NCBI RefSeq assembly: GCF_041146795.1
Contig: NC_135173.1
Location: forward strand, 68,860,251-68,924,250
From: Maylandia zebra
Taxonomy: Eukaryota; Chordata; Actinopteri; Cichliformes; Cichlidae
Direction of reading: 5' to 3'
Length of the DNA: 64,000 nt
A program made the position numbers and the translations under genes. Shown here one piece after another: positions 1-64,000 of the stretch. Under the pieces are notes generated by a model that was not told the origin of the DNA, ran no database searches, and was given only the letters and a program-made list of their open reading frames with translations. Position 1 is the first letter of the stretch; every line of letters starts with the position of its first letter.

Positions 1-370
1 TCTGTGTGTGTGTGTCTGTGTGTGTGTGTTTCTGTGTGTGTGTGTGTCTGTGTGTGTGTCTGTGTGTGTGTGTTTCTGTGTGTGTGTGTGTCTGTGTGTG
101 TGTCTGTATGTGTGTGTTTCTGTGTGTGTGTGTGTCTGTGTGTGTGTCTGTATGTGTGTGTTTCTGTGTGTGTGTGTGTGTGTGTGTGTCTGTGTGTGTG
201 TTTCTGTGTGTGTGTGTCTGTGTGTGTGTGTTTCTGTGTGTGTGTCTGTGTGTGTGTGTGTCTGTGTGTGTGTTTCTGTGTGTGTGTTTCTGTCTGTGTG
301 TGTGTGTCTGTGTGTCTGTGTATGTGTGTGTCTGTGTGTGTATGTGTGTGTCTGTGTGTGTGTGTCTGCT
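1..370. repeat. TG-rich microsatellite with TC interruptions
   Basis: Near-pure TGTGTG runs are broken by TC, TTTC and TATG variants. All three forward frames stay open because the repeat holds no stop codon, so the Cys/Val-rich open frames here are not genes. The tract is cut by the left edge of the window. Confidence 0.97.
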
Positions 371-2133
371 GGGTGCTGAAGGGTTAAAGGGCATTTCCTG
401 TGCTGTTATCTTAAGCAGGATCTATTAGCTGCTCTCACATGTGCAGAGAGGTGGAGGTGTGATCACACCTCCATCACTTCCTGTTGTGGTGCATTGGTGC
501 ACTCTGACTGACTGCTGCAGCCTCTCAGGTTCTCATGTTCTTGTGACAGAGGGAAGAAACCACAGAGGGAAACTCCGCCTCCAAACAGACCAGCAGCTTC
601 ATCGGGATCAGCGGGAGTAACGCAGGCCGAGCGGCCGCGGCGTGTTCCCAATAATCTGTCAGTCCCGGTCACAGCGTGAGGCAGCGGCACAGAGGCGAGC
701 TGCTGGCTGCAGAATGACGATGCCGACCACAAACCACAGCCCTCTGCTTGTTTGCCCCTGCGTTTCCTTTCTCAGGCTCAGTCCTGCGCTCAGCGCGCAT
801 CACAAACACGCTGCAGAGCCACCATCTTGCAGCTGTCCCACGCTCCCGAGGCTGGCAAACGTTTTCCAGAGTGAGACAAAGTCCCAGGTAGCTGCACTGC
901 TATATTACAGCGTCAGCTCTGCTGCGTTTCCGTTGGATGGTCGCCGCTGCGATGGTCCGAGGCAGCTCCTCTAGGAGGAGCGCTCCTAGCTTCGGCGATA
1001 GCTTCTTCTCTGTTTACTCCGCCTTCAGTCGTGCTCCGTCACTCGCGCTGTAACGATGCCCGCTGACGCCGCGGTTCCCTCAAAGAAGTAGCGTTTAAAC
1101 GAGCCTCCGATACACCTTCACCTGGCTGCTGCTCAGCCTGCTCTCTCTGCTGACAGGTGCGCTTTGGCATTGCGTCAGGTACGAGCGTCTGTGGTCACAT
1201 GATGACCAGAGTTCATTCAGAACCTAAACCTGGTTTTAACTGATGCTTCTGTCCAGCTATCCTCACACAACAGTTCGTGACCTCTCACCTCTGTCCTCCT
1301 TCTGCTCCTGGCCTCCCGCCTCTTGGTCATCAGCTGCTGCACCCTGCTTTACTTCCTGGACCTCTGGCTGGTCCTGAGGTGGATCTGGATCATGTTCCTC
1401 CTGCTCGTCGTCCTCTAGAAGGTGACCTAGGTCTGTGCTCCAGCAGAGAGCTGCTTCATCGGGACTCTGATGGACTCTCGAGTTCTCGGCTGGAGGTTCT
1501 GTCATGGAGGGACAAGGCTCCTGAGGCGGCTGCATCGTGTTTGTAGTTTTACCTGAAAGAAGATGTGAAACACTTTATCACACTTTCTGAGCAGCACATG
1601 TTTCTTAAACAGAACCAGCTCACAGCACGCAGTCTTGGCTTCTGATGCCGTTTCCAATCACGCCCAAGATCCTGATCAGATCTGATCAAATGCACGTGTC
1701 TGCATGTTTTACCTGTTTGACTGACAGCTCATGGAGAGCGTTTCACATACAAACATCATGTGTCTGATATTTGTCTGCCTCTCATTTGCTACATGGTGAC
1801 ATTCACACGTCACAGATGGACGTCGTCCTCGTGCTGTGTATTTTCTGTTGTTTGAGAATGTTTTGCTGGTTTTATGCTGATGTGATCAGAGAAATGATAT
1901 GAAATCATTCGTCCAACAGAGGCTCCAGCAGACAGCGAGGGAAGATCTCCAAGATCTGCATAAATTTGACCTTTCTTGGCTTTTCCAACCAAGACTAGAA
2001 GTCCAGAGACGAGGGTCAGCTGCAGGTTCTTAAACATGTCGCTGAGTAACATCAGCGTGCTATGAACCTCAGGCAAATTCAGAGGGGAAGCGTGGACCAG
2101 GGGAAGTCTACGAGGCCGAGAAAAAGAAGAGGG
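371..2133. other. Gene-poor flank between two repeats
   Basis: Mixed-composition DNA with several short open frames that lack family features. The only part resembling an exon is on the minus strand at 1,289-1,552 and is listed separately. Nothing else was recognised. Confidence 0.5.
1289..1552 (-). CDS. Possible internal exon of an unidentified acidic protein
   Basis: On the minus strand a pyrimidine-rich acceptor (ending TTCTTTCAG) precedes an open stretch of 264 nt that ends at a donor reading AG|GTGAGA. The exon would be symmetrical (enters and leaves in phase 1), so it could be skipped without frame loss. The encoded segment is rich in Glu, Asp, Gln and Pro (for example LLEDDEQEEHDPDPP) and has no recognisable domain. 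No partner exons were found nearby; the rest of such a gene would have to lie outside or in the repeats. It may equally be a chance open frame in GC-rich sequence. Confidence 0.25.
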
Positions 2134-5100
2134 GCCTGTCCTCTCACACCTGTCCCCACTCACACCTGTCCCCTAACCCTGTCCCCCCTCACACCTGTCC
2201 CCTCACACCTGTCCCCTCTCTCAGCTTTCCCCCTCACACCTGTCCCCTAACCCTGTCCCCCCTCACACCTGTCCCCTCACACCTGTCCCCCCTTCACACC
2301 TGTCCTCTCTCACACCTGTCCTCACACCTGTCCTCTCTCACACCTGTTCTCTTTCACACCTGTCTGCCCTCACACGTGTCCTCTCACACCTGTCCCGACT
2401 CAGCTCTGTCCTCTCTCACACCTGTTCTCTTTCACACCTGTCCTCTCACACCTGTTCTCTTTCACACCTGTCCCCTCACACCTGTTCTCTTTCACACCTG
2501 TCCCCACTCACACCTGTCCTCTCACACATGTCCCCCCTCACACATGTCCCCTCTAAGACCTGTCCCCCCTCTCACACCTGTCCCCTCTCACACCTGTTCT
2601 CTTTCACACCTGTCCCCACTCACACCTGTCCTCTCACACATGTCCCCCCTCCCACATGTCCCCTCTAAGACCTGTCCCCCCTCTCACACCTGTCCTCTCA
2701 CACCTGTCCTCTCACACATGTCCCCTCTAAGACCTGTCCCCTCTCACACCTGTCCCCTCTCACACCTGTCCTCTCACACCTGTACCCCCTCACACCTGTT
2801 CTCTCTCACACCTGTCCTCTCACACATGTCCCCTCTAAGACCTGTCCCCCCTCACACCTGTCCCCTCTCACACCTGTCCTCTCACACCTGTTCTCTCTCA
2901 CACCTGTCCTCTCACACCTGTCCTCTCACACCTGTCTCCTCACACCTGTCCTCTCACACATGTCCCCCCTCGCACATGTCCCCTCTAAGACCTGTGCCCC
3001 CTGACACCTGTCCTCCCTCACACCTGTCCCCCCTCACACCTGTCCTCTCACACCTGTTCTCTCTCACACTGACCTCTCACACCTGTCCCCCCTCACACCT
3101 GTCCTCCCACACCTGTCCCCTCACACCTGTCCTCTCTCACAGCTGTCCTCTCACACCTGTCCCCCCTCAGACCTGTCCCCCCTTCACACCTGTCCTCTCA
3201 CACCTGTTCTCTCTCAAACCTGTCCTCTCACACATGTCCCCCCTCACACATGTCCCCTCTAAGACCTGTCCCCTCTCACACCTGTCCCCTCTCACACCTG
3301 TCCCCTCACACCTGTCCCCTCACACCTGTACCCCCTCACACCTGTTCTCTCACACCTGTTCTCTCTCAAACCTGTCCTCTAACACCTGTCCTCTCACACC
3401 TGTCCCCTCACACCTGTTCTCTCTCACACCTCTCCTCTCACACATGTCCCCTCTAAGACCTGTCCCCCCTCACACCTGTCCACTCTCGCACCTGTCCTCT
3501 CACACCTGTCCCCCCTCACACCTGTCCCCCCTGACTCCTGTCCCCTCTCACACCTGTCCTCTCACACCTGTCCCCCCTCACACCTGTCCCCCCTCACACC
3601 TGTCCTCTCACACCTGTTCTCTCTTACACTGACCTTTCACACCTGTCCCCCCTCACACCTGTCCCCTCACACCTGTCCTCTCACACCTGTCCTCTCACAC
3701 CTGTCCCCTCTCACACCTGTCCCCTCACACCTGTACCCCCTCACACCTGTTCTCTCACACCTGTTCTCTCTCACACCTGTCCTCTAACACCTGTCCTCTC
3801 ACACCTGTCCCCTCACACCTGTTCTCTCTCACACCTGTCCTCTCACACCTGTCCCCCTTACACATGTCCCCTCTAAGACCTGTCCCCTCACACCTGTTCT
3901 CTTTCACACCTGTCCCCTCACACCTGTTCTCTCTCACACCTGTCCACTCACACATGTACCCCCTCACACATGTCCTCTCACACCTGTCTCCTCACTCCTG
4001 TCCTCTCACACATGTCCCCCCTGACACCTGTCCCCTCTCACACCTGTCCTCTCACACCTGTCCCCTCTCACACCTGTCCTCTCACACCTGTCCCCCCTCA
4101 CACCTGTCCTCCCTCACACCTGTCCCCCCTCACACCTGTCCTCTCACACCTGTTCTCTCTTACACTGACCTCTCACACCTGTCCCCCCTCACACCTGTCC
4201 TCTCACACCTGTCCCCTCACACCTGTCCTCTCTCACACCTGTCCTCTCACACCTGTGCCCTCTCACACCTGTCCACTCACACATGTCCCCCCTCACACAT
4301 GTCCTCTCACACCTGTCTCCTCACTCCTGTCCTCTCACACATGTCCCCCCTCACACCTGTCCTCTCACACCTGTCCCCACTCAGCTCTGTCCTCTCTCAC
4401 ACCTGTTCTCTTTCACACCTGTCCTCTCACACATGTCCCCTCTAAGACCTGTCCCCCCTGACACCTGTCCCCTCTCACACCTGTCCTCTCACACCTGTCC
4501 CCCCTCACACCTGTCCTCTCACACCTGTCCCCACTCAGCTCTGTCCTCTCTCACACCTGTTCTCTTTCACACCTGTCCTCTCACACCTGTTCTCTCTTAC
4601 ACTGACCTCTCACACCTGTCCCCCTCACACCTGTCCTCTCACACCTGTCCCCTCACACCTGTCCTCTCTCACACCTGTCCTCTCACACCTGTCTCCTCAC
4701 TCCTGTCCTCTCACACATGTCCCCCCTCACACCTGTCCTCTCACACCTGTCCCCACTCAGCTCTGTCCTCTCTCACACCTGTTCTCTTTCACACCTGTCC
4801 TCTCACACCTGTCCCCCCTCACACATGTCCCCTCTAAGACCTGTCCCCCCTGACACCTGTCCCCTCTCACACCTGTCCTCTCACACCTGTCCCCCCTCAC
4901 ACATGTCCCCTCTAAGACCTGTCCCCCCTGACACCTGTCCCCTCTCACACCTGTCCCCACTCACACCTGTCCCCTCTCACACCTGTCCTCTCACACCTGT
5001 CCCCCCTCACACCTGTCCTCCCTCACACCTGTCGCCCCTCACACCTGTCCTCTCACACCTGTTCTCTCTTACACTGACCTCTCACACCTGTCCCCCCTCA

Positions 5101-8100
5101 CACCTGTCCTCTCACACCTGTCCCCTCACACCTGTCCTCTCTCACAGCTGTCCTCTCACACCTGTCCCCCCTCAGACCTGTCCCCCCTTCACACCTGTCC
5201 TCTCACACCTGTTCTCTCTCACACCTGTCCTCTCACACCTGTCCCCTCTCACACCTGTCCCCTCACACCTGTACCCCCTCACACCTGTTCTCTCACACCT
5301 GTTCTCTCTCACACCTGTCCTCTAACACCTGTCCTCTCACACCTGTCCTCTCACACCTGTTCCCCCTCACACCTGTCCCCTCACACCTGTACCCCTCACA
5401 CCTGTTCTCTCTCACACCTGTCCTCTCACACCTGTTCTCTCTCACACCTGTCCTCTCACACCTGTCCCCCTTACACATGTCCCCTCTAAGACCTGTCCCC
5501 CCTCACACCTGTTCTCTCTCACACCTGTCCTCTAACACCTGTCCTCTCACAACTGTCCTCTCACACCTGTTCCCCCTCACACCTGTCCCCTCACACCTGT
5601 CCCCCCTCACACCTGTCCTCTCACACATGTCCCCTCTCACACCTGTCCCCCCTCACACTGACCTCTCACACCTGTCCCCCCTCACACCTGTCCTCTCAAA
5701 CCTGTCCCCTCACACCTGTCCTCTCTCACACCTGTCCCCTCTCTCACCTTTCCCCCTCACACCTGTCCCCTCACACCTGTCCCCACTCACACCGTTCCTC
5801 TCACACCTGTACCCTCTCAGACCTTTCCCCCCTCACACCTGTCCCCTCTCAGACCTGTCCCCTCTCACACCTGTTCTTTTTCAAACCTGTCCCCTCTCAC
5901 ACGTGTTCTCTCTCACACCTGTCCTCTCACACCTGTCCTCTCTCACACAGGTTCTCTCTCACGCCTGTCCTCTCACACCTGTTCCCTATCAGACCTGCCC
6001 TTCTCACATCTATCCTCTCAGACCTGTCCCCCATCACACCTGTCCTCTCACACCTGTTCTCTTTCACACCTGTCCCCTCTCACACCTGTCCCCTCACACC
6101 TTTTCTATTTCACACCTGTGCCCCCTCACACCTGTCCCCCCTCGCGCGTGTCCCCCCTCGCGCGTGTCCCCCCTCACACCTGTCCCCCCTCACACATGTC
6201 CTCTCTCACACCTGTCCCCTCACACCTGTTCTCTTTCACACCTGTCTCCCCTCACCCCTTTCCTCTCACACCTGTCCCCACTCACACCTGTCCTCTCTCA
6301 CACCTGTACCTTCACACCTGTCCTCCCTCACACCTGTTCTCTCTCACACCTGTTCTCTTTCACACCTGTCTCTCCTCACACCTGTCCTCTCTCACACCTG
6401 TCCCCTCACACCTGTCCTCCCTCACACCTGTCCTCTCTCACACCTGTTCTCTTTCACACCTGTGTCTCCTCACACCTGTCCTCTCACACCTGTCCCCACT
6501 CACACCGTCCCCTAACCCTGTCCCCACTCACACCTGTCCTCTCTCACACCTGTTCTCTTTCACACCTGTTTCCCCTCACACCTGTCCTCTCACACCTGTC
6601 CCCACTCAGCTCTGTCCTCTCTCACACCTGTTCTCTTTCACACCTGTCCTCTCACATCTGTCCCCCGTCACACCTATCCCCTCACACCTGTTCTCTTTCA
6701 CACCTGTCCCCACTCACACCTGTCCCCACTCACACCTGTTCTCTCTCACACCTGTCCTCTAACACCTGTCCTCTCACACCTGTCCCCTCACACCTGTTCC
6801 CCCTCACACCTGTCCCCTCACACCTGTCCCCCCTCACACCTGTCCTCTAACACCTGTCCTCTCACACCTGTCCTCTCACACCTGTTCCCCCTCACACCTG
6901 TCCCCTCACACCTGTCCCCCCTCACACCTGTCCTCTCACACATGTCCCCTCTTCACACCTGTCCCCCCTCACACTGACCTCTCACACCTGTCCCCCCTCA
7001 CACCTGTCCTCTCACACCTGTCCCCTCACACCTGTCCTCTCTCACACCTGTCCCCTCTCTCACCTTTCCCCCTCACACCTGTCCCCTCACACCTGTCCCC
7101 ACTCACACCGTTCCTCTCACACCTGTACCCTCTCAGACCTTTCCCCCCTCACACCTGTCCCCTCTCAGACCTGTCCCCTCTCACACCTGTTCTTTTTCAA
7201 ACCTGTCCCCTCTCACACGTGTTCTCTCTCACACCTGTCCTCTCTCACACAGGTTCTCTCTCACACCTGTCCTCTCACACCTGTTCCCTATCAGACCTGC
7301 CCTTCTCACATCTATCCTCTCAGACCTGTCCTCTCTCACACCTGTCCTCTCTCACACCTGTTCTCTCTCACACCTGTTCTCTCTCACACCTGTTCTCTTT
7401 CACACCTGTTCTCTTTCACACCTGTCCTCTCTCACACCTGTCCCCTCACACCTGTTCTCTTTCACACCTGTCTCCCCTCACCCCTTTCCTCTCACACCTG
7501 TCCCCACTCACACCTGTCCTCTCTCACACCTGTACCTTCACACCTGTCCTCCCTCACACCTGTTCTCTCTCACACCTGTCCTCTCTCACACCTGTCCTCT
7601 CTCACACCTGTTCTCTCTCACACCTGTTCTCTCTCACACCTGTTCTCTTTCACACCTGTGTCTCCTCACACCTGTCCCCTCACACCTGTCCTCCCTCACA
7701 CCTGTCCTCTCTCACACCTGTCCCCACTCACACCGTCCCCTAACCCTGTCCCCACTCACACCTGTCCTCTCTCACACCTGTTCTCTTTCACACCTGTGTC
7801 TCCTCACACCTGTCCTCTCACACCTGTCCCCACTCACACCGTCCCCTAACCCTGTCCCCACTCACACCTGTCCTCTCTCACACCTGTCCTCTCTCACACC
7901 TGTTCTCTTTCACACCTGTTTCCCCTCACACCTGTCCTCTCACACCTGTCCCCACTCAGCTCTGTCCTCTCTCACACCTGTTCTCTTTCACACCTGTCCT
8001 CTCACACCTATCCCCTCACACCTGTTCTCTTTCACACCTGTCCCCACTCACACCTGTCCTCTCTCACACCTGTACCCTCACACCTGTCCTCCCTCACACC

Positions 8101-8209
8101 TGTCCTCTCTCACACCTGTCCCCTCACTCCTGTTCTCTTTCACACCTGTCCTCCCTCACACCTGTCCTCTGTCACACCTGTCCCCCCTCATACCTGTCCC
8201 CTCACACCT
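2134..8209. repeat. 6 kb minisatellite, unit about 11-16 bp, core CTCACACCTGTCC
   Basis: Several hundred imperfect copies of (C)CTCACACCTGTCC or CTCTCACACCTGT. Variants include CACATGTCC, AAGACCTGTCC, CACTGACC and CCCTAACCCTGTCCCC. Blocks of many units recur, for example the segment near 5,740-6,000 recurs near 7,050-7,330, showing large secondary duplications. Each core contains the E-box CACCTG and overlaps TCACACCT, a T-box half site. The Ser/Pro/Thr/Cys/His open frames across it follow from stop-free repeat units and are not proteins. Confidence 0.97.
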
Positions 8210-9173
8210 GGTTTGTAGAGGTTTTCTGTAATGCAAACAGCTTCGGTCTGAGCCCGGATATCCAGCACATCGTCAGACAGCCGTGAGAGGATCAGACCTG
8301 AGTGCAGACTGATTTCCTGCCGATGGACTTGCCGCTGCACTCTTAAATTCTGCCTCTCATCTGATTACAGTGCTCATTGATCAGCGTGTAAACAACCATT
8401 GAATGAGGATGTGCACCGGTTTGATGTGACCGTCTCCTCTCTGAAGCACTGCATGCTGAAATCTCATGGGTGCTAATTATGTGTGCACACAGATTACAAG
8501 GATTGCATTTCATACTTGAATAATAACTATTAAAAACGAGTGTTTTCCAATTAATTAAACACACAGTCTTTAAGTAACCTCTGGACATCTGCCCTGCGGG
8601 CTGAGCTCATTCGGGAGCTGCTGGAGGAAACAAACGAGCGCTCCTTTCATGTGAAAATCTTCACAAAAGAGTCGTGCCACTGAGAATACGGGGGAAACGC
8701 CGCCGCCACACTTCCCTCAGTGTTCGACTTTGTTCGTGCAAATTGTGAACATAACTTTTTGATATGATAAAACAGCAGAACAGTGTCATTCCAGGGGCGG
8801 GCCTGCTGGGGGGCTCGCCGTGGAGATGATGAAAGAGCTTTTCCGAGTCATTACTCCATCCAGCAGGAAGCCCTCGGTGGGCTCGCCCTCCTGAGCATCA
8901 TCAGCACCCGAGGAGGAGGCGGAGGAGGAGAGGCGCGCACCTCAGCCGGTGCAGAGGGCTTTAATGAAAGATGCTTAAAAAAGCATGAAAACGTCTCTGT
9001 TAAACTGCTTAGCCTCTGCAGAGGATCAGCCGACTCGCATTGTTTCCCCCTCAGTGCAGCCGGAGAGAGGCTGCTCACTTTACCCAGGATTCACTGCAGC
9101 AAATCAATATTCGTAGTAGTAACTATTGTTTACATCTCAAAGTATGATTTCCAAACAGGATGACGTTTGTGAG
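8210..9173. other. Non-coding flank upstream of irx5, possible conserved element
   Basis: No gene seen. The stretch 8,340-8,580 is complex AT-rich sequence with several homeodomain-type TAAT/ATTA cores and GATTACA-like words, and has no repeat signature. It is a reasonable place to look for an irx-associated enhancer, but conservation cannot be judged from one sequence. Confidence 0.3.
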
Positions 9174-9872
<699 letters not shown>

Positions 9873-11684
9873 TTAATGCACCGAACTCGGCTTCCTCGCT
9901 GCGCTCCTACCTGCAAACGTGGAAATTCCTGCAGCCTCGTTCTGAAAATCCGTGGACGTGGCCATTAGAGATGGACTTCAGCTGGTTTCACCGAAAAGCA
10001 GCGACCGGACTTCCACTGACGCGGGAAGTATTCTCCTTGCTGGCACTCTGCTAATTATAGTCCCCACTAATCAGATTAGGCGGAGGCGGTGTGGGCTTAG
10101 ATCCTCAAAGTTCACTGAGCTGCTCTCAGGACACTCAGCATCAGCCACAGCTGTCCACGCTCTCCCACACGCACACCAATCAGTCCGCAGATTGATCGCC
10201 ACCAAGTTCATAATTCAACACTGTTCAGCAGAGAACGCCAAAATACGCGAGAGCGGGACGGCCTGGTTTGATGTTTCACCGGATTGTACTGCCTGTCACG
10301 GCATCTGTCCTGCTCACACTGTCACCTGTTACGCATCAGTGGAATCCCGAACACCTGAAGTGACATCACGTCCTGAACGCTTCTTAAGTCACACAATTAG
10401 AACTGATGACATTTCCACAGGAAGTAATCAATTAAACTGAAAATGAATGAAGGAATGTAACTTTTACACTCAAACCCCGCCCCTCTGATGATTTTTCCTC
10501 TGTGTAGAAGTTAAAGTTGTTCCTACTGACCCCTGTGGCTGTTAATTGTGATGTAGCATCTGATACGTCATCTACTTACGTTTCAAAACCTCAGCATGAG
10601 CGTTTTTTTTTTAACCAGAGCTGTTGAACCGCACACTCATTGGCTAATGACCAGCTAATCACATGTTTTAGCCAATGAGCATAATCCTTCCTCCTGAAAC
10701 ACAGCAGGATAACCTCTCTTTGCTATAGTTTGTATGGAAGATGCCAACTTGTCTGCAAACACCTGCCAACTACTAAAAATGAAATTATAATCATTTGCCT
10801 TTAAAGCAAAAGTCGTTCAACTCTGAACTCTGAGGGTGAATTATTTCTATTTCCTGTTTGGAGCTCACATTTTCAAGTTTTAATCCCACTCAGCGAGCTC
10901 TTGTTGAGCGTTTGCAGACGTATCGTCGTCTTCAGTGCAAGCTACAAGTGAACGCAGCAACCTGCTAACAACCAAAGTGAATGCAGGTCGTATCACGTCC
11001 AATCCAATGTGTGCGTGACGTCACATGAGAAACCTCTGCAAAGCTACAGTCACTTTGAAACCACTGCTATCGCCATCTGGTGGCCGGCAGGTGTAATGCA
11101 GGTTTAAACCCTCTGAGCTCCGAACACACATCAACTCATGTTTGTGTCCTGCTGGGAGTTTATTTAAACCAAGAACCTAACCAAGCATTTTTATTGGCTA
11201 AACCTAAACCCAAAGTTTTTATTGGCTAAGTCAAACCAAAGGAGCTAAAGAGTGGAGTAATATTTGTTTGTCACGAATCATTTGGAATATTTCATAAACT
11301 ACATGTTGGTCCACGGCGCACTTTGATGACGTGTTTCGTGCACAAACAGTCAGAAACTCTGCAGGTGTGAGGAACGTGAAGCCTTATTATCCTGGTGCTT
11401 TTATTTTGTAGGGTCGCGTTAGTTCCACCTGCTCGCAGAGTGCGCGCGGGCTGAGGGGAGAGGAGAGAGCGAGCAGGAGGAGGTGTGAGCGTGCGGAGGT
11501 GGAGCTGAGCCTCCTCTCCGCTCAGTCTGTCTGCGGGTTCGGCGCAGATCGGGTGCGCAGAGCCGGAGCGGACAAAGTGCCGCCGCGAGCCTCCTGCGAT
11601 GCTCCTGGAACTCCCGCTCCTCTCCGCCCGGTTTTCCCTCCTCCGTCCCGCGCTCCGACGCGACTTCTCCCGCGCGTAAAAGTC
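9873..11684. other. irx5 upstream region
   Basis: No second gene seen. A 162-codon open frame at 9,952-10,440 has no family features and was rejected. From about 11,400 the sequence becomes GC- and CpG-rich up to the irx5 ATG, as expected for a promoter and 5' UTR. The same frame is open upstream of the chosen ATG (from 11,499), but the Iroquois N-terminal motif begins at 11,685. Confidence 0.5.
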
Positions 11685-14214
11685 ATGTCGTACCCTCAGG
11701 GCTTCCTGTTCCAGCCCCACGCGCCTCTGGCTCTGCACTCCTCCTTCGGCTCCGGCCTCCTCCTGGGAGCGCGCTCCGAGGAGCTCGGCCGCTCCGCGTC
11801 CGGCTCCGCCTTCGCTCCGTACTCCGGACCGGCGACCTCCCCCGGCTTCGGCCCCCAGCTGCCCTACGGAGGGGAGCCGCGCGCCGCCGCGGCGCTCAGC
11901 TCCTATGTGGTGAGTGCGCGCGGAGACGGCCAGGGCTCGGGTCCGGGTCTGGTTCCGGTCCGTACAATGAAAATATCTGCTCTTCAAAAAGTTATTTTTC
12001 TCATTTATTTTCAATGATTTTTGAATTTATTATTACATTTATTTAAAATTCATTTTTAATCTGTTTTTTTATCTTTTTAAAAATCTTATTTATAAGATAA
12101 AAATAATTTTTAATTATTTGTCTTTTATTTTTGAATTAATTATTATTTATATTTATTAATTAAATTTTTAAATTTAGTTTTAATTATTCTTTAATTTATT
12201 TTATTTTAAAAAAAATTGTAAATTATTTTTAATGGTTTTTTTAACTTATTTTTGTTTTTACATTTTTATTTTTATATATATTTTTACTTATTCTTTAATT
12301 CATTTTTTTAAATTATTTTTTTAAATGTATTTTAAATTGAAGGAGGAACATTGTACATTTCTGTGAGGCTGTGAGATTTTTCAGGTGGATTAAACTGAGC
12401 GAGGTCTTTCCTCCTTCTGTGTTTGGGTCTGTAGTTTGAAGCCGTGTGGTCATGTGACCCTCAGGTTAAACTGCGTGGGAACTCGAGCTGACCACTAACA
12501 TGATGGTTTCTGTTTCAGAGTCCGGGTTACGACCCGTCCTCGGGCATCTCCGGGTCCTTGGACTACCACCCGTTTGGGGCGCTGGGCCCATATCCGTATG
12601 GAGACCCCGCCTACAGGAAGAACGCCACACGGGATGCCACGGCCACGCTGAAGGCCTGGCTTAGCGAGCACCGGAAGAACCCGTACCCCACCAAGGGCGA
12701 GAAGATCATGCTGGCCATCATCACGAAGATGACCCTGACGCAGGTGTCCACCTGGTTCGCCAACGCCCGGCGCCGGCTGAAGAAGGAGAACAAGATGACG
12801 TGGACGCCACGGAACAGGAGCGAGGACGAGGAAGAGGAGGACAACATCGACCTGGAACGCAACGAAGAGGACGAGGAGCCACTGAAGGCGAGCAGCGAGG
12901 AGACGGAGCCGAAGCGTGAAGCTGGTGAGTGAGGGGGGAGGGGTCCATCCATTGATTGATCGATTAATTGATGGGTTTTAAAATGACCTGCACGTGACAC
13001 GCGTCGGGAACCCGGAGACGTTTGCCGGCGCTCCTCTCCGTCCGTTCTTGTAGGTGATGACATCATCGCAGCAGCTGCAGTGGAAACAGTTTCATGAGGT
13101 TGGTTTTAGTTCTGAGTGTGAGCAGAGCGAGCGGCTCGTCCTGATCAGGTCTGTCGTTGTTACTGCTCCTGTTTGTTCATAGATCAGATTATTGATCAGC
13201 TTCAGATTTTCATCATTTCATCAGATCATCGGTTAAAATCAAAGAATGTTCTGGACCCGTTTTTTAAAAAGTGAAGAGCGGCAGGCGCACGGCGAGAGAA
13301 GCGGGAGAAGATGTTGGGAGCTGAGTGCGTTTAATGATGCTGAAGCGTGGAGACGGTCGGCGGCGACGTTCTTCTGATTGATTATTTCTCACTGATGATG
13401 TCATTGATCTGGACGAATCAAACACTTTCAGGCTGAACTCTTTTCTTTCTTCTTTAAAGTCGATTTATTGGTCGTGAGAGCAGCTGCTGATTGGCTGCTG
13501 ATTTTGTTTGGGCTGCGGAAACTGTGACCATAAGGCAGATGTGAGGGGGCGGGGTCTAATATGCAGTGCATTTTGTTTGTGTGTGTTTGAATCAAACTCA
13601 TAACCCTGCACGCTGAACCCTGATGTGTGTTTGGTCTGACCTGGCCTGTCCCACCTCCCCCCCCAGATTCCCGCAGTTTGGCGTTCAGAGAGGACGGCGG
13701 CAGCGACGCCGATCGAGGATTCGACGAGCTGGACTTTAAGGATTCCCCCGTGGACCGGAGACCCGTGGACATGTCGGCGGACCCTCCTCGGAGCGCCCCC
13801 ACTCTGAGCGTCTCGCTCAGAGTGCTGGAGGGGACGCGCACGCCGAGCCCGCGGTCTAAGGAGCGCCCCTGCGGCACCACCCAGGGGCCGAACGTGGCCC
13901 CCAAACCCAAACTCTGGTCGCTGGCTGAGATCGCCACGTCTTCGGACAAAAGCAAAGGATGTAGTGACTCTGCACAGAGCGTGGGGGCGGGACAGCAACG
14001 GACCCCGTTCCCCCACGGCCCCGCCTTGCCCCGACACTTCTATTACGCCTCCCCCTTCATCCCCGGATACTCCGCCTACGGCCCCCCGGGGCCCCTGCAC
14101 AGCGGCGCCTCGTCGTTAAACGGATTACTGCAGACGGCGGCCCGAGACCGCCGGCTGCGCTGCCAGAGCCAGTTGGAGCCACACGAGCACAGCAGAGGCA
14201 CGGCGAACGTGTAG
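11685..14214 (+). CDS. irx5: Iroquois-class TALE homeodomain transcription factor, IRX5 type
   Basis: DNA-binding developmental regulator acting in the nucleus. Three exons were read: 11,685-11,909, 12,519-12,924 and 13,667-14,214 (392 codons plus TAG), with donors GTGAGT and GTGAGT and matching phases. The start [11 protein letters not shown] matches the conserved IRX2/IRX5 N-terminus. The TALE homeodomain spans residues about 105-167 and has the three-residue loop ([10 protein letters not shown]) and recognition helix [13 protein letters not shown]. An acidic run follows at about 174-195. The Iro box, [14 protein letters not shown], is at about 293-306. The C-terminus (LNGLLQTA...SQSQLE-type) also resembles IRX5 rather than IRX3. 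At 392 residues it is shorter than the roughly 480 of mammalian IRX5, mostly between homeodomain and C-terminus. It may be the teleost b-copy, but one sequence cannot settle a versus b. Confidence 0.93.
12010..12345. other. Extremely AT-rich segment in irx5 intron 1
   Basis: Roughly 330 bases made almost wholly of TTTTATTT, AATTATT and similar words, in sharp contrast with the GC-rich exons on both sides. No ORF and no ordered tandem unit. Confidence 0.8.
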
Positions 14215-14332
14215 AGCGCCTCCACGGGTCTGCGCGGCCCCCGGGGGGCGGGGCAGACTGATTTGTTAACAGGAAGGTTGAATTTGAGACAGTTTTTCTA
14301 TGTTGATCAGATGTTTGTAATCCTCACGTATC

Positions 14333-14338
14333 ATTAAA
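14333..14338 (+). terminator. irx5 poly(A) signal ATTAAA
   Basis: ATTAAA lies 119 nt after the irx5 stop codon. It is a common variant poly(A) signal. A further AATAAA occurs near 14,530 and could give a longer 3' end. Confidence 0.5.
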
Positions 14339-14339
14339 G

Positions 14340-15963
14340 CCTAGTTTTATTAACCCGCCTGCTCTTCTTCACACGCAGATAACGAGCTGCTGATTTAACG
14401 AGCCGCGGCCTCAGCGGCCCGTTCACGCGCTCGTGTCACCTCGCTCGCATTTCTAACAACATTATCCAGGTTTCAGTTCAAATCCACCACACGTTTAACG
14501 AGCCGTCATCCAGCTGTTATTGATCTTTAAATAAAGTGCAGAGGACGGCGCCGCGTTCACTGAGCTGCTGTAAAACTGACGCTTTGATTAAATCCAGAGC
14601 AGCGCACGCGAGCGGCGTCCTCTCACAACCATCCAACCAAAACAAACGTCCAGGTTTAACCAATAAAAATCTGTTCTTCATTTACAAAATGACCTTTTTT
14701 CTGCATCTGATTAGATTTATGGAGTCGTTTCGTCTTTAATGTGATTCAGTTTGTGCTTTTATAATTATATTATATTATATGTAATAATTTAAACACAGAA
14801 ACAAACTGAAATTCAAACCTAAATATGAGCATCGTGTTAAATATTTAAATGAATCCTTTTGTAATTTAGCTTCTAATTAATTCATCTTTGAAAAATGTTT
14901 TCAGAAGTTTTTTTAAAATCTTTTTTAATTATTCGTCTGTTTTGTCTTAAATCCAAAAATTATGAAAGGACTGTTTCAGGATGAGTTCAGCTCATATTCT
15001 TATAAATCAATGAGTTGCATGAAACTGTCACACTGAGCTCATCACGTTGGTTTTCCTTCAGGTGTAAGTGTGCAGACCGCAGCGCAGCACCCACCTGAAT
15101 TTTTGCCATGACTCATTTCTTAACAGTTTCCTCCGTAATCGTTTCAAAATAACTCGAGCGCACTGGAGCCGACCGCAGACGCAAAGACCACAAAGACTGT
15201 AGCATTTTAAAACAACAATAAGAGCTTTTAAATGAAACTCATTCACAAATATGTGAGAGCTTTTACATCAGCAGCTCGTCTTAATTTGATTAAAGGACAC
15301 AATTTAATCACTTATCAAACCCGGTTTATGAACTAACACTGATCTGCAGTTTTTATATTCATCGTGAAACAGCAGGTGATCATGTGGAAGTGTAAATATT
15401 AAGCTGCTCTTTGGTAGCTTCGCTGCTCAGATTGATTTTGATGTTTTCAGAGAAGCAGGAATATTTTTCCCCCAAACTCGTAGCAGCGTTCAGGCCTCGG
15501 GGTGTGCTGCACAGCATCGCTGTAACATCAGCAGGATGCCAAATTACAGTAAAACTTTTACCTGATTTATTTTAACCAGGAAAAACCTGACAGCAGCCAG
15601 TACACACAAAATAACACACAAAGTACATACGCACATTAATGATCGCCGTCACAGACGGCCGGGCGGCGTCCTCCGCTGCAGAGGACCCCACGAGCTTTCA
15701 CTGGCGCCTTGAATGTGTGAAGAGGAAACCGAACGAATCAAACGCGTCGTCCTAAATGCTGAAGACTGACAGAAACAAACAACGTCCAACCCTCTGAGTG
15801 ATGGACACGTCATCCTGGAGACGCAGCATTAGAGAGAACAACAGTCACAGCAGACGTCTGTTTCTTATTCTACGCTTTGTACTGTCTTTCATCCTTCAGC
15901 TTGGCAACAAAACGAATTCATGAGGTTCATCCTGTGTTAAAGGTGCTGACAGCAGAAGAGCCA
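14340..15963. other. Gene-free DNA downstream of irx5
   Basis: Complex AT-rich sequence without splice-bounded open frames. Nothing recognised; regulatory elements of irx5 could lie here. Confidence 0.5.
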
Positions 15964-18900
15964 GGACAGGAGGACAGGAGGGGAGGGCAGGAGGACAGGA
16001 GGGGAGGGCAGGAGGACAGGAGGGGAGGGCAGGAAGACAGGAGGACAGGAGGGGAGGGCAGGAGGGGAGGGCAGGAAGACAGGAGGGGAGGGCAGGAGGG
16101 GAGGAGGGGAGGGCAGGAAGACAGGAGGACAGGAGGGGAGGGCAGGAGGGGAGGGCAGGAAGACAGGAGGGGAGGGCAGGAGGGGAGGAGGGGAGGGCAG
16201 GAGGGGAGGGCAGGAAGACAGGAGGACAGGAGGGGAGGGCAGGAGGGGAGGACAGGAGGGGAGGACAGGAGGGGAGGGCAGGAAGACAGGAGGACAGGAG
16301 GGGAGGGCAGGAGGGGAGGGCAGGAAGACAGGAGGGGAGGGCAGGAAGACAGGAGGGGAGGGGAGGAGGGGAGGGCAGGAGGGGAGGGCAGGAAGACAGG
16401 AGGACAGGAGGGGAGGGCAGGAGGGGAGGACAGGAGGGGAGGACAGGAGGGGAGGGCAGGAGGGGAGGGCAGGAAGACAGGAGGACAGGAGGGGAGGAAA
16501 GGAGGGGAGGGCAGGAGGGGAGGAGGGGAGGAGGGGAGGGCAGGAAGACAGGAGGGGAGGACAGGAGGGGAGGACAGGAGGACAGGAGGGGAGGGCAGGA
16601 GGACAGGAGGGGAGGGCAGGAGGGGAGGACAGGAGGGGAGGGCAGGAAGACAGGAGGGGAGGGCAGGAGGGGAGGGCAGGGCAGGAGGGGAGGAGGAGGG
16701 GAGGGCAGGAGGGGAGGGCAGGAGGGGAGGACAGGAGGGGAGGGGAGGAGGGGAGGGCAGGAGGGGAGGACAGGAAGACAGGAGGGGAGGAGAGGAGGGG
16801 AGGAGGAGGGGAGGACAGGAGGGGAGGGCAGGAAGACAGGAGGGGAGGACAGGAGGGGAGGGCAGGAGGGGAGGACAGGAGGGGAGGGCAGGAAGACAGG
16901 AGGGGAGGACAGGAGGGGAGGAGGAGGGGAGGACAGGAGGGGAGGGCAGGAGGGGAGGGCAGGAAGACAGGAGGGGAGGACAGGAGGGGGAGGGCAGGAG
17001 GACAGGAGGGGAGGACAGGAGGGGAGGGCAGAAGGGGAGGGCAGGAAGACAGGAGGGCAGGAGGACAGGAGGGGAGGAGGAGGGGAGGAGGAGGGGAGGA
17101 CAGGAGGGGAGGGCAGGAAGACAGGAGGGGAGGACAGGAGGGGAGGAGGAGGGGAGGACAGGAGGGGAGGGCAGGAGGGGAGGGCAGGAGGACAGGAGGG
17201 GAGGACAGGAGGGGAGGGCAGGAAGACAGGAGGACAGGAGGGGAGGGCAGGAGGGGAGGGCAGGAAGACAGGAGGGGAGGGCAGGAAGACAGGAGGACAG
17301 GAGGACAGGAGGGGAGGGCAGGAAGACAGGAGGACAGGAGGGGAGGGCAGGAAGACAGGAGGACAGGAGGGGAGGGCAGGAGGGGAGGACAGGAGGGGAG
17401 GACAGGAGGGGAGGGCAGGAAGACAGGAGGACAGGAGGGGAGGGCAGGAGGGGAGGGCAGGAAGACAGGAGGGGAGGGCAGGAGGGGAGGAGGGGAGGGC
17501 AGGAGGGGAGGGCAGGAGGGGAGGGCAGGAAGACAGGAGGACAGGAGGGGAGGGCAGGAGGGGAGGACAGGAGGGGAGGGCAGGAGGGGAGGGCAGGAAG
17601 ACAGGAGGACAGGAGGGGAGGGCAGGAAGACAGGAGGACAGGAGGGGAGGGCAGGAAGACAGGAGGACAGGAGGGGAGGGCAGGAGGGGAGGACAGGAGG
17701 GGAGGGCAGGAGGGGAGGGCAGGAAGACAGGAGGACAGGAGGGGAGGGCAGGAGGGGAGGAAAGGAGGGGAGGGCAGGAGGGGAGGAGGGGAGGGCAGGA
17801 AGACAGGAGGGGAGGACAGGAGGGGAGGACAGGAGGACAGGAGGGGAGGGCAGGAAGACAGGAGGACAGGAGGGGAGGGCAGGAAGACAGGAGGACAGGA
17901 GGGGAGGGCAGGAGGGGAGGACAGGAGGGGAGGGCAGGAGGGGAGGGCAGGAAGACAGGAGGACAGGAGGGGAGGGCAGGAGGGGAGGAAAGGAGGGGAG
18001 GGCAGGAGGGGAGGAGGGGAGGGCAGGAAGACAGGAGGGGAGGACAGGAGGGGAGGACAGGAGGACAGGAGGGGAGGGCAGGAGGGGAGGGCAGGAGGAC
18101 AGGAGGGGAGGGCAGGAGGGGAGGACAGGAGGGGAGGGCAGGAAGACAGGAGGACAGGAGGGGAGGACAGGAGGGGAGGGCAGGAAGACAGGAGGGGAGG
18201 GCAGGAGGGGAGGGCAGGGCAGGAGGGGAGGAGGAGGGGAGGGCAGGAGGGGAGGGCAGGAGGGGAGGACAGGAGGGGAGGGGAGGACAGGAGGGGAGGG
18301 CAGGAGGGGAGGACAGGAAGACAGGAGGGGAGGAGAGGAGGGGAGGAGGAGGGGAGGACAGGAGGGGAGGGCAGGAGGGGAGGGCAGGAAGACAGGAGGG
18401 GAGGACAGGAGGGGAGGAGGAGGGGAGGACAGGAGGGGAGGGCAGGAAGACAGGAGGGGAGGACAGGAGGGGAGGGCAGGAGGACAGGAGGGGAGGACAG
18501 GAGGGGAGGACAGGAGGGGAGGGCAGGAAGACAGGAGGGGAGGACAGGAGGGGAGGAGGAGGGGAGGACAGGAGGGGAGGGCAGGAGGGGAGGGCAGGAA
18601 GACAGGAGGGGAGGACAGGAGGGGAGGGCAGGAGGACAGGAGGGGAGGACAGGAGGGGAGGGCAGGAAGACAGGAGGGGAGGGCAGGAGGGGAGGGCAGG
18701 AGGACAGGAGGGGAGGGCAGAAGGGGAGGGCAGGAGGACAGGAGGGGAGGAGGAGGGGCGGACAGGAGGGGAGGGCAGGAGGACAGGAGGGGAGGACAGG
18801 AGCGGAGGAGGAGGGGAGGACAGGAGGGGAGGGCAGAAGGGGAGGGCAGGAAGACAGGAGGGGAGGGCAGGAGGGGAGGGCAGGAGGACAGGAGGGGAGG

Positions 18901-19200
18901 GCAGAAGGGGAGGGCAGGAAGACAGGAGGGGAGGGCAGGAGGACAGGAGGGGAGGACAGGAGGGGAGGGCAGGAGGACAGGAGGGGAGGACAGGAGGGGA
19001 GGAGGAGGGGAGGACAGGAGGGGAGGGCAGGAGGACAGGAGGGGAGGACAGGAGGGGAGGAGGAGGGGAGGGCAGAAGGGGAGGACAGGAGGGGAGGAGG
19101 AGGGGAGGGCAGAAGGGGAGGACAGGAGAGGAGGACAGGAGGGGAGGGCAGAAGGGGAGGACAGGAGGGGAGGAGGAGGGGAGGGTAGAAGGGGAGGGCA
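15964..19200. repeat. 3.2 kb G-rich minisatellite, core GGGGAGG(A/G)CAGGA
   Basis: Units GGGGAGGGCAGGA, GGGGAGGACAGGA, GGAGGACAGGA and GGAAGACAGGA are shuffled in higher-order blocks. The + strand is almost purely purine with clustered GGGG and GGG runs, so G-quadruplex or triplex structure is likely. No unit contains a stop in several frames, giving open frames of about 1,100 codons on both strands; these are repeat artefacts with only Gly/Arg/Gln/Glu/Asp or Pro/Ser/Leu/Cys. Confidence 0.97.
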
Positions 19201-19476
19201 AGAGGAAAGAAACCTTTAAATCAGAAACAAACACAATGTGGAGATATTGATGACAGCTGAGATCAGCAGACCGTTTTTTATTGAAGAAAATCTACAAACG
19301 TACAAAATGTAAAAATCTCAGGTGAGACAAAATCACACAAACTCGACCAAAGAAAGACTGAAAACACAACAAACACACAAAAAACAGTTTTACAAAGTTA
19401 CAAATCCTGAGAGTTAAAATATGAATGAATCTGCTTAAATACAAATAACAGGGAGAAGATTCCAGAAACACAAACG

Positions 19477-19478
<2 letters not shown>

Positions 19479-19555
<77 letters not shown>

Positions 19556-19573
19556 GACACACACACAAACACA

Positions 19574-19609
<36 letters not shown>

Positions 19610-19860
19610 GACACACACACACACACACACTCACAGACACACACACAAACACAGACACACACACACACACACAAACACAGACACACACACACACACACTC
19701 ACAGACACACACACACACACACACAGACACACACACACACACACACACAAACACAGACACACACACAAACACAGACACACACACACACTCACAGACACAC
19801 ACACAAACACAGACACACACACACACACACTCACAGACACACACACAAACACACACATAC
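19479..19860. repeat. (CA)n microsatellite, left part of the split tract
   Basis: CA repeat with recurrent interruptions CTCACAGACAC and AAACACAGACAC. The same interruptions occur at the start of the (CA)n tract at 40,401, suggesting the two were one microsatellite before the 20.5 kb insertion. Confidence 0.95.
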
Positions 19861-19884
19861 TGGTAAAGGTGAATTGGAAGGACA
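19861..19884 (+). repeat. Left terminal inverted repeat of the large insert
   Basis: Begins TGGTAAAGGTGAATT and ends GGACA, immediately after the CA tract. It pairs imperfectly with 40,374-40,397. The GGAC core recurs many times in both terminal 300-500 bp regions. Confidence 0.5.
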
Positions 19885-20126
19885 ATTTTTTCAAACAAGA
19901 TTTTTGCAACACTAAACGGACCCCCCTTTCCGCTTGTGCTAGATAGATGAAGTGCATCTTTAAAAATCCCATTTGAGTTGTACAACACAAATCTCACTTC
20001 AAAATTGTGAAAAACACACCAGAACTCAAAATATAAGAACCTGACAACATGGTGTAATAAGAGGACAACACTAATTAGGTAACTTGGCTCCTCCCCCTGA
20101 CATGAACAGTAATTGTCAGGGCTAAC

Positions 20127-20132
20127 TTTATT
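20127..20132 (-). terminator. Candidate poly(A) signal of the SET/recombinase gene
   Basis: AATAAA on the minus strand about 310 nt beyond the stop codon at 20,440 and still inside the left end of the element. It overlaps the inner inverted motif, so its role is not certain. Confidence 0.35.
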
Positions 20133-20439
20133 AACAGGACAAAGGCCATACACATACACAAACATGTATTTTGTGTGTATTAAAAGGGCAACAGGTGAAT
20201 AAAAGGAACAAATTGAGTGCATTTTACAAAAACAGGATTGTTTTGTTAACAGAAATGAAAATAACTGGCAATATAAAATTATATGTCCTCTTAGATCAGA
20301 TGCACTAAAACAGTGTCAACAAAATGAATTTACCAATCTTCTAATAGTAAAATTCTAAAATAAATAAATGAGAAACCAAAACATACAAAATATCTTTTGT
20401 AACTCCTCCAAGAAGTACTTTGGAGTTATGTAGACTCCT

Positions 20440-23400
20440 CTACATAGGATTTTCTTTTTTCTTCAACGACACGCCCCGATTCCTCACAAAATCTCTGATG
20501 TTTTGAATAGAACGACCAGCCAGAGCAGGATCTTCTGCAGTTTTGCATTGCTGGCATTCGATAATAGTGGCCAGTTTTCCTTTTTTGATATGTTCGCCAA
20601 AATACTTCATTATCGCAGCAACCTCCGTGGGAGACCAAGGATGCTTTTTGACCCTCCTTGCATTTTCCAGAGAAGCTAGAAGCAGAAAAAAATAAATGTA
20701 AACAAACTACTTTTTAAACAATTTTTAAATTAAAGGGGACGTATTATGCTCAATTGTGTGAGTTGACATGGTTGTAGGATGCAAAAATATAATGGCGATA
20801 ATCGGCTTCCTTCAAATAAGCCGAAGAATTGAGTTCTGCACACACTAGTTTTACAGCCCTGCTAAGAACAGTTAGTGTTTAGTCTACACAGCCCAAAGAC
20901 GGCCTTTGCATTGTCCACGAGGACAGGTGCTGAGGCTGTGATTATGCTGGATTGTGCAAAATACACTACCTGGGACCTAAAAGAGCTCCTTTTTTAGTTG
21001 TTGAAAACCTACACTTAAGGAGTCGGGAGGCAATTCATAACCAAATATACATACAAAAGCAACAAAAAAAAGTGGGTTTTGCATAATATGTCCCCTTTAA
21101 GGTGAATTTGTTGTAACAGTGTTTCTTTGGTATAAATCCTGTAATGCTGACTGTTTAAATACTTATTACAATGGATGAATACATTTATTTAAATGTAAAA
21201 TTCTGAAAGGTAGCCCACATTAAGTCAGAATTCCAATAAATAGCTATGGCAAATCACTATGGATGGAGAGCATTTTATTCCACACACCGTTATACAACAA
21301 AAAACATGTATAGCATGATATTGTAATAATTTGAAATGTATAACATATACTCAAACATTTCATATATAACTGTCTGACTCAAATGTTTATTTAAAAACAA
21401 GGGTGGACCCTGCCTGACCATGAGGTGGGCCTTCAGGTTTTTTCAGTGAACATAATTTTCTTCAAGACGTTCAGGTTACAGCCCACAATTAGCCAAACCA
21501 GCCCAAATTTTCCAATATTATCCAGATTCTGCCTATGGGAATAAGATGATGTTCAGAGTATGGAGATAATGTAGAAGCCCAATGGTTGAGGAATCCTCAA
21601 AATTAAAAACCCAAATCATAATATGTTCTCATTGCTTTGTTTATTAATTGTTTTGGTGCATTGCTGTTTTGAAAATGATAAGTATTTAAATGTATTACAG
21701 ATTAAAACAGGCATAGGGAAAGTAATTTAAACATTTATCCCATTACTTAATACAAGGTATTGTTCCACATTGAATGTGATTTATGTTTTACCTTACCAAG
21801 TAGGTTAATATAATTGTCTAACCAAGTTGTAGAATTATGGTACGGTCCCTGGCAGAAAGATGAGCATAGTCACCATACTGGCTTGGGTGGTGTGGATAAC
21901 TGGGTTCAAAAATGCATGAAGTTTACATTTGTGCTTAAGTGACTTTTGTATGCATGTCACCATTTACCAGATTGTTCATTTGTTTTCTTCTTACTGCTTG
22001 GCTTCATCTCCTTGTTTAGTATTCTGTTGGGTTCAATGACCTTACCCGCTCCATTTTTACTTTGTGCTGAAAAACAAAACAAAACAGTAAGCATATATTT
22101 GTTGTATTAAATCTCTTATAATGTAATGTCAAATGCTCCTGAATGTGGTCAAGCAACTAATGGACCTTGAAATCTTGAATATGGTTTCTAAGATAAATCC
22201 AGAGTCGCAACTATGACTTTTAGTTTAAGGTGACACATGTGAATGTGGAATATGGCTAGAGCTATTACAGCTGATATTAAAAGATACAAGGCTGAATTTT
22301 TCTCCAAACAAGACTCCGGTGTAGTGATGGGATTTCCGGCTCTTTTTAGAGATCCGGCTCTCTCGGCTCGGCTCACTAAAAAGAGCCGGCTCTTTCGGCT
22401 CCCGAACCGGCTCTTCAGGTTATTTTGTTGCTTTCATTCATTTATTATTAACAACAATATAAAATTATGCACAAAATGAATTACTAATGTTTCAAAACGT
22501 GTTTTCTATGTATATATGTTCATTATATAAATCTGCTTTTATTTATTCACTCCACATAAAATTTAAAAAATAAATTATAAAATACAAAAACCTACCATTT
22601 ACAATTTAACTTTTAAAATTTAAACTTTAAATTTAAAAATACCAAGTGCCCAGTGCACAGCTCAGTGGGTAGACACACTGGCAGCTTCACTTATATCACA
22701 CTTAATTCACTGTGTTTTATCTTCCCATCGCACTGATGAGTGGACAGTTTTCAGGTGCCCGTGCACCGGCTCTATATGATATCCTTTTCTTGCAGACTCT
22801 ACACTCTGCCTATGTATTGTCAGTAAAATTTAAATGGTTCTAGATTTTGCTTCTTTTCTTGGTGTCACTCATTTTCTTTACTCCACCTTTCTAATGTGAC
22901 GACATTGTCTCTTGTTGTTGCTCCCGGCTCTCTTTCTCTCTCTCTCCCTGCTGCTCTTTTCGTGTGCTACTGCTGTTGCGAGTGTAACTACCGCCCCTAG
23001 CTCCTCCCTCTGCTCAGAGGCGGGAGGGGTGCAAACGCAAGGCTCTGTTTGCGCCCCTCCCGTCTCTACTCAGCGCAAACACAAGGCTGACGTGCAGCGA
23101 AAAAAGTGAGAGAGAGGGCAAGAGAAAGTAAAAAAAAAAAAATCCACGGCTCCCAATAAGGAGCCGGCTCGCATCGTTCACTTCAAAGAACCAGCTCTAA
23201 GAGCCATTTCGTTCGCGAACGACCCATCACTACTCCGGTGACTGGTCAACTTTCCACTCACCACTGATTTACTGTAGAAAGAGGATGAGAGCGTAGAGGG
23301 AATACTTCAGAAGCGCAAACCAGGTAAATAAAGAGTAGTAGATCAGCCCTCCACACACCAACTATTTTCATCTCTCTTGATTAATCTCATCTCCTTCTGT

Positions 23401-26400
23401 CTCCTGCAGGGCAGCTTCCTTTCTAACATCCTTCAACAAACCTTCCTCACTGTCCCTTGTTTGCACATGCCCAACACAACCTCAACCTGGCCAATGTAGA
23501 ACAATGTAGACATTTTTTCCAACATGTGCAGTCCCAATGATATTGTTCTTCCTAATCCTATCCATTCTCTCCACCCTCAAAAAGAATCCCAGCATCTTTG
23601 CTTTCCCCAAACTCACCTCCAAGAACTGCAATCTATTAAGAACTCTGCTGCCCCCTTACTCTACTGCACTCACTCTAGAGACTATATCACCACATCCTAA
23701 AAAGAACATTACTGGCTGCACACTGACTATAGTATTGAGTGCAAACTCCTAATCAACTTTTAAGCCTTCAACAACCTCGCCCCCGCCACCCTGAGGGATT
23801 GTCTTTACTGTCACTCTCCCACAACACTGCTAACACTAACCTCCTTACCCCCATCATCAAAATCATAAATCTGAGGGTACAATCCTTTGCCACTGCTAAT
23901 TGCACCCTCTGGAACTTCCTCTGCTCATTAGATTCTCTCTAGAACTTTAAATCACAGCTCAAAATCACCTGTTCAAACTAGCATTTCCTACCTGACCATC
24001 CTCCAAAACTGACCTTTCTATTCTGTTGAGCTGGTCTTTAGAAAGATCCTTGACTTTCTTTAAATTACCATTTGGACAAAGGTAACAATCACTGGAAAAA
24101 TGATAGTAATGAATTATCTTTTTTTTTTTTTACATAAAGATAGCAAAGATAGCAAAAGTGTCTAGGAAGTAGTTACAAAGGTAAAAGCTTCAATAAATGA
24201 TGACAAACACATACCTGGAGGTTCCTTGACAACTTTCTTCATCATTCTAGTATCTATAGAATCTGTAATAAAGTCTATTAGTCATGTGATTTCATAAATT
24301 GAACAAAGTTGAGACTAATCACATTGTACTTACCAATCTGTGGATATACAAGATTTCCTTCATTGACCTCACGCTCCGCTCCGACCTCCTCACGCTCCGC
24401 TCCGACCTCCTCACGCTCCGCTCCGACCTCCTCACGCTCCGCTCCGACCTCCTCACGCTCCGCTCCGACCTCCTCACGCTCCGCTCCGACCTCCTCACGC
24501 TCCGCTCCGACCTCCTCACGCTCCGCTCCGACCTCACTTTCTTCACTTGAATCTGTCAACTGTAGGTTATCTAACAAAATAAAAGATTGTCTTAATGAAT
24601 TATAAGGTTATAGTGCAGGAAACGTGTATAATTCTTAACCTTAACACCACTTTACCTTCGATTTCAATCTCTTCAAGTGTTTTGCCTTGAAGGCTTTTGA
24701 GAGACCCTTTCTCCATGGCAATCAGTAGTTTGGATATTTTGGCAAGCTGGGTAGTAGCCTCTGGAAGTCTATAATATTCGCGATGAACACGAATATCATG
24801 ACCTAGGAAGTTGGCAACTTGGTCTAACTCGTGATTCTTGAGGTTTAAGATCTGAGACAAAGTTGCGACATGTTTGCGCAACTGCGTTGAACGTAGGTGT
24901 TCAGGGTTTTCAGCCCCACATTCAGTCGCATAAATCCTCAAACAGTCCTGTCCTCTGTAGGGAGTCAGACAATGAGGTCTGGCAAACAGGAATATGTTTT
25001 CTGCCAGAACACCACAGTCTTGTCTTTTCTCTGTCAGCCGTGTTATGGCATTCACCATGTCTGGTGAAAGTAGCACTGCAACCTTGCGTCCTCGTTTACC
25101 CCTCAATTCTACACGACTGAAGTGTTGACAAAGGTAAAGTTCAAATTTTGTCAGTCCAATTGCAACATCCTTGTGCAGGGTACTAGTGTCTCTCTCCTGG
25201 AAGCCATTCAGTGTCATCTTTGAAATTTCTCCCCCTCTTCTCCTGTTAAATAGTATTACATTTGCCATGGTAGCTTTACAAAGTTCACTGTATGATTTTG
25301 GTGAACTATGCTCTTCCAAGTCCTTCAGTGCTTGTTCTGTAGTCTTCTCCAGATGTCTATGAAGACGCTGAACATCTTCTGTGAAAGGAAGTGTGGAAGG
25401 CTTGTTGAAGTGCCGCTCGTTTAGTGTGGTTAATGCAGTATGGGAGATGAGTTCTGACCACTTTGTAGCATAAAGGGTTTTGAAACTCTGGGTTGACTTT
25501 ATCAGTGCACTGTCTTCTGCCATCAGTGCTCTGCAATGTATAATATCACAGACTTTCTGCAGTGAGTGTCCCAACTTTAAAGCAAGGCTTGGAGTCGAGT
25601 AGCAGTTCTTTTCTTCATCATACCCACACACCTTCTTAACAGCTTTGATAACCACATTGAAATTTGCAGGTCTTACAGCATCCTCAAAAGTGTGTATTGA
25701 GCATTCTTTCCGAAGTGTGAGCAGAAGTCTTCCACATTCTCGGAGTGTCTGGCGAATGTAGTCAAATTTGGTGGGATCTTTCCCATGTTTGTTAAAGAAT
25801 GATTGAGCAAGCTGAAGAATAGAGAAGTCACTTCGCACAGTAGAAGTTATTTCATCATCTTTCATGACAGCTAATATCTTCCAAACACCGGGGGAAACTT
25901 GCTGACACAGAGCTGACTCACTCATACAGGCCAGGGACAAGACCTTTTTTCGTCCCCCCTCTGAATTGGCCTCCACTGGTTTTGAAGAACATTTACGAAC
26001 ATGTCTCCAAAGATCTCTTTTAAGATATAATGCCTCGCAATAAATGCAGTGAATATAGTCTTTTCCTTTGTAGGGTTTTTTTGATGTGCGTCTGGTTTTT
26101 AATGATCCAATCCCACTTGCGATGACCTCCGAGTTATGTCTGTGGTTTCCTTTGTTTCGCAGCTTAGAAAGCATTTTCAAACGGTCTTTGGACTTCTTGG
26201 GAAGACTTAAAACTCGAGCAACATCTGCATGTGATTTCTCATGAGTTTTTAAATGACGTGTAAACTTTGTCTGTAGTTTTCCACAAATGTAGCAGTATGT
26301 TTTGTTTCTTAGTGAGGAGGATGTTTTTAAGGAATCTTCAGCCGTAGTATTAGAGTCATCAACAATGCCTTCAGCATCAGACTTTTCTGCTGTGGCAATA

Positions 26401-29400
26401 ACCCCTGATACGTCGAGCTGTCTTGTGCCAATTCCATCTTCAGATATTGATTCGGCATCTTCTGAAATTCTTTGTCCTACTCTCTCTAAAAAACTTTCTA
26501 GGCGAGGTCTTTTCGTTTTGCAAGCAGATTGACTGCTGGAGATCTCAGAGTTCTGTACTTGTTTGCAACTTATATTTAAAGGCTCTGATTTGTTGTCCCA
26601 TGAGCTGTCTGAGTCAGCTATAGAATCTGGCACATATTCCTCTTCTGATGAAGCCCCCTCACTTGAACTATCTTCACTAAAGACCTAATAACAATCAAAA
26701 ACACAAAGTAAGACTTTGTTTACCTTACATATTTTACTGAGAAGAATTCTGCAAAAACACTTACCTCTGGAAGAGGTTCAGTGAGGTTCACCTTGTGGCT
26801 AACATAACATCTTTTGTGCCAGGACTGGTAGCAAACTAGACAGAGAAAAATTAAGTTAATAAAAGAAAGGTAGTTAAAGCCGCTTTCCCCAATTTAAAAA
26901 AACAGGCTAGATGGAAGCATAAACACAGTCAAGAAGGCTCCCCCCTCCCATTGGATATTATCCATAGGCCACACCCCCTGGTGTGCTTTGCTGCTAAACA
27001 GGCCAGTGCATAGTGTGGTGGAGCCATGTTAATGTAGAATTTAAGGAGTCAGGAAAGACTGTTCTATCGTTTTTCTGGACTGAGCCATGTTATTGGCTGA
27101 TGGTTTTAGACAAATGCAACAGAACCACTTCATTTTTTTTTCTTTAATCTCCAAACAACATTTATAGCTATGCTTTGTTAAAATGTTGTTATGAACATGA
27201 AAAAAAAATATGTTAGGCTAACTTGTTTTTGCAAATTGGGTATAGCAGCTTTAATAATGACATGGTAAGTAAATATGTAAAAAGTGCAGATGTAAAAGGT
27301 TCATTATGAACATATATCATATTTACTTATGGATTAGTTTTTATAGTGTTCCTTATGGATCATATTTAAGATATTCTAATGTACCCAACCTTCCATAATT
27401 AAATAATTACCTTCACATCTCACACCACTCCATTTCAGAGGCGAAAAAGGTCCTCCACATGCAAAACATTTTTCTAAACTTGACATTTCGTCAGGGACTA
27501 GATCATGATCGCAGTCCTGTTTGGTAAAAAAAAAACAAAAAAAAAAAAAAGTGTAATCAAAAACAAAATTCATACTTTTGTGATGTAAAATATCACAACC
27601 AAATAGTTGTTTTGGTTCCTCTTTAAAAAGGAGTTAAGGACGGAAGAAAAAAAAAAAAAAAAAAAAAAAAAAAAACAGGTTCAAGTGTTACTAAAACTAT
27701 TAAATCAATTTTTGTAACTTTTGCAATGCAAAATTTAAAGGGAAAAATACCTGCTGTATATAGATCAATTTTCAAAACAATTTGTTCTTCTAGGTTTTAT
27801 ATTATGGTATATATTACAAAACCACAATGAAAAGAAAATTCATTGTGGACCCACAACACCCAAAAAAGATTAGACTTACAATTTGTTCTTTCTGAAATGA
27901 GAAGATGTGTCCAAAGTTTTGACTGGGAGTGTAAAAAAGTATAATTAAATCATGAAGTCATGAATCCATCAAGACATAACGGATGGCCTTTACACAACAA
28001 TGTTACATAAATGTGCTTAGCATTAACAGGAAAGAGTTTAGCGATTGTTTCGGTTGTATTTACATGCTCCTTCCTATAGTAAGCTTCATTCTTGCTCCTT
28101 GATCAGCTGAAATTCAAATATGCGATCTAACTACATCAGAGTTCATTTCAACCAAGCCGAGAACTACGTCTTTATGCAAACCAGATTTAGGGTTGGGGTT
28201 TCATACTTCTTGTTTCAAATCTCAGTCCTCCTAATGCGTGCATCTTACTTGGTCAAGATAACCAAGGACCCACATACCTCAATACTGCCTAATAACTAGC
28301 ACCTCAGTCTACAACTAAAACAATCTGACACTGAAACTCCAATTTACCTTTGTTGCGTCGTTAGGAGAGGAACTGGCTGCATTCTCATCCACAGCCTGAG
28401 ATGGCACCATGTTGGATTTCTAAAGAAGAAGCGTGAATAATGAATGGCAGTCTTTGGGTCTAGCCAAGATGAATACAGTCCTCCTAATGTCTGGACCTGT
28501 CCAGTTGAGTAATACACAGGACCCGTGTGTGTATGCACAATTGCCAGAGTAACTCTCATTGATCTGAATTAATTTCTAAACTCAGTCCTCCTAATGTCTG
28601 GACCTGTCCAGTTGAGTAATACACAGGACCCGTGTGTGTGGGCGCACTTGTAGGTAGAACTCAGTTGTTTATACTTCCTGTTTCAAATCTCAGTCCTCCT
28701 AATGCGTGCATCTTACTTGGTCAAGATAACCAAGGACCCACATACCTCAATACTGCCTAATAACTAGCACCTCAGTCTACAACTAAAACAATCTGACACT
28801 GAAACTCCAATTTACCTTTGTTGCGTCGTTAGGAGAGGAACTGGCTGCATTCTCATCCACAGCCTGAGATGCCACCATGTTGGATTTCTAAGGAAGAAGC
28901 ATGAATAATGAATGGCAGTCTTTGGGTCTAGCCAAGATGAATACAGTCCTCCTAATGTCTGGACCTGTCCAGTTGAGTAATACACAGGACCCGTGTGTGT
29001 GGGCGCACTTGTAGGTAGAACTCAGTTGTTTATACTTCCTGTTTCAAATCTCAGTCCTCCTAATGCGTGCATCTTACTTGGTCAAGATAACCAAGGACCC
29101 ACATACCTCAATACTGCCTAATAACTAGCACCTCAGTCTACAACTAAAACAATCTGACACTGAAACTCCAATTTACCTTTGTTGTGTCGTTAGGAGAGGA
29201 ACTGGCTGCATTCTCATCCACAGCCTGAGATGGCACCATGTTGGATTTCTAAGGAAGAAGCGTGAATAATGAATGGCAGTCTTTGGGTCTAGCCAAGATG
29301 AATACAGTCCTCCTAATGTCTGGACCTGTCCAGTTGAGTAATACACAGGACCCGTGTGTGTATGCACAATTGCCAGAGTAACTCTCATTGATCTGAATTC

Positions 29401-31679
29401 ATTTCGAAACTCGGTCCTCCTAATGTCTGGACCTGTCCAGTTGAGTAATACACAGGACCCGTGTGTGTGGGCGCACTTGTAGGTAGAACTCAGTTGTTTA
29501 TATTTCCTGTTTCAAATCTCAGTCCTCCTAATGCGTGCATCTTACTTGGTCAAGATAACCAAGGACCCACATACCTCAATACTGCCTAATAACTAGCACC
29601 TCAGTCTACAACTAAAACAATCTGACACTGAAACTCCAATTTACCTTTGTTGCGTCGTTAGGAGAGGAACTGGCTGCATTCTCATCCACAGCCTGAGATG
29701 GCACCATGTTGGATTTCTAAGGAAGAAGCGTGAATAATGAATGGCAGTCTTTGGGTCTAGCCAAGATGAATACAGTCCTCCTAATGTCTGGACCTGTCCA
29801 GTTGAGTAATACACAGGACCCGTGTGTGTGGGCGCACTTGTAGGTAGAACTCAGTTGTTTATACTTCCTGTTTCAAATCTCAGTCCTCCTAATGCGTGCA
29901 TCTTACTTGGTCAAGATAACCAAGGACCCACATACCTCAATACTGCCTAATAACTAGCACCTCAGTCTACAACTAAAACAATCTGACACTGAAACTCCAA
30001 TTTACCTTTGTTGTGTCGTTAGGAGAGGAACTGGCTGCATTCTCATCCACAGCCTGAGATGGCACCATGTTGGATTTCTAAGGAAGAAGCGTGAATAATG
30101 AATGGCAGTCTTTGGGTCTAGCCAAGATGAATACAGTCCTCCTAATGTCTGGACCTGTCCAGTTGAGTAATACACAGGACCCGTGTGTGTATGCACAATT
30201 GCCAGAGTAACTCTCATTGATCTGAATTCATTTCGAAACTCGGTCCTCCTAATGTCTGGACCTGTCCAGTTGAGTAATACACAGGACCCGTGTGTGTGGG
30301 CGCACTTGTAGGTAGAACTCAGTTGTTTATATTTCCTGTTTCAAATCTCAGTCCTCCTAATGCGTGCATCTTACTTGGTCAAGATAACCAAGGACCCACA
30401 TACCTCAATACTGCCTAATAACTAGCACCTCAGTCTACAACTAAAACAATCTGACACTGAAACTCCAATTTACCTTTGTTGCGTCGTTAGGAGAGGAACT
30501 GGCTGCATTCTCATCCACAGCCTGAGATGGCACCATGTTGGATTTCTAAGGAAGAAGCGTGAATAATGAATGGCAGTCTTTGGGTCTAGCCAAGATGAAT
30601 ACAGTCCTCCTAATGTCTGGACCTGTCCAGTTGAGTATTACACAGGACCCGTGTGTGTATGCATACTTTTCAGTATAGCCTTTATTCATTTAATACTATT
30701 TATACTTATACTGTACTATTTACATTATACCTTGCTTCTCCATGGCCAGTTGGAATCACCATAGTTATAGGTGATTTCTTCTCCTGGACCAATATCTTTG
30801 ATTGCAAACAAACAGAGATGGGGCCTTCCATCCACTCTGGTAACTGTCATTTTACTGTTTGGATTCACATTATCGTCATTTACAAGTCTGCCAAGTGAGC
30901 CGTCCTCTCTGGTAGCATCAACACTAAAACAAAAAGTATACAATAACAATTACACTCTGTAAAGAAAGTCATTAAGTATATTAGGTTGTAGAACGTCTGA
31001 ATAACATTTTAATATTCAATTCAAAATATTATTTGAATATTATAATTTGTAAACCTCATGTATTTTATCCTTTATCAAAGCAGTTACATACCATAACTGT
31101 TTTCCATTGAACTTGAAATCAAATATGAAAACCTTGAGTGCATCATGGTAAAGTTTCATTCGGTTTTCTTGTTCCTCTTTAGTTATGATTTGTCCTCTGT
31201 ACTCAAAAAGAAAATCTCCCTTTTGAAATGACCGACAGCTGAATACACCGCGACCTAAAGACACACATCAAAAACAAATTGGGCAATAAACTATAAACCA
31301 TTTAATTAAAATCCTTCTTGTTTTTAAATATGTTTTTTATTTGATTATATTGTATTATTTATTTTGGAACATGTAACATGTTCATAATTCCTTGGGGAAA
31401 GACAAGGAAAAAATAGAAATATAATAATAATAATAATAAAACAAGTATAATTATATTCGTGATTATTAATTTTCTCATGCATGGTATGCTACAAAAAAAC
31501 TACAAAAAACATAAAAATTTCTATTTTGAGAAGCTGACTGCATTCTTTGGAATCAACTCACCTTTAAATGAATCAATATACCTCACATCAAATCCTGCCT
31601 TGTCTTCACCTAAGGAGCAGTAATACCTAGCATCTTGTATGGGATTTATTTTAGCTCTCCGTGGCCTTGTTGCCGCCAT
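20440..31679 (-). CDS. SET methyltransferase-zinc finger-tyrosine recombinase fusion protein of a transposon
   Basis: Sixteen coding exons join in phase to about 1,243 codons: 31,679-31,562; 31,254-31,092; 30,923-30,731; six 72-nt exons ending 30,474, 30,006, 29,645, 29,177, 28,816, 28,348; 27,516-27,411; 26,835-26,765; 26,684-24,656; 24,570-24,334; 24,262-24,215; 22,066-21,968; 20,675-20,440 (TAG). Residues about 20-155 form a KMT5A-like SET domain (GRGVFSC, FEYRGQII, CVDATRE, ITYNYGD). Residues 159-302 are six near-identical segments. C319-C322-C336-C339-H344-C347 form a zinc module. C2H2 (492-509) and C2HC (574-593) fingers follow. The recombinase part has RRRGGE (842-847), QLRKH (962-966), LGH (988-990) and YY (998-999), in the order of a tyrosine recombinase. 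Eight EVGAERE repeats and a basic C-terminal domain (HPWSPTEV...IRDFVRNRG) end it. The model carries no stop or frameshift. Inference: an integrase with a chromatin-targeting or modifying arm. One gene rather than two is supported only by phase and order. Confidence 0.75.
20730..21100. mobile_element. MITE with TTAA ends in a recombinase-gene intron
   Basis: Terminal inverted repeats TTAAAGGGGAC(G/A)TATTATGC face each other at 20,730 and 21,100, and each begins with TTAA, the target site of piggyBac- and Kolobok-type transposons. At 371 bp with no ORF it is a non-autonomous copy. It sits in the last intron of the SET/recombinase gene. Confidence 0.75.
22314..23240. mobile_element. Non-autonomous hAT transposon with 8-bp target duplication
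   Basis: Inverted ends TAGTGATGGG and CCCATCACTA at 22,322 and 23,232 are bordered by a perfect 8-bp direct repeat CTCCGGTG (22,314-22,321 and 23,233-23,240). Eight-bp duplications are diagnostic of hAT elements. The subterminal zones are packed with GAGCCGGCTC words, likely transposase binding sites. The interior is AT-rich without a transposase ORF. It interrupts an intron of the SET/recombinase gene, so it arrived later. Confidence 0.9.
23480..24060 (+). mobile_element. Decayed L2-type LINE fragment
   Basis: The forward sequence, read across frames, resembles the end of an L2-family reverse-transcriptase ORF (words like NSAAPLLYCTHSRDYIT and KAFNNLAPATLRD). Frame breaks show it is dead. 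It lies within an intron of the SET/recombinase gene, in antisense orientation. Confidence 0.6.
24367..24535 (-). repeat. 21-bp coding minisatellite, eight copies
   Basis: Eight nearly identical 21-bp units encode EVGAERE in the minus-strand frame within the exon 24,570-24,334. The unit length is a multiple of three, so copy-number change would keep the frame. The encoded stretch is highly charged, probably a flexible or helical linker. Confidence 0.9.
28199..30666 (-). repeat. 829-bp tandem array that multiplies a 72-bp exon
   Basis: The array repeats with a period of 829 bp, each unit being two related halves (469 and 360 bp spacing). Six copies of one exon (starts 30,545, 30,077, 29,716, 29,248, 28,887, 28,419) each have a TTAG acceptor and a G|GTAAAT donor and encode 24 codons in phase 0 containing MVPSQAVDENAASSS. 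Copies differ by only a few bases, for example one Pro to Ala change, so the amplification is recent or homogenised. Intronic parts carry the short inverted repeat TGGACCTGTCCA. Confidence 0.92.
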
Positions 31680-32289
31680 CCCCTGCAAAGATCAGGTATT
31701 AATGACTTTAGAAATAACACATTATACTACAAAATGTATGTAGACATAGAAATAAACAGATCGAAAAATCTATTTATGTTGGGGAGAGCTCCCCTAAAGG
31801 TTCCAAATATCTGTGTTCCTCCTATCTTGTATCACTGTGTGTCAGAGGCTGCATGCCCTACCTGTGGAAGTTCTGTTTCGTATATTTTATTTGGTCTAAG
31901 GTTACTGCAAATCTTAATGAGTTAATTTTCATATCCACATTTCCTTAACCTTTTATATTTCTTAAAGTTATAAATTAAAATAATGATTTAGTATGGTTGA
32001 ACAATAAGCATATTTGTCCTACAGTTTTTGTTTCATTTGTAAAATATTTTCTGAAAACAGATCTCACTAGTTTTAAAACCACAAGTTTTGTGATGCTAAA
32101 ACCAAAATTAATCAAACCAACAGCAACAGAATGTCAAACTTTTGCTACTAGCATGCTGGCTAGCTAAACTGTCAAAAATTAGATACTTTGGTGTATCCGA
32201 ACGTAATATAATAACCTATATTACTTTGCTTTATTGGATGAATATATTTATATAAACATCATGTGTAAGGGAATTTGTATGGTTCTCAC

Positions 32290-32400
32290 CTGATCTTCCA
32301 CGAAAGCAGTAAGATAAAAGCTGTCTCATTAAATCCTCATGTCGTGCACCTGAACTCTTTAGTGTCCTCTTCTTCTTCTTCTGCTCTTTAAATGTTCATG
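32290..32400 (-). other. Probable 5' untranslated first exon of the SET/recombinase gene
   Basis: A good minus-strand donor (AG|GTGAGA) at 32,290 lies upstream of the acceptor CTTTGCAG that leads into GGGATGG at 31,679. The exon upstream of that donor would be non-coding. Its 5' end cannot be fixed; no TATA box was seen. Confidence 0.4.
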
Positions 32401-32929
32401 GTGGTTGGCAACCAGCGTAGATGTACATTAGCGCCCCCATAGTGCTGAGGAGTGGATATCATTGGCCAAGAACAGTGGATTAACACTGGGATTCTTGCAA
32501 ATAGAATGCTATGATGTAATAGAGTTAAATTGCTCTAGTGCATTCTGACATAACTCACTTGGAATATGTAGACTTAATAATACTGTATAAAATGTAATTT
32601 TTCCAAAAGACTGATATTTATGCTTCTAAATTTTTAAAGAATGAAACAAAAGTAGTAAATGGGGATGATGAGTTTTAGTAACAACTTCAAAGTTATTTGG
32701 CTAAAAGAGTTTTAAAATTCAAATAATTAACTTGGACCAAAAAGGCATATTATTGCTACAATGAGATTGGTGAATAAAAATAGATTAGACCACAGATATT
32801 TAAGTATTGCAGCAATACAATTAATTTTCATGACCTTAAGTGTTTTTGTGATGCTTTCTTTTTCTTTTTAAATAGTAAAAACTCATGACATAATTAGGAC
32901 AAAGTTTATAATGAAATAGAAAAATCTTT

Positions 32930-33805
32930 ATTATTGTGGCTGGTCTGGGATGCTGCTGCAGGTGAGATGGACTCACCTGCATTGTATCTACAATCTGTTA
33001 CAGCAACCGTATAATTATTGTAATTGTTGGACAGCGCAAGGGAACGACCGGCTCAGGTGAGCCACAGGCTGGTGCGCTAGCGGGATGGGGGTGCCGCTGG
33101 AAGCGTGGGCGGTCCCTGGAACCACCTCGTCACCAGCGCCGCTAGATCTACAGGCGAACGCCCAGGTAGTCACTTCCCCGTGGCTGGGCTGGGGAGCTGA
33201 TGCTCCAGGCCTATTCCCTCGCTTGCTCATGGAGGGGGGGGGGGGGGGAGGTGGCTCCTCGGTCTTAGTCGGGGGAAGAGGGTATGTGGCGGGGCGTGTT
33301 CTGCGATGCCGCTGCATGTGAGATGGACCCACCTGCACGGCATCTATAATCACACCACGCTGGCTTAAAACTTGTGCTCTGCTTGTGGTGTTGTTTGTGG
33401 TGATGTGTACGGCAGACACAAACATACCTTCCCACCCTCATACACACAACCACAAACACTCGGCCCTCACCCAACGTGGACACAGACATAAATGGACACT
33501 GTACACACAATCACACTCCCCAAACATTCTCTACATCCCAGGTCCAGGTATTCTTGCCCCGGAGGGGGAACTCATACCCAGACCCAGATGTTGCCCTCCT
33601 CCCTGAGGTGGAAATCAAGCAGACCGTCCCCGGCTCCGCAGTGGCAGGGGGCCGCTGCAACCCAGGCCTCGATCAGATGGCTAATTCCACCTTCAGGCCC
33701 CCCCGCCCTGACGGCTGGCAGAGAGTGGGGCTCTGTGAAGACCCCATGCCTCCCTCCGCTCGCTCATATGTAGTGTTGCTGCGTGCTGTTCTAAAGTGCA
33801 TTTAA
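32930..33805. repeat. Unclassified dispersed repeat with internal duplication
   Basis: Two related segments, near 32,945-33,000 and 33,295-33,350, share GTGAGATGGAC(T/C)CACCTGCA(T/C), so part of it is a direct duplication. A run of about 16 G is at 33,234-33,249. The open frames are short and featureless. It lies beside the LINE relic and may be part of it, but I cannot name a family. Confidence 0.45.
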
Positions 33806-33814
33806 AACACGGGA

Positions 33815-34965
33815 GGAGATGTCATCTGTTCTTTTGATATTCATCAGAACCCTGGCTGCAGCATTTTGGATCAGCTGAAGACTTTTAGTTGCATTATGTG
33901 GACTTCCTGATAGTTAAGAGTTATAGTAATGCAGCCTTGAAGTAACAAAGGCATCAACTAGTTTTTCAGCATCACTCCTGGATGGGATGTTTCTAATTTT
34001 AGCAATATTACGGAGGTGGAAGGAGGAGACCCTAGAAACCTCTTTCATGTCAGATCTAAATGACATGTCTTTGTCAAAAAATAACACAGAGGTTCTTTGC
34101 TTTATTACTGGAGGCTAATTTAATGCCATCCAGATGAAGGGACTGACCAAGTAATTTGTTTTTCTGAGCTTCTGGTCCAAAGACAACTTCTGTCTTGTCG
34201 GAATTCAAAAGGAGGAAGTTTGAAGACATCCAGGTTTTTATGTCTTCCAAGCATGCCCGTAATCTTTATAACTGATTAGGTTCATCAGGATTTAGGTGTG
34301 CATAGCTATGGAAATTTATCCCATGCTGTCTAATGATTTTACCAATAGGGAACATATATATAGTAAAAAGGATCAGTCCAAGTACAGAACCCTGTGGTGT
34401 ACGCCACAAGTAACCATAGAGGTTGAAGAGGATTTATCATTTACGTAAACAAACCTTGAGTCTGTTGGACAAGTAAGATTTAAACCAGCCTAGTGCTGTT
34501 CCTTTGATCCCTGCAACATTTTCAAACCTTTCTATGAGAATATTGTGATTGAATGTGTCAAAAACAGCACTGAGGTCCAGTAGAACCAGAATGGTCACCA
34601 GTCCATTATCTGAGGCCATGAGAATATCATTAGTAACTTTCACCAGAGCTGTTTCAGTGCTATGATGAGCTCTAAAGCCAGATTGAAACTCTTCAAACAG
34701 GTCGTTATTGTTTAAGTGCTAACACACCTGATTGGCAACTATTACCTCAAGAATTTTAGATATGAAGGGAAGATTAGATATAGGTCTATAGTTCATTAAG
34801 TTGTCTTGATTAAAAGAGGGTTTCTTAAATAGAGGTTTAATTACAGCAACCTTAAAATCCTATGGTACGTATCCATTTTCTAAAAATAAATTCATTATAT
34901 CCAAAACTGGAGCAACAATTAAAGGAAATACCGCTTTAAATAGTTTGGTTCGGGATTAGGTCTAA
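33815..34965 (-). mobile_element. L2-type LINE reverse-transcriptase relic
   Basis: The minus strand encodes reverse-transcriptase blocks of a non-LTR element: LLDLSAVFDTFNHNIL at about 34,590-34,540, then ALGWFKSYLSNR, then VTCGVPQGSVLG after a frame break, then NFLLLNSDKTEVVFGP. Stops and a degraded YADD region (the catalytic Asp pair is lost) show that it is a pseudogene. Confidence 0.75.
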
Positions 34966-35841
34966 CATGCAGGTATGTATGTAGACCATGTCTACATACC
35001 TAAATGTCATAGTTCAGCTGTGTGCAGGCAGGAACGAGGAAAAGGACCCAAAATGCAGACTCTCGGAAGACTGGAGTGAAACTCAAAAACGGCAGCTTTA
35101 TTGCTGGTTGGAAAATAAGAGACAATACAAAACTAATCCACGGGGAGACACACAGCACAGGATTAGTGCCGTTTACGACGCGACAGGGAGCACAGAAAAT
35201 ACAGGGCTAAAATACACAGGGCATAACGAGGGGAATGAGAGGCAGGAGGTGAACACTGGTGGGAGACATCAGGGCTAATGAGACCAAGGAAGCAAAACTG
35301 AAAACACTGACATGAGACAAAGGCTGTATCCCAATTCAGGGTCTGCAGCCTTAAAGTACGCAGCCTCAACGATCCTCAAAGGCTGCGTACTCAAAGACCG
35401 CTAAGGCCGGAAGTAAGAGGCTTGTGAAATGGGACGGTCTAGCCTCCATCGCGCTGCCCAGGTTGCCTAGCAACCATAACACCAATCGCTGGAAACGTTT
35501 CATACAGTTTTGTTTGACAGAAATGAAAGAGAACATATTTTGTTTGTGTGTTTGTTTCTACACGAGCTTTGTGTGATTTAATAAGTATCTGAGGCTGAGA
35601 CCACAGGACTGTAAAACATGATTGTTGGCCTTCATATTTGTACTGCAGTCATTTAAGATTAGCTAGTAAATAACAATTAGCTAATGTTGTTCATGAGACT
35701 AAAGTCAGTGTAAATATGATATGGCCAATATTATAGTTATTATATTAATCATCATAAGCCATTACAGCAGTGAGTTTGAACTCTCAAATCAAATCACTTC
35801 TACAGCACATGTGAGTGAAATTCATGTGAGTGAACTCTGTG

Positions 35842-38824
35842 TCAAATATAGTCATGTAAGGTTTGGTTCCAGTTACGACCCGATTGCTTCAGCCCATAAA
35901 GTGATTTCTTTAGTCTATACACCAGTTTATTAGTCTCACTTGATTCTGTCTCAAAACCTTCTGGTTGTTGTATATATATTTCTTCATTTATTGGTGCGTG
36001 TAGATAGGCGGTTTTTACATCCATCTGGTGAACCAACATATCATCCTGAACCACTTTCTGCATCAAAACTCTCACACTCGATAAATTAGCAGTCGGTGAA
36101 AAAGTCTCCTCATAATCAACTCCTTTTGTTTGACTAAAACCTTTAGCCACAAATCGAGCTTTATATCTGTCTGATCCGTCTGAGTTCTTTTTAACGGCAT
36201 AAACCCATTTACCCCCCACTGCTTTCTTACCCTCTGGTAAAGTGGTTAAAGTAAATGTGTCATTCTCCTTAAGGGATTGAATTTCTTCATTCATCGCTTT
36301 TTCCCATTCTTTTGACTCACTTGACACAATAGCTTCACTAAATGATGTGGGTATTTCACACAACAATCTGTAGCAATAATCAACACTAGTTTGCATCTGT
36401 TCATTTTCACACTCTTTCACATCCGTGATATAATCACTCAAATAATCAGGTCTCTTTCTGATTCTGGATGGATAACGTGTAGCTCCAGCATCTACTTTAT
36501 CCTCAGTTTTAACCTCGGACTCAGTTTGACTGCTTTCACTACCATCTGGAATGTCCTCATCCTTCGTCTGTTTGGGTTCACCATCTTTTCTGGATTCATA
36601 AACCTCATCTTCATACATCTGATCACTCTGTGTTTGTTGATCCATTGTCGCGGGATTTAGTATTTTTATCAATCTGTGCTTTTCAACCTTCCCGGTTTTT
36701 GGGAAATAGATCAAATATGCTGGACTATTTTTGTCATATCCCAAGAAAACACCTTTGTCGCATCTTGGATCCAGCTTTCCCCTATTTTGTTTATAAGCAT
36801 AGCACAATGATCCGAATTTTTTCATTCTAGAAAGATCAGGTCTTTTTCCAGTTAACATCTTATACGCTGTCTGACCTGTGCGTTTGTTAAAACATCGGTT
36901 CCTAATCACTCCCGCGGTTTGTACTGCATATGGCCATAAAGACTTTGGCAATTCGCTCTCAACTAACATGCATCTTGCCATGTCAAAAAGTGTACGCCAG
37001 TTCCTCTCTGCTGTTCGGTTTTGATGAGGCGAATATGGCGCCGAAGTTTCCTGCCTAATGCCGTGTCTACTTAATAAATCTCTGAACTGACTGCTTGTAA
37101 ATTCAGTTCCATTATCAGAACGAATGCACTTGATTTTCCCATATGACGCCACATCTGCAATAAATCTTTCAGTTGCTTGAGTTGTATCACTTTTGTGTTT
37201 CAGATTATATACAAATGTTGCACCTGAATAATCATCAACAAACGACAAAACAAACTTAAACCCTTCTTTAGAGTTTGGCGTAATCGGACCAGCCAAATCC
37301 GTATGTACCAACTCTAATGCTGCCCTGGCCTTTTCATCCGGTTCTCGGTTCCTAGTTTGAATAAACTTCCCTTGTATACAGGCTTCACATTGCATATTTT
37401 TGTTGATTTTACCCTTAATTTCCATTCCATCAACGACATTTTGCAGATTTTGAACATCCTCATAATTACAGTGTCCTAGGATTTCATGCCACGTTTGCAT
37501 ATCAAAACATCCATTACATTTATCTTCAAACTCTTGCACAGTGTTTATAAAGAACAGTCTCTCGTGTTCATATATAGGGAATTTTGTTCCATCAACATGT
37601 TTAAGAAAACTGTCCCCGTGTTTGAAAACCACAGTGGCTCCGTTACTAGTAGCTGCTTTTACTGACAAAATGTCCTGTGGGAACGATGAAATGTAGAGTG
37701 CTTGTTTCAATGTTACCTTGTGGCTGCGTCCTTTACTGTCGATCATACTTATCTCAGCATCTCCTCGCCGCTTTGCAGCTCCTCTGCTCCGCCTTCCGTC
37801 AGCCAACTCTACACAATGAGCCTCGGGTTGAAATGTGTCATCAAAAGTCTTAAAACTCTCGATCTTCGTGAAGATATGTGACGTCGCTCCCGTATCCACC
37901 AATAGCTGGTTATTCAGCATCTCTTGGCCGCCGTCCGGGACCCTCTGGGGTTTGGAGCCCGTCTTGAACGCGTAGTCCTTCTCCACGACCCCTCTCGCTT
38001 CATCCCGTCTTAGCTTCCTTCTACAGGTCGCATCTTTGTGTGTACTACTCCGGCAAAAACTGCACCATACTCTAGATCGGCACGTTCTTGCAGTGTGTCC
38101 CTTTAGTCGAAAATTTAAAACACACAATCTCATTATTCTTTGATCTTCGGTCATCTGCTCGCCATGAAGTAGAATCCTGGTCTGATTGCACTTTTGTCCT
38201 CATTACGTTGTCATTAGTTATAGCCACACGCATTCGCTCGGTTTCTTCATAACTTCTGAGTTTTACTTTAAAATCTGAAAATGTGATTTTTGCTTCACTC
38301 TGTGTAACGTGCACAATCAGGGGTTTAAACGTCTCTGGTAGACCTTTCATTATCATTGCGATCAGAAGTCCATCAGTTAGTGACTCACCCGCATTTTTTA
38401 ACGCTGTGATAATTGCTTCTGCTCGGATAATATAGTCCGTCACACTTTCATTCTTTTCATTTGTGAGAGAAGTGAGTTCGGTGTACAGACTTATGATCCT
38501 TGGCTTGCCCACTCCTGCATAATGACCTCTCAAAATTTTTAGGGCCTTCCGTCCGTCATCAACTGCATCTCTCATAACTAACGATAAACTTTTGTCATCC
38601 AGAAATTGTATCAACTCTGCATATGCTTCTGCATTTTTGTCATCATCTTCACCATCGGCTTCTTCATCACCCTCAGCCTTTAAGATGACATCTTTCAAAC
38701 CTTGTAGTCTGAGATGACCAAGGAACTTCGTTTCCCATATCTCATATTTCCTTTCATCTCCATCAAATTGCAAACGGGAATATCGACTGCCCGACTCTGC
38801 CGTGCGTCTGCTCATGATGCACAA
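35842..38824 (-). pseudogene. Truncated, frameshifted Copia-type gag-pol
   Basis: Retrotransposon polyprotein remnant. A gag frame (38,824-38,072, likely start at 38,815) has a Copia-type capsid region and reaches the zinc knuckle. The pol frame (38,154-35,842) is in another frame, and the knuckle Cys/His pattern is split between the two, which points to a small indel. Pol order is Copia-like: protease VDTGATSH, pre-integrase WHEILGH, integrase with D..D..E context (DLAGPI, DNGTEF, AERNWRT), then the first part of reverse transcriptase (KWVYAVK, RYKARFVAKGF, MDVKTAYLHA). It stops after LYGLKQS, before the YxDD catalytic motif; the rest of RT, RNase H and the 3' LTR are missing. Integrase before RT separates it from Gypsy elements. 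Confidence 0.88.
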
Positions 38825-38875
38825 AAACGCTTACTCACTCAATCGTGCCAAACTTTTAACACCTGCCGGTAACTT

Positions 38876-38905
38876 GCGCAGCGGAAGCGTGCTGGGCCCA
38901 TAACC
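38876..38905 (-). other. Copia primer-binding site complementary to initiator tRNA-Met
   Basis: The + strand here matches 30 bases of the D-arm to anticodon part of vertebrate initiator tRNA-Met as I remember it (ending GGGCCCATAACC), so the minus strand (retroelement sense) can pair with that tRNA fragment. Copia elements are known to prime from an internal fragment of initiator tRNA-Met. The 5' LTR should end at 38,906 (minus-strand ...CTAACA). It is not a tRNA gene, because the acceptor stem and T arm are absent. Confidence 0.8.
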
Positions 38906-40373
38906 TGTTAGCAGAGCTGCTCTGGGCCACGTCATGGCATAATATTTTTGAGGGAGAATAAAAAGTCAACACACATATCTTATTTCTGATGGAGGACTCT
39001 GCCACTACACTTCTCCAGTCCATTCACAGTAGTCGTTGCATGGTGAGACATGGATAGGAAGTGGGCGGAGCCTTTTACCGTCATTTTATTGTGACGCAAA
39101 GTACAAACACCTGTGGACACACAATCCAACAGAAACGTTTCCAGCGGTGAGTATCATGGTTGCTAGGCAACCTGAGCAGTGCGACGGAGCCTAGACCGTC
39201 CCATTTCACAAGCCTCTCACTTCCGACCTTAGCGGTCTTTGAGTACGCGGCCCTTGTGGACTGCTAAGGCTGCGTATTTTAAGGCTGCAGACCCTGAATT
39301 GGGATACAGCCACAGAGACAGAACACCAAACCATGATAACCAAAACATGGGAAAATAATAATCAAAACTGTACACTAAGAAAGCAGAACAACAAAGCATG
39401 GAGCAGCAAAAAACCAAAACACAGACAGCAATAAATACAAAACACACAGTGAAGGGAAAGGGTGAACACAAGACCCAGGGAACACAGATAAACGTGAAGG
39501 CAAGAGGACCTAAAACAGTGAATAAAAAATAACCACAAACTCAAAATGCTGGGTCGAGAGACCCAGGACCATGACACCTAAATGCATTGAGTTGCCACTA
39601 TGTGATTGCCCAATTAGTGAGTAGTTAACGAGCAGTTCGAGGTGTACCCAATAAAGGTCACTCTTTTTTACATTTGTTTTAGAATTGCAATATCCTCTTT
39701 ACACAGGGCCAGGAAAGCATTTCCCCTTGAAAAATAAGATAATAGAAAACAACCTATATTTGTATTCACTCAGGTTCTCTTCATCTAATCTGATAACAGA
39801 TAAATGAGAGAACAAACCAAAAAATAAATAACTTATCAGTCAAATACTTTTTCATACCACTTTGTAAGTACGTAACTGTATTTACTTAGTATAACTGTGA
39901 ATAATTACACAAAACCTTAGTGTTTCATATAAAAGCAAAGCTTCATATGTCTTCTTTCCAACAAGGTAAAGCAGGCTTTTATTACAATTAAGTTCAACAT
40001 ACAGTGGTTCATTTGGTGTGGTCATTTTGGAACATTTACCAGTTATCTAACCCACATGTGAATTGGAAGGACTGTGTAAGAATTGGCGGGACAACTACAC
40101 ACAAGCCTCATTATTATTCACACATGTGTGAATATTCATGAGGTCCTGCTATTACACACGCTACCACCAGGGACACTCTTGGTGATACACAGATTTAACA
40201 CAAAATCAAGTTTATATGTATTAAACCGACATCTTGATTTTTTTGTTTTTTTAGGGTTAGTGGACCAATAGAAACCACTCTACGTTGTTAGATTTCAGTC
40301 AAAATTAGCAGGACACCGCCTCTGTCCTGTTAATTCAAAATGTCCTTCTAGTGTGGTGTGTATTCAGACGAAA

Positions 40374-40397
40374 TGTCCAGCTAATACATGTTTACCA
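40374..40397 (-). repeat. Right terminal inverted repeat of the large insert
   Basis: Reads TGGTAAACATGTATT...GGACA on the minus strand and matches the left end at 18 of 24 positions. CA microsatellite starts three bases outside it. Confidence 0.5.
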
Positions 40398-40400
40398 ACG

Positions 40401-40404
40401 CAGA

Positions 40405-40436
<32 letters not shown>

Positions 40437-40626
40437 GACACACACACAAACACAGACACACACACACACACACTCACAGACACACACACAAACACACACA
40501 CACACACACACACACTCACAGACACACTCACAGACACACACACAAACACAGACACACACACACACACACTCACAGACACACACACACACACACACACACA
40601 CTAGAACACACACACACACACACACT

Positions 40627-40663
<37 letters not shown>

Positions 40664-40706
40664 AAACACACACACACACTCAAACACACACACACACACA
40701 CACACT

Positions 40707-40737
<31 letters not shown>

Positions 40738-41224
40738 TCAAACACTCAAACACACACACACACACACACACACTCAAACACACACACACACACTCAAACA
40801 CACACGCACACACACACTCAAACACACACACACACACACTCAAACACACGCACTCAAACACACACGCACACACACACTCAAACACACACACACACACTCA
40901 AACACACACACACACACACACACACACTCAAACACGCACACACACTCAAACACACACACACACACTCAAACACACACACTCAAACACACACACACACACT
41001 CAAACACACACACACACACACACTCAAACACACGCACTCAAACACACACGCACACACACACTCAAACACACACACACAAACACACACGCACACACACACT
41101 CAAACACACACACACACTCAAACACACGCACTCAAACACACACACACACACACACTCAAACACACACACACACTCAAACACACACACACACTCAAACACA
41201 CACACACAAACACACACACACACT

Positions 41225-41273
<49 letters not shown>

Positions 41274-41369
41274 TCAAACACACACACACACACACACACA
41301 CACTCAAACACACACTCAAACACACACACACACTCAAACACACACACACACACACACACATGCACACAC
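40401..41369. repeat. (CA)n microsatellite, right part of the split tract
   Basis: CA repeat with CTCACAGACAC interruptions at its left end, like the tract ending at 19,860, then mainly ACTCAAACAC and occasional ACGCAC variants. Long His/Thr open frames here are repeat artefacts. Confidence 0.95.
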
Positions 41370-43056
41370 CTCTGCAGACGTTATGTTTCTAAATTAAAAC
41401 GAGATGAATGATGCTCTCGGATTGGCTGCTTCTAAACCTCCCGCCCCTACACCACGCCTCCCCCCACGCCGCGTCTTCCTCCGTGGCTACTTTGCGTAAC
41501 CACAGCACTGAAAAACGTATAAAGTTTCAATATTTTTATTTTAATACTTTTTTAAATTTACATTAATATTTATTTAGTAATTATAATTTAAATGCAAAGT
41601 TTATTTAGTTAATTATGTTGTTCTTAATAATTCTTAATAACACTTTACATCAAACTCCTGATGTGGGAAATTTACATGTAATCCAATTACTTAAAGTCAA
41701 CATTTAAGAGTAAAATGATCTCAAAAATCCAGTGAAGTCAGACAAACACGACCAAGAAGCTAAACGACTTCATCAGCGAAACACGCTCCAGCGAACACGA
41801 CTGAATCGTTCTGCGATGTGTCTGTATCGATTTCTTCATATTTCTATTTTACTCCAGCACAGCCGGTGTGCAGCACGCATCATGTACAACGACAGTTGAT
41901 TCTGTTCTAATCTGACAGACACGCCTAATCCCAAAAACAAGATGAGACCCTGCAAACACAGCTGTCCCTGAAACGCGGCACGTGTCTCTCGGCCTTCAGC
42001 GGGGCCTCGCCGCTGAGCGTTTTCTCTCCGTGCAGCAGGTCTCCCACATGTTTGTGATTTTCTCTTTATTCATGTTTTTAGTAAATGTGCGTGACCTTCA
42101 GAGCCACCGTACCGCAGTGACAGCCTTCAGAGTATAATCCCAGTGTCCAGATTACAGGCCGGCGTCTTTGCTCTGAATGTTTCTCTGCGATTCATTTTCT
42201 GACAGCAGGAGAGTCTTTGTAGCGTCAGCGTGCCATCAGGCAGATGAATGAGGCTAAACGTTTTCTTTATCTGCCCCCCCGACACGCTCGGCATGATGGG
42301 AGGCGATACGGCGTGGAGGGTAGGTAGCATTAAGCTTCCCATTGAGCTCCAACATCTGCTCTGACAAACAAGAGGGAAAAGCTGGAAGCTGTTCAATTTC
42401 AGCGCGACCCTCAGAGGATACGAGGCGCTAAGAGGCTTACACCTCCTGCATTTCCTCCACGTGCGGTGGGGGCTCGCTTTAACCAACCACTTGTGCACAT
42501 TTCAGATGCAGCAGCTCGTCTTTTGAGTTTGATCCTGATCCCGCAGCGACAAATGGGCCGAGCGAGGATCCTAAGCTCTCCTCACAATGAGCCGGATTCA
42601 GGGAGAAATCCGAACAGGGTTCACGTTCAGGAGGCCGAGGCTGCACATCGCGACCTCCGCCGCAGACATCTGCAGAGCTGTGTGCACGACCACAAATTAC
42701 AGTTTTGATCTGAAAAACTAAATTTAAAGAGATCTGCTCTTTATGTCACTGTGGCTCAGCCACGTGAACTATTTTATCGCCGTATTCATCCACAGCCGGA
42801 GGTTTCTTTGCAGCAGGCACAGCTCACACACACCGACTCTTCTGCTGAATTCAGACAGTTTTTATTTGTCCATAAATCTTCTGTGGTTTTACGTCTTTGT
42901 CCTGTTTGTGTTTTTCAGGTTGGAGGCGTGAGGACGGGGGAGAGGTGAACGGCCAATCAGCACCTGAGCGAACACCTGAGCAGAACTGTGCGGCGTTTCC
43001 GGCGCAGACGGCCAGGCGGACACTTCCCGCGCTGCTTTTTAAAAGCTGAAGGTTTG
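41370..43056. other. Gene-free DNA with a possible conserved block
   Basis: The part 41,880-42,720 is complex sequence free of repeat signatures, with homeobox-type words such as TAATCCCA and GATTACAGG. No spliced gene can be built here. It could hold regulatory DNA of irx5 or rbl2; conservation is untested. Confidence 0.3.
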
Positions 43057-43240
43057 TCAAGTCAAGTCAAGTCAACTTTATTTGTCAATTCTGCCACATG
43101 TACAGGACATACAGAGAATGGAAATTTCGTTACTCTCAAACCCTAGTGATTAAAAAATGCAAATAAAATAATTAAAAAGTAAAAATTTAAATAAATACAA
43201 TACAATTTTACGTATAACAAAAAAAAAAAAAAAAAAGGCT
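43057..43240 (-). mobile_element. 3' tail of a LINE, reverse orientation
   Basis: Starts with tandem (GTCAA)n followed by CTTTATTTGTCAATTCTG and ends in an A-rich part. This is the reverse complement of a LINE 3' end with a pentanucleotide tail, as in Rex1/CR1-like fish elements. No coding part remains. Confidence 0.5.
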
Positions 43241-44035
43241 TGGATTGAGGCTTGGATTCAAACACGTGGTGTTGTACTCTGAGCACGCCGACCACACCTG
43301 CTCATCGCCAACCCAGACACTTCCTGGCCCACAAACGCGCTGATGTCCCATTGGTCCGTCTTTTAAGCTGGGCTGATGGAGATGTCCAAACCCAGCTCCT
43401 CTTCCTGCTGTAATGTTCTGCTGCATCGATCTTCTGCCGATTCTTCACATTTGGACAGAAAACAAATAAACATGGTGGAACATCAATCCGCAGCAGGAGA
43501 AACAAAACCAGCGTCACTGAATAATCCATCAAACAGGAAACAGGAAGTATCGATCAGTTTAAACAAAGCTGAGCTGGGAAGGCTGGCAGGATCCTCGGAG
43601 GAGGCTGCATTCACAAACCTCCGCTCTGTTTGTGCTGTAAAGTACGGAGTAACAGCTGGACAGAAAACATCTGCAGCATCATGCTTCATGCATCATGCAG
43701 TTCTTCAACGTATGACGAGAAGAAGAAACCTGTGCCTGTGCAGGATCTCTGAGTCCGGTGAGGGCTTCAAACACCCCACAGGCTGTGTTCCCATCAATGC
43801 TCACTGTCACCAAACTGGAAGCCGGTCTGATGATGGTTTTAGTGCTTAAAAGCTCACCAGCTGAGGTGACCCCTCTGAGGGGACGGCTGACCTCTGCATG
43901 TATCTGAGTCATTGTCCAATAAAAGTCTTGATGGTCAGGAGATGCTTCTGGTTGCTCACAGTGTAACAGGCGCCACCAGTGAAGAAGAACCCGCAACCTT
44001 GGCGTGACCGACGTGAGGTCGCCACCATCAGGGAG

Positions 44036-44351
44036 AATAATAATAATGGATTGGATTTATATAGCGCTTTTCAAGGCACCCAAAGCGCTTTACAATGCCA
44101 CTATTCATTCACTCTCACATTCACACACTGGTGGAGGCAGCTACAGTTGTAGCCACAGCTGCCCTGGGGCAGACTGACAGAAGCCAGGCTGCCATATCGC
44201 GCCATCGGCCCCTCTGGCCAACACCAGTAGGCAAGTAGGGTAAAGTGTCTTGCCCAAGGACACAACAACCAGGACAGAGAGCCCAGGGATCGAACTGGCA
44301 ACCTTCCGGTTACAGATACGCTTCCCAACCCCCTGAGCCACGGTCGCCCCT
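44036..44351 (-). mobile_element. tRNA-derived SINE
   Basis: On the minus strand the element begins GGGGCGACCGTGGCTCAGGG, which contains a pol III A box (TGGCTCAGGGG), and about 40 nt later a B box (GTTCGATCC). The body includes GGCAAGACACTTTACCCTAC and AAAGCGCTATATAAATCC, and the end is an ATT-repeat tail. The layout is that of a tRNA-headed SINE with its own internal promoter. Confidence 0.75.
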
Positions 44352-44659
44352 TAAAGAAGAAAACTAATTTAGGGCGAAGCTTTAATACACGAGAGGATTC
44401 ATTATAAAACTAACAGTAACACAGCACCGTCAGCATACACGTAAGACCTCGGTGAAGTCCCCCATGCTCTCTGCTCAGAGCCCACTCAGTGCTCACACCT
44501 TTGGAGCCATGATGGCGTTTGTCTTACAGGCATTCATAGAATCACTGATGGTTCTTACAGTTTTCAGTTGAGTTTCTAAAGCAGAGCCGAGCTCGTCAAA
44601 GCTGAGCTTTTCTCTGGGTTCAGTTTGAAACAAGCAGAAATCGATAAACAAATCTGATA

Positions 44660-44830
44660 TTTGGCACCATCGCTCCCTGAGCCTGGTTCTGCCGGAGGTT
44701 TCTTTCTGTTAAAAGTGAGTTTTTCCTTCCCACTGCCACCAAGTGCTCAGTCAAAGTGTGTCTCTGACTGATTGTAGGGTCTGTACAGTATGAAGCACCT
44801 CGAGGTGACTGTTGATAATTAAATTGAGTC
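44660..44830 (+). repeat. Dispersed fish repeat with the GTTCTGCCGGAGGTTTC motif
   Basis: GCCTGGTTCTGCCGGAGGTTTC and TTTTTCCTTCCCACTG form a word series I recall from very common fish repeats, probably a LINE 3' region. A related piece is at 48,362-48,420. No ORF. Confidence 0.5.
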
Positions 44831-44896
44831 GAAAAGGGAAATTATTTCTGGCCTCAGCTTTGATTTCTCGCTGTTTTCCTGTTCATGGTGCTTAAA

Positions 44897-45472
44897 TAAC
44901 AACAATAACAATAACAATAACAATAATATTAACAATAATAACAATAACAATAATATTAACAATAATAACAATAATATTAACAATAATAACAATAACAATA
45001 ATATTATTATTATTATTAATAATAATATTAACAATAATAACAATAACAATAATATTAACAATAATAACAATAACAATAATATTATTATTATTATTAATAA
45101 TAATAATAATATTAACAATAATAACAATAACAATAATATTAACAATAATAACAATAATATTAACAATAATAACAATAACAATAATATTATTATTATTATT
45201 AATAATAATATTAACAATAATAACAATAACAATAATATTAACAATAATAACAATAACAATAATATTATTATTATTATTAATAATAATAATAATATTAACA
45301 ATAATAACAATAACAATAATATTAACAATAATAACAATAACAATAATATTATTATTATTAATAATAATAATAATAATATTAACAATAATAACAATAACAA
45401 TAATATTAACAATAATAACAATAACAATAATATTAACAATAATAACAATAGTAACAATAATAATAATAATTT
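44897..45472. repeat. AAT/AAC trinucleotide tract with palindromic ATT/AAT blocks
   Basis: About 575 bp of (AAC)(AAT) units with periodic switches to ATTATTATTATTAATAATAAT. Blocks such as that at 45,000-45,030 are self-complementary and could extrude hairpins. The poly-Leu/Ile open frame is an artefact. Confidence 0.95.
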
Positions 45473-45479
45473 ATATGAT

Positions 45480-46419
45480 GGAAAGTCTGAGGAATACATT
45501 TAATTGCGCCTCCTCTGACGGTGCCAGATGGACAGCTCGGGTTCACCTCCCGGCCTGTTCAGAGTCCCTCAGCCCCCCCGAGCGACTCCCCGTCACCTCC
45601 CCTCCACCAGCTTCCAGCTGTGTGTTTACGCTGTCAGACGGTGAGGAGCATCCTGGCGAGGCGGCGAGGGGTGCAGCCGTGGGCCGGCAGCTGTCGCCTG
45701 GTGATGCCACTCAAACCCTCCTGCCACCTCCTGCCACGCAGCTCCTCCTCCTCAGCAGCTGGGACGGCCAGCAGGCGGCTCCCTGCAGCTCCTGCAAACA
45801 CGCCGTCCCTCAAAATTACCCAGAATCTCCAGTGATTGCAGTGCCGTTTCAGCCTGCATCCCCGCCGTCTGACCCTCTGCTCCGCTCGCTCCTCTCCACC
45901 TGCCCCAGCAAATGAAATTATTTCATTTCATCAGCCATCATATTTCATTTATTCTCTTCCTGTTGCTTTAATAAAGTGAAAGTTTGTTTTTCTCTTTTAT
46001 TCGCCTTCTCAGGTGGACACAGGTAAACCTGACCGTTAATCGTGTCAGAGAATACTGAGAAATAAAAGATCATGATCACCACAATTATCTGACACAAGCG
46101 TGATGATTAAAAGCTGGAAACTGGCAGAAAACTGTGGTGCTGATGCGTTGACGTGTGTGATGGAGGTGATGTGGAGCTCCGCCCTCCTCTGACCCTCTGC
46201 AGTGAAACCAACCTGCCCAGACTGACAGCCACTGAAACTTTAACCTGCACAGCCGACTGAAACGTCTGCTTCCTGCTTCACACTTTGTGAAACCTCGTTA
46301 GAGGCGGTGGCAGGTGATGCTGCGGGAAGCAGAGGGGGAGGCTGCCTGCAGTCTGTTTGCTCAGAGCGCCCCCTGCTGGGCATCACCTTTTATTTTATTT
46401 TACTTTATTTTATTTTATT
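45480..46419. other. Gene-free DNA
   Basis: A 146-codon Pro/Ser/Leu-rich open frame (45,475-45,915) has no family features, and its first codons lie in the triplet repeat. I do not regard it as a gene. Nothing else was seen. Confidence 0.5.
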
Positions 46420-47009
46420 TAATCTAATAACTTTAATCTCAGCCAAACACGGAAAAAAGCCAAACAATTACATTTTTGAGTTATCCGAGTGACTTATATA
46501 TCATGTTTAACCTGAGTAGCGAAAGAGCGGGGGTCTGAAAACGATGAAGCCGGGAGTCCGCTGCTCTCGCCGGCTCGAGTGATCATTGAACCCCCCGGCT
46601 TGATATTGAGCTGGTGGGTAACAGACATCTCCGAAAATGTCGAAGCACTTTTGCAAATATGCGATATCTTGATAAACCGAGCAGATATTTGATGTTTACA
46701 CAGCTACTTTCTCGCCTGAAAATATAAATATAAACTTAAACGTTTATTTTGTGACCCAGAAAGAGTAATGAGAGTAATATTAAAACTTAGTAGCGGCCGC
46801 CATTGTTGGCAGCTGAAATTTGGCTGGGCCGCGCTATGAATTCTGGGATATGGTGGGCCACGAAGGACACACCCGACCCATCCTTCAAATTCGGGGAAAT
46901 GAAGGACGCATTTGAAGGAGTTGACGAATTGGGACAGCCTTCGCCGCCTGGCTGTGACGTAATCGGCCTTCAAATGCGGCCTCCGGAGGATGCAGCGACG
47001 TTTGGGACA
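46420..47009 (+). mobile_element. Copy of the TIR repeat family found in rbl2 intron 19
   Basis: Shares with 60,594-61,529 the blocks CTTTAATCTCAGCCAAAC, GTAGCGGCCGCCATT, GGCTGGGCCGCGCTATGAAT, GGGATATGGTGGGCCACG and GAGGATGCAGC. The left part is missing or replaced by TTTTA repeats. No ORF of note. Confidence 0.65.
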
Positions 47010-47019
47010 CAGCTATCGT

Positions 47020-47820
47020 TCCTAAAAGCTGTGACGTCACAGCAGCTCATCAATGCGTACAGATCATTTTTACACTACACTGATGGTTTATGATGTGATT
47101 TTATGCATTTATGTCTGATGGTGTGTTTCTTGTTTGGCACGTTTACACTTATGTGTCCTTTTTAAATCATAAACTATAAATATAAAACATTTAAACTTTT
47201 CTATCTGTAAGTCTCGTTTATGCAGCCACAGATGACACAGTGGCAGTCCTAGAGCCTGGGGGGTCCTGGGTACATACTCAAAAGGGGCCCCTCCACTGGG
47301 AGTTCATAACAATGAAGTTACAAATAATAAAATTGATAAATAAAATAGATTTAAGAGATTTTTTGTTGTTGACTGAGCTGAAATGATAAACAAAAGGCAG
47401 ACATCGTGTAGCAGGGATCTTAAAGCTCCGCCCACAGTGGAGGCGATCTGCTTGTCACACATCGTTTTGAAGCCAACAGCTGGTCTAACCCTCTAACATA
47501 TTTACAACCAGGTCATGGTAGTCACATGACCCTTTGACCTTTTTTATGTGAGCACGCTCAGAGCCTGAAGCAGCAGCTGGAACCGGGACGAGGATCAGGA
47601 CTGGGACCAGTTACATCCAGCTACTGCAGCTGTGTCAGAATAAATAAAGTTTGGAGCTCTTTCCACACAGACTCCAAACATGTGAAAAGGCTGAAAATTA
47701 TTAACTCATAAAAACTTTTTTTCACAGAAAATAAAACTTTCAACTCTAAAATCTTCATTCTGTCATTTTAAAGATGGCCAAGTTTCCTCAAAAAGGAATA
47801 TCTTTATTTTTGAACTGGTT
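47020..47820. other. Gene-free DNA
   Basis: AT-rich sequence with scattered simple runs. No ORF, splice-bounded exon or repeat family recognised. Confidence 0.4.
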
Positions 47821-47824
47821 TTAG

Positions 47825-48065
47825 AGGAAAACATCCATCCATGCATCCTCTTCCGCATCAGCAAGAGGCAGGGTACACCCTGGACAGGTCGCCAGGCTAA
47901 CACATAGAAACAGAAAACCATTCGCACCTATGGGCAATTTAGAGTTACCAGTTAACCTGCCCCCACTTAACTGCATCTGTTTGGACTGTGGGAGAGAACC
48001 CACGCAACCACGGGGAGAACATGCAAACTCCACACAGAAAGACCCCGGCCATGGTGAACTCAGGA
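47825..48065. repeat. Dispersed fish repeat (LINE-derived, RTE/Rex3-like)
   Basis: Contains CATCCATCCATGCATCCTC, CACCCTGGACAGGTCGCCAG and GGGGAGAACATGCAAACTCC, words I remember from a very abundant class of fish retrotransposon 3' ends. The family name is tentative. Confidence 0.5.
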
Positions 48066-48145
48066 CCTTCTTCTGTGAAACACCAAAAAGGACACAAGAT
48101 CAAAACTCAGCTTTTCAGATTCAGGACATTTGGAGCAGAATCATC

Positions 48146-48319
48146 ACTCTCATCAGCAGCAGCATCATCATCACTATCATCATCATCATCACTATCATCA
48201 TCACTCTCATCAACATCATCATCATCATCATCATCATCACTCTCATCATCATCATCATCATCATCACTCTCATCATCATCATCACTCTCATCATCATCAC
48301 TCTCATCAGCAGCAGCAGC

Positions 48320-48351
<32 letters not shown>

Positions 48352-48358
48352 CATCATC
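48146..48358. repeat. (ATC)n triplet tract with CTC and AGC variants
   Basis: CATCAT runs broken by ACTCTCATC and AGCAGC. Open in all frames (poly-Ser, poly-His, poly-Ile, poly-Met) and not coding. Confidence 0.95.
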
Positions 48359-49030
48359 TCCCTTCTTCCTGTTAAAAGGGGGTTTTTCTTTCCCACTGTC
48401 ACCAAAGTGCTAGCTTAATCATTAGCATTATTGCTGATGATGTTTCATATGGAGTTTAAGAAAGTCATTTTGAGACATCCACATTTTCCAATATTATTCA
48501 AACATTTCATTCTCAGCACTTGAAGAAAAGTCTTTATTTTATTATTTATTATTTATTTAATTCTTCTAAAATGAAACTGTGGAGCTGCAAACAGGTTTTC
48601 TCCCTCGGGCCGTCTCAGGGCGTTTGTACGGTGTCTCCCTCCAGGTGAGCATCCCCTGCAGGCCAAGCCTTCCCTCAGCAGTCGCTCTACCTGGGGCATG
48701 GTGGGAGCTCGCAGACCGCCTCCCGCCTCTGAAGCTGCAGCTGTCTGCATCTCTGCTGGAAGCGGCGCCTCCTGCAGGTGAGCAAGGAAGAGCGCTGTCA
48801 ACACCTCAGTGGGAGGAGCGTCCTTTAAGCTGAAGCTGAGCTCAGGATGAAGGAGAGACTTTACAGAGTGTTGGAGCTATCTGTTCTTTATTTTTTATTA
48901 TTTTGAAATTAGTTAAAGTTTGTTGTTAGTTTACTTATATTTTGGGGTTTATTTACAAGTTTATTTGTAGGTTAATATTTGTTTCAATGTTTTATTTGTT
49001 TGATTTTACCTTGTTAAATCAGTCAATAAG

Positions 49031-49617
49031 TGTCATGGTCCTGGGCCATGTTGGCCCAGTATTCTTAGTTTCATGTATTTTTGTATTTTGCTCCTTATTT
49101 AGGCCATGTTTCCTGGGCTGCCCTGTTACGTTGTTCCCTAAGTGTTTTCCCCTTGTGACTCTTACCCCTTGTGTGCCCCTCTGTGTATTTGTGAGCCCTC
49201 GTCTCTCCTTGTGTTTTATTCCATGTTTTCCCCAGCCCGTTATATCTGTGTTTTCCCCGTGCTCTCTCCTCCTGTCTGAACCTCTGTACTTCCTGTTTTA
49301 CTTTGCCCGTCTCCCGTCAGTGTTGCGTTCACTTCTGCCGTGTCTTGTTATGATTATCAGTGTCAGCTGTGTTCCCCGTGTGCTCCCACTTCCCTCGCTA
49401 ACCTTCTGTGTATTTATGTCTGCGTCTCCCTCAGTTCTGTGTCGCGTTCTCCCTCATCCATGGCCGTGTGTTTTTCCGTGTAACATGTTATACTTTCCAG
49501 TTTAGTTTGTATGGTTTTTCCGTCCAGCAATAAAGCTGTGAAGTTTGAGTTAATTCCTGCCTCCGTGAGTTTGCGATTGGGTCCTCATCCAGCCTGCACA
49601 CAGCCGCAACCATGACA
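49031..49617 (+). mobile_element. Solo LTR with 5-bp target duplication
   Basis: Inverted ends TGTCATGG and CCATGACA are flanked by ATAAG on both sides (49,026-49,030 and 49,618-49,622). An AATAAA at 49,529-49,534 lies near the 3' end. No internal region is attached, so it is a solo LTR left by recombination. The same family, reversed, is split at 35,005-39,576. Confidence 0.85.
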
Positions 49618-49622
49618 ATAAG

Positions 49623-51870
49623 AGCTGTAGGGCCATTTTGTTTCTATAAATAGAGAGACTGGTATAGGACCAGCATGCACTGGGGTGGGCCTGTGGTTTT
49701 TTACCAGAGCAGGAGAAGCAGCAGGAAGTAACAAAAAATGGATCTTGTTATTGCCAAACTGGATGAATAAACCATAAAAACGCAACTTTAAAGTTTGGAC
49801 AGTGGACTTCTTTCGCCTGCGTACGAAATAGTATCTCAGTGCAGCAGTGGCTTGTGGACTTTTAATTGTGGGATGTTTGGTTTGTCAAACAAAAGGAATT
49901 GCCACTACACAGAGCTTTCTTCATGATGATGCATAACAAAAATAAAATTACTTGAATTGATTAATATGATGATTATTTTAATGAGGTAGTCAGTTGATGA
50001 GTGAAACTTTATTAGAAAATCATTAAACGGCCTCCTTGTGTCACATTTTATACCACAGCATATGAAACATATCTAACAGTATGATCAGCAGAAATGCAAA
50101 GAGATAGAAAATTCTTAAAAGGCCCTGCAGGTGGCGCTGTGTGTGGTTGGCTTGTGTCCATCCTGTGAAAGCTGAGGTCTTTCCGGAGGTGGGCAGCTGT
50201 GTGTTAAAGGAGTTTGGTCACTGACCTTGACGACCTGCAGTCCCGCTGCTGTCCAGCAGGGGGCGAGTCCTCTGAAGATTGACTGGATAATGAGTCTCCT
50301 GCTCAGCTTGACCTCTGACCTCAGTGATGAGATTCTGGTCTCAGTCACTGGTTTCAAGTCTGATTCAGGCAAGATGGGAACGAGAAAGTCAGAGGAATGT
50401 TTGGGTAGCACCTTTAAATAATTTTCTCACCTTAAAAACACAAATCAGTTCATTCAGGAACCAACAGCACACTGCAGCCTGATGTATAGAGATGAACTTT
50501 AAAGGACAGTTGGAAAAATTACAGTTCTGAAGATCCACAGAAATAAGGCGATAAACTTGCCAGCGTTAGCGTACTACAGACCTTAAAAACCAAACAACAC
50601 TCAAATAGGCGACAAAAGACCAAGAAAACAACGTAAAAACACAAGAAAATCACTTCCTGTTACTTTAAAGAAGGAAGAGTTATCAAAGACTGTACAAGAT
50701 GCACACATATGTGAAAGGATCTGAAGGAGACTTCAGAATTCTTAACACGTGACAACATGTGACTAGGATGGCGTGTTACAACAGAAGAAGGAACCTCCGT
50801 CTGTGCGGCCGGCTGAACAGGAAGGAGACGAGGTTAAACAACGAGTGACAGAGACCTGCAAGGCCGTCGCTCCAGACAGGATGCATGTTTCTACATCGAT
50901 GTGAGCCGCTGAGCTGGACGGAGAGAATGCAACAATAATCGACAAAGATTAATCTCAGGATGGAGTTTATATCAGCACTGCAAGCTTTCAGTAGCTTTAA
51001 AAAACGGTGGTAAGATCATTATAATGAGTCTGAGTTTCTGACACATTCCTAAAGTGATGACTTCAGTCTCTAAGTGAGTTTATTGTTCTATTATTCTGTC
51101 TTTAACACTTTATTGAAAGGAGCCGCTGCAAGAAGAAGACGAAACATTTACAACTTTACAATAATTAACACTTGATTGCATCGCAGAAAATCCAGCATGA
51201 GGTGAAGAAATGTGTGCGTGAGTTCTGCGTGTTCAAATTAACGGTAAATTAACTTTATGATAATAACATTTTGTTGAGGACCGTGAGACAAATGCACGAG
51301 TCACATTTTAAGTTCATTAAGACCTTTATTAGTGATGATATTTAAAGGTGTAGAGTCATCTCCAGATTCTAAACAAAACTACAATCAATTTATAGAATCT
51401 GAGATTTAATTCAACACATAAACAAAGTGCAATAACTCTGACTAACATCTTTATTTTTATGACTCGTTTGGGTTCCTATCTGCTGTTTAGTGAATGATCT
51501 CTGTCATCTGCACTGATTTCCACACACCCACAGTCAGGCAGTGTGGGTCAGGCCTCAGCTGATTATTAAAGAATCTGAAGGGTTGGTGTGTACAGTGCTA
51601 CAGCACAGCCAGGATGTACTCAGGGTCTAATCTGCTGCCCACAGTCACAGTTTTGTGGTAACTGCAGCATTAATCTATCAAACTCTCCTGAGATATAATG
51701 ACTGCTTTCCTTTCACACACTAATGTCGTGGTTGAGCAGCTTTATTTGGGTTGTTCTGACAGCTGAGTCTTTGTCCCGTTTCATCCTTCGCTTTCACTGC
51801 ACTGTGAGGACCTGTGCAGCAGTTTAATGAGAGCCGAACGATGAGCGCTCATTTAAACGTTTGCACAGGT
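49623..51870. other. Gene-free DNA upstream of rbl2
   Basis: AT-rich complex sequence. Short open frames (for example 50,115-50,411) have no family features. No repeat family recognised. Confidence 0.5.
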
Positions 51871-51875
51871 TTGTG

Positions 51876-51884
51876 TTTCCCGCC
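51876..51884 (+). promoter_or_regulatory. E2F-type site TTTCCCGCC upstream of rbl2
   Basis: Perfect fit to the E2F consensus TTTSSCGC, 428 nt before the rbl2 ATG. p130 acts by binding E2F4/5, so a site here would suggest feedback. A single 9-base match could be chance. Confidence 0.4.
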
Positions 51885-51936
51885 TTTTACCGATCACAGA
51901 TTTTACAAAAGTTATAATTTAATGTTTTTCAGATGG

Positions 51937-51990
51937 ACTTCCGGGCGAGCGGAGCGCCACACCAGCGAAAAACACAAAACAACCGGAAGC
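51937..51990. promoter_or_regulatory. Two opposed ETS-type sites
   Basis: ACTTCCGG at 51,937-51,944 and ACCGGAAGC at 51,982-51,990 are GABPA/ELK-type ETS motifs, common in TATA-less vertebrate housekeeping promoters. Confidence 0.4.
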
Positions 51991-52131
51991 AGCACCAGTG
52001 TGATTGACAGGTGGGCTCACCCACTCACACTCAGCTACGCACCCTTAGTGGGCGGGGCCCCGCTACGTTATTTGTGCTATTCGCTAAAGCACGTACGCTG
52101 AGACGTGACGTTTGACGCTGTGGCTGGCAGC

Positions 52132-52143
52132 CGCGCATGCGTG
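52132..52143 (+). promoter_or_regulatory. NRF1-like site in the rbl2 promoter
   Basis: CGCGCATGCGTG closely fits the palindromic NRF1 consensus. It lies in the CpG-rich stretch (about 52,080-52,310) just before the start codon, with no TATA box, as expected for a CpG-island promoter. Confidence 0.4.
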
Positions 52144-52311
52144 CGTATCTGTCAGTCAAAGGACTTTTAAATGGCCTCGCAGGCCGGGAGCCCCGGTGCT
52201 CGGTAATAACGGCGTTATTCAGGACATCAGCCCCGTGAATAGCGTGTCCGCGCGCCGCGGGAGGCCCCCTGTGCCCGGCGGGGTCGACACTGTCCGGTCA
52301 GTGCGGTGAAA

Positions 52312-55300
52312 ATGAGCGACGAGGACGAAACCGCGCAGAGAGCGCGCCGCGGGTTCGAGGAGCTCTGCAGGGCGCTGAACATGGACGAGGAGGCGAGCGG
52401 GGAGGCGTGGGGGAGCTACGAGAACATCAGCAGGAACTTCACCCTGGAGGTAAGCACGCTCATCTGGACAGGTGGCTCTGTGACGTGTTTCTGACGGGTC
52501 TCGGCGTCCAGGGGCAGGGGCGTGTCCCCAGGGGGCGGGCGGATGCCTCTTTAACTGTAGCGCTGTCGTTCTTCTACAGCAACAAATATCTGAATACTTT
52601 TACTCGAGTACTTCGGTGCCCTGCAGGGTGTTTCCTCCTCCATCAGGTGAAGGTGGTGTTTATGTTGCTCCGCCCAGCAGTCCGAGGTATTAAACACAGT
52701 AATAATAAAGAACTGTGCTACACTAATATCAGCATAACGAGTACTTTAAGTACTGTGAGTACTTGGATCTGAGCAGTATGGCGGTTTATTTTACTTCATG
52801 ATTGCTCTAAGTACACTGAGTGTGACCATTAAATACCCAGGAACGCCTGAGGGGCGGGGTTTGTCGTCACAGGCTGAGGGGCGGGGTACACCTGAAGTTA
52901 TTTATAGGTGTTTTTAGTCACAGGAGTCAAACCTTATTTTGTATTCTTACATTAGATCTGCTTAGGATGGGTTCAAACTCAGGTTCAGGTTCCTGAGTAG
53001 TTTTAGAAAAGCTCAGGTCCAGATCATGGAGGTCAGCCTCGGCACAGAGCGACGTCACAGCCTGAGCTCTCTGCTCAGGGAGCAAGTGTTCACTACCGAA
53101 GGAAACGAGAGGGAAGGAGATGAGAGTGCTGTCCGTCCCTCGATGCGCCCTTCGTCCTTTTAAATAAAAATTATATTTATTCATTAACGTCTGCAAAGCT
53201 TCCTGTCATCTTGTTTCCTGTCGCAGGGCAGCGAGCTGCACTGGTTGGCGTGCGCCCTCTACGTGGCCTGCAGGTCGTCTGTGCCCACGGTAGGAAAAGG
53301 CACGGCCGAGGGGAACTACGTCTCTCTGACCCGAATCCTGCGCTGCTCCGAGATGAGGTCGGTGTGCCCCTCTCCACCTTCACACCCACAGAAACACAAT
53401 CACTGATGACATAACGACACACGGCCAGGCAGGTAACCCAGGTGAAGAGAATCAGGGCGGGGCCAGCAGGCACAGTAACAGAGGCAGACCTTCAAAATAA
53501 AACAGGAAATAGACAAAAGACTATGAACGCGAGGGAACGCGAGAACCACTCAGACACACAAACAGCTGGAAACGAGCAGGAAAACTAAATATATCAGCTA
53601 CAAAATATTTAAAATGATGAATAAATAAAAATAGAATAAAATGGGATGTGCGCTCTGTGAAGGGTTTAGAGGCGACCACAAGGTTTTTATTACGTCATCT
53701 TCGTGGCTCGGCTCGCTCCTCATGTCCCCGCCCTCTGCTCCTCCTCAGCCTCATCGAGTTCTTCAGTAAGATGAAGAAGTGGCAGGACATGGCTGACCTG
53801 CCGCCGGACTTCCGTCAGAGCACCGACAAGCTGGAGAGGAACTTCATCGTGTCCGCCGTCATCTTCAAGAAGTACGTCCCCATCTTCAAATCCATCTTCA
53901 GGGCGCCGTCAGAGGAGCCGCCGCGAGTGCACCGCAGCCGCAAGCAGAGGTGGGACCGTAACCTCTGACCTCACCTTCATGCTAACCGCTCAGTATTCAG
54001 TTCTTTGGTGTTTGTTGGTGTGGTCGCCAGGCGGGGGCGGGTCTGCAGTGCTGCCTGGTAACCTATGTGCGCTCTTTGTTTTGCAGACGCCACCCGTGCA
54101 CCGTGACCGAGGTCTTCAACTTCTGCTGGGTGCTGTTTGTCCACGCCAAAGGTAAGCACTTCCTGTTTAATGATGTCAGAGAAGTCCGTCACAGCGCCCT
54201 GGTGCAAACCACAGCTCGTCACAGACAGGTGGAGGTTTTTCCTCCCCACTGTCGCTCACGTGTGTGGTGTTTCTCTGCGTTATTGTTGGGAGCTGCAGAA
54301 ATGGGATAATAAATAATCAGAACTGTGAAGCTTCAATCTCGTCCCAGCAGCCACTCAGCTGGAACGCCAGGTCTCGGCGTGCGGCTCACTTCCTGCTCTC
54401 GGCTCTGGTTCTGCTCATGCACGCTGATGAGTCCGGTTTGCACCTCGATGATGTTTCTGCTTCTTCTTTCAGGGAACTTCCCCATGATCAGCGACGACCT
54501 GGTGAACTCGTACCACCTGCTGCTGTGCGCCCTCGACCTCGTCTTCACCAACGCCCTGCTGTGCAACGCCAGGAAGGACCTGCTGAACCCCGAGTTCAAA
54601 GGTGGCGTCCTGAGGCTGACGTACACATCGTTCCTGCCTCTGTTAACGTGCTGTTCGCGCTCGGTTTAGTTTGGTTGCTGTAGTAACGTCTCCAGTTCTT
54701 TGAATAAATCATGTCGGCTGCAGAGGAAGCCTGCTTATCGCTCACCTGCAGCATTGGGTCACACCTCAAATAAATCAAAGGTGGAGCCGGCAGCAGGCTC
54801 TGTCAGCGCTGCCCTTACTTCCTGTCGGGTTTCCTGTGCGCCCCCGTGAGGCCCCGAAACACCACGTGATCCCGTCAGGCACAACCCTGGAGCCGAGCGA
54901 GGTCAGACTCGGGGAGCTCGCCTGCTTCATTGAACACTCCGCCCACGAGCAGCGTTTCGGCATGAAACTAACATTTAAAGAAAGGTGCACGTTTAGAGGC
55001 GGGAGGGCGCGGTTCAGCCCGCTCAGGTGACACGAGACGCTCCTGAAGGTTTGGGTTAAATACCTGCCTGTTAAACAAGAAGAAGGTCGTGCTGGCTGAA
55101 CCAACAGACCAGCGATCAGGATTTCATTATCCTGGGATTGAATCAGCTGCAGTAGAACCAGGATTAGAGCTGAACAATATCATCAGCGCGACTGAGGAGG
55201 TGGAGCCTCCTGGGGCCGCTGTGGGGTTAACACACGAGGAATGAAAGTTTAAATGATGTTATCGTTAAAAATAACACAATTTGTGTGTTGTCATGTCTCC

Positions 55301-57219
55301 ATGGTAACGCTGTCTCTCCGTCCCACAGGGCTTCCTGAGGACTTCGGCACCAAGGACTTCCGGCCGGCCTCGGGCCCGTTCTGCTTCATGGAGCAGCTGT
55401 GCCAGTTGCACGACGGCCTGGTGCTGGAGGCCAAAGGGGTCAAAGAGCACTTCTGGAAACCCTTCATCAAGAAGCTCTTCCACAAGAGGGTGAGCCACCT
55501 CCTCCCACACCTTCACTCAGGTGAACACACCTGAGCGGGTGCCGGGCCTCGAGAGCCTCGGCGAGGTTTCCTCTGTTGGTTTGGAGCCACTCCACGGGGT
55601 AAAAGCAGAATGACGGGCGTGTGTTTCACACGCGGCGTTAGTGAGGGTGTTGGAAAAGTGCATGTTAGTGATCTGGGTTAAAGCAGAGGGGTCAAACATA
55701 AGGCCCGGGGGCCAGAATCAGCCCAGCAAAGACTATGGTCCGGCCCACAGCACAGTCGGAGCAGCTTGGGACTGAGAACTGAGACTGAGTGTGAGCCCCG
55801 GTGTTGAACACGTCAGGGATGCAGAGTGCAGTAAAGCGAGCGCGTCTTTAACATGTTGGCTTTTTGTCTGCTCTGCAGAGCTCTGCTGATAAATAATAAT
55901 CACATCAAACATCAGAAATCATTTAAAGTTTTATACGATTAAATGTAAATGAATAATAATATTGGTTGGTTTGGTCACATAGAGCAGCTTCGTACCTGCA
56001 CAGGTAGGAACCGTGTTGGCGCTACACTCAGCTTCCTCTCGTGTCCGTTGGCAGATTCTCCGAGGAAAGGAGGACAGTCTGACCGGCTTCCTGGACCCCA
56101 TGAACTTTGGAGACAGTCTGTAAGTTTGAAGGCCGTTCTGTGTTGGTTAATTGGAGCTGTTTACCTGTAGCAGGGGGTAAACTAAAGACCCACGTGTTTC
56201 TGACTCCGCCCCCTGGTGACGGGTCATGGTAACAGCACGTAGACGCCGCTGACCACCCTCTGCTCTGATTCGCCCTCAGTTTGGCGCTCAGCCGCCTGTA
56301 CGAGGAGCACGTTTTGGCCACAGGCAGCTTGGACGAGAGGATCTTCACCGGCGAGGGAGCGAGCGAGGACATTGGCACCCCGGGGCCCTGCCTGTGCGAG
56401 GGGGCGGAGCACCAGAACAGCGCCACCTTCAGGCTCCACACCAGCCTCGCTGTAAGACCTGACCTTGCCTCTTTTACGCTCTCTGATTGGTTTGCTTCCC
56501 ACCTCGCTAACATGCCACCTCCCCCCCAGGCCTCGGCTCTGAAAGTCTCCACCCCACTGACGGGCAGGAAGTACGTGCAGGAGGGCAGCCTGGCGTCTCC
56601 GCTCTCCTCCGCCATGAAGAGCGTGGGGCGTCTCCACACGCTGCTGTCGGGCACCAAGCAGGGGCCGAGCGCCAAGCTGGCCGAGACGCTCAGGTACGTG
56701 TCAGCGTGTCTGACGTCGTCTTTAACTCTGACCCTTTCAACACGCCTGCTCTCGTTTCGCCCAGGAGCTGCGCCAGAGACCCGAGCAACGCCATCAGCCG
56801 GCGCCTGAACGACATGTTCGACGTCTTCTCCCAGCACTACGAGGACGGCGCCACAGACGGGGGCAGGGCCATGGGCAAAGGTATGCACGTAGCCTCGCAT
56901 CACTGCACACGAGCGACCTGCTGTGACCGAGTAACGTTTGTCCTCGCAGACATGGCGGTGAAGTACTTCCACCTGGCAGAGGCGCTCTACTACAGGATCC
57001 TGGAGTCAGTCATCGAGAGAGAGAAGATGATTCTGGGCGACGCCGACCTGTCTGTGAGGGAAAACACTTATTTCCATTTTCAGAGCAACTTTGCATGAGT
57101 CACAGATCAGAATAATCCTTCTTTATGTCAGCCTCCATCACTGCTTCATCTGCTTCCTGTTTGAATGTTTTTCTCAGATTATCTCACATGCAGCCGTGTA
57201 CTGATAAAGTCATCTTATA

Positions 57220-57294
<75 letters not shown>

Positions 57295-60200
57295 GCAGTG
57301 TATTCTGGAGCAGGATATCTTCCACCGCTCTCTGCTCGCCTGCTGCTTGGAGATCGTCATCTTCTCCTACAGACCTCCTGGAGATTTCCCCAACGTGCTC
57401 GGCATCTTCCAGCTGCCTGCCTATCACTTCTACAAGGTATCAATACGCCCTCATCAAAAAGTAGGTCCTAACAAGGTTTGTTTTTCAGAAAACGCCAGAT
57501 GATTGGATGGATGATGGATGATGTTTGGATGGATGATGGATGAACAGTTGGATGAAGAAAGCTTGTCGTCTGTCTCTGCAGGTGATTGAGGTGCTGGTGC
57601 GGGCGGAGCAGGGTCTGTTTCGGGAGGTGGTGAAGCACCTGAACCAGGTGGAGGAGCAGGTCCTGGAGAGTCTGGCCTGGACTGGCGATTCCCCGCTGTG
57701 GGAGAGCCTCCGTGGGGCCAAAGACCACGCCCCCAGCTGCCAGGAGGTCCGTCCATGTTTGATGATATACGTGTCGGTGTTTCCTTCTTTGTGCTTTTTT
57801 GTTCGTGTGTCCTGAGGTCAAATGTAACTGCAGACCTTCATGTTTGGTGGTTTCTGACTCTGGGTGAATAACACCTGCAGGAGGCCTCGCTGTGGTCAGC
57901 TGATTCCGGTCCTGTTGATCCGTAAAAACGTCCCGCCTGCTGCGTGAAAGTCTCGTCCTCGCTTCTCCTCTTCTTGTTTGGCTGAACAAAGTTTCAGGTG
58001 TGTTTCATCAGCAGGTGTGTGTGTTTCAGGTGATGCCTCCTCAGTACCTGGAGCAGCAGGATGAGAGCAGCTCCGGCAGCGTTCCCGTCACTCCGGTCAG
58101 CCACGGCGCCGAGCTCAGCAGCAGCAGCACGCTCAAAGGTCACACACCTGATACCTGTCACACCTGCACACTGTGTGTGTGTGTGTGTGACTTCTGATGC
58201 GGCTAAAGGACTCTTGGAGCTCATTGGCCCTCCTCTTCCTCCTACAGGTGTGTCCCCCTCCCCAACCACCCTGTTGGACCGTTACAGCTCACCGCCGGCC
58301 AGCACGGCTCGCCGCCGTCTCTTTGTTGACCCCGTGGACAGCGAGCCCGGCCTCGCCTCCAGTGGCTCCGCCAGCACTGCTGTCGCCAAGCCCACCCAGG
58401 CGAGCCTCGTCACGGCCATCCCGGCGGGACAGACTGTGGTCACTATGGCAACTGCCACCGTGACCGCCAACAACGGGCAGACAGTGACCATCCCTGTGCA
58501 GGGTGAGGGTCAGAAAACACGAGCCCGAAGGTGAAGGTGAGAAACGGCACCCTCTGACCTTTGACCTCTCTGCAGGGATAGCCAATGAGAGTGGAGGGAT
58601 TACCTTCATCCCGGTGCAGGTGAGCGTGACAGGACAGGCTGGTGCCGCTCTGCAGCCGCTGCCCCCGCAGGCGCTCGCCGGCACCATCGCCGTGCAACCA
58701 GCCACTGTCAAGCCGGCCCCTAAACCAGCCGGCGGCGCGCTGAGGAAGGGCTCGCTGTCACTGTTCTTCAGGAAGGTACGTGCTCGTGCACATGCTCAGT
58801 GCGGCTCTGCTTCCGCTGTGTAGGTGTGATTCGTTTACCTGCAGCGTTTCCTCCCAGGTGTACCACCTCGCCAGCGTCCGCCTCCGAGACCTGTGCGCCC
58901 GACTGGACATCATGCCGGAGCTCCGGAGGAAGATCTGGACCTGCTTCGAGTACTCGCTGGTCCACTGCACGGACATGATGATGGACCGACACCTGGACCA
59001 GCTCCTCATGTGTGCCGTCTACGTCATGGCCAAGGTCAGTCAGGTTCTTCATCGTCGTGACAACGAGCTCAGAGATGTTCTGAGACTCACAAAGAAGAAG
59101 AGCAGGTTCAGTTCAGAAAGGCCAGAGGTATCCCACCTTCACCTGCAGGAGCTTTGAAGGGTTAACTCTCTGCCTCCAGCTTTACTGTCACTCAACTCTT
59201 GACTCTCTGGTAACAGGAAGCTGAGCACGCTTGTTTTCAGCTTTTCTGCTCGTCTTTGACTTGGTGCTGCAGGAGGAACGTCTCTGTGAGCTCTGTGCTC
59301 CAGTAACATGTGACCTGTTTGCTTCTGTCAGGTGACCAAAGAGGACAGATCCTTCCAGAACATCATGAAGTGTTACCGCTCTCAGCCTCAGGCCAGCAGC
59401 AATGTAAGGAACTCTTCCTCCCTCCAGCTTGCTGTGTGAGGAAAAACGAGGGGTGACGAGCTGCTGCTGATGTTCTCCAATGTTCTGTGTTCGTGTTTCA
59501 GGTCTACAGGAGCGTGCTGATCTCAGGGAGGAGGCGTCACTCCAGCACCAACAAACCGAACCCGCTCACAGACGGCAGCCAGGACGCAGGTACAGACACA
59601 TGACCTCATCCTGAGGTTGACCTCCCTGAGCATGCTCAGTCGGTTCAAACGTGTGGAAACATCAACTCCGTTAGCAGTGTGTGTTAGCGTGTGTGTTATT
59701 CTGTGTGTTAGCTGTGAGTGTTAGCGTGTGTGTTATTATGTGTGTTAGCTGTGAGTGTTAGCGATGTGTGTTAGCGTGTGTGTTAGCTGTGAGTGTTAGC
59801 GTGTGTGTTATTATGTGTGTTAGCTGTGAGTGTTAGCGATGTGTGTTAGCGTGTGTGTTAGCTGTGAGTGTTAGCGTGTGTGTTATTATGTGTGTTAGCT
59901 GTGAGTGTTAGCGGTGTGTGTTAGTGGTGTGTATTAGCGTGTGTGTTATTCTGTGTTTTAGCAGTGTGTGTTAGCTGTGCGTGTTAGCGGTGTGTGTTAG
60001 CATATCTGTTATTCTGTGTTTTAGCAGTGTGTGTTAGTGGTGTGTGTTAGTGTGTGTTTTAGCAGTGTGTGTTAGCTGTGAGTGTTAGCGGTGTGTGTTA
60101 GCGTGTGTGTTATTCTGTGTTTTAGCAGTGTGTGTTAGTGGTGTGTGTTAGTGTGTGTTTTAGCAGTGTGTGTTAGCTGTGAGTGTTAGCAGTGAGTGTT

Positions 60201-63180
60201 AGTGTTGGTGTTATTCTGTGTTTTAGCAGTGTGTGTTAACGGTGCATGTTAGCGTGCGTGTCAGGTGGTCTGGTTCAGTTACGATTATAAAAGCATTATA
60301 AACCTTCAGTTTCTCACAGCGATCGTTTTAAGCTCCTGCAGAAGAATCCGGTTGTTTTTTGGCGATGCTAACCTCAGGGTTAGCTTACAGACTCCACACC
60401 TGCGTCTCTCCGTGTGTTTATGCTGCTGCAAGCCACCTTGCAGCCCACGTCTGACCCGGATCGTCCCTTCCTGCTGTTTATGACGTTCATCAGTGTCTTG
60501 CGTCAATGACATGCTCCTGCTGTCAGCAGTTTCATCACTCAATCTGACGTGCTTCCTGTTTCCTGCTCAGGGGGAGATTTCAGACTCTGGTCATGTCCAA
60601 ATTCATGGGCTGCATCCTCCTGTGGACCCGGCCTTCGCGGTCTACGTGGGCCGGGTCCTCAGAAGGTCGGGTAGGCCGGAAGTAAACGGCTGGGGAAATT
60701 GGACGGTCTCGCCTTCAGATTAGCGTCACCGCTGTCTCGGTGGAGTTTAATAAACTCAGCCGTCTGCTCCTTGCTATCTAAAATATAACAGGACACTGGT
60801 GTAAATTCTCGACCGTCTCACACTTCTGTTTGATCAGTTTTCTGTTTGACGTTTAGTCAGCTGTGTGAAAACCAAGGAGGAGGGGGATTAATAAAGTTTT
60901 ATTTTATCTAATCTAAGAACTTTAATCTCAGCCAAACCGATTTACTCACGAACAAACAAAACACTGAAAAAAGCCCAACAATAACATTTGTAGGTTGTCT
61001 AAGTGACTTATATATTACGTTTAACCCGAGCAGCGAAACTCCGCGGTGATCTGAAAATGATGTGCCGGGAGTTGTGCCGTTCTCGGCGGCTCTAGTGACC
61101 CTCGAGCTCCCGGCTAGCTGTCGAGCTGGTGGGTAGCAGACGCCTCTGAAAACGTCGAAGCAGTTTTGCAAATATGGGATATCTTGATAAACCGAGCAGA
61201 TATTTGATGTTTACACAGCTACTTTCTTGCCTGAAAATATGTTAAAAGTTTATTTTGTGACCCAGAAAGATTAGTATGAGTAATTTTAAAACTTAGTAGC
61301 GGCCGCCATTATTGGAAACTGGAGTTTGGCTGGGCCGCGCTATGAATTCTGGGATATGGTGGGCCACGAAGGACACACCGACCCATCTTTCAAATTCGGG
61401 GAAAAGGAGGACGCATTTGTCGGCTGCATTCGGAGGAGTCTACGAATTTGGACAGCCTTCCGCGCGTCGCTGTGACGTAATCGGTGTACAAATGCGGCCT
61501 CAGGAGGATGCAGCCCATGAATTTGGACACGACCTCTGTGTTCTTGTAGCAGAAGCACAGCGTCGGCCATCTTTGTGTTCAGGTGCCGTCATTGTGCTCT
61601 TACTCTGTTCTTCCTTCCAGCAGGTGGCGACGTCAGCCCGGTCCCTATTCGCTCCAGCAGCACCTTACCCACCCCCCAGCCCGGCAGCGCCCCCTCCACG
61701 CCCACAAACACCTCCAACAAGACCTCGTGCACGTCCACCGCCAATGCCGGGGAGGAGGAGCAGGAGCGAGGGGACCTCATCCACTTCTACAACAACGTGT
61801 ATATCAAGCAGATGACGCCCTTTGCTCTGAAATACTCGCCAAACTCGCTGTCTGCAGGGGTACGTGGACTGAGCTGGGAGCCATTTAGCTGATCAATAAC
61901 ATTATTGATTATTAATGCAGCAGCTTAGTGTCTGTGAAGCTGATGATGAGACTTCTGGACCAAACATTTAAACTTGACTCATTTTAAATCCAAGATGTTT
62001 AAATATCAATAAATGTCATTAAAAAGGCTCCAGCAGCACAAACACAGCCCAGGCGGAGGCTGACGGAGGCTGACGGAGGCTGACGGTTGGGCGTGACAGC
62101 ATCGTTCTCCTGACCTCTTTGTTTTTCTCATGCTCAGGTCGAGACCCCCCCTCTGTGTCCGTACCCTTCCGTGAGGACCGGCTCTCCCCGCCGGATGCTT
62201 CTGTCCAGCAAACACTCCATCTACATCTCGCCTCACAAGGCAGGCTCCGCCCCCTCACTGATGACCCCCAGGGAAAAGATTCACTACTACATCTGCAGCA
62301 GCCCCCCCAACGTAAGCCCCCACACGAGTCACTGCTCACGTTCACAGCAGCTATTTTATCCGTAACGACGTGTTGACGCCACGCTGTTTCTTCTCGTACG
62401 GAAACCAAACTGTTGCTTTCCTCGTGTGTCTGAAACGTTCTCATGATTTTAAAACCTTCAGTGGTCGATTTACACTCGGCTTCTCCCGCCGGCGCCGGCG
62501 CACGGCAGCGGCGGTTAGAAAAACGAGCGAGAGTCTGTCGTACCTCTGCGGTGTACCTGGGCTTCGTGATGCAGGCAGAGGTTAGAGGTCCGTTTATAAC
62601 TTCACATGATGTTCAAACAGTTTATTATACAGGATACAGTTTGGCTTTTCAAAATAAAGTGTTCCTCTGATGTTTTCTGGAGAAACTGAGCGTAAAACCA
62701 GCTTCCTGTCCCAACAACGGTCGTCTCGAGATGCTTCATCCTCTAACTTTATTTAAACAGGTCCATGTGAACGCGGACACAGGTTAGCTGTAGCTCATCA
62801 ATATTCAAGTGTTATTATTTAACATCTTTAAACAGGAAGTCAGATTATGGAGGGATTCCTGAAAGTACGATAAAATGGTCCCCCCTGCAGGACGCCGTCA
62901 TCACCCTGAAACAGTTTAACAAACGAGCTCCGAGATCAAAGAGTCAGGAGTCTGAGCATGTGCAGCTCAGCCCGACAGAGCTTTGAACACTAATCTGTGA
63001 CCTCTGACCCTTCAGCGTCTCCAGGAGATCAACAGCATGATCCGCACCGGAGAGACTCCGACCAGGAAGCGTGGCATGGCTCTGGAGGAGGGAGCCTCGC
63101 CCAAACGCGTCTGTCCCGACTCCAACGCTCTAATGCGCCGCCTGCAGGACGTCGCCAACGACCGCAGCTCCTCCCAGTGA
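52312..63180 (+). CDS. rbl2: Retinoblastoma-like pocket protein 2 (p130)
   Basis: Nuclear co-repressor that binds E2F4/5 and the MuvB core (DREAM complex) to silence cell-cycle genes in quiescence. Twenty-two coding exons, all in phase, give 1,074 residues (human p130 about 1,139). Exon starts: 52,312, 53,227, 53,749, 54,087, 54,473, 55,329, 56,055, 56,280, 56,530, 56,765, 56,950, 57,299, 57,582, 58,030, 58,248, 58,576, 58,858, 59,332, 59,502, 61,624, 62,138, 63,016. The N-terminal cyclin-like region (LHWLACALYVACR, NFPMISDDLVNSYHLL) is in exons 2-6, pocket A in exons 9-13 (residues about 355-583), the spacer in exons 14-16, pocket B in exons 17-21 and the C-terminal tail (RLQDVANDR) in exon 22. 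The spacer motif TVTANNGQTVTIPVQ identifies p130 rather than p107. The ATG is preceded by AAA in CpG-rich DNA. Intron 19 (about 2 kb) holds a minisatellite and a transposon. No defect seen. Confidence 0.96.
57217..57296 (+). repeat. (TG)n tract abutting the exon 12 splice acceptor of rbl2
   Basis: Nearly 40 TG units run to within a few bases of the acceptor TTGCAG|TG at 57,299, taking the place of a normal pyrimidine tract. Confidence 0.95.
59667..60263 (+). repeat. TGTGTTAGC-type minisatellite in rbl2 intron 19
   Basis: Units of GTGTGTTAGCG, GTGTGTTATTCT, GTGAGTGTTAGC and TTTTAGCAGTGTGTGTTAG are shuffled over about 600 bp. Entirely intronic. Confidence 0.93.
60594..61529 (+). mobile_element. 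Non-autonomous DNA transposon with 27-bp inverted repeats in rbl2 intron 19
   Basis: TGTCCAAATTCATGGGCTGC... at 60,594 is the perfect reverse complement of the sequence ending at 61,529 (27 bp including GCATCCTCC). Length 936 bp with no transposase. A shorter relative is at 46,420-47,009. The target duplication is unclear. It ends about 95 bp before the exon 20 acceptor. Confidence 0.8.
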
Positions 63181-63469
63181 CGCACGCAGACACAGACGGA
63201 GTGTTTTACTGTGAAGGAGCAGCTTCCTGTGTTTTAGTCGTATTTTCCTTTCTGTTTTTAACATCAATGTTTTAAATCTGTCGGTTTGGTCTTAAACTTC
63301 GTGGCGTGCGTGTTTCGTCTCCTTCGCTGTCCCATGTCTGTAAATACGTGTACAGAAGAGCAAAGAGAAGCTATTTAATGGAGCTCACAGCTGTAAGTTA
63401 AGTGCCTTTATTTTGTACTGTTTACATCCTGCAGGCGTTTCCTTGGTTACAGGCTCCTGATGTAAAAAC

Positions 63470-63522
63470 AATAAACTGTGTGAACTGAGCCGGCTCCCTC
63501 TGTCTATGTGAGCTGCAATAAA
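63470..63522 (+). terminator. rbl2 poly(A) signals
   Basis: AATAAA occurs at 63,470-63,475 and 63,517-63,522, about 290 and 340 nt after the rbl2 stop. Either could define the 3' end. Confidence 0.6.
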
Positions 63523-64000
63523 ACTAAGTGTGGAAAAGAAACCAGCAGCTGAGAGTAGGACGATGGGTGGAGACGCTGTTAGTGACATCAGAGAGGGGGC
63601 GTGGCTACAAAATGTTCAACATAACTCTGTGTTAGCTCGATCAACAGGAGTCCAGTCGGGGGTCTGAGCGTGCTCGTCAGACATTTTAAACCATCGCTGC
63701 AATCATCACGTGGAAGTTACCAGAATCTGAGAGATGAAACGCCTCTGCTCCAGTTCTCACTCAAACGGGGGACGCCGCTGACGTCTTCTGGCTTCACTTT
63801 ATACCTGTTCACGTCGTCTCCGACTGAGGACCCCAGTTTACCTCCCACAGTGAAAGAGTTCTGTGCTTAGGTTAGTCTCACCTGGCTTCAATCCCAGACC
63901 AATGGGCAAGCAGAGACTCAACGGACCAGTTGTGACCTCCTCAGCATCTGGACCATTCAAATCCTGACTTTGTCTTCAACCTGCTTGGTCTGTAGAAGGC
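63523..64000. other. Gene-free DNA downstream of rbl2
   Basis: No supported gene or repeat seen up to the window edge. A 66-codon open frame at 63,670-63,870 has no family features. Confidence 0.4.

Follow-up and report, generated by a model that had tools for sequence, protein, structure and literature searches.

Does a fish gene in which a KMT5A-like SET domain appears joined to a tyrosine-recombinase-like domain encode a single protein, and does it belong to its host or to a mobile element? The question is raised by a stretch of 64,000 nucleotides of the Maylandia zebra genome (C7:68860251-68924250; in the following, the window, to which all positions refer unless stated otherwise), for which a preliminary description, made from the letters alone, proposed a transposon-encoded integrase carrying its own methylating arm. 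With a probability of about 0.85, the window holds one copy of a 20-26 kb tyrosine-recombinase DNA transposon, the recombinase of which bears a SET arm, inserted at CA microsatellites; that the transposon has been recently active is the best reading of the data. The features under discussion are collected in table 1.

Table 1. Features of the window: the element, its ends, its passengers and the exons of its gene.
Feature	Position	Strand	Description
Whole mobile element	19861..40400	- (gene strand)	TGGTAAA...TTTACCAACG, 20,540 bp; common to seven loci
Left tract	19468..19857	+	irregular (AC)n, 390 bp, on the 3' side of the gene
Terminal inverted repeat, left arm	19861..19888	+	TGGTAAA outermost; imperfect, 20/28 matches
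Terminal inverted repeat, right arm	40370..40397	-	imperfect, 20/28 matches to the left arm
Right tract	40401..41369	+	irregular (CA)n, ~966 bp
Copia passenger	35848..39131	-	Ty1/copia-like LTR retroelement, truncated at 35848; longer in 3/7 copies
hAT passenger	22322..23232	.	911-bp insertion in intron 14, presumably hAT-like; ends TAGTGATGGG/CCCATCACTA; 8-bp duplication CTCCGGTG
Exon 1	31562..31679	-	start codon (31679) and N-terminal portion of the SET region
Exon 2	31092..31254	-	SET domain; GRGVF and EYRG motifs
Exon 3	30731..30923	-	SET domain; GRLVND motif and EEITYNYG
Exons 4-9	28348..30545	-	six near-identical tandem copies of one 72-nt / 24-residue exon; spacing alternates 361, 468 bp
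Exon 10	27411..27516	-	C1-like zinc finger, first part
Exon 11	26765..26835	-	C1-like zinc finger, second part
Exon 12 (long exon)	24656..26684	-	acidic stretch, C2H2- and C2HC-type zinc fingers, tyrosine-recombinase domain
Exon 13	24334..24570	-	eight 21-nt tandem units inside
Exon 14	24215..24262	-	splice-chained exon model
Exon 15	21968..22066	-	splice-chained exon model
Exon 16	20440..20675	-	conserved 78-residue C-terminal domain; stop at 20440

The gene lies on the minus strand (31679-20440), and the previously described model of 16 exons with consensus splicing and about 1,243 codons in phase was reproduced in its start, stop, 15 gt..ag introns and phases, which chain through 1,243 codons and a TAG with 0 internal stops. 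Neither the frame lengths nor the relatives of the protein allow a chance origin. The order of its parts is SET domain, repeat linker, C1-like finger, C2H2/C2HC fingers (motifs called by eye), tyrosine recombinase and C-terminal domain, the last of which (exon 16, 78 residues) gave no Pfam match. Among the matches listed, the closest is the NCBI model LOC143415831 of the same species, which agrees with residues 282-1243 of the window protein at 961 of 969 aligned positions, begins within the last repeat exon and is without the SET domain.

The SET domain was found where it had been placed, in the first three coding exons (PF00856 at residues 40-149 of the joined protein, E=1e-20, above the Pfam cut-off; motifs GRGVF, EYRG and GRLVND in exons 2-3), and the nearest solved SET chains are those of KMT5A/SETD8 (1.5e-24). 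Across 75 SET proteins and the window, GRG is kept in 68-71 of 76 rows (with 4-5 gaps), EYRG in 69-71 and N109 in 75, while the positions of the SAM motif and of the catalytic Tyr are kept in 71 (G40), 70 (G42), 76 (Y146) and 76 (Y148) of the 76 rows; judged by these residues, the arm has a KMT5A-like SET fold in which both the SAM motif and the catalytic Tyr are present. The NHS motif is the exception, N being present in 75 of 76 rows but His being replaced by Asp in all 74 rows with a letter at this position, where the protein reads ND and then PN. In KMT5A the His of NHS matters for catalysis, and the methyltransferase activity is uncertain because a His at a catalytic position has been replaced by Asp. 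The finger that follows the linker matches PF00130 (C1_1) at residues 306-351 with E=1.4e-4, below the cut-off; by eye it reads HX12CX2CX13CX2CX4HX2C, which we take to be the C1 spacing, with the final Cys of C1 absent.

For the recombinase, the matches to PF00589 (Phage_integrase) fall below the cut-off (long exon, 7.5e-4; residues 885-995 of the joined protein, 2.3e-3), an hhalign comparison with E. coli XerD was not significant, and a profile search of PDB sequences with the recombinase returned two chance matches and no recombinase. The fold predicted for the long exon by AlphaFold with 92 rows resembles those of the tyrosine recombinases XerH, Cre and XerD, and on this model the exon clearly encodes a tyrosine-recombinase fold, as the preliminary description had expected; a single-sequence model of exon 12 (mean pLDDT 36) was discarded in favour of the 92-row one. 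Of the catalytic residues usual in this family (R, K, HxxR, H/W and Y), R844, K891, R964, H990 and Y999 (joined-protein numbering) are kept in 91, 92, 90, 90 and 88 of 92 rows, respectively; the usual His of HxxR is T961 in the window protein and Thr in 91 of 92 rows.

Whether these domains are indeed parts of one protein, or whether SET and recombinase are separate neighbouring genes fused by gene prediction, can be judged from 195 proteins related to the joined protein at E<=1e-3, the best 120 of which were used for domain counts. Among these 120 relatives listed (of 195), the recombinase and zinc-finger parts are matched in all, the C1-like part in 85, the C-terminal part in 84 and the SET domain in 75. 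The 45 relatives with no SET match would suit two genes, as would the start of LOC143415831 downstream of SET and the 49 of 116 further proteins in which SET alone was matched (with lengths there limited by the query). Against two genes, the phases chain across all 16 exons, and each of the 75 listed relatives with a SET match also has the recombinase, with SET ahead of it in 75/75 fused models. Furthermore, SET and recombinase distances correlate (r=0.735; 0 of 2,000 permutations; 45 non-redundant of 69 proteins with both domains nearly full length), which is the expectation if both domains travel together.

Splicing enters through two ORFs on short lgn-labelled contigs (1,580 and 1,432 bp, taken as Logan read assemblies and presumably of RNA origin), in which the SET and C1-like parts share a single frame. 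The tail of one of these ORFs (P0172) matches, in a 25-residue run (next best real protein, 12 residues; 80 shuffled comparisons, at most 9), a shifted-frame reading of residues 1044-1068 of the Carassius protein P0034, in a linker downstream of the recombinase (recombinase end at 1023). In this message the SET exons seem to be spliced past the recombinase exon to one lying farther downstream; the recombinase exon would therefore lie within the SET transcription unit, a further argument against two genes, and the join also suggests a SET-C1 isoform that has no recombinase. The full fused message is predicted by the gene models of 75 of the 120 relatives listed. With this evidence on its two sides, a fusion created by gene prediction is very improbable, and we proceed with a single gene. 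Among the matches listed, the relatives named by organism are teleosts, one cluster also carrying a ferret label, and protein names met in the SET search bear out the multi-copy 'KMT5A-A-like' predictions in fish genomes mentioned in the preliminary description; no relative was confirmed in viral or in bacterial/archaeal contigs.

The preliminary description had overlooked a much larger repeated element (19861-40400) around the gene. In the genome searched (962,127,851 bases in 63 contigs), exons 2-3 with their intron (524 bp) gave 12 matches, 7 of them full length at 98-100% and the remaining five partial at 67-80%; the last exon is matched at exactly seven genome places; and the right end gave 14 matches, seven full length and seven consisting of a 38-bp reverse match. 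The full-length exon 2-3, last-exon and right-end matches fall on the same seven loci in consistent orientation. Their main matching stretches are 98.1-99.8% identical, introns included, and the similarity of the six other copies to the window starts at 19797-19833 and stops at 40425-40460, reaching into the CA tracts by some tens of bases. From GTAAAGG to CCAACG the copies measure 20,274 to 25,641 bp. The main differences among them are how many SET-side repeat exons they have (1, 2, 5, 6, 8, 9 and 10, different in 7/7 copies; 6 in the window) and what stands at window position 35848, next to a copia-like element, where two copies have ~5.4 kb extra and one ~0.9 kb. Five copies, that of the window among them, have the same exon 12 throughout its 676 codons; a sixth departs from it at one codon, and the seventh is without 86 bp of it. 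All seven full-length loci thus show what is expected of a mobile element, namely near-identical copies that end alike at different sites.

The gene accounts for about half of the 20-kb element, and in the rest only nested mobile elements were recognised (ORFs of at least 80-90 residues). Copia-like frames, named Ty1/copia-like by eye, lie at 35842-38830, with one 230-bp LTR-like repeat at 38902-39131; in DIRS/Ngaro retroelements a reverse transcriptase is encoded together with the recombinase, and the only ones noticed in ORFs of at least 80 residues at 31700-40404 were this copia-like pol and a LINE-like fragment, both of which look nested. The hAT-like insertion predates the amplification, because the matching stretches of all six other copies cross it. 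Left of the element, two long minisatellites occupy 2135-8210 (unit CCTCTCACACCTGTCC, ~6 kb) and 15962-19205 (unit GGAGGACAGGAGG, ~3.2 kb).

A search for terminal repeats between the near flanks of the gene gave nothing above chance; the right end lies 8.7 kb past the start codon. At the ends themselves, the inverted match of 20/28 is equalled at 0 of 20,272 interior positions. On the left, an AC tract is followed by ATACTGGTAAAGG in five copies and reaches AGGTAAAGG or GTAAAGG in the two longest; on the right, TTTACCAACG is followed by CA in 7/7 copies. All 14 flanks carry a 24-nt AC/CA stretch of purity at least 0.92 within 8 nt of the element end; the background count, taken from a single side and strand of the window and the flanks of the copies, is 30 of 128,878 positions with such AC/CA stretches at the threshold of 0.85.

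Such tracts might be the element's own ends, the insertion sites being elsewhere than CA microsatellites, and the strand of the AC tract relative to the element, which is the same in 7/7 copies, is what this would give. The length of the tracts, however, is constant neither from copy to copy nor from one end to the other of a single copy (in the six other copies, ~21-57 nt on the left and 26-62 nt on the right). Moreover, an irregular string of 83 nt stands unchanged in both the left and the right tract of the window, and a search for a 20-nt piece of it in the 500/1,000 bp around the six remaining copies gave no match. This speaks for an insertion that divided one local tract, and makes it unlikely that the tracts are the element's own ends. 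Insertion at CA microsatellites is, therefore, retained. Beyond the tracts the flanks are unrelated between copies, the only match being that between the two sides of one copy, C7b (the window's pieces lie inside its long tract). In this C7b copy (C7:21.10-21.12 Mb), the flanks that adjoin the CA tracts on the outside resemble each other in direct orientation (91% over 478 bp).

Common ends also bear on another explanation, namely a host gene family (domesticated recombinase and SET) spread by segmental duplication or gene conversion and a transposon no more. The long frames preserved across many teleosts in many gene models, and the host names NCK2a and PAK 1 carried by some Vanacampus and Parambassis models, would agree with it. 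Yet the seven copies stop at the same bases, all at CA tracts, and no two copies have common flanks beyond the tracts, which counts against duplication because duplication would take the flanks along. In a quick tree, computed with no bootstrap from 73 recombinase domains (that of the window and those of 72 of 143 relatives, selected because their species are named), the window falls among copies from cichlids, killifish and medaka, with P0016 (cyprinid) and P0019 (smelt) in the same 9-row clade (SH-aLRT 100), the next relative of which is a mudskipper copy (10 rows, SH-aLRT 99); the nesting of cyprinid and smelt copies in this otherwise percomorph clade also argues against a host gene. Elsewhere in the tree mormyrid, catfish and cyprinid or characiform copies intermix, and the topology would fit either old lineages kept as transposons or horizontal movement. 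Near-identical copies on separate contigs (99.8% over 1,088 residues) are found in Vanacampus as well. A host gene family appears improbable, and the proposal of a transposon-encoded integrase with a (putative) methylating arm holds, given seven near-identical copies with introns, common ends, flanks unrelated except for the two sides of C7b, the recombinase fold and, in 75 of 120 relatives listed, a SET domain ahead of the recombinase.

In 47 of 68 fused proteins, each isoform of a locus being counted on its own, the linker between SET and C1-like finger consists of a tandem array, with varied units and periods of 16-61 residues, against 0 of 68 for the next linker and 13 of 54 for that between recombinase and C-terminal domain. 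The length of the array might have been changed by the element's own recombinase or by slippage.

Other SET-bearing sequences were met along the way. A second SET-recombinase subfamily is found at C16:8966501 (L035/L034) and C9:15043688 (L037), the C16 recombinase being 53% identical to that of the window and the C9 copy having a long array of ~748-bp units after the SET exons; the element ends could not be set at C16:8966501, and a C4 copy is truncated. Four genome places score identically for SET. At twenty places SET is matched only in part (profile 36-105, 36.7-39.5 bits), each time with one TAG and two TAA; this resembles a repeat with a SET domain that has decayed or is non-autonomous. 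The tree-frog proteins P0235 and P0247 combine a SET domain with the same ND motif and P2RX7_C, one of them also with a KRAB box, with no recombinase match; P2RX7_C is also carried by the fish SET-recombinase protein P0087.

As for the mechanism, recombinase monomers would bind the inverted arms, and the ends would be joined into a circle with the junction TTTACCA-ACG-(CA)n-ATAC-TGGTAAA. The circular form could then recombine site-specifically with a genomic CA microsatellite, the strand exchange using short CA identity, which would account for the lack of a visible target duplication outside the CA tract. Least sure is the step in which the SET arm and the shorter SET-C1 isoform would methylate a histone or another protein at the element or its target, possibly so that the locus stays open for recombination or expression, or so that self-harm is limited. 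A wider and more tentative picture, less likely than not, is that of a teleost-wide lineage of vertebrate tyrosine-recombinase transposons inserting at CA microsatellites, in which a working protein methyltransferase within the recombinase prepares or marks donor or target chromatin, splicing picks proteins with the recombinase or with the methyltransferase only, and the two are spaced by an exon array that changes fast.

A SET-tyrosine-recombinase element, a CA-microsatellite location or such a size in a vertebrate appeared in no title or abstract start found, the search extending to neither Repbase, Dfam nor most subscription papers; the name 'KMT5A-A-like' was not found in the literature searched, and in two reviews (PMC9406493, PMC10380595) the passages concerned are general text only. 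If the reading is true, vertebrates harbour a recently active recombinase-type DNA transposon that has a putative chromatin-modifying domain built in and uses a target as simple and common as CA repeats. It would become testable whether transposons use histone methyltransferases of their own to manage integration or silencing; the many fish models named 'KMT5A-A-like', 'SETD5-like' or 'uncharacterized' would be accounted for; and a microsatellite-using recombinase tool might be obtained.

With respect to known systems, KMT5A/SETD8 is the nearest solved SET, from which the arm of the window protein differs in having ND then PN in place of NHS, and in being fused to a recombinase. SETMAR, a domesticated primate gene, likewise combines SET with a transposon enzyme, a mariner DDE transposase, whereas the gene described here is part of a multi-copy mobile element. 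Fungal Starships are large elements moved by a tyrosine recombinase, with a captain gene at one end and cargo genes; the fish element resembles them in being large, in its type of recombinase and in being able to carry other DNA, but its gene fills about half of the 20 kb, and the rest gave, among ORFs of at least 80-90 residues, only nested mobile elements. Harbinger and MuDR elements use DDE transposases. SET genes on transposons have a precedent, because HarbingerS and MuDR transposons of Phytophthora (oomycetes), by name members of other superfamilies, carry SET histone methyltransferase genes (PMC12730594); in the window, by contrast, SET is in one protein with a tyrosine recombinase, and in vertebrates. 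Cryptons are known DNA transposons with a tyrosine recombinase that also occur in fish; animal Cryptons are described as lacking both a C-terminal domain and terminal repeats, and the recombinases of CryptonA as matching DUF3504 (PMC3212892). From CryptonA/I, as far as described there, the element departs in its SET domain, C1-like finger, C-terminal domain (84 of 120 relatives listed), inverted ends (20/28) and size of 20-26 kb, and when 26 members were scanned with Pfam (E up to 0.1), DUF3504 was not among the 12 families listed, a search differing in method from that of PMC3212892. The Repbase group CryptonV, named with no description in PMC5753468, could be this element or a relative. Transposons with SET genes and tyrosine-recombinase DNA transposons are each known separately, and what appears to be new, judged by the titles and abstract starts listed, is their fusion, the location at CA microsatellites and the size in a vertebrate.
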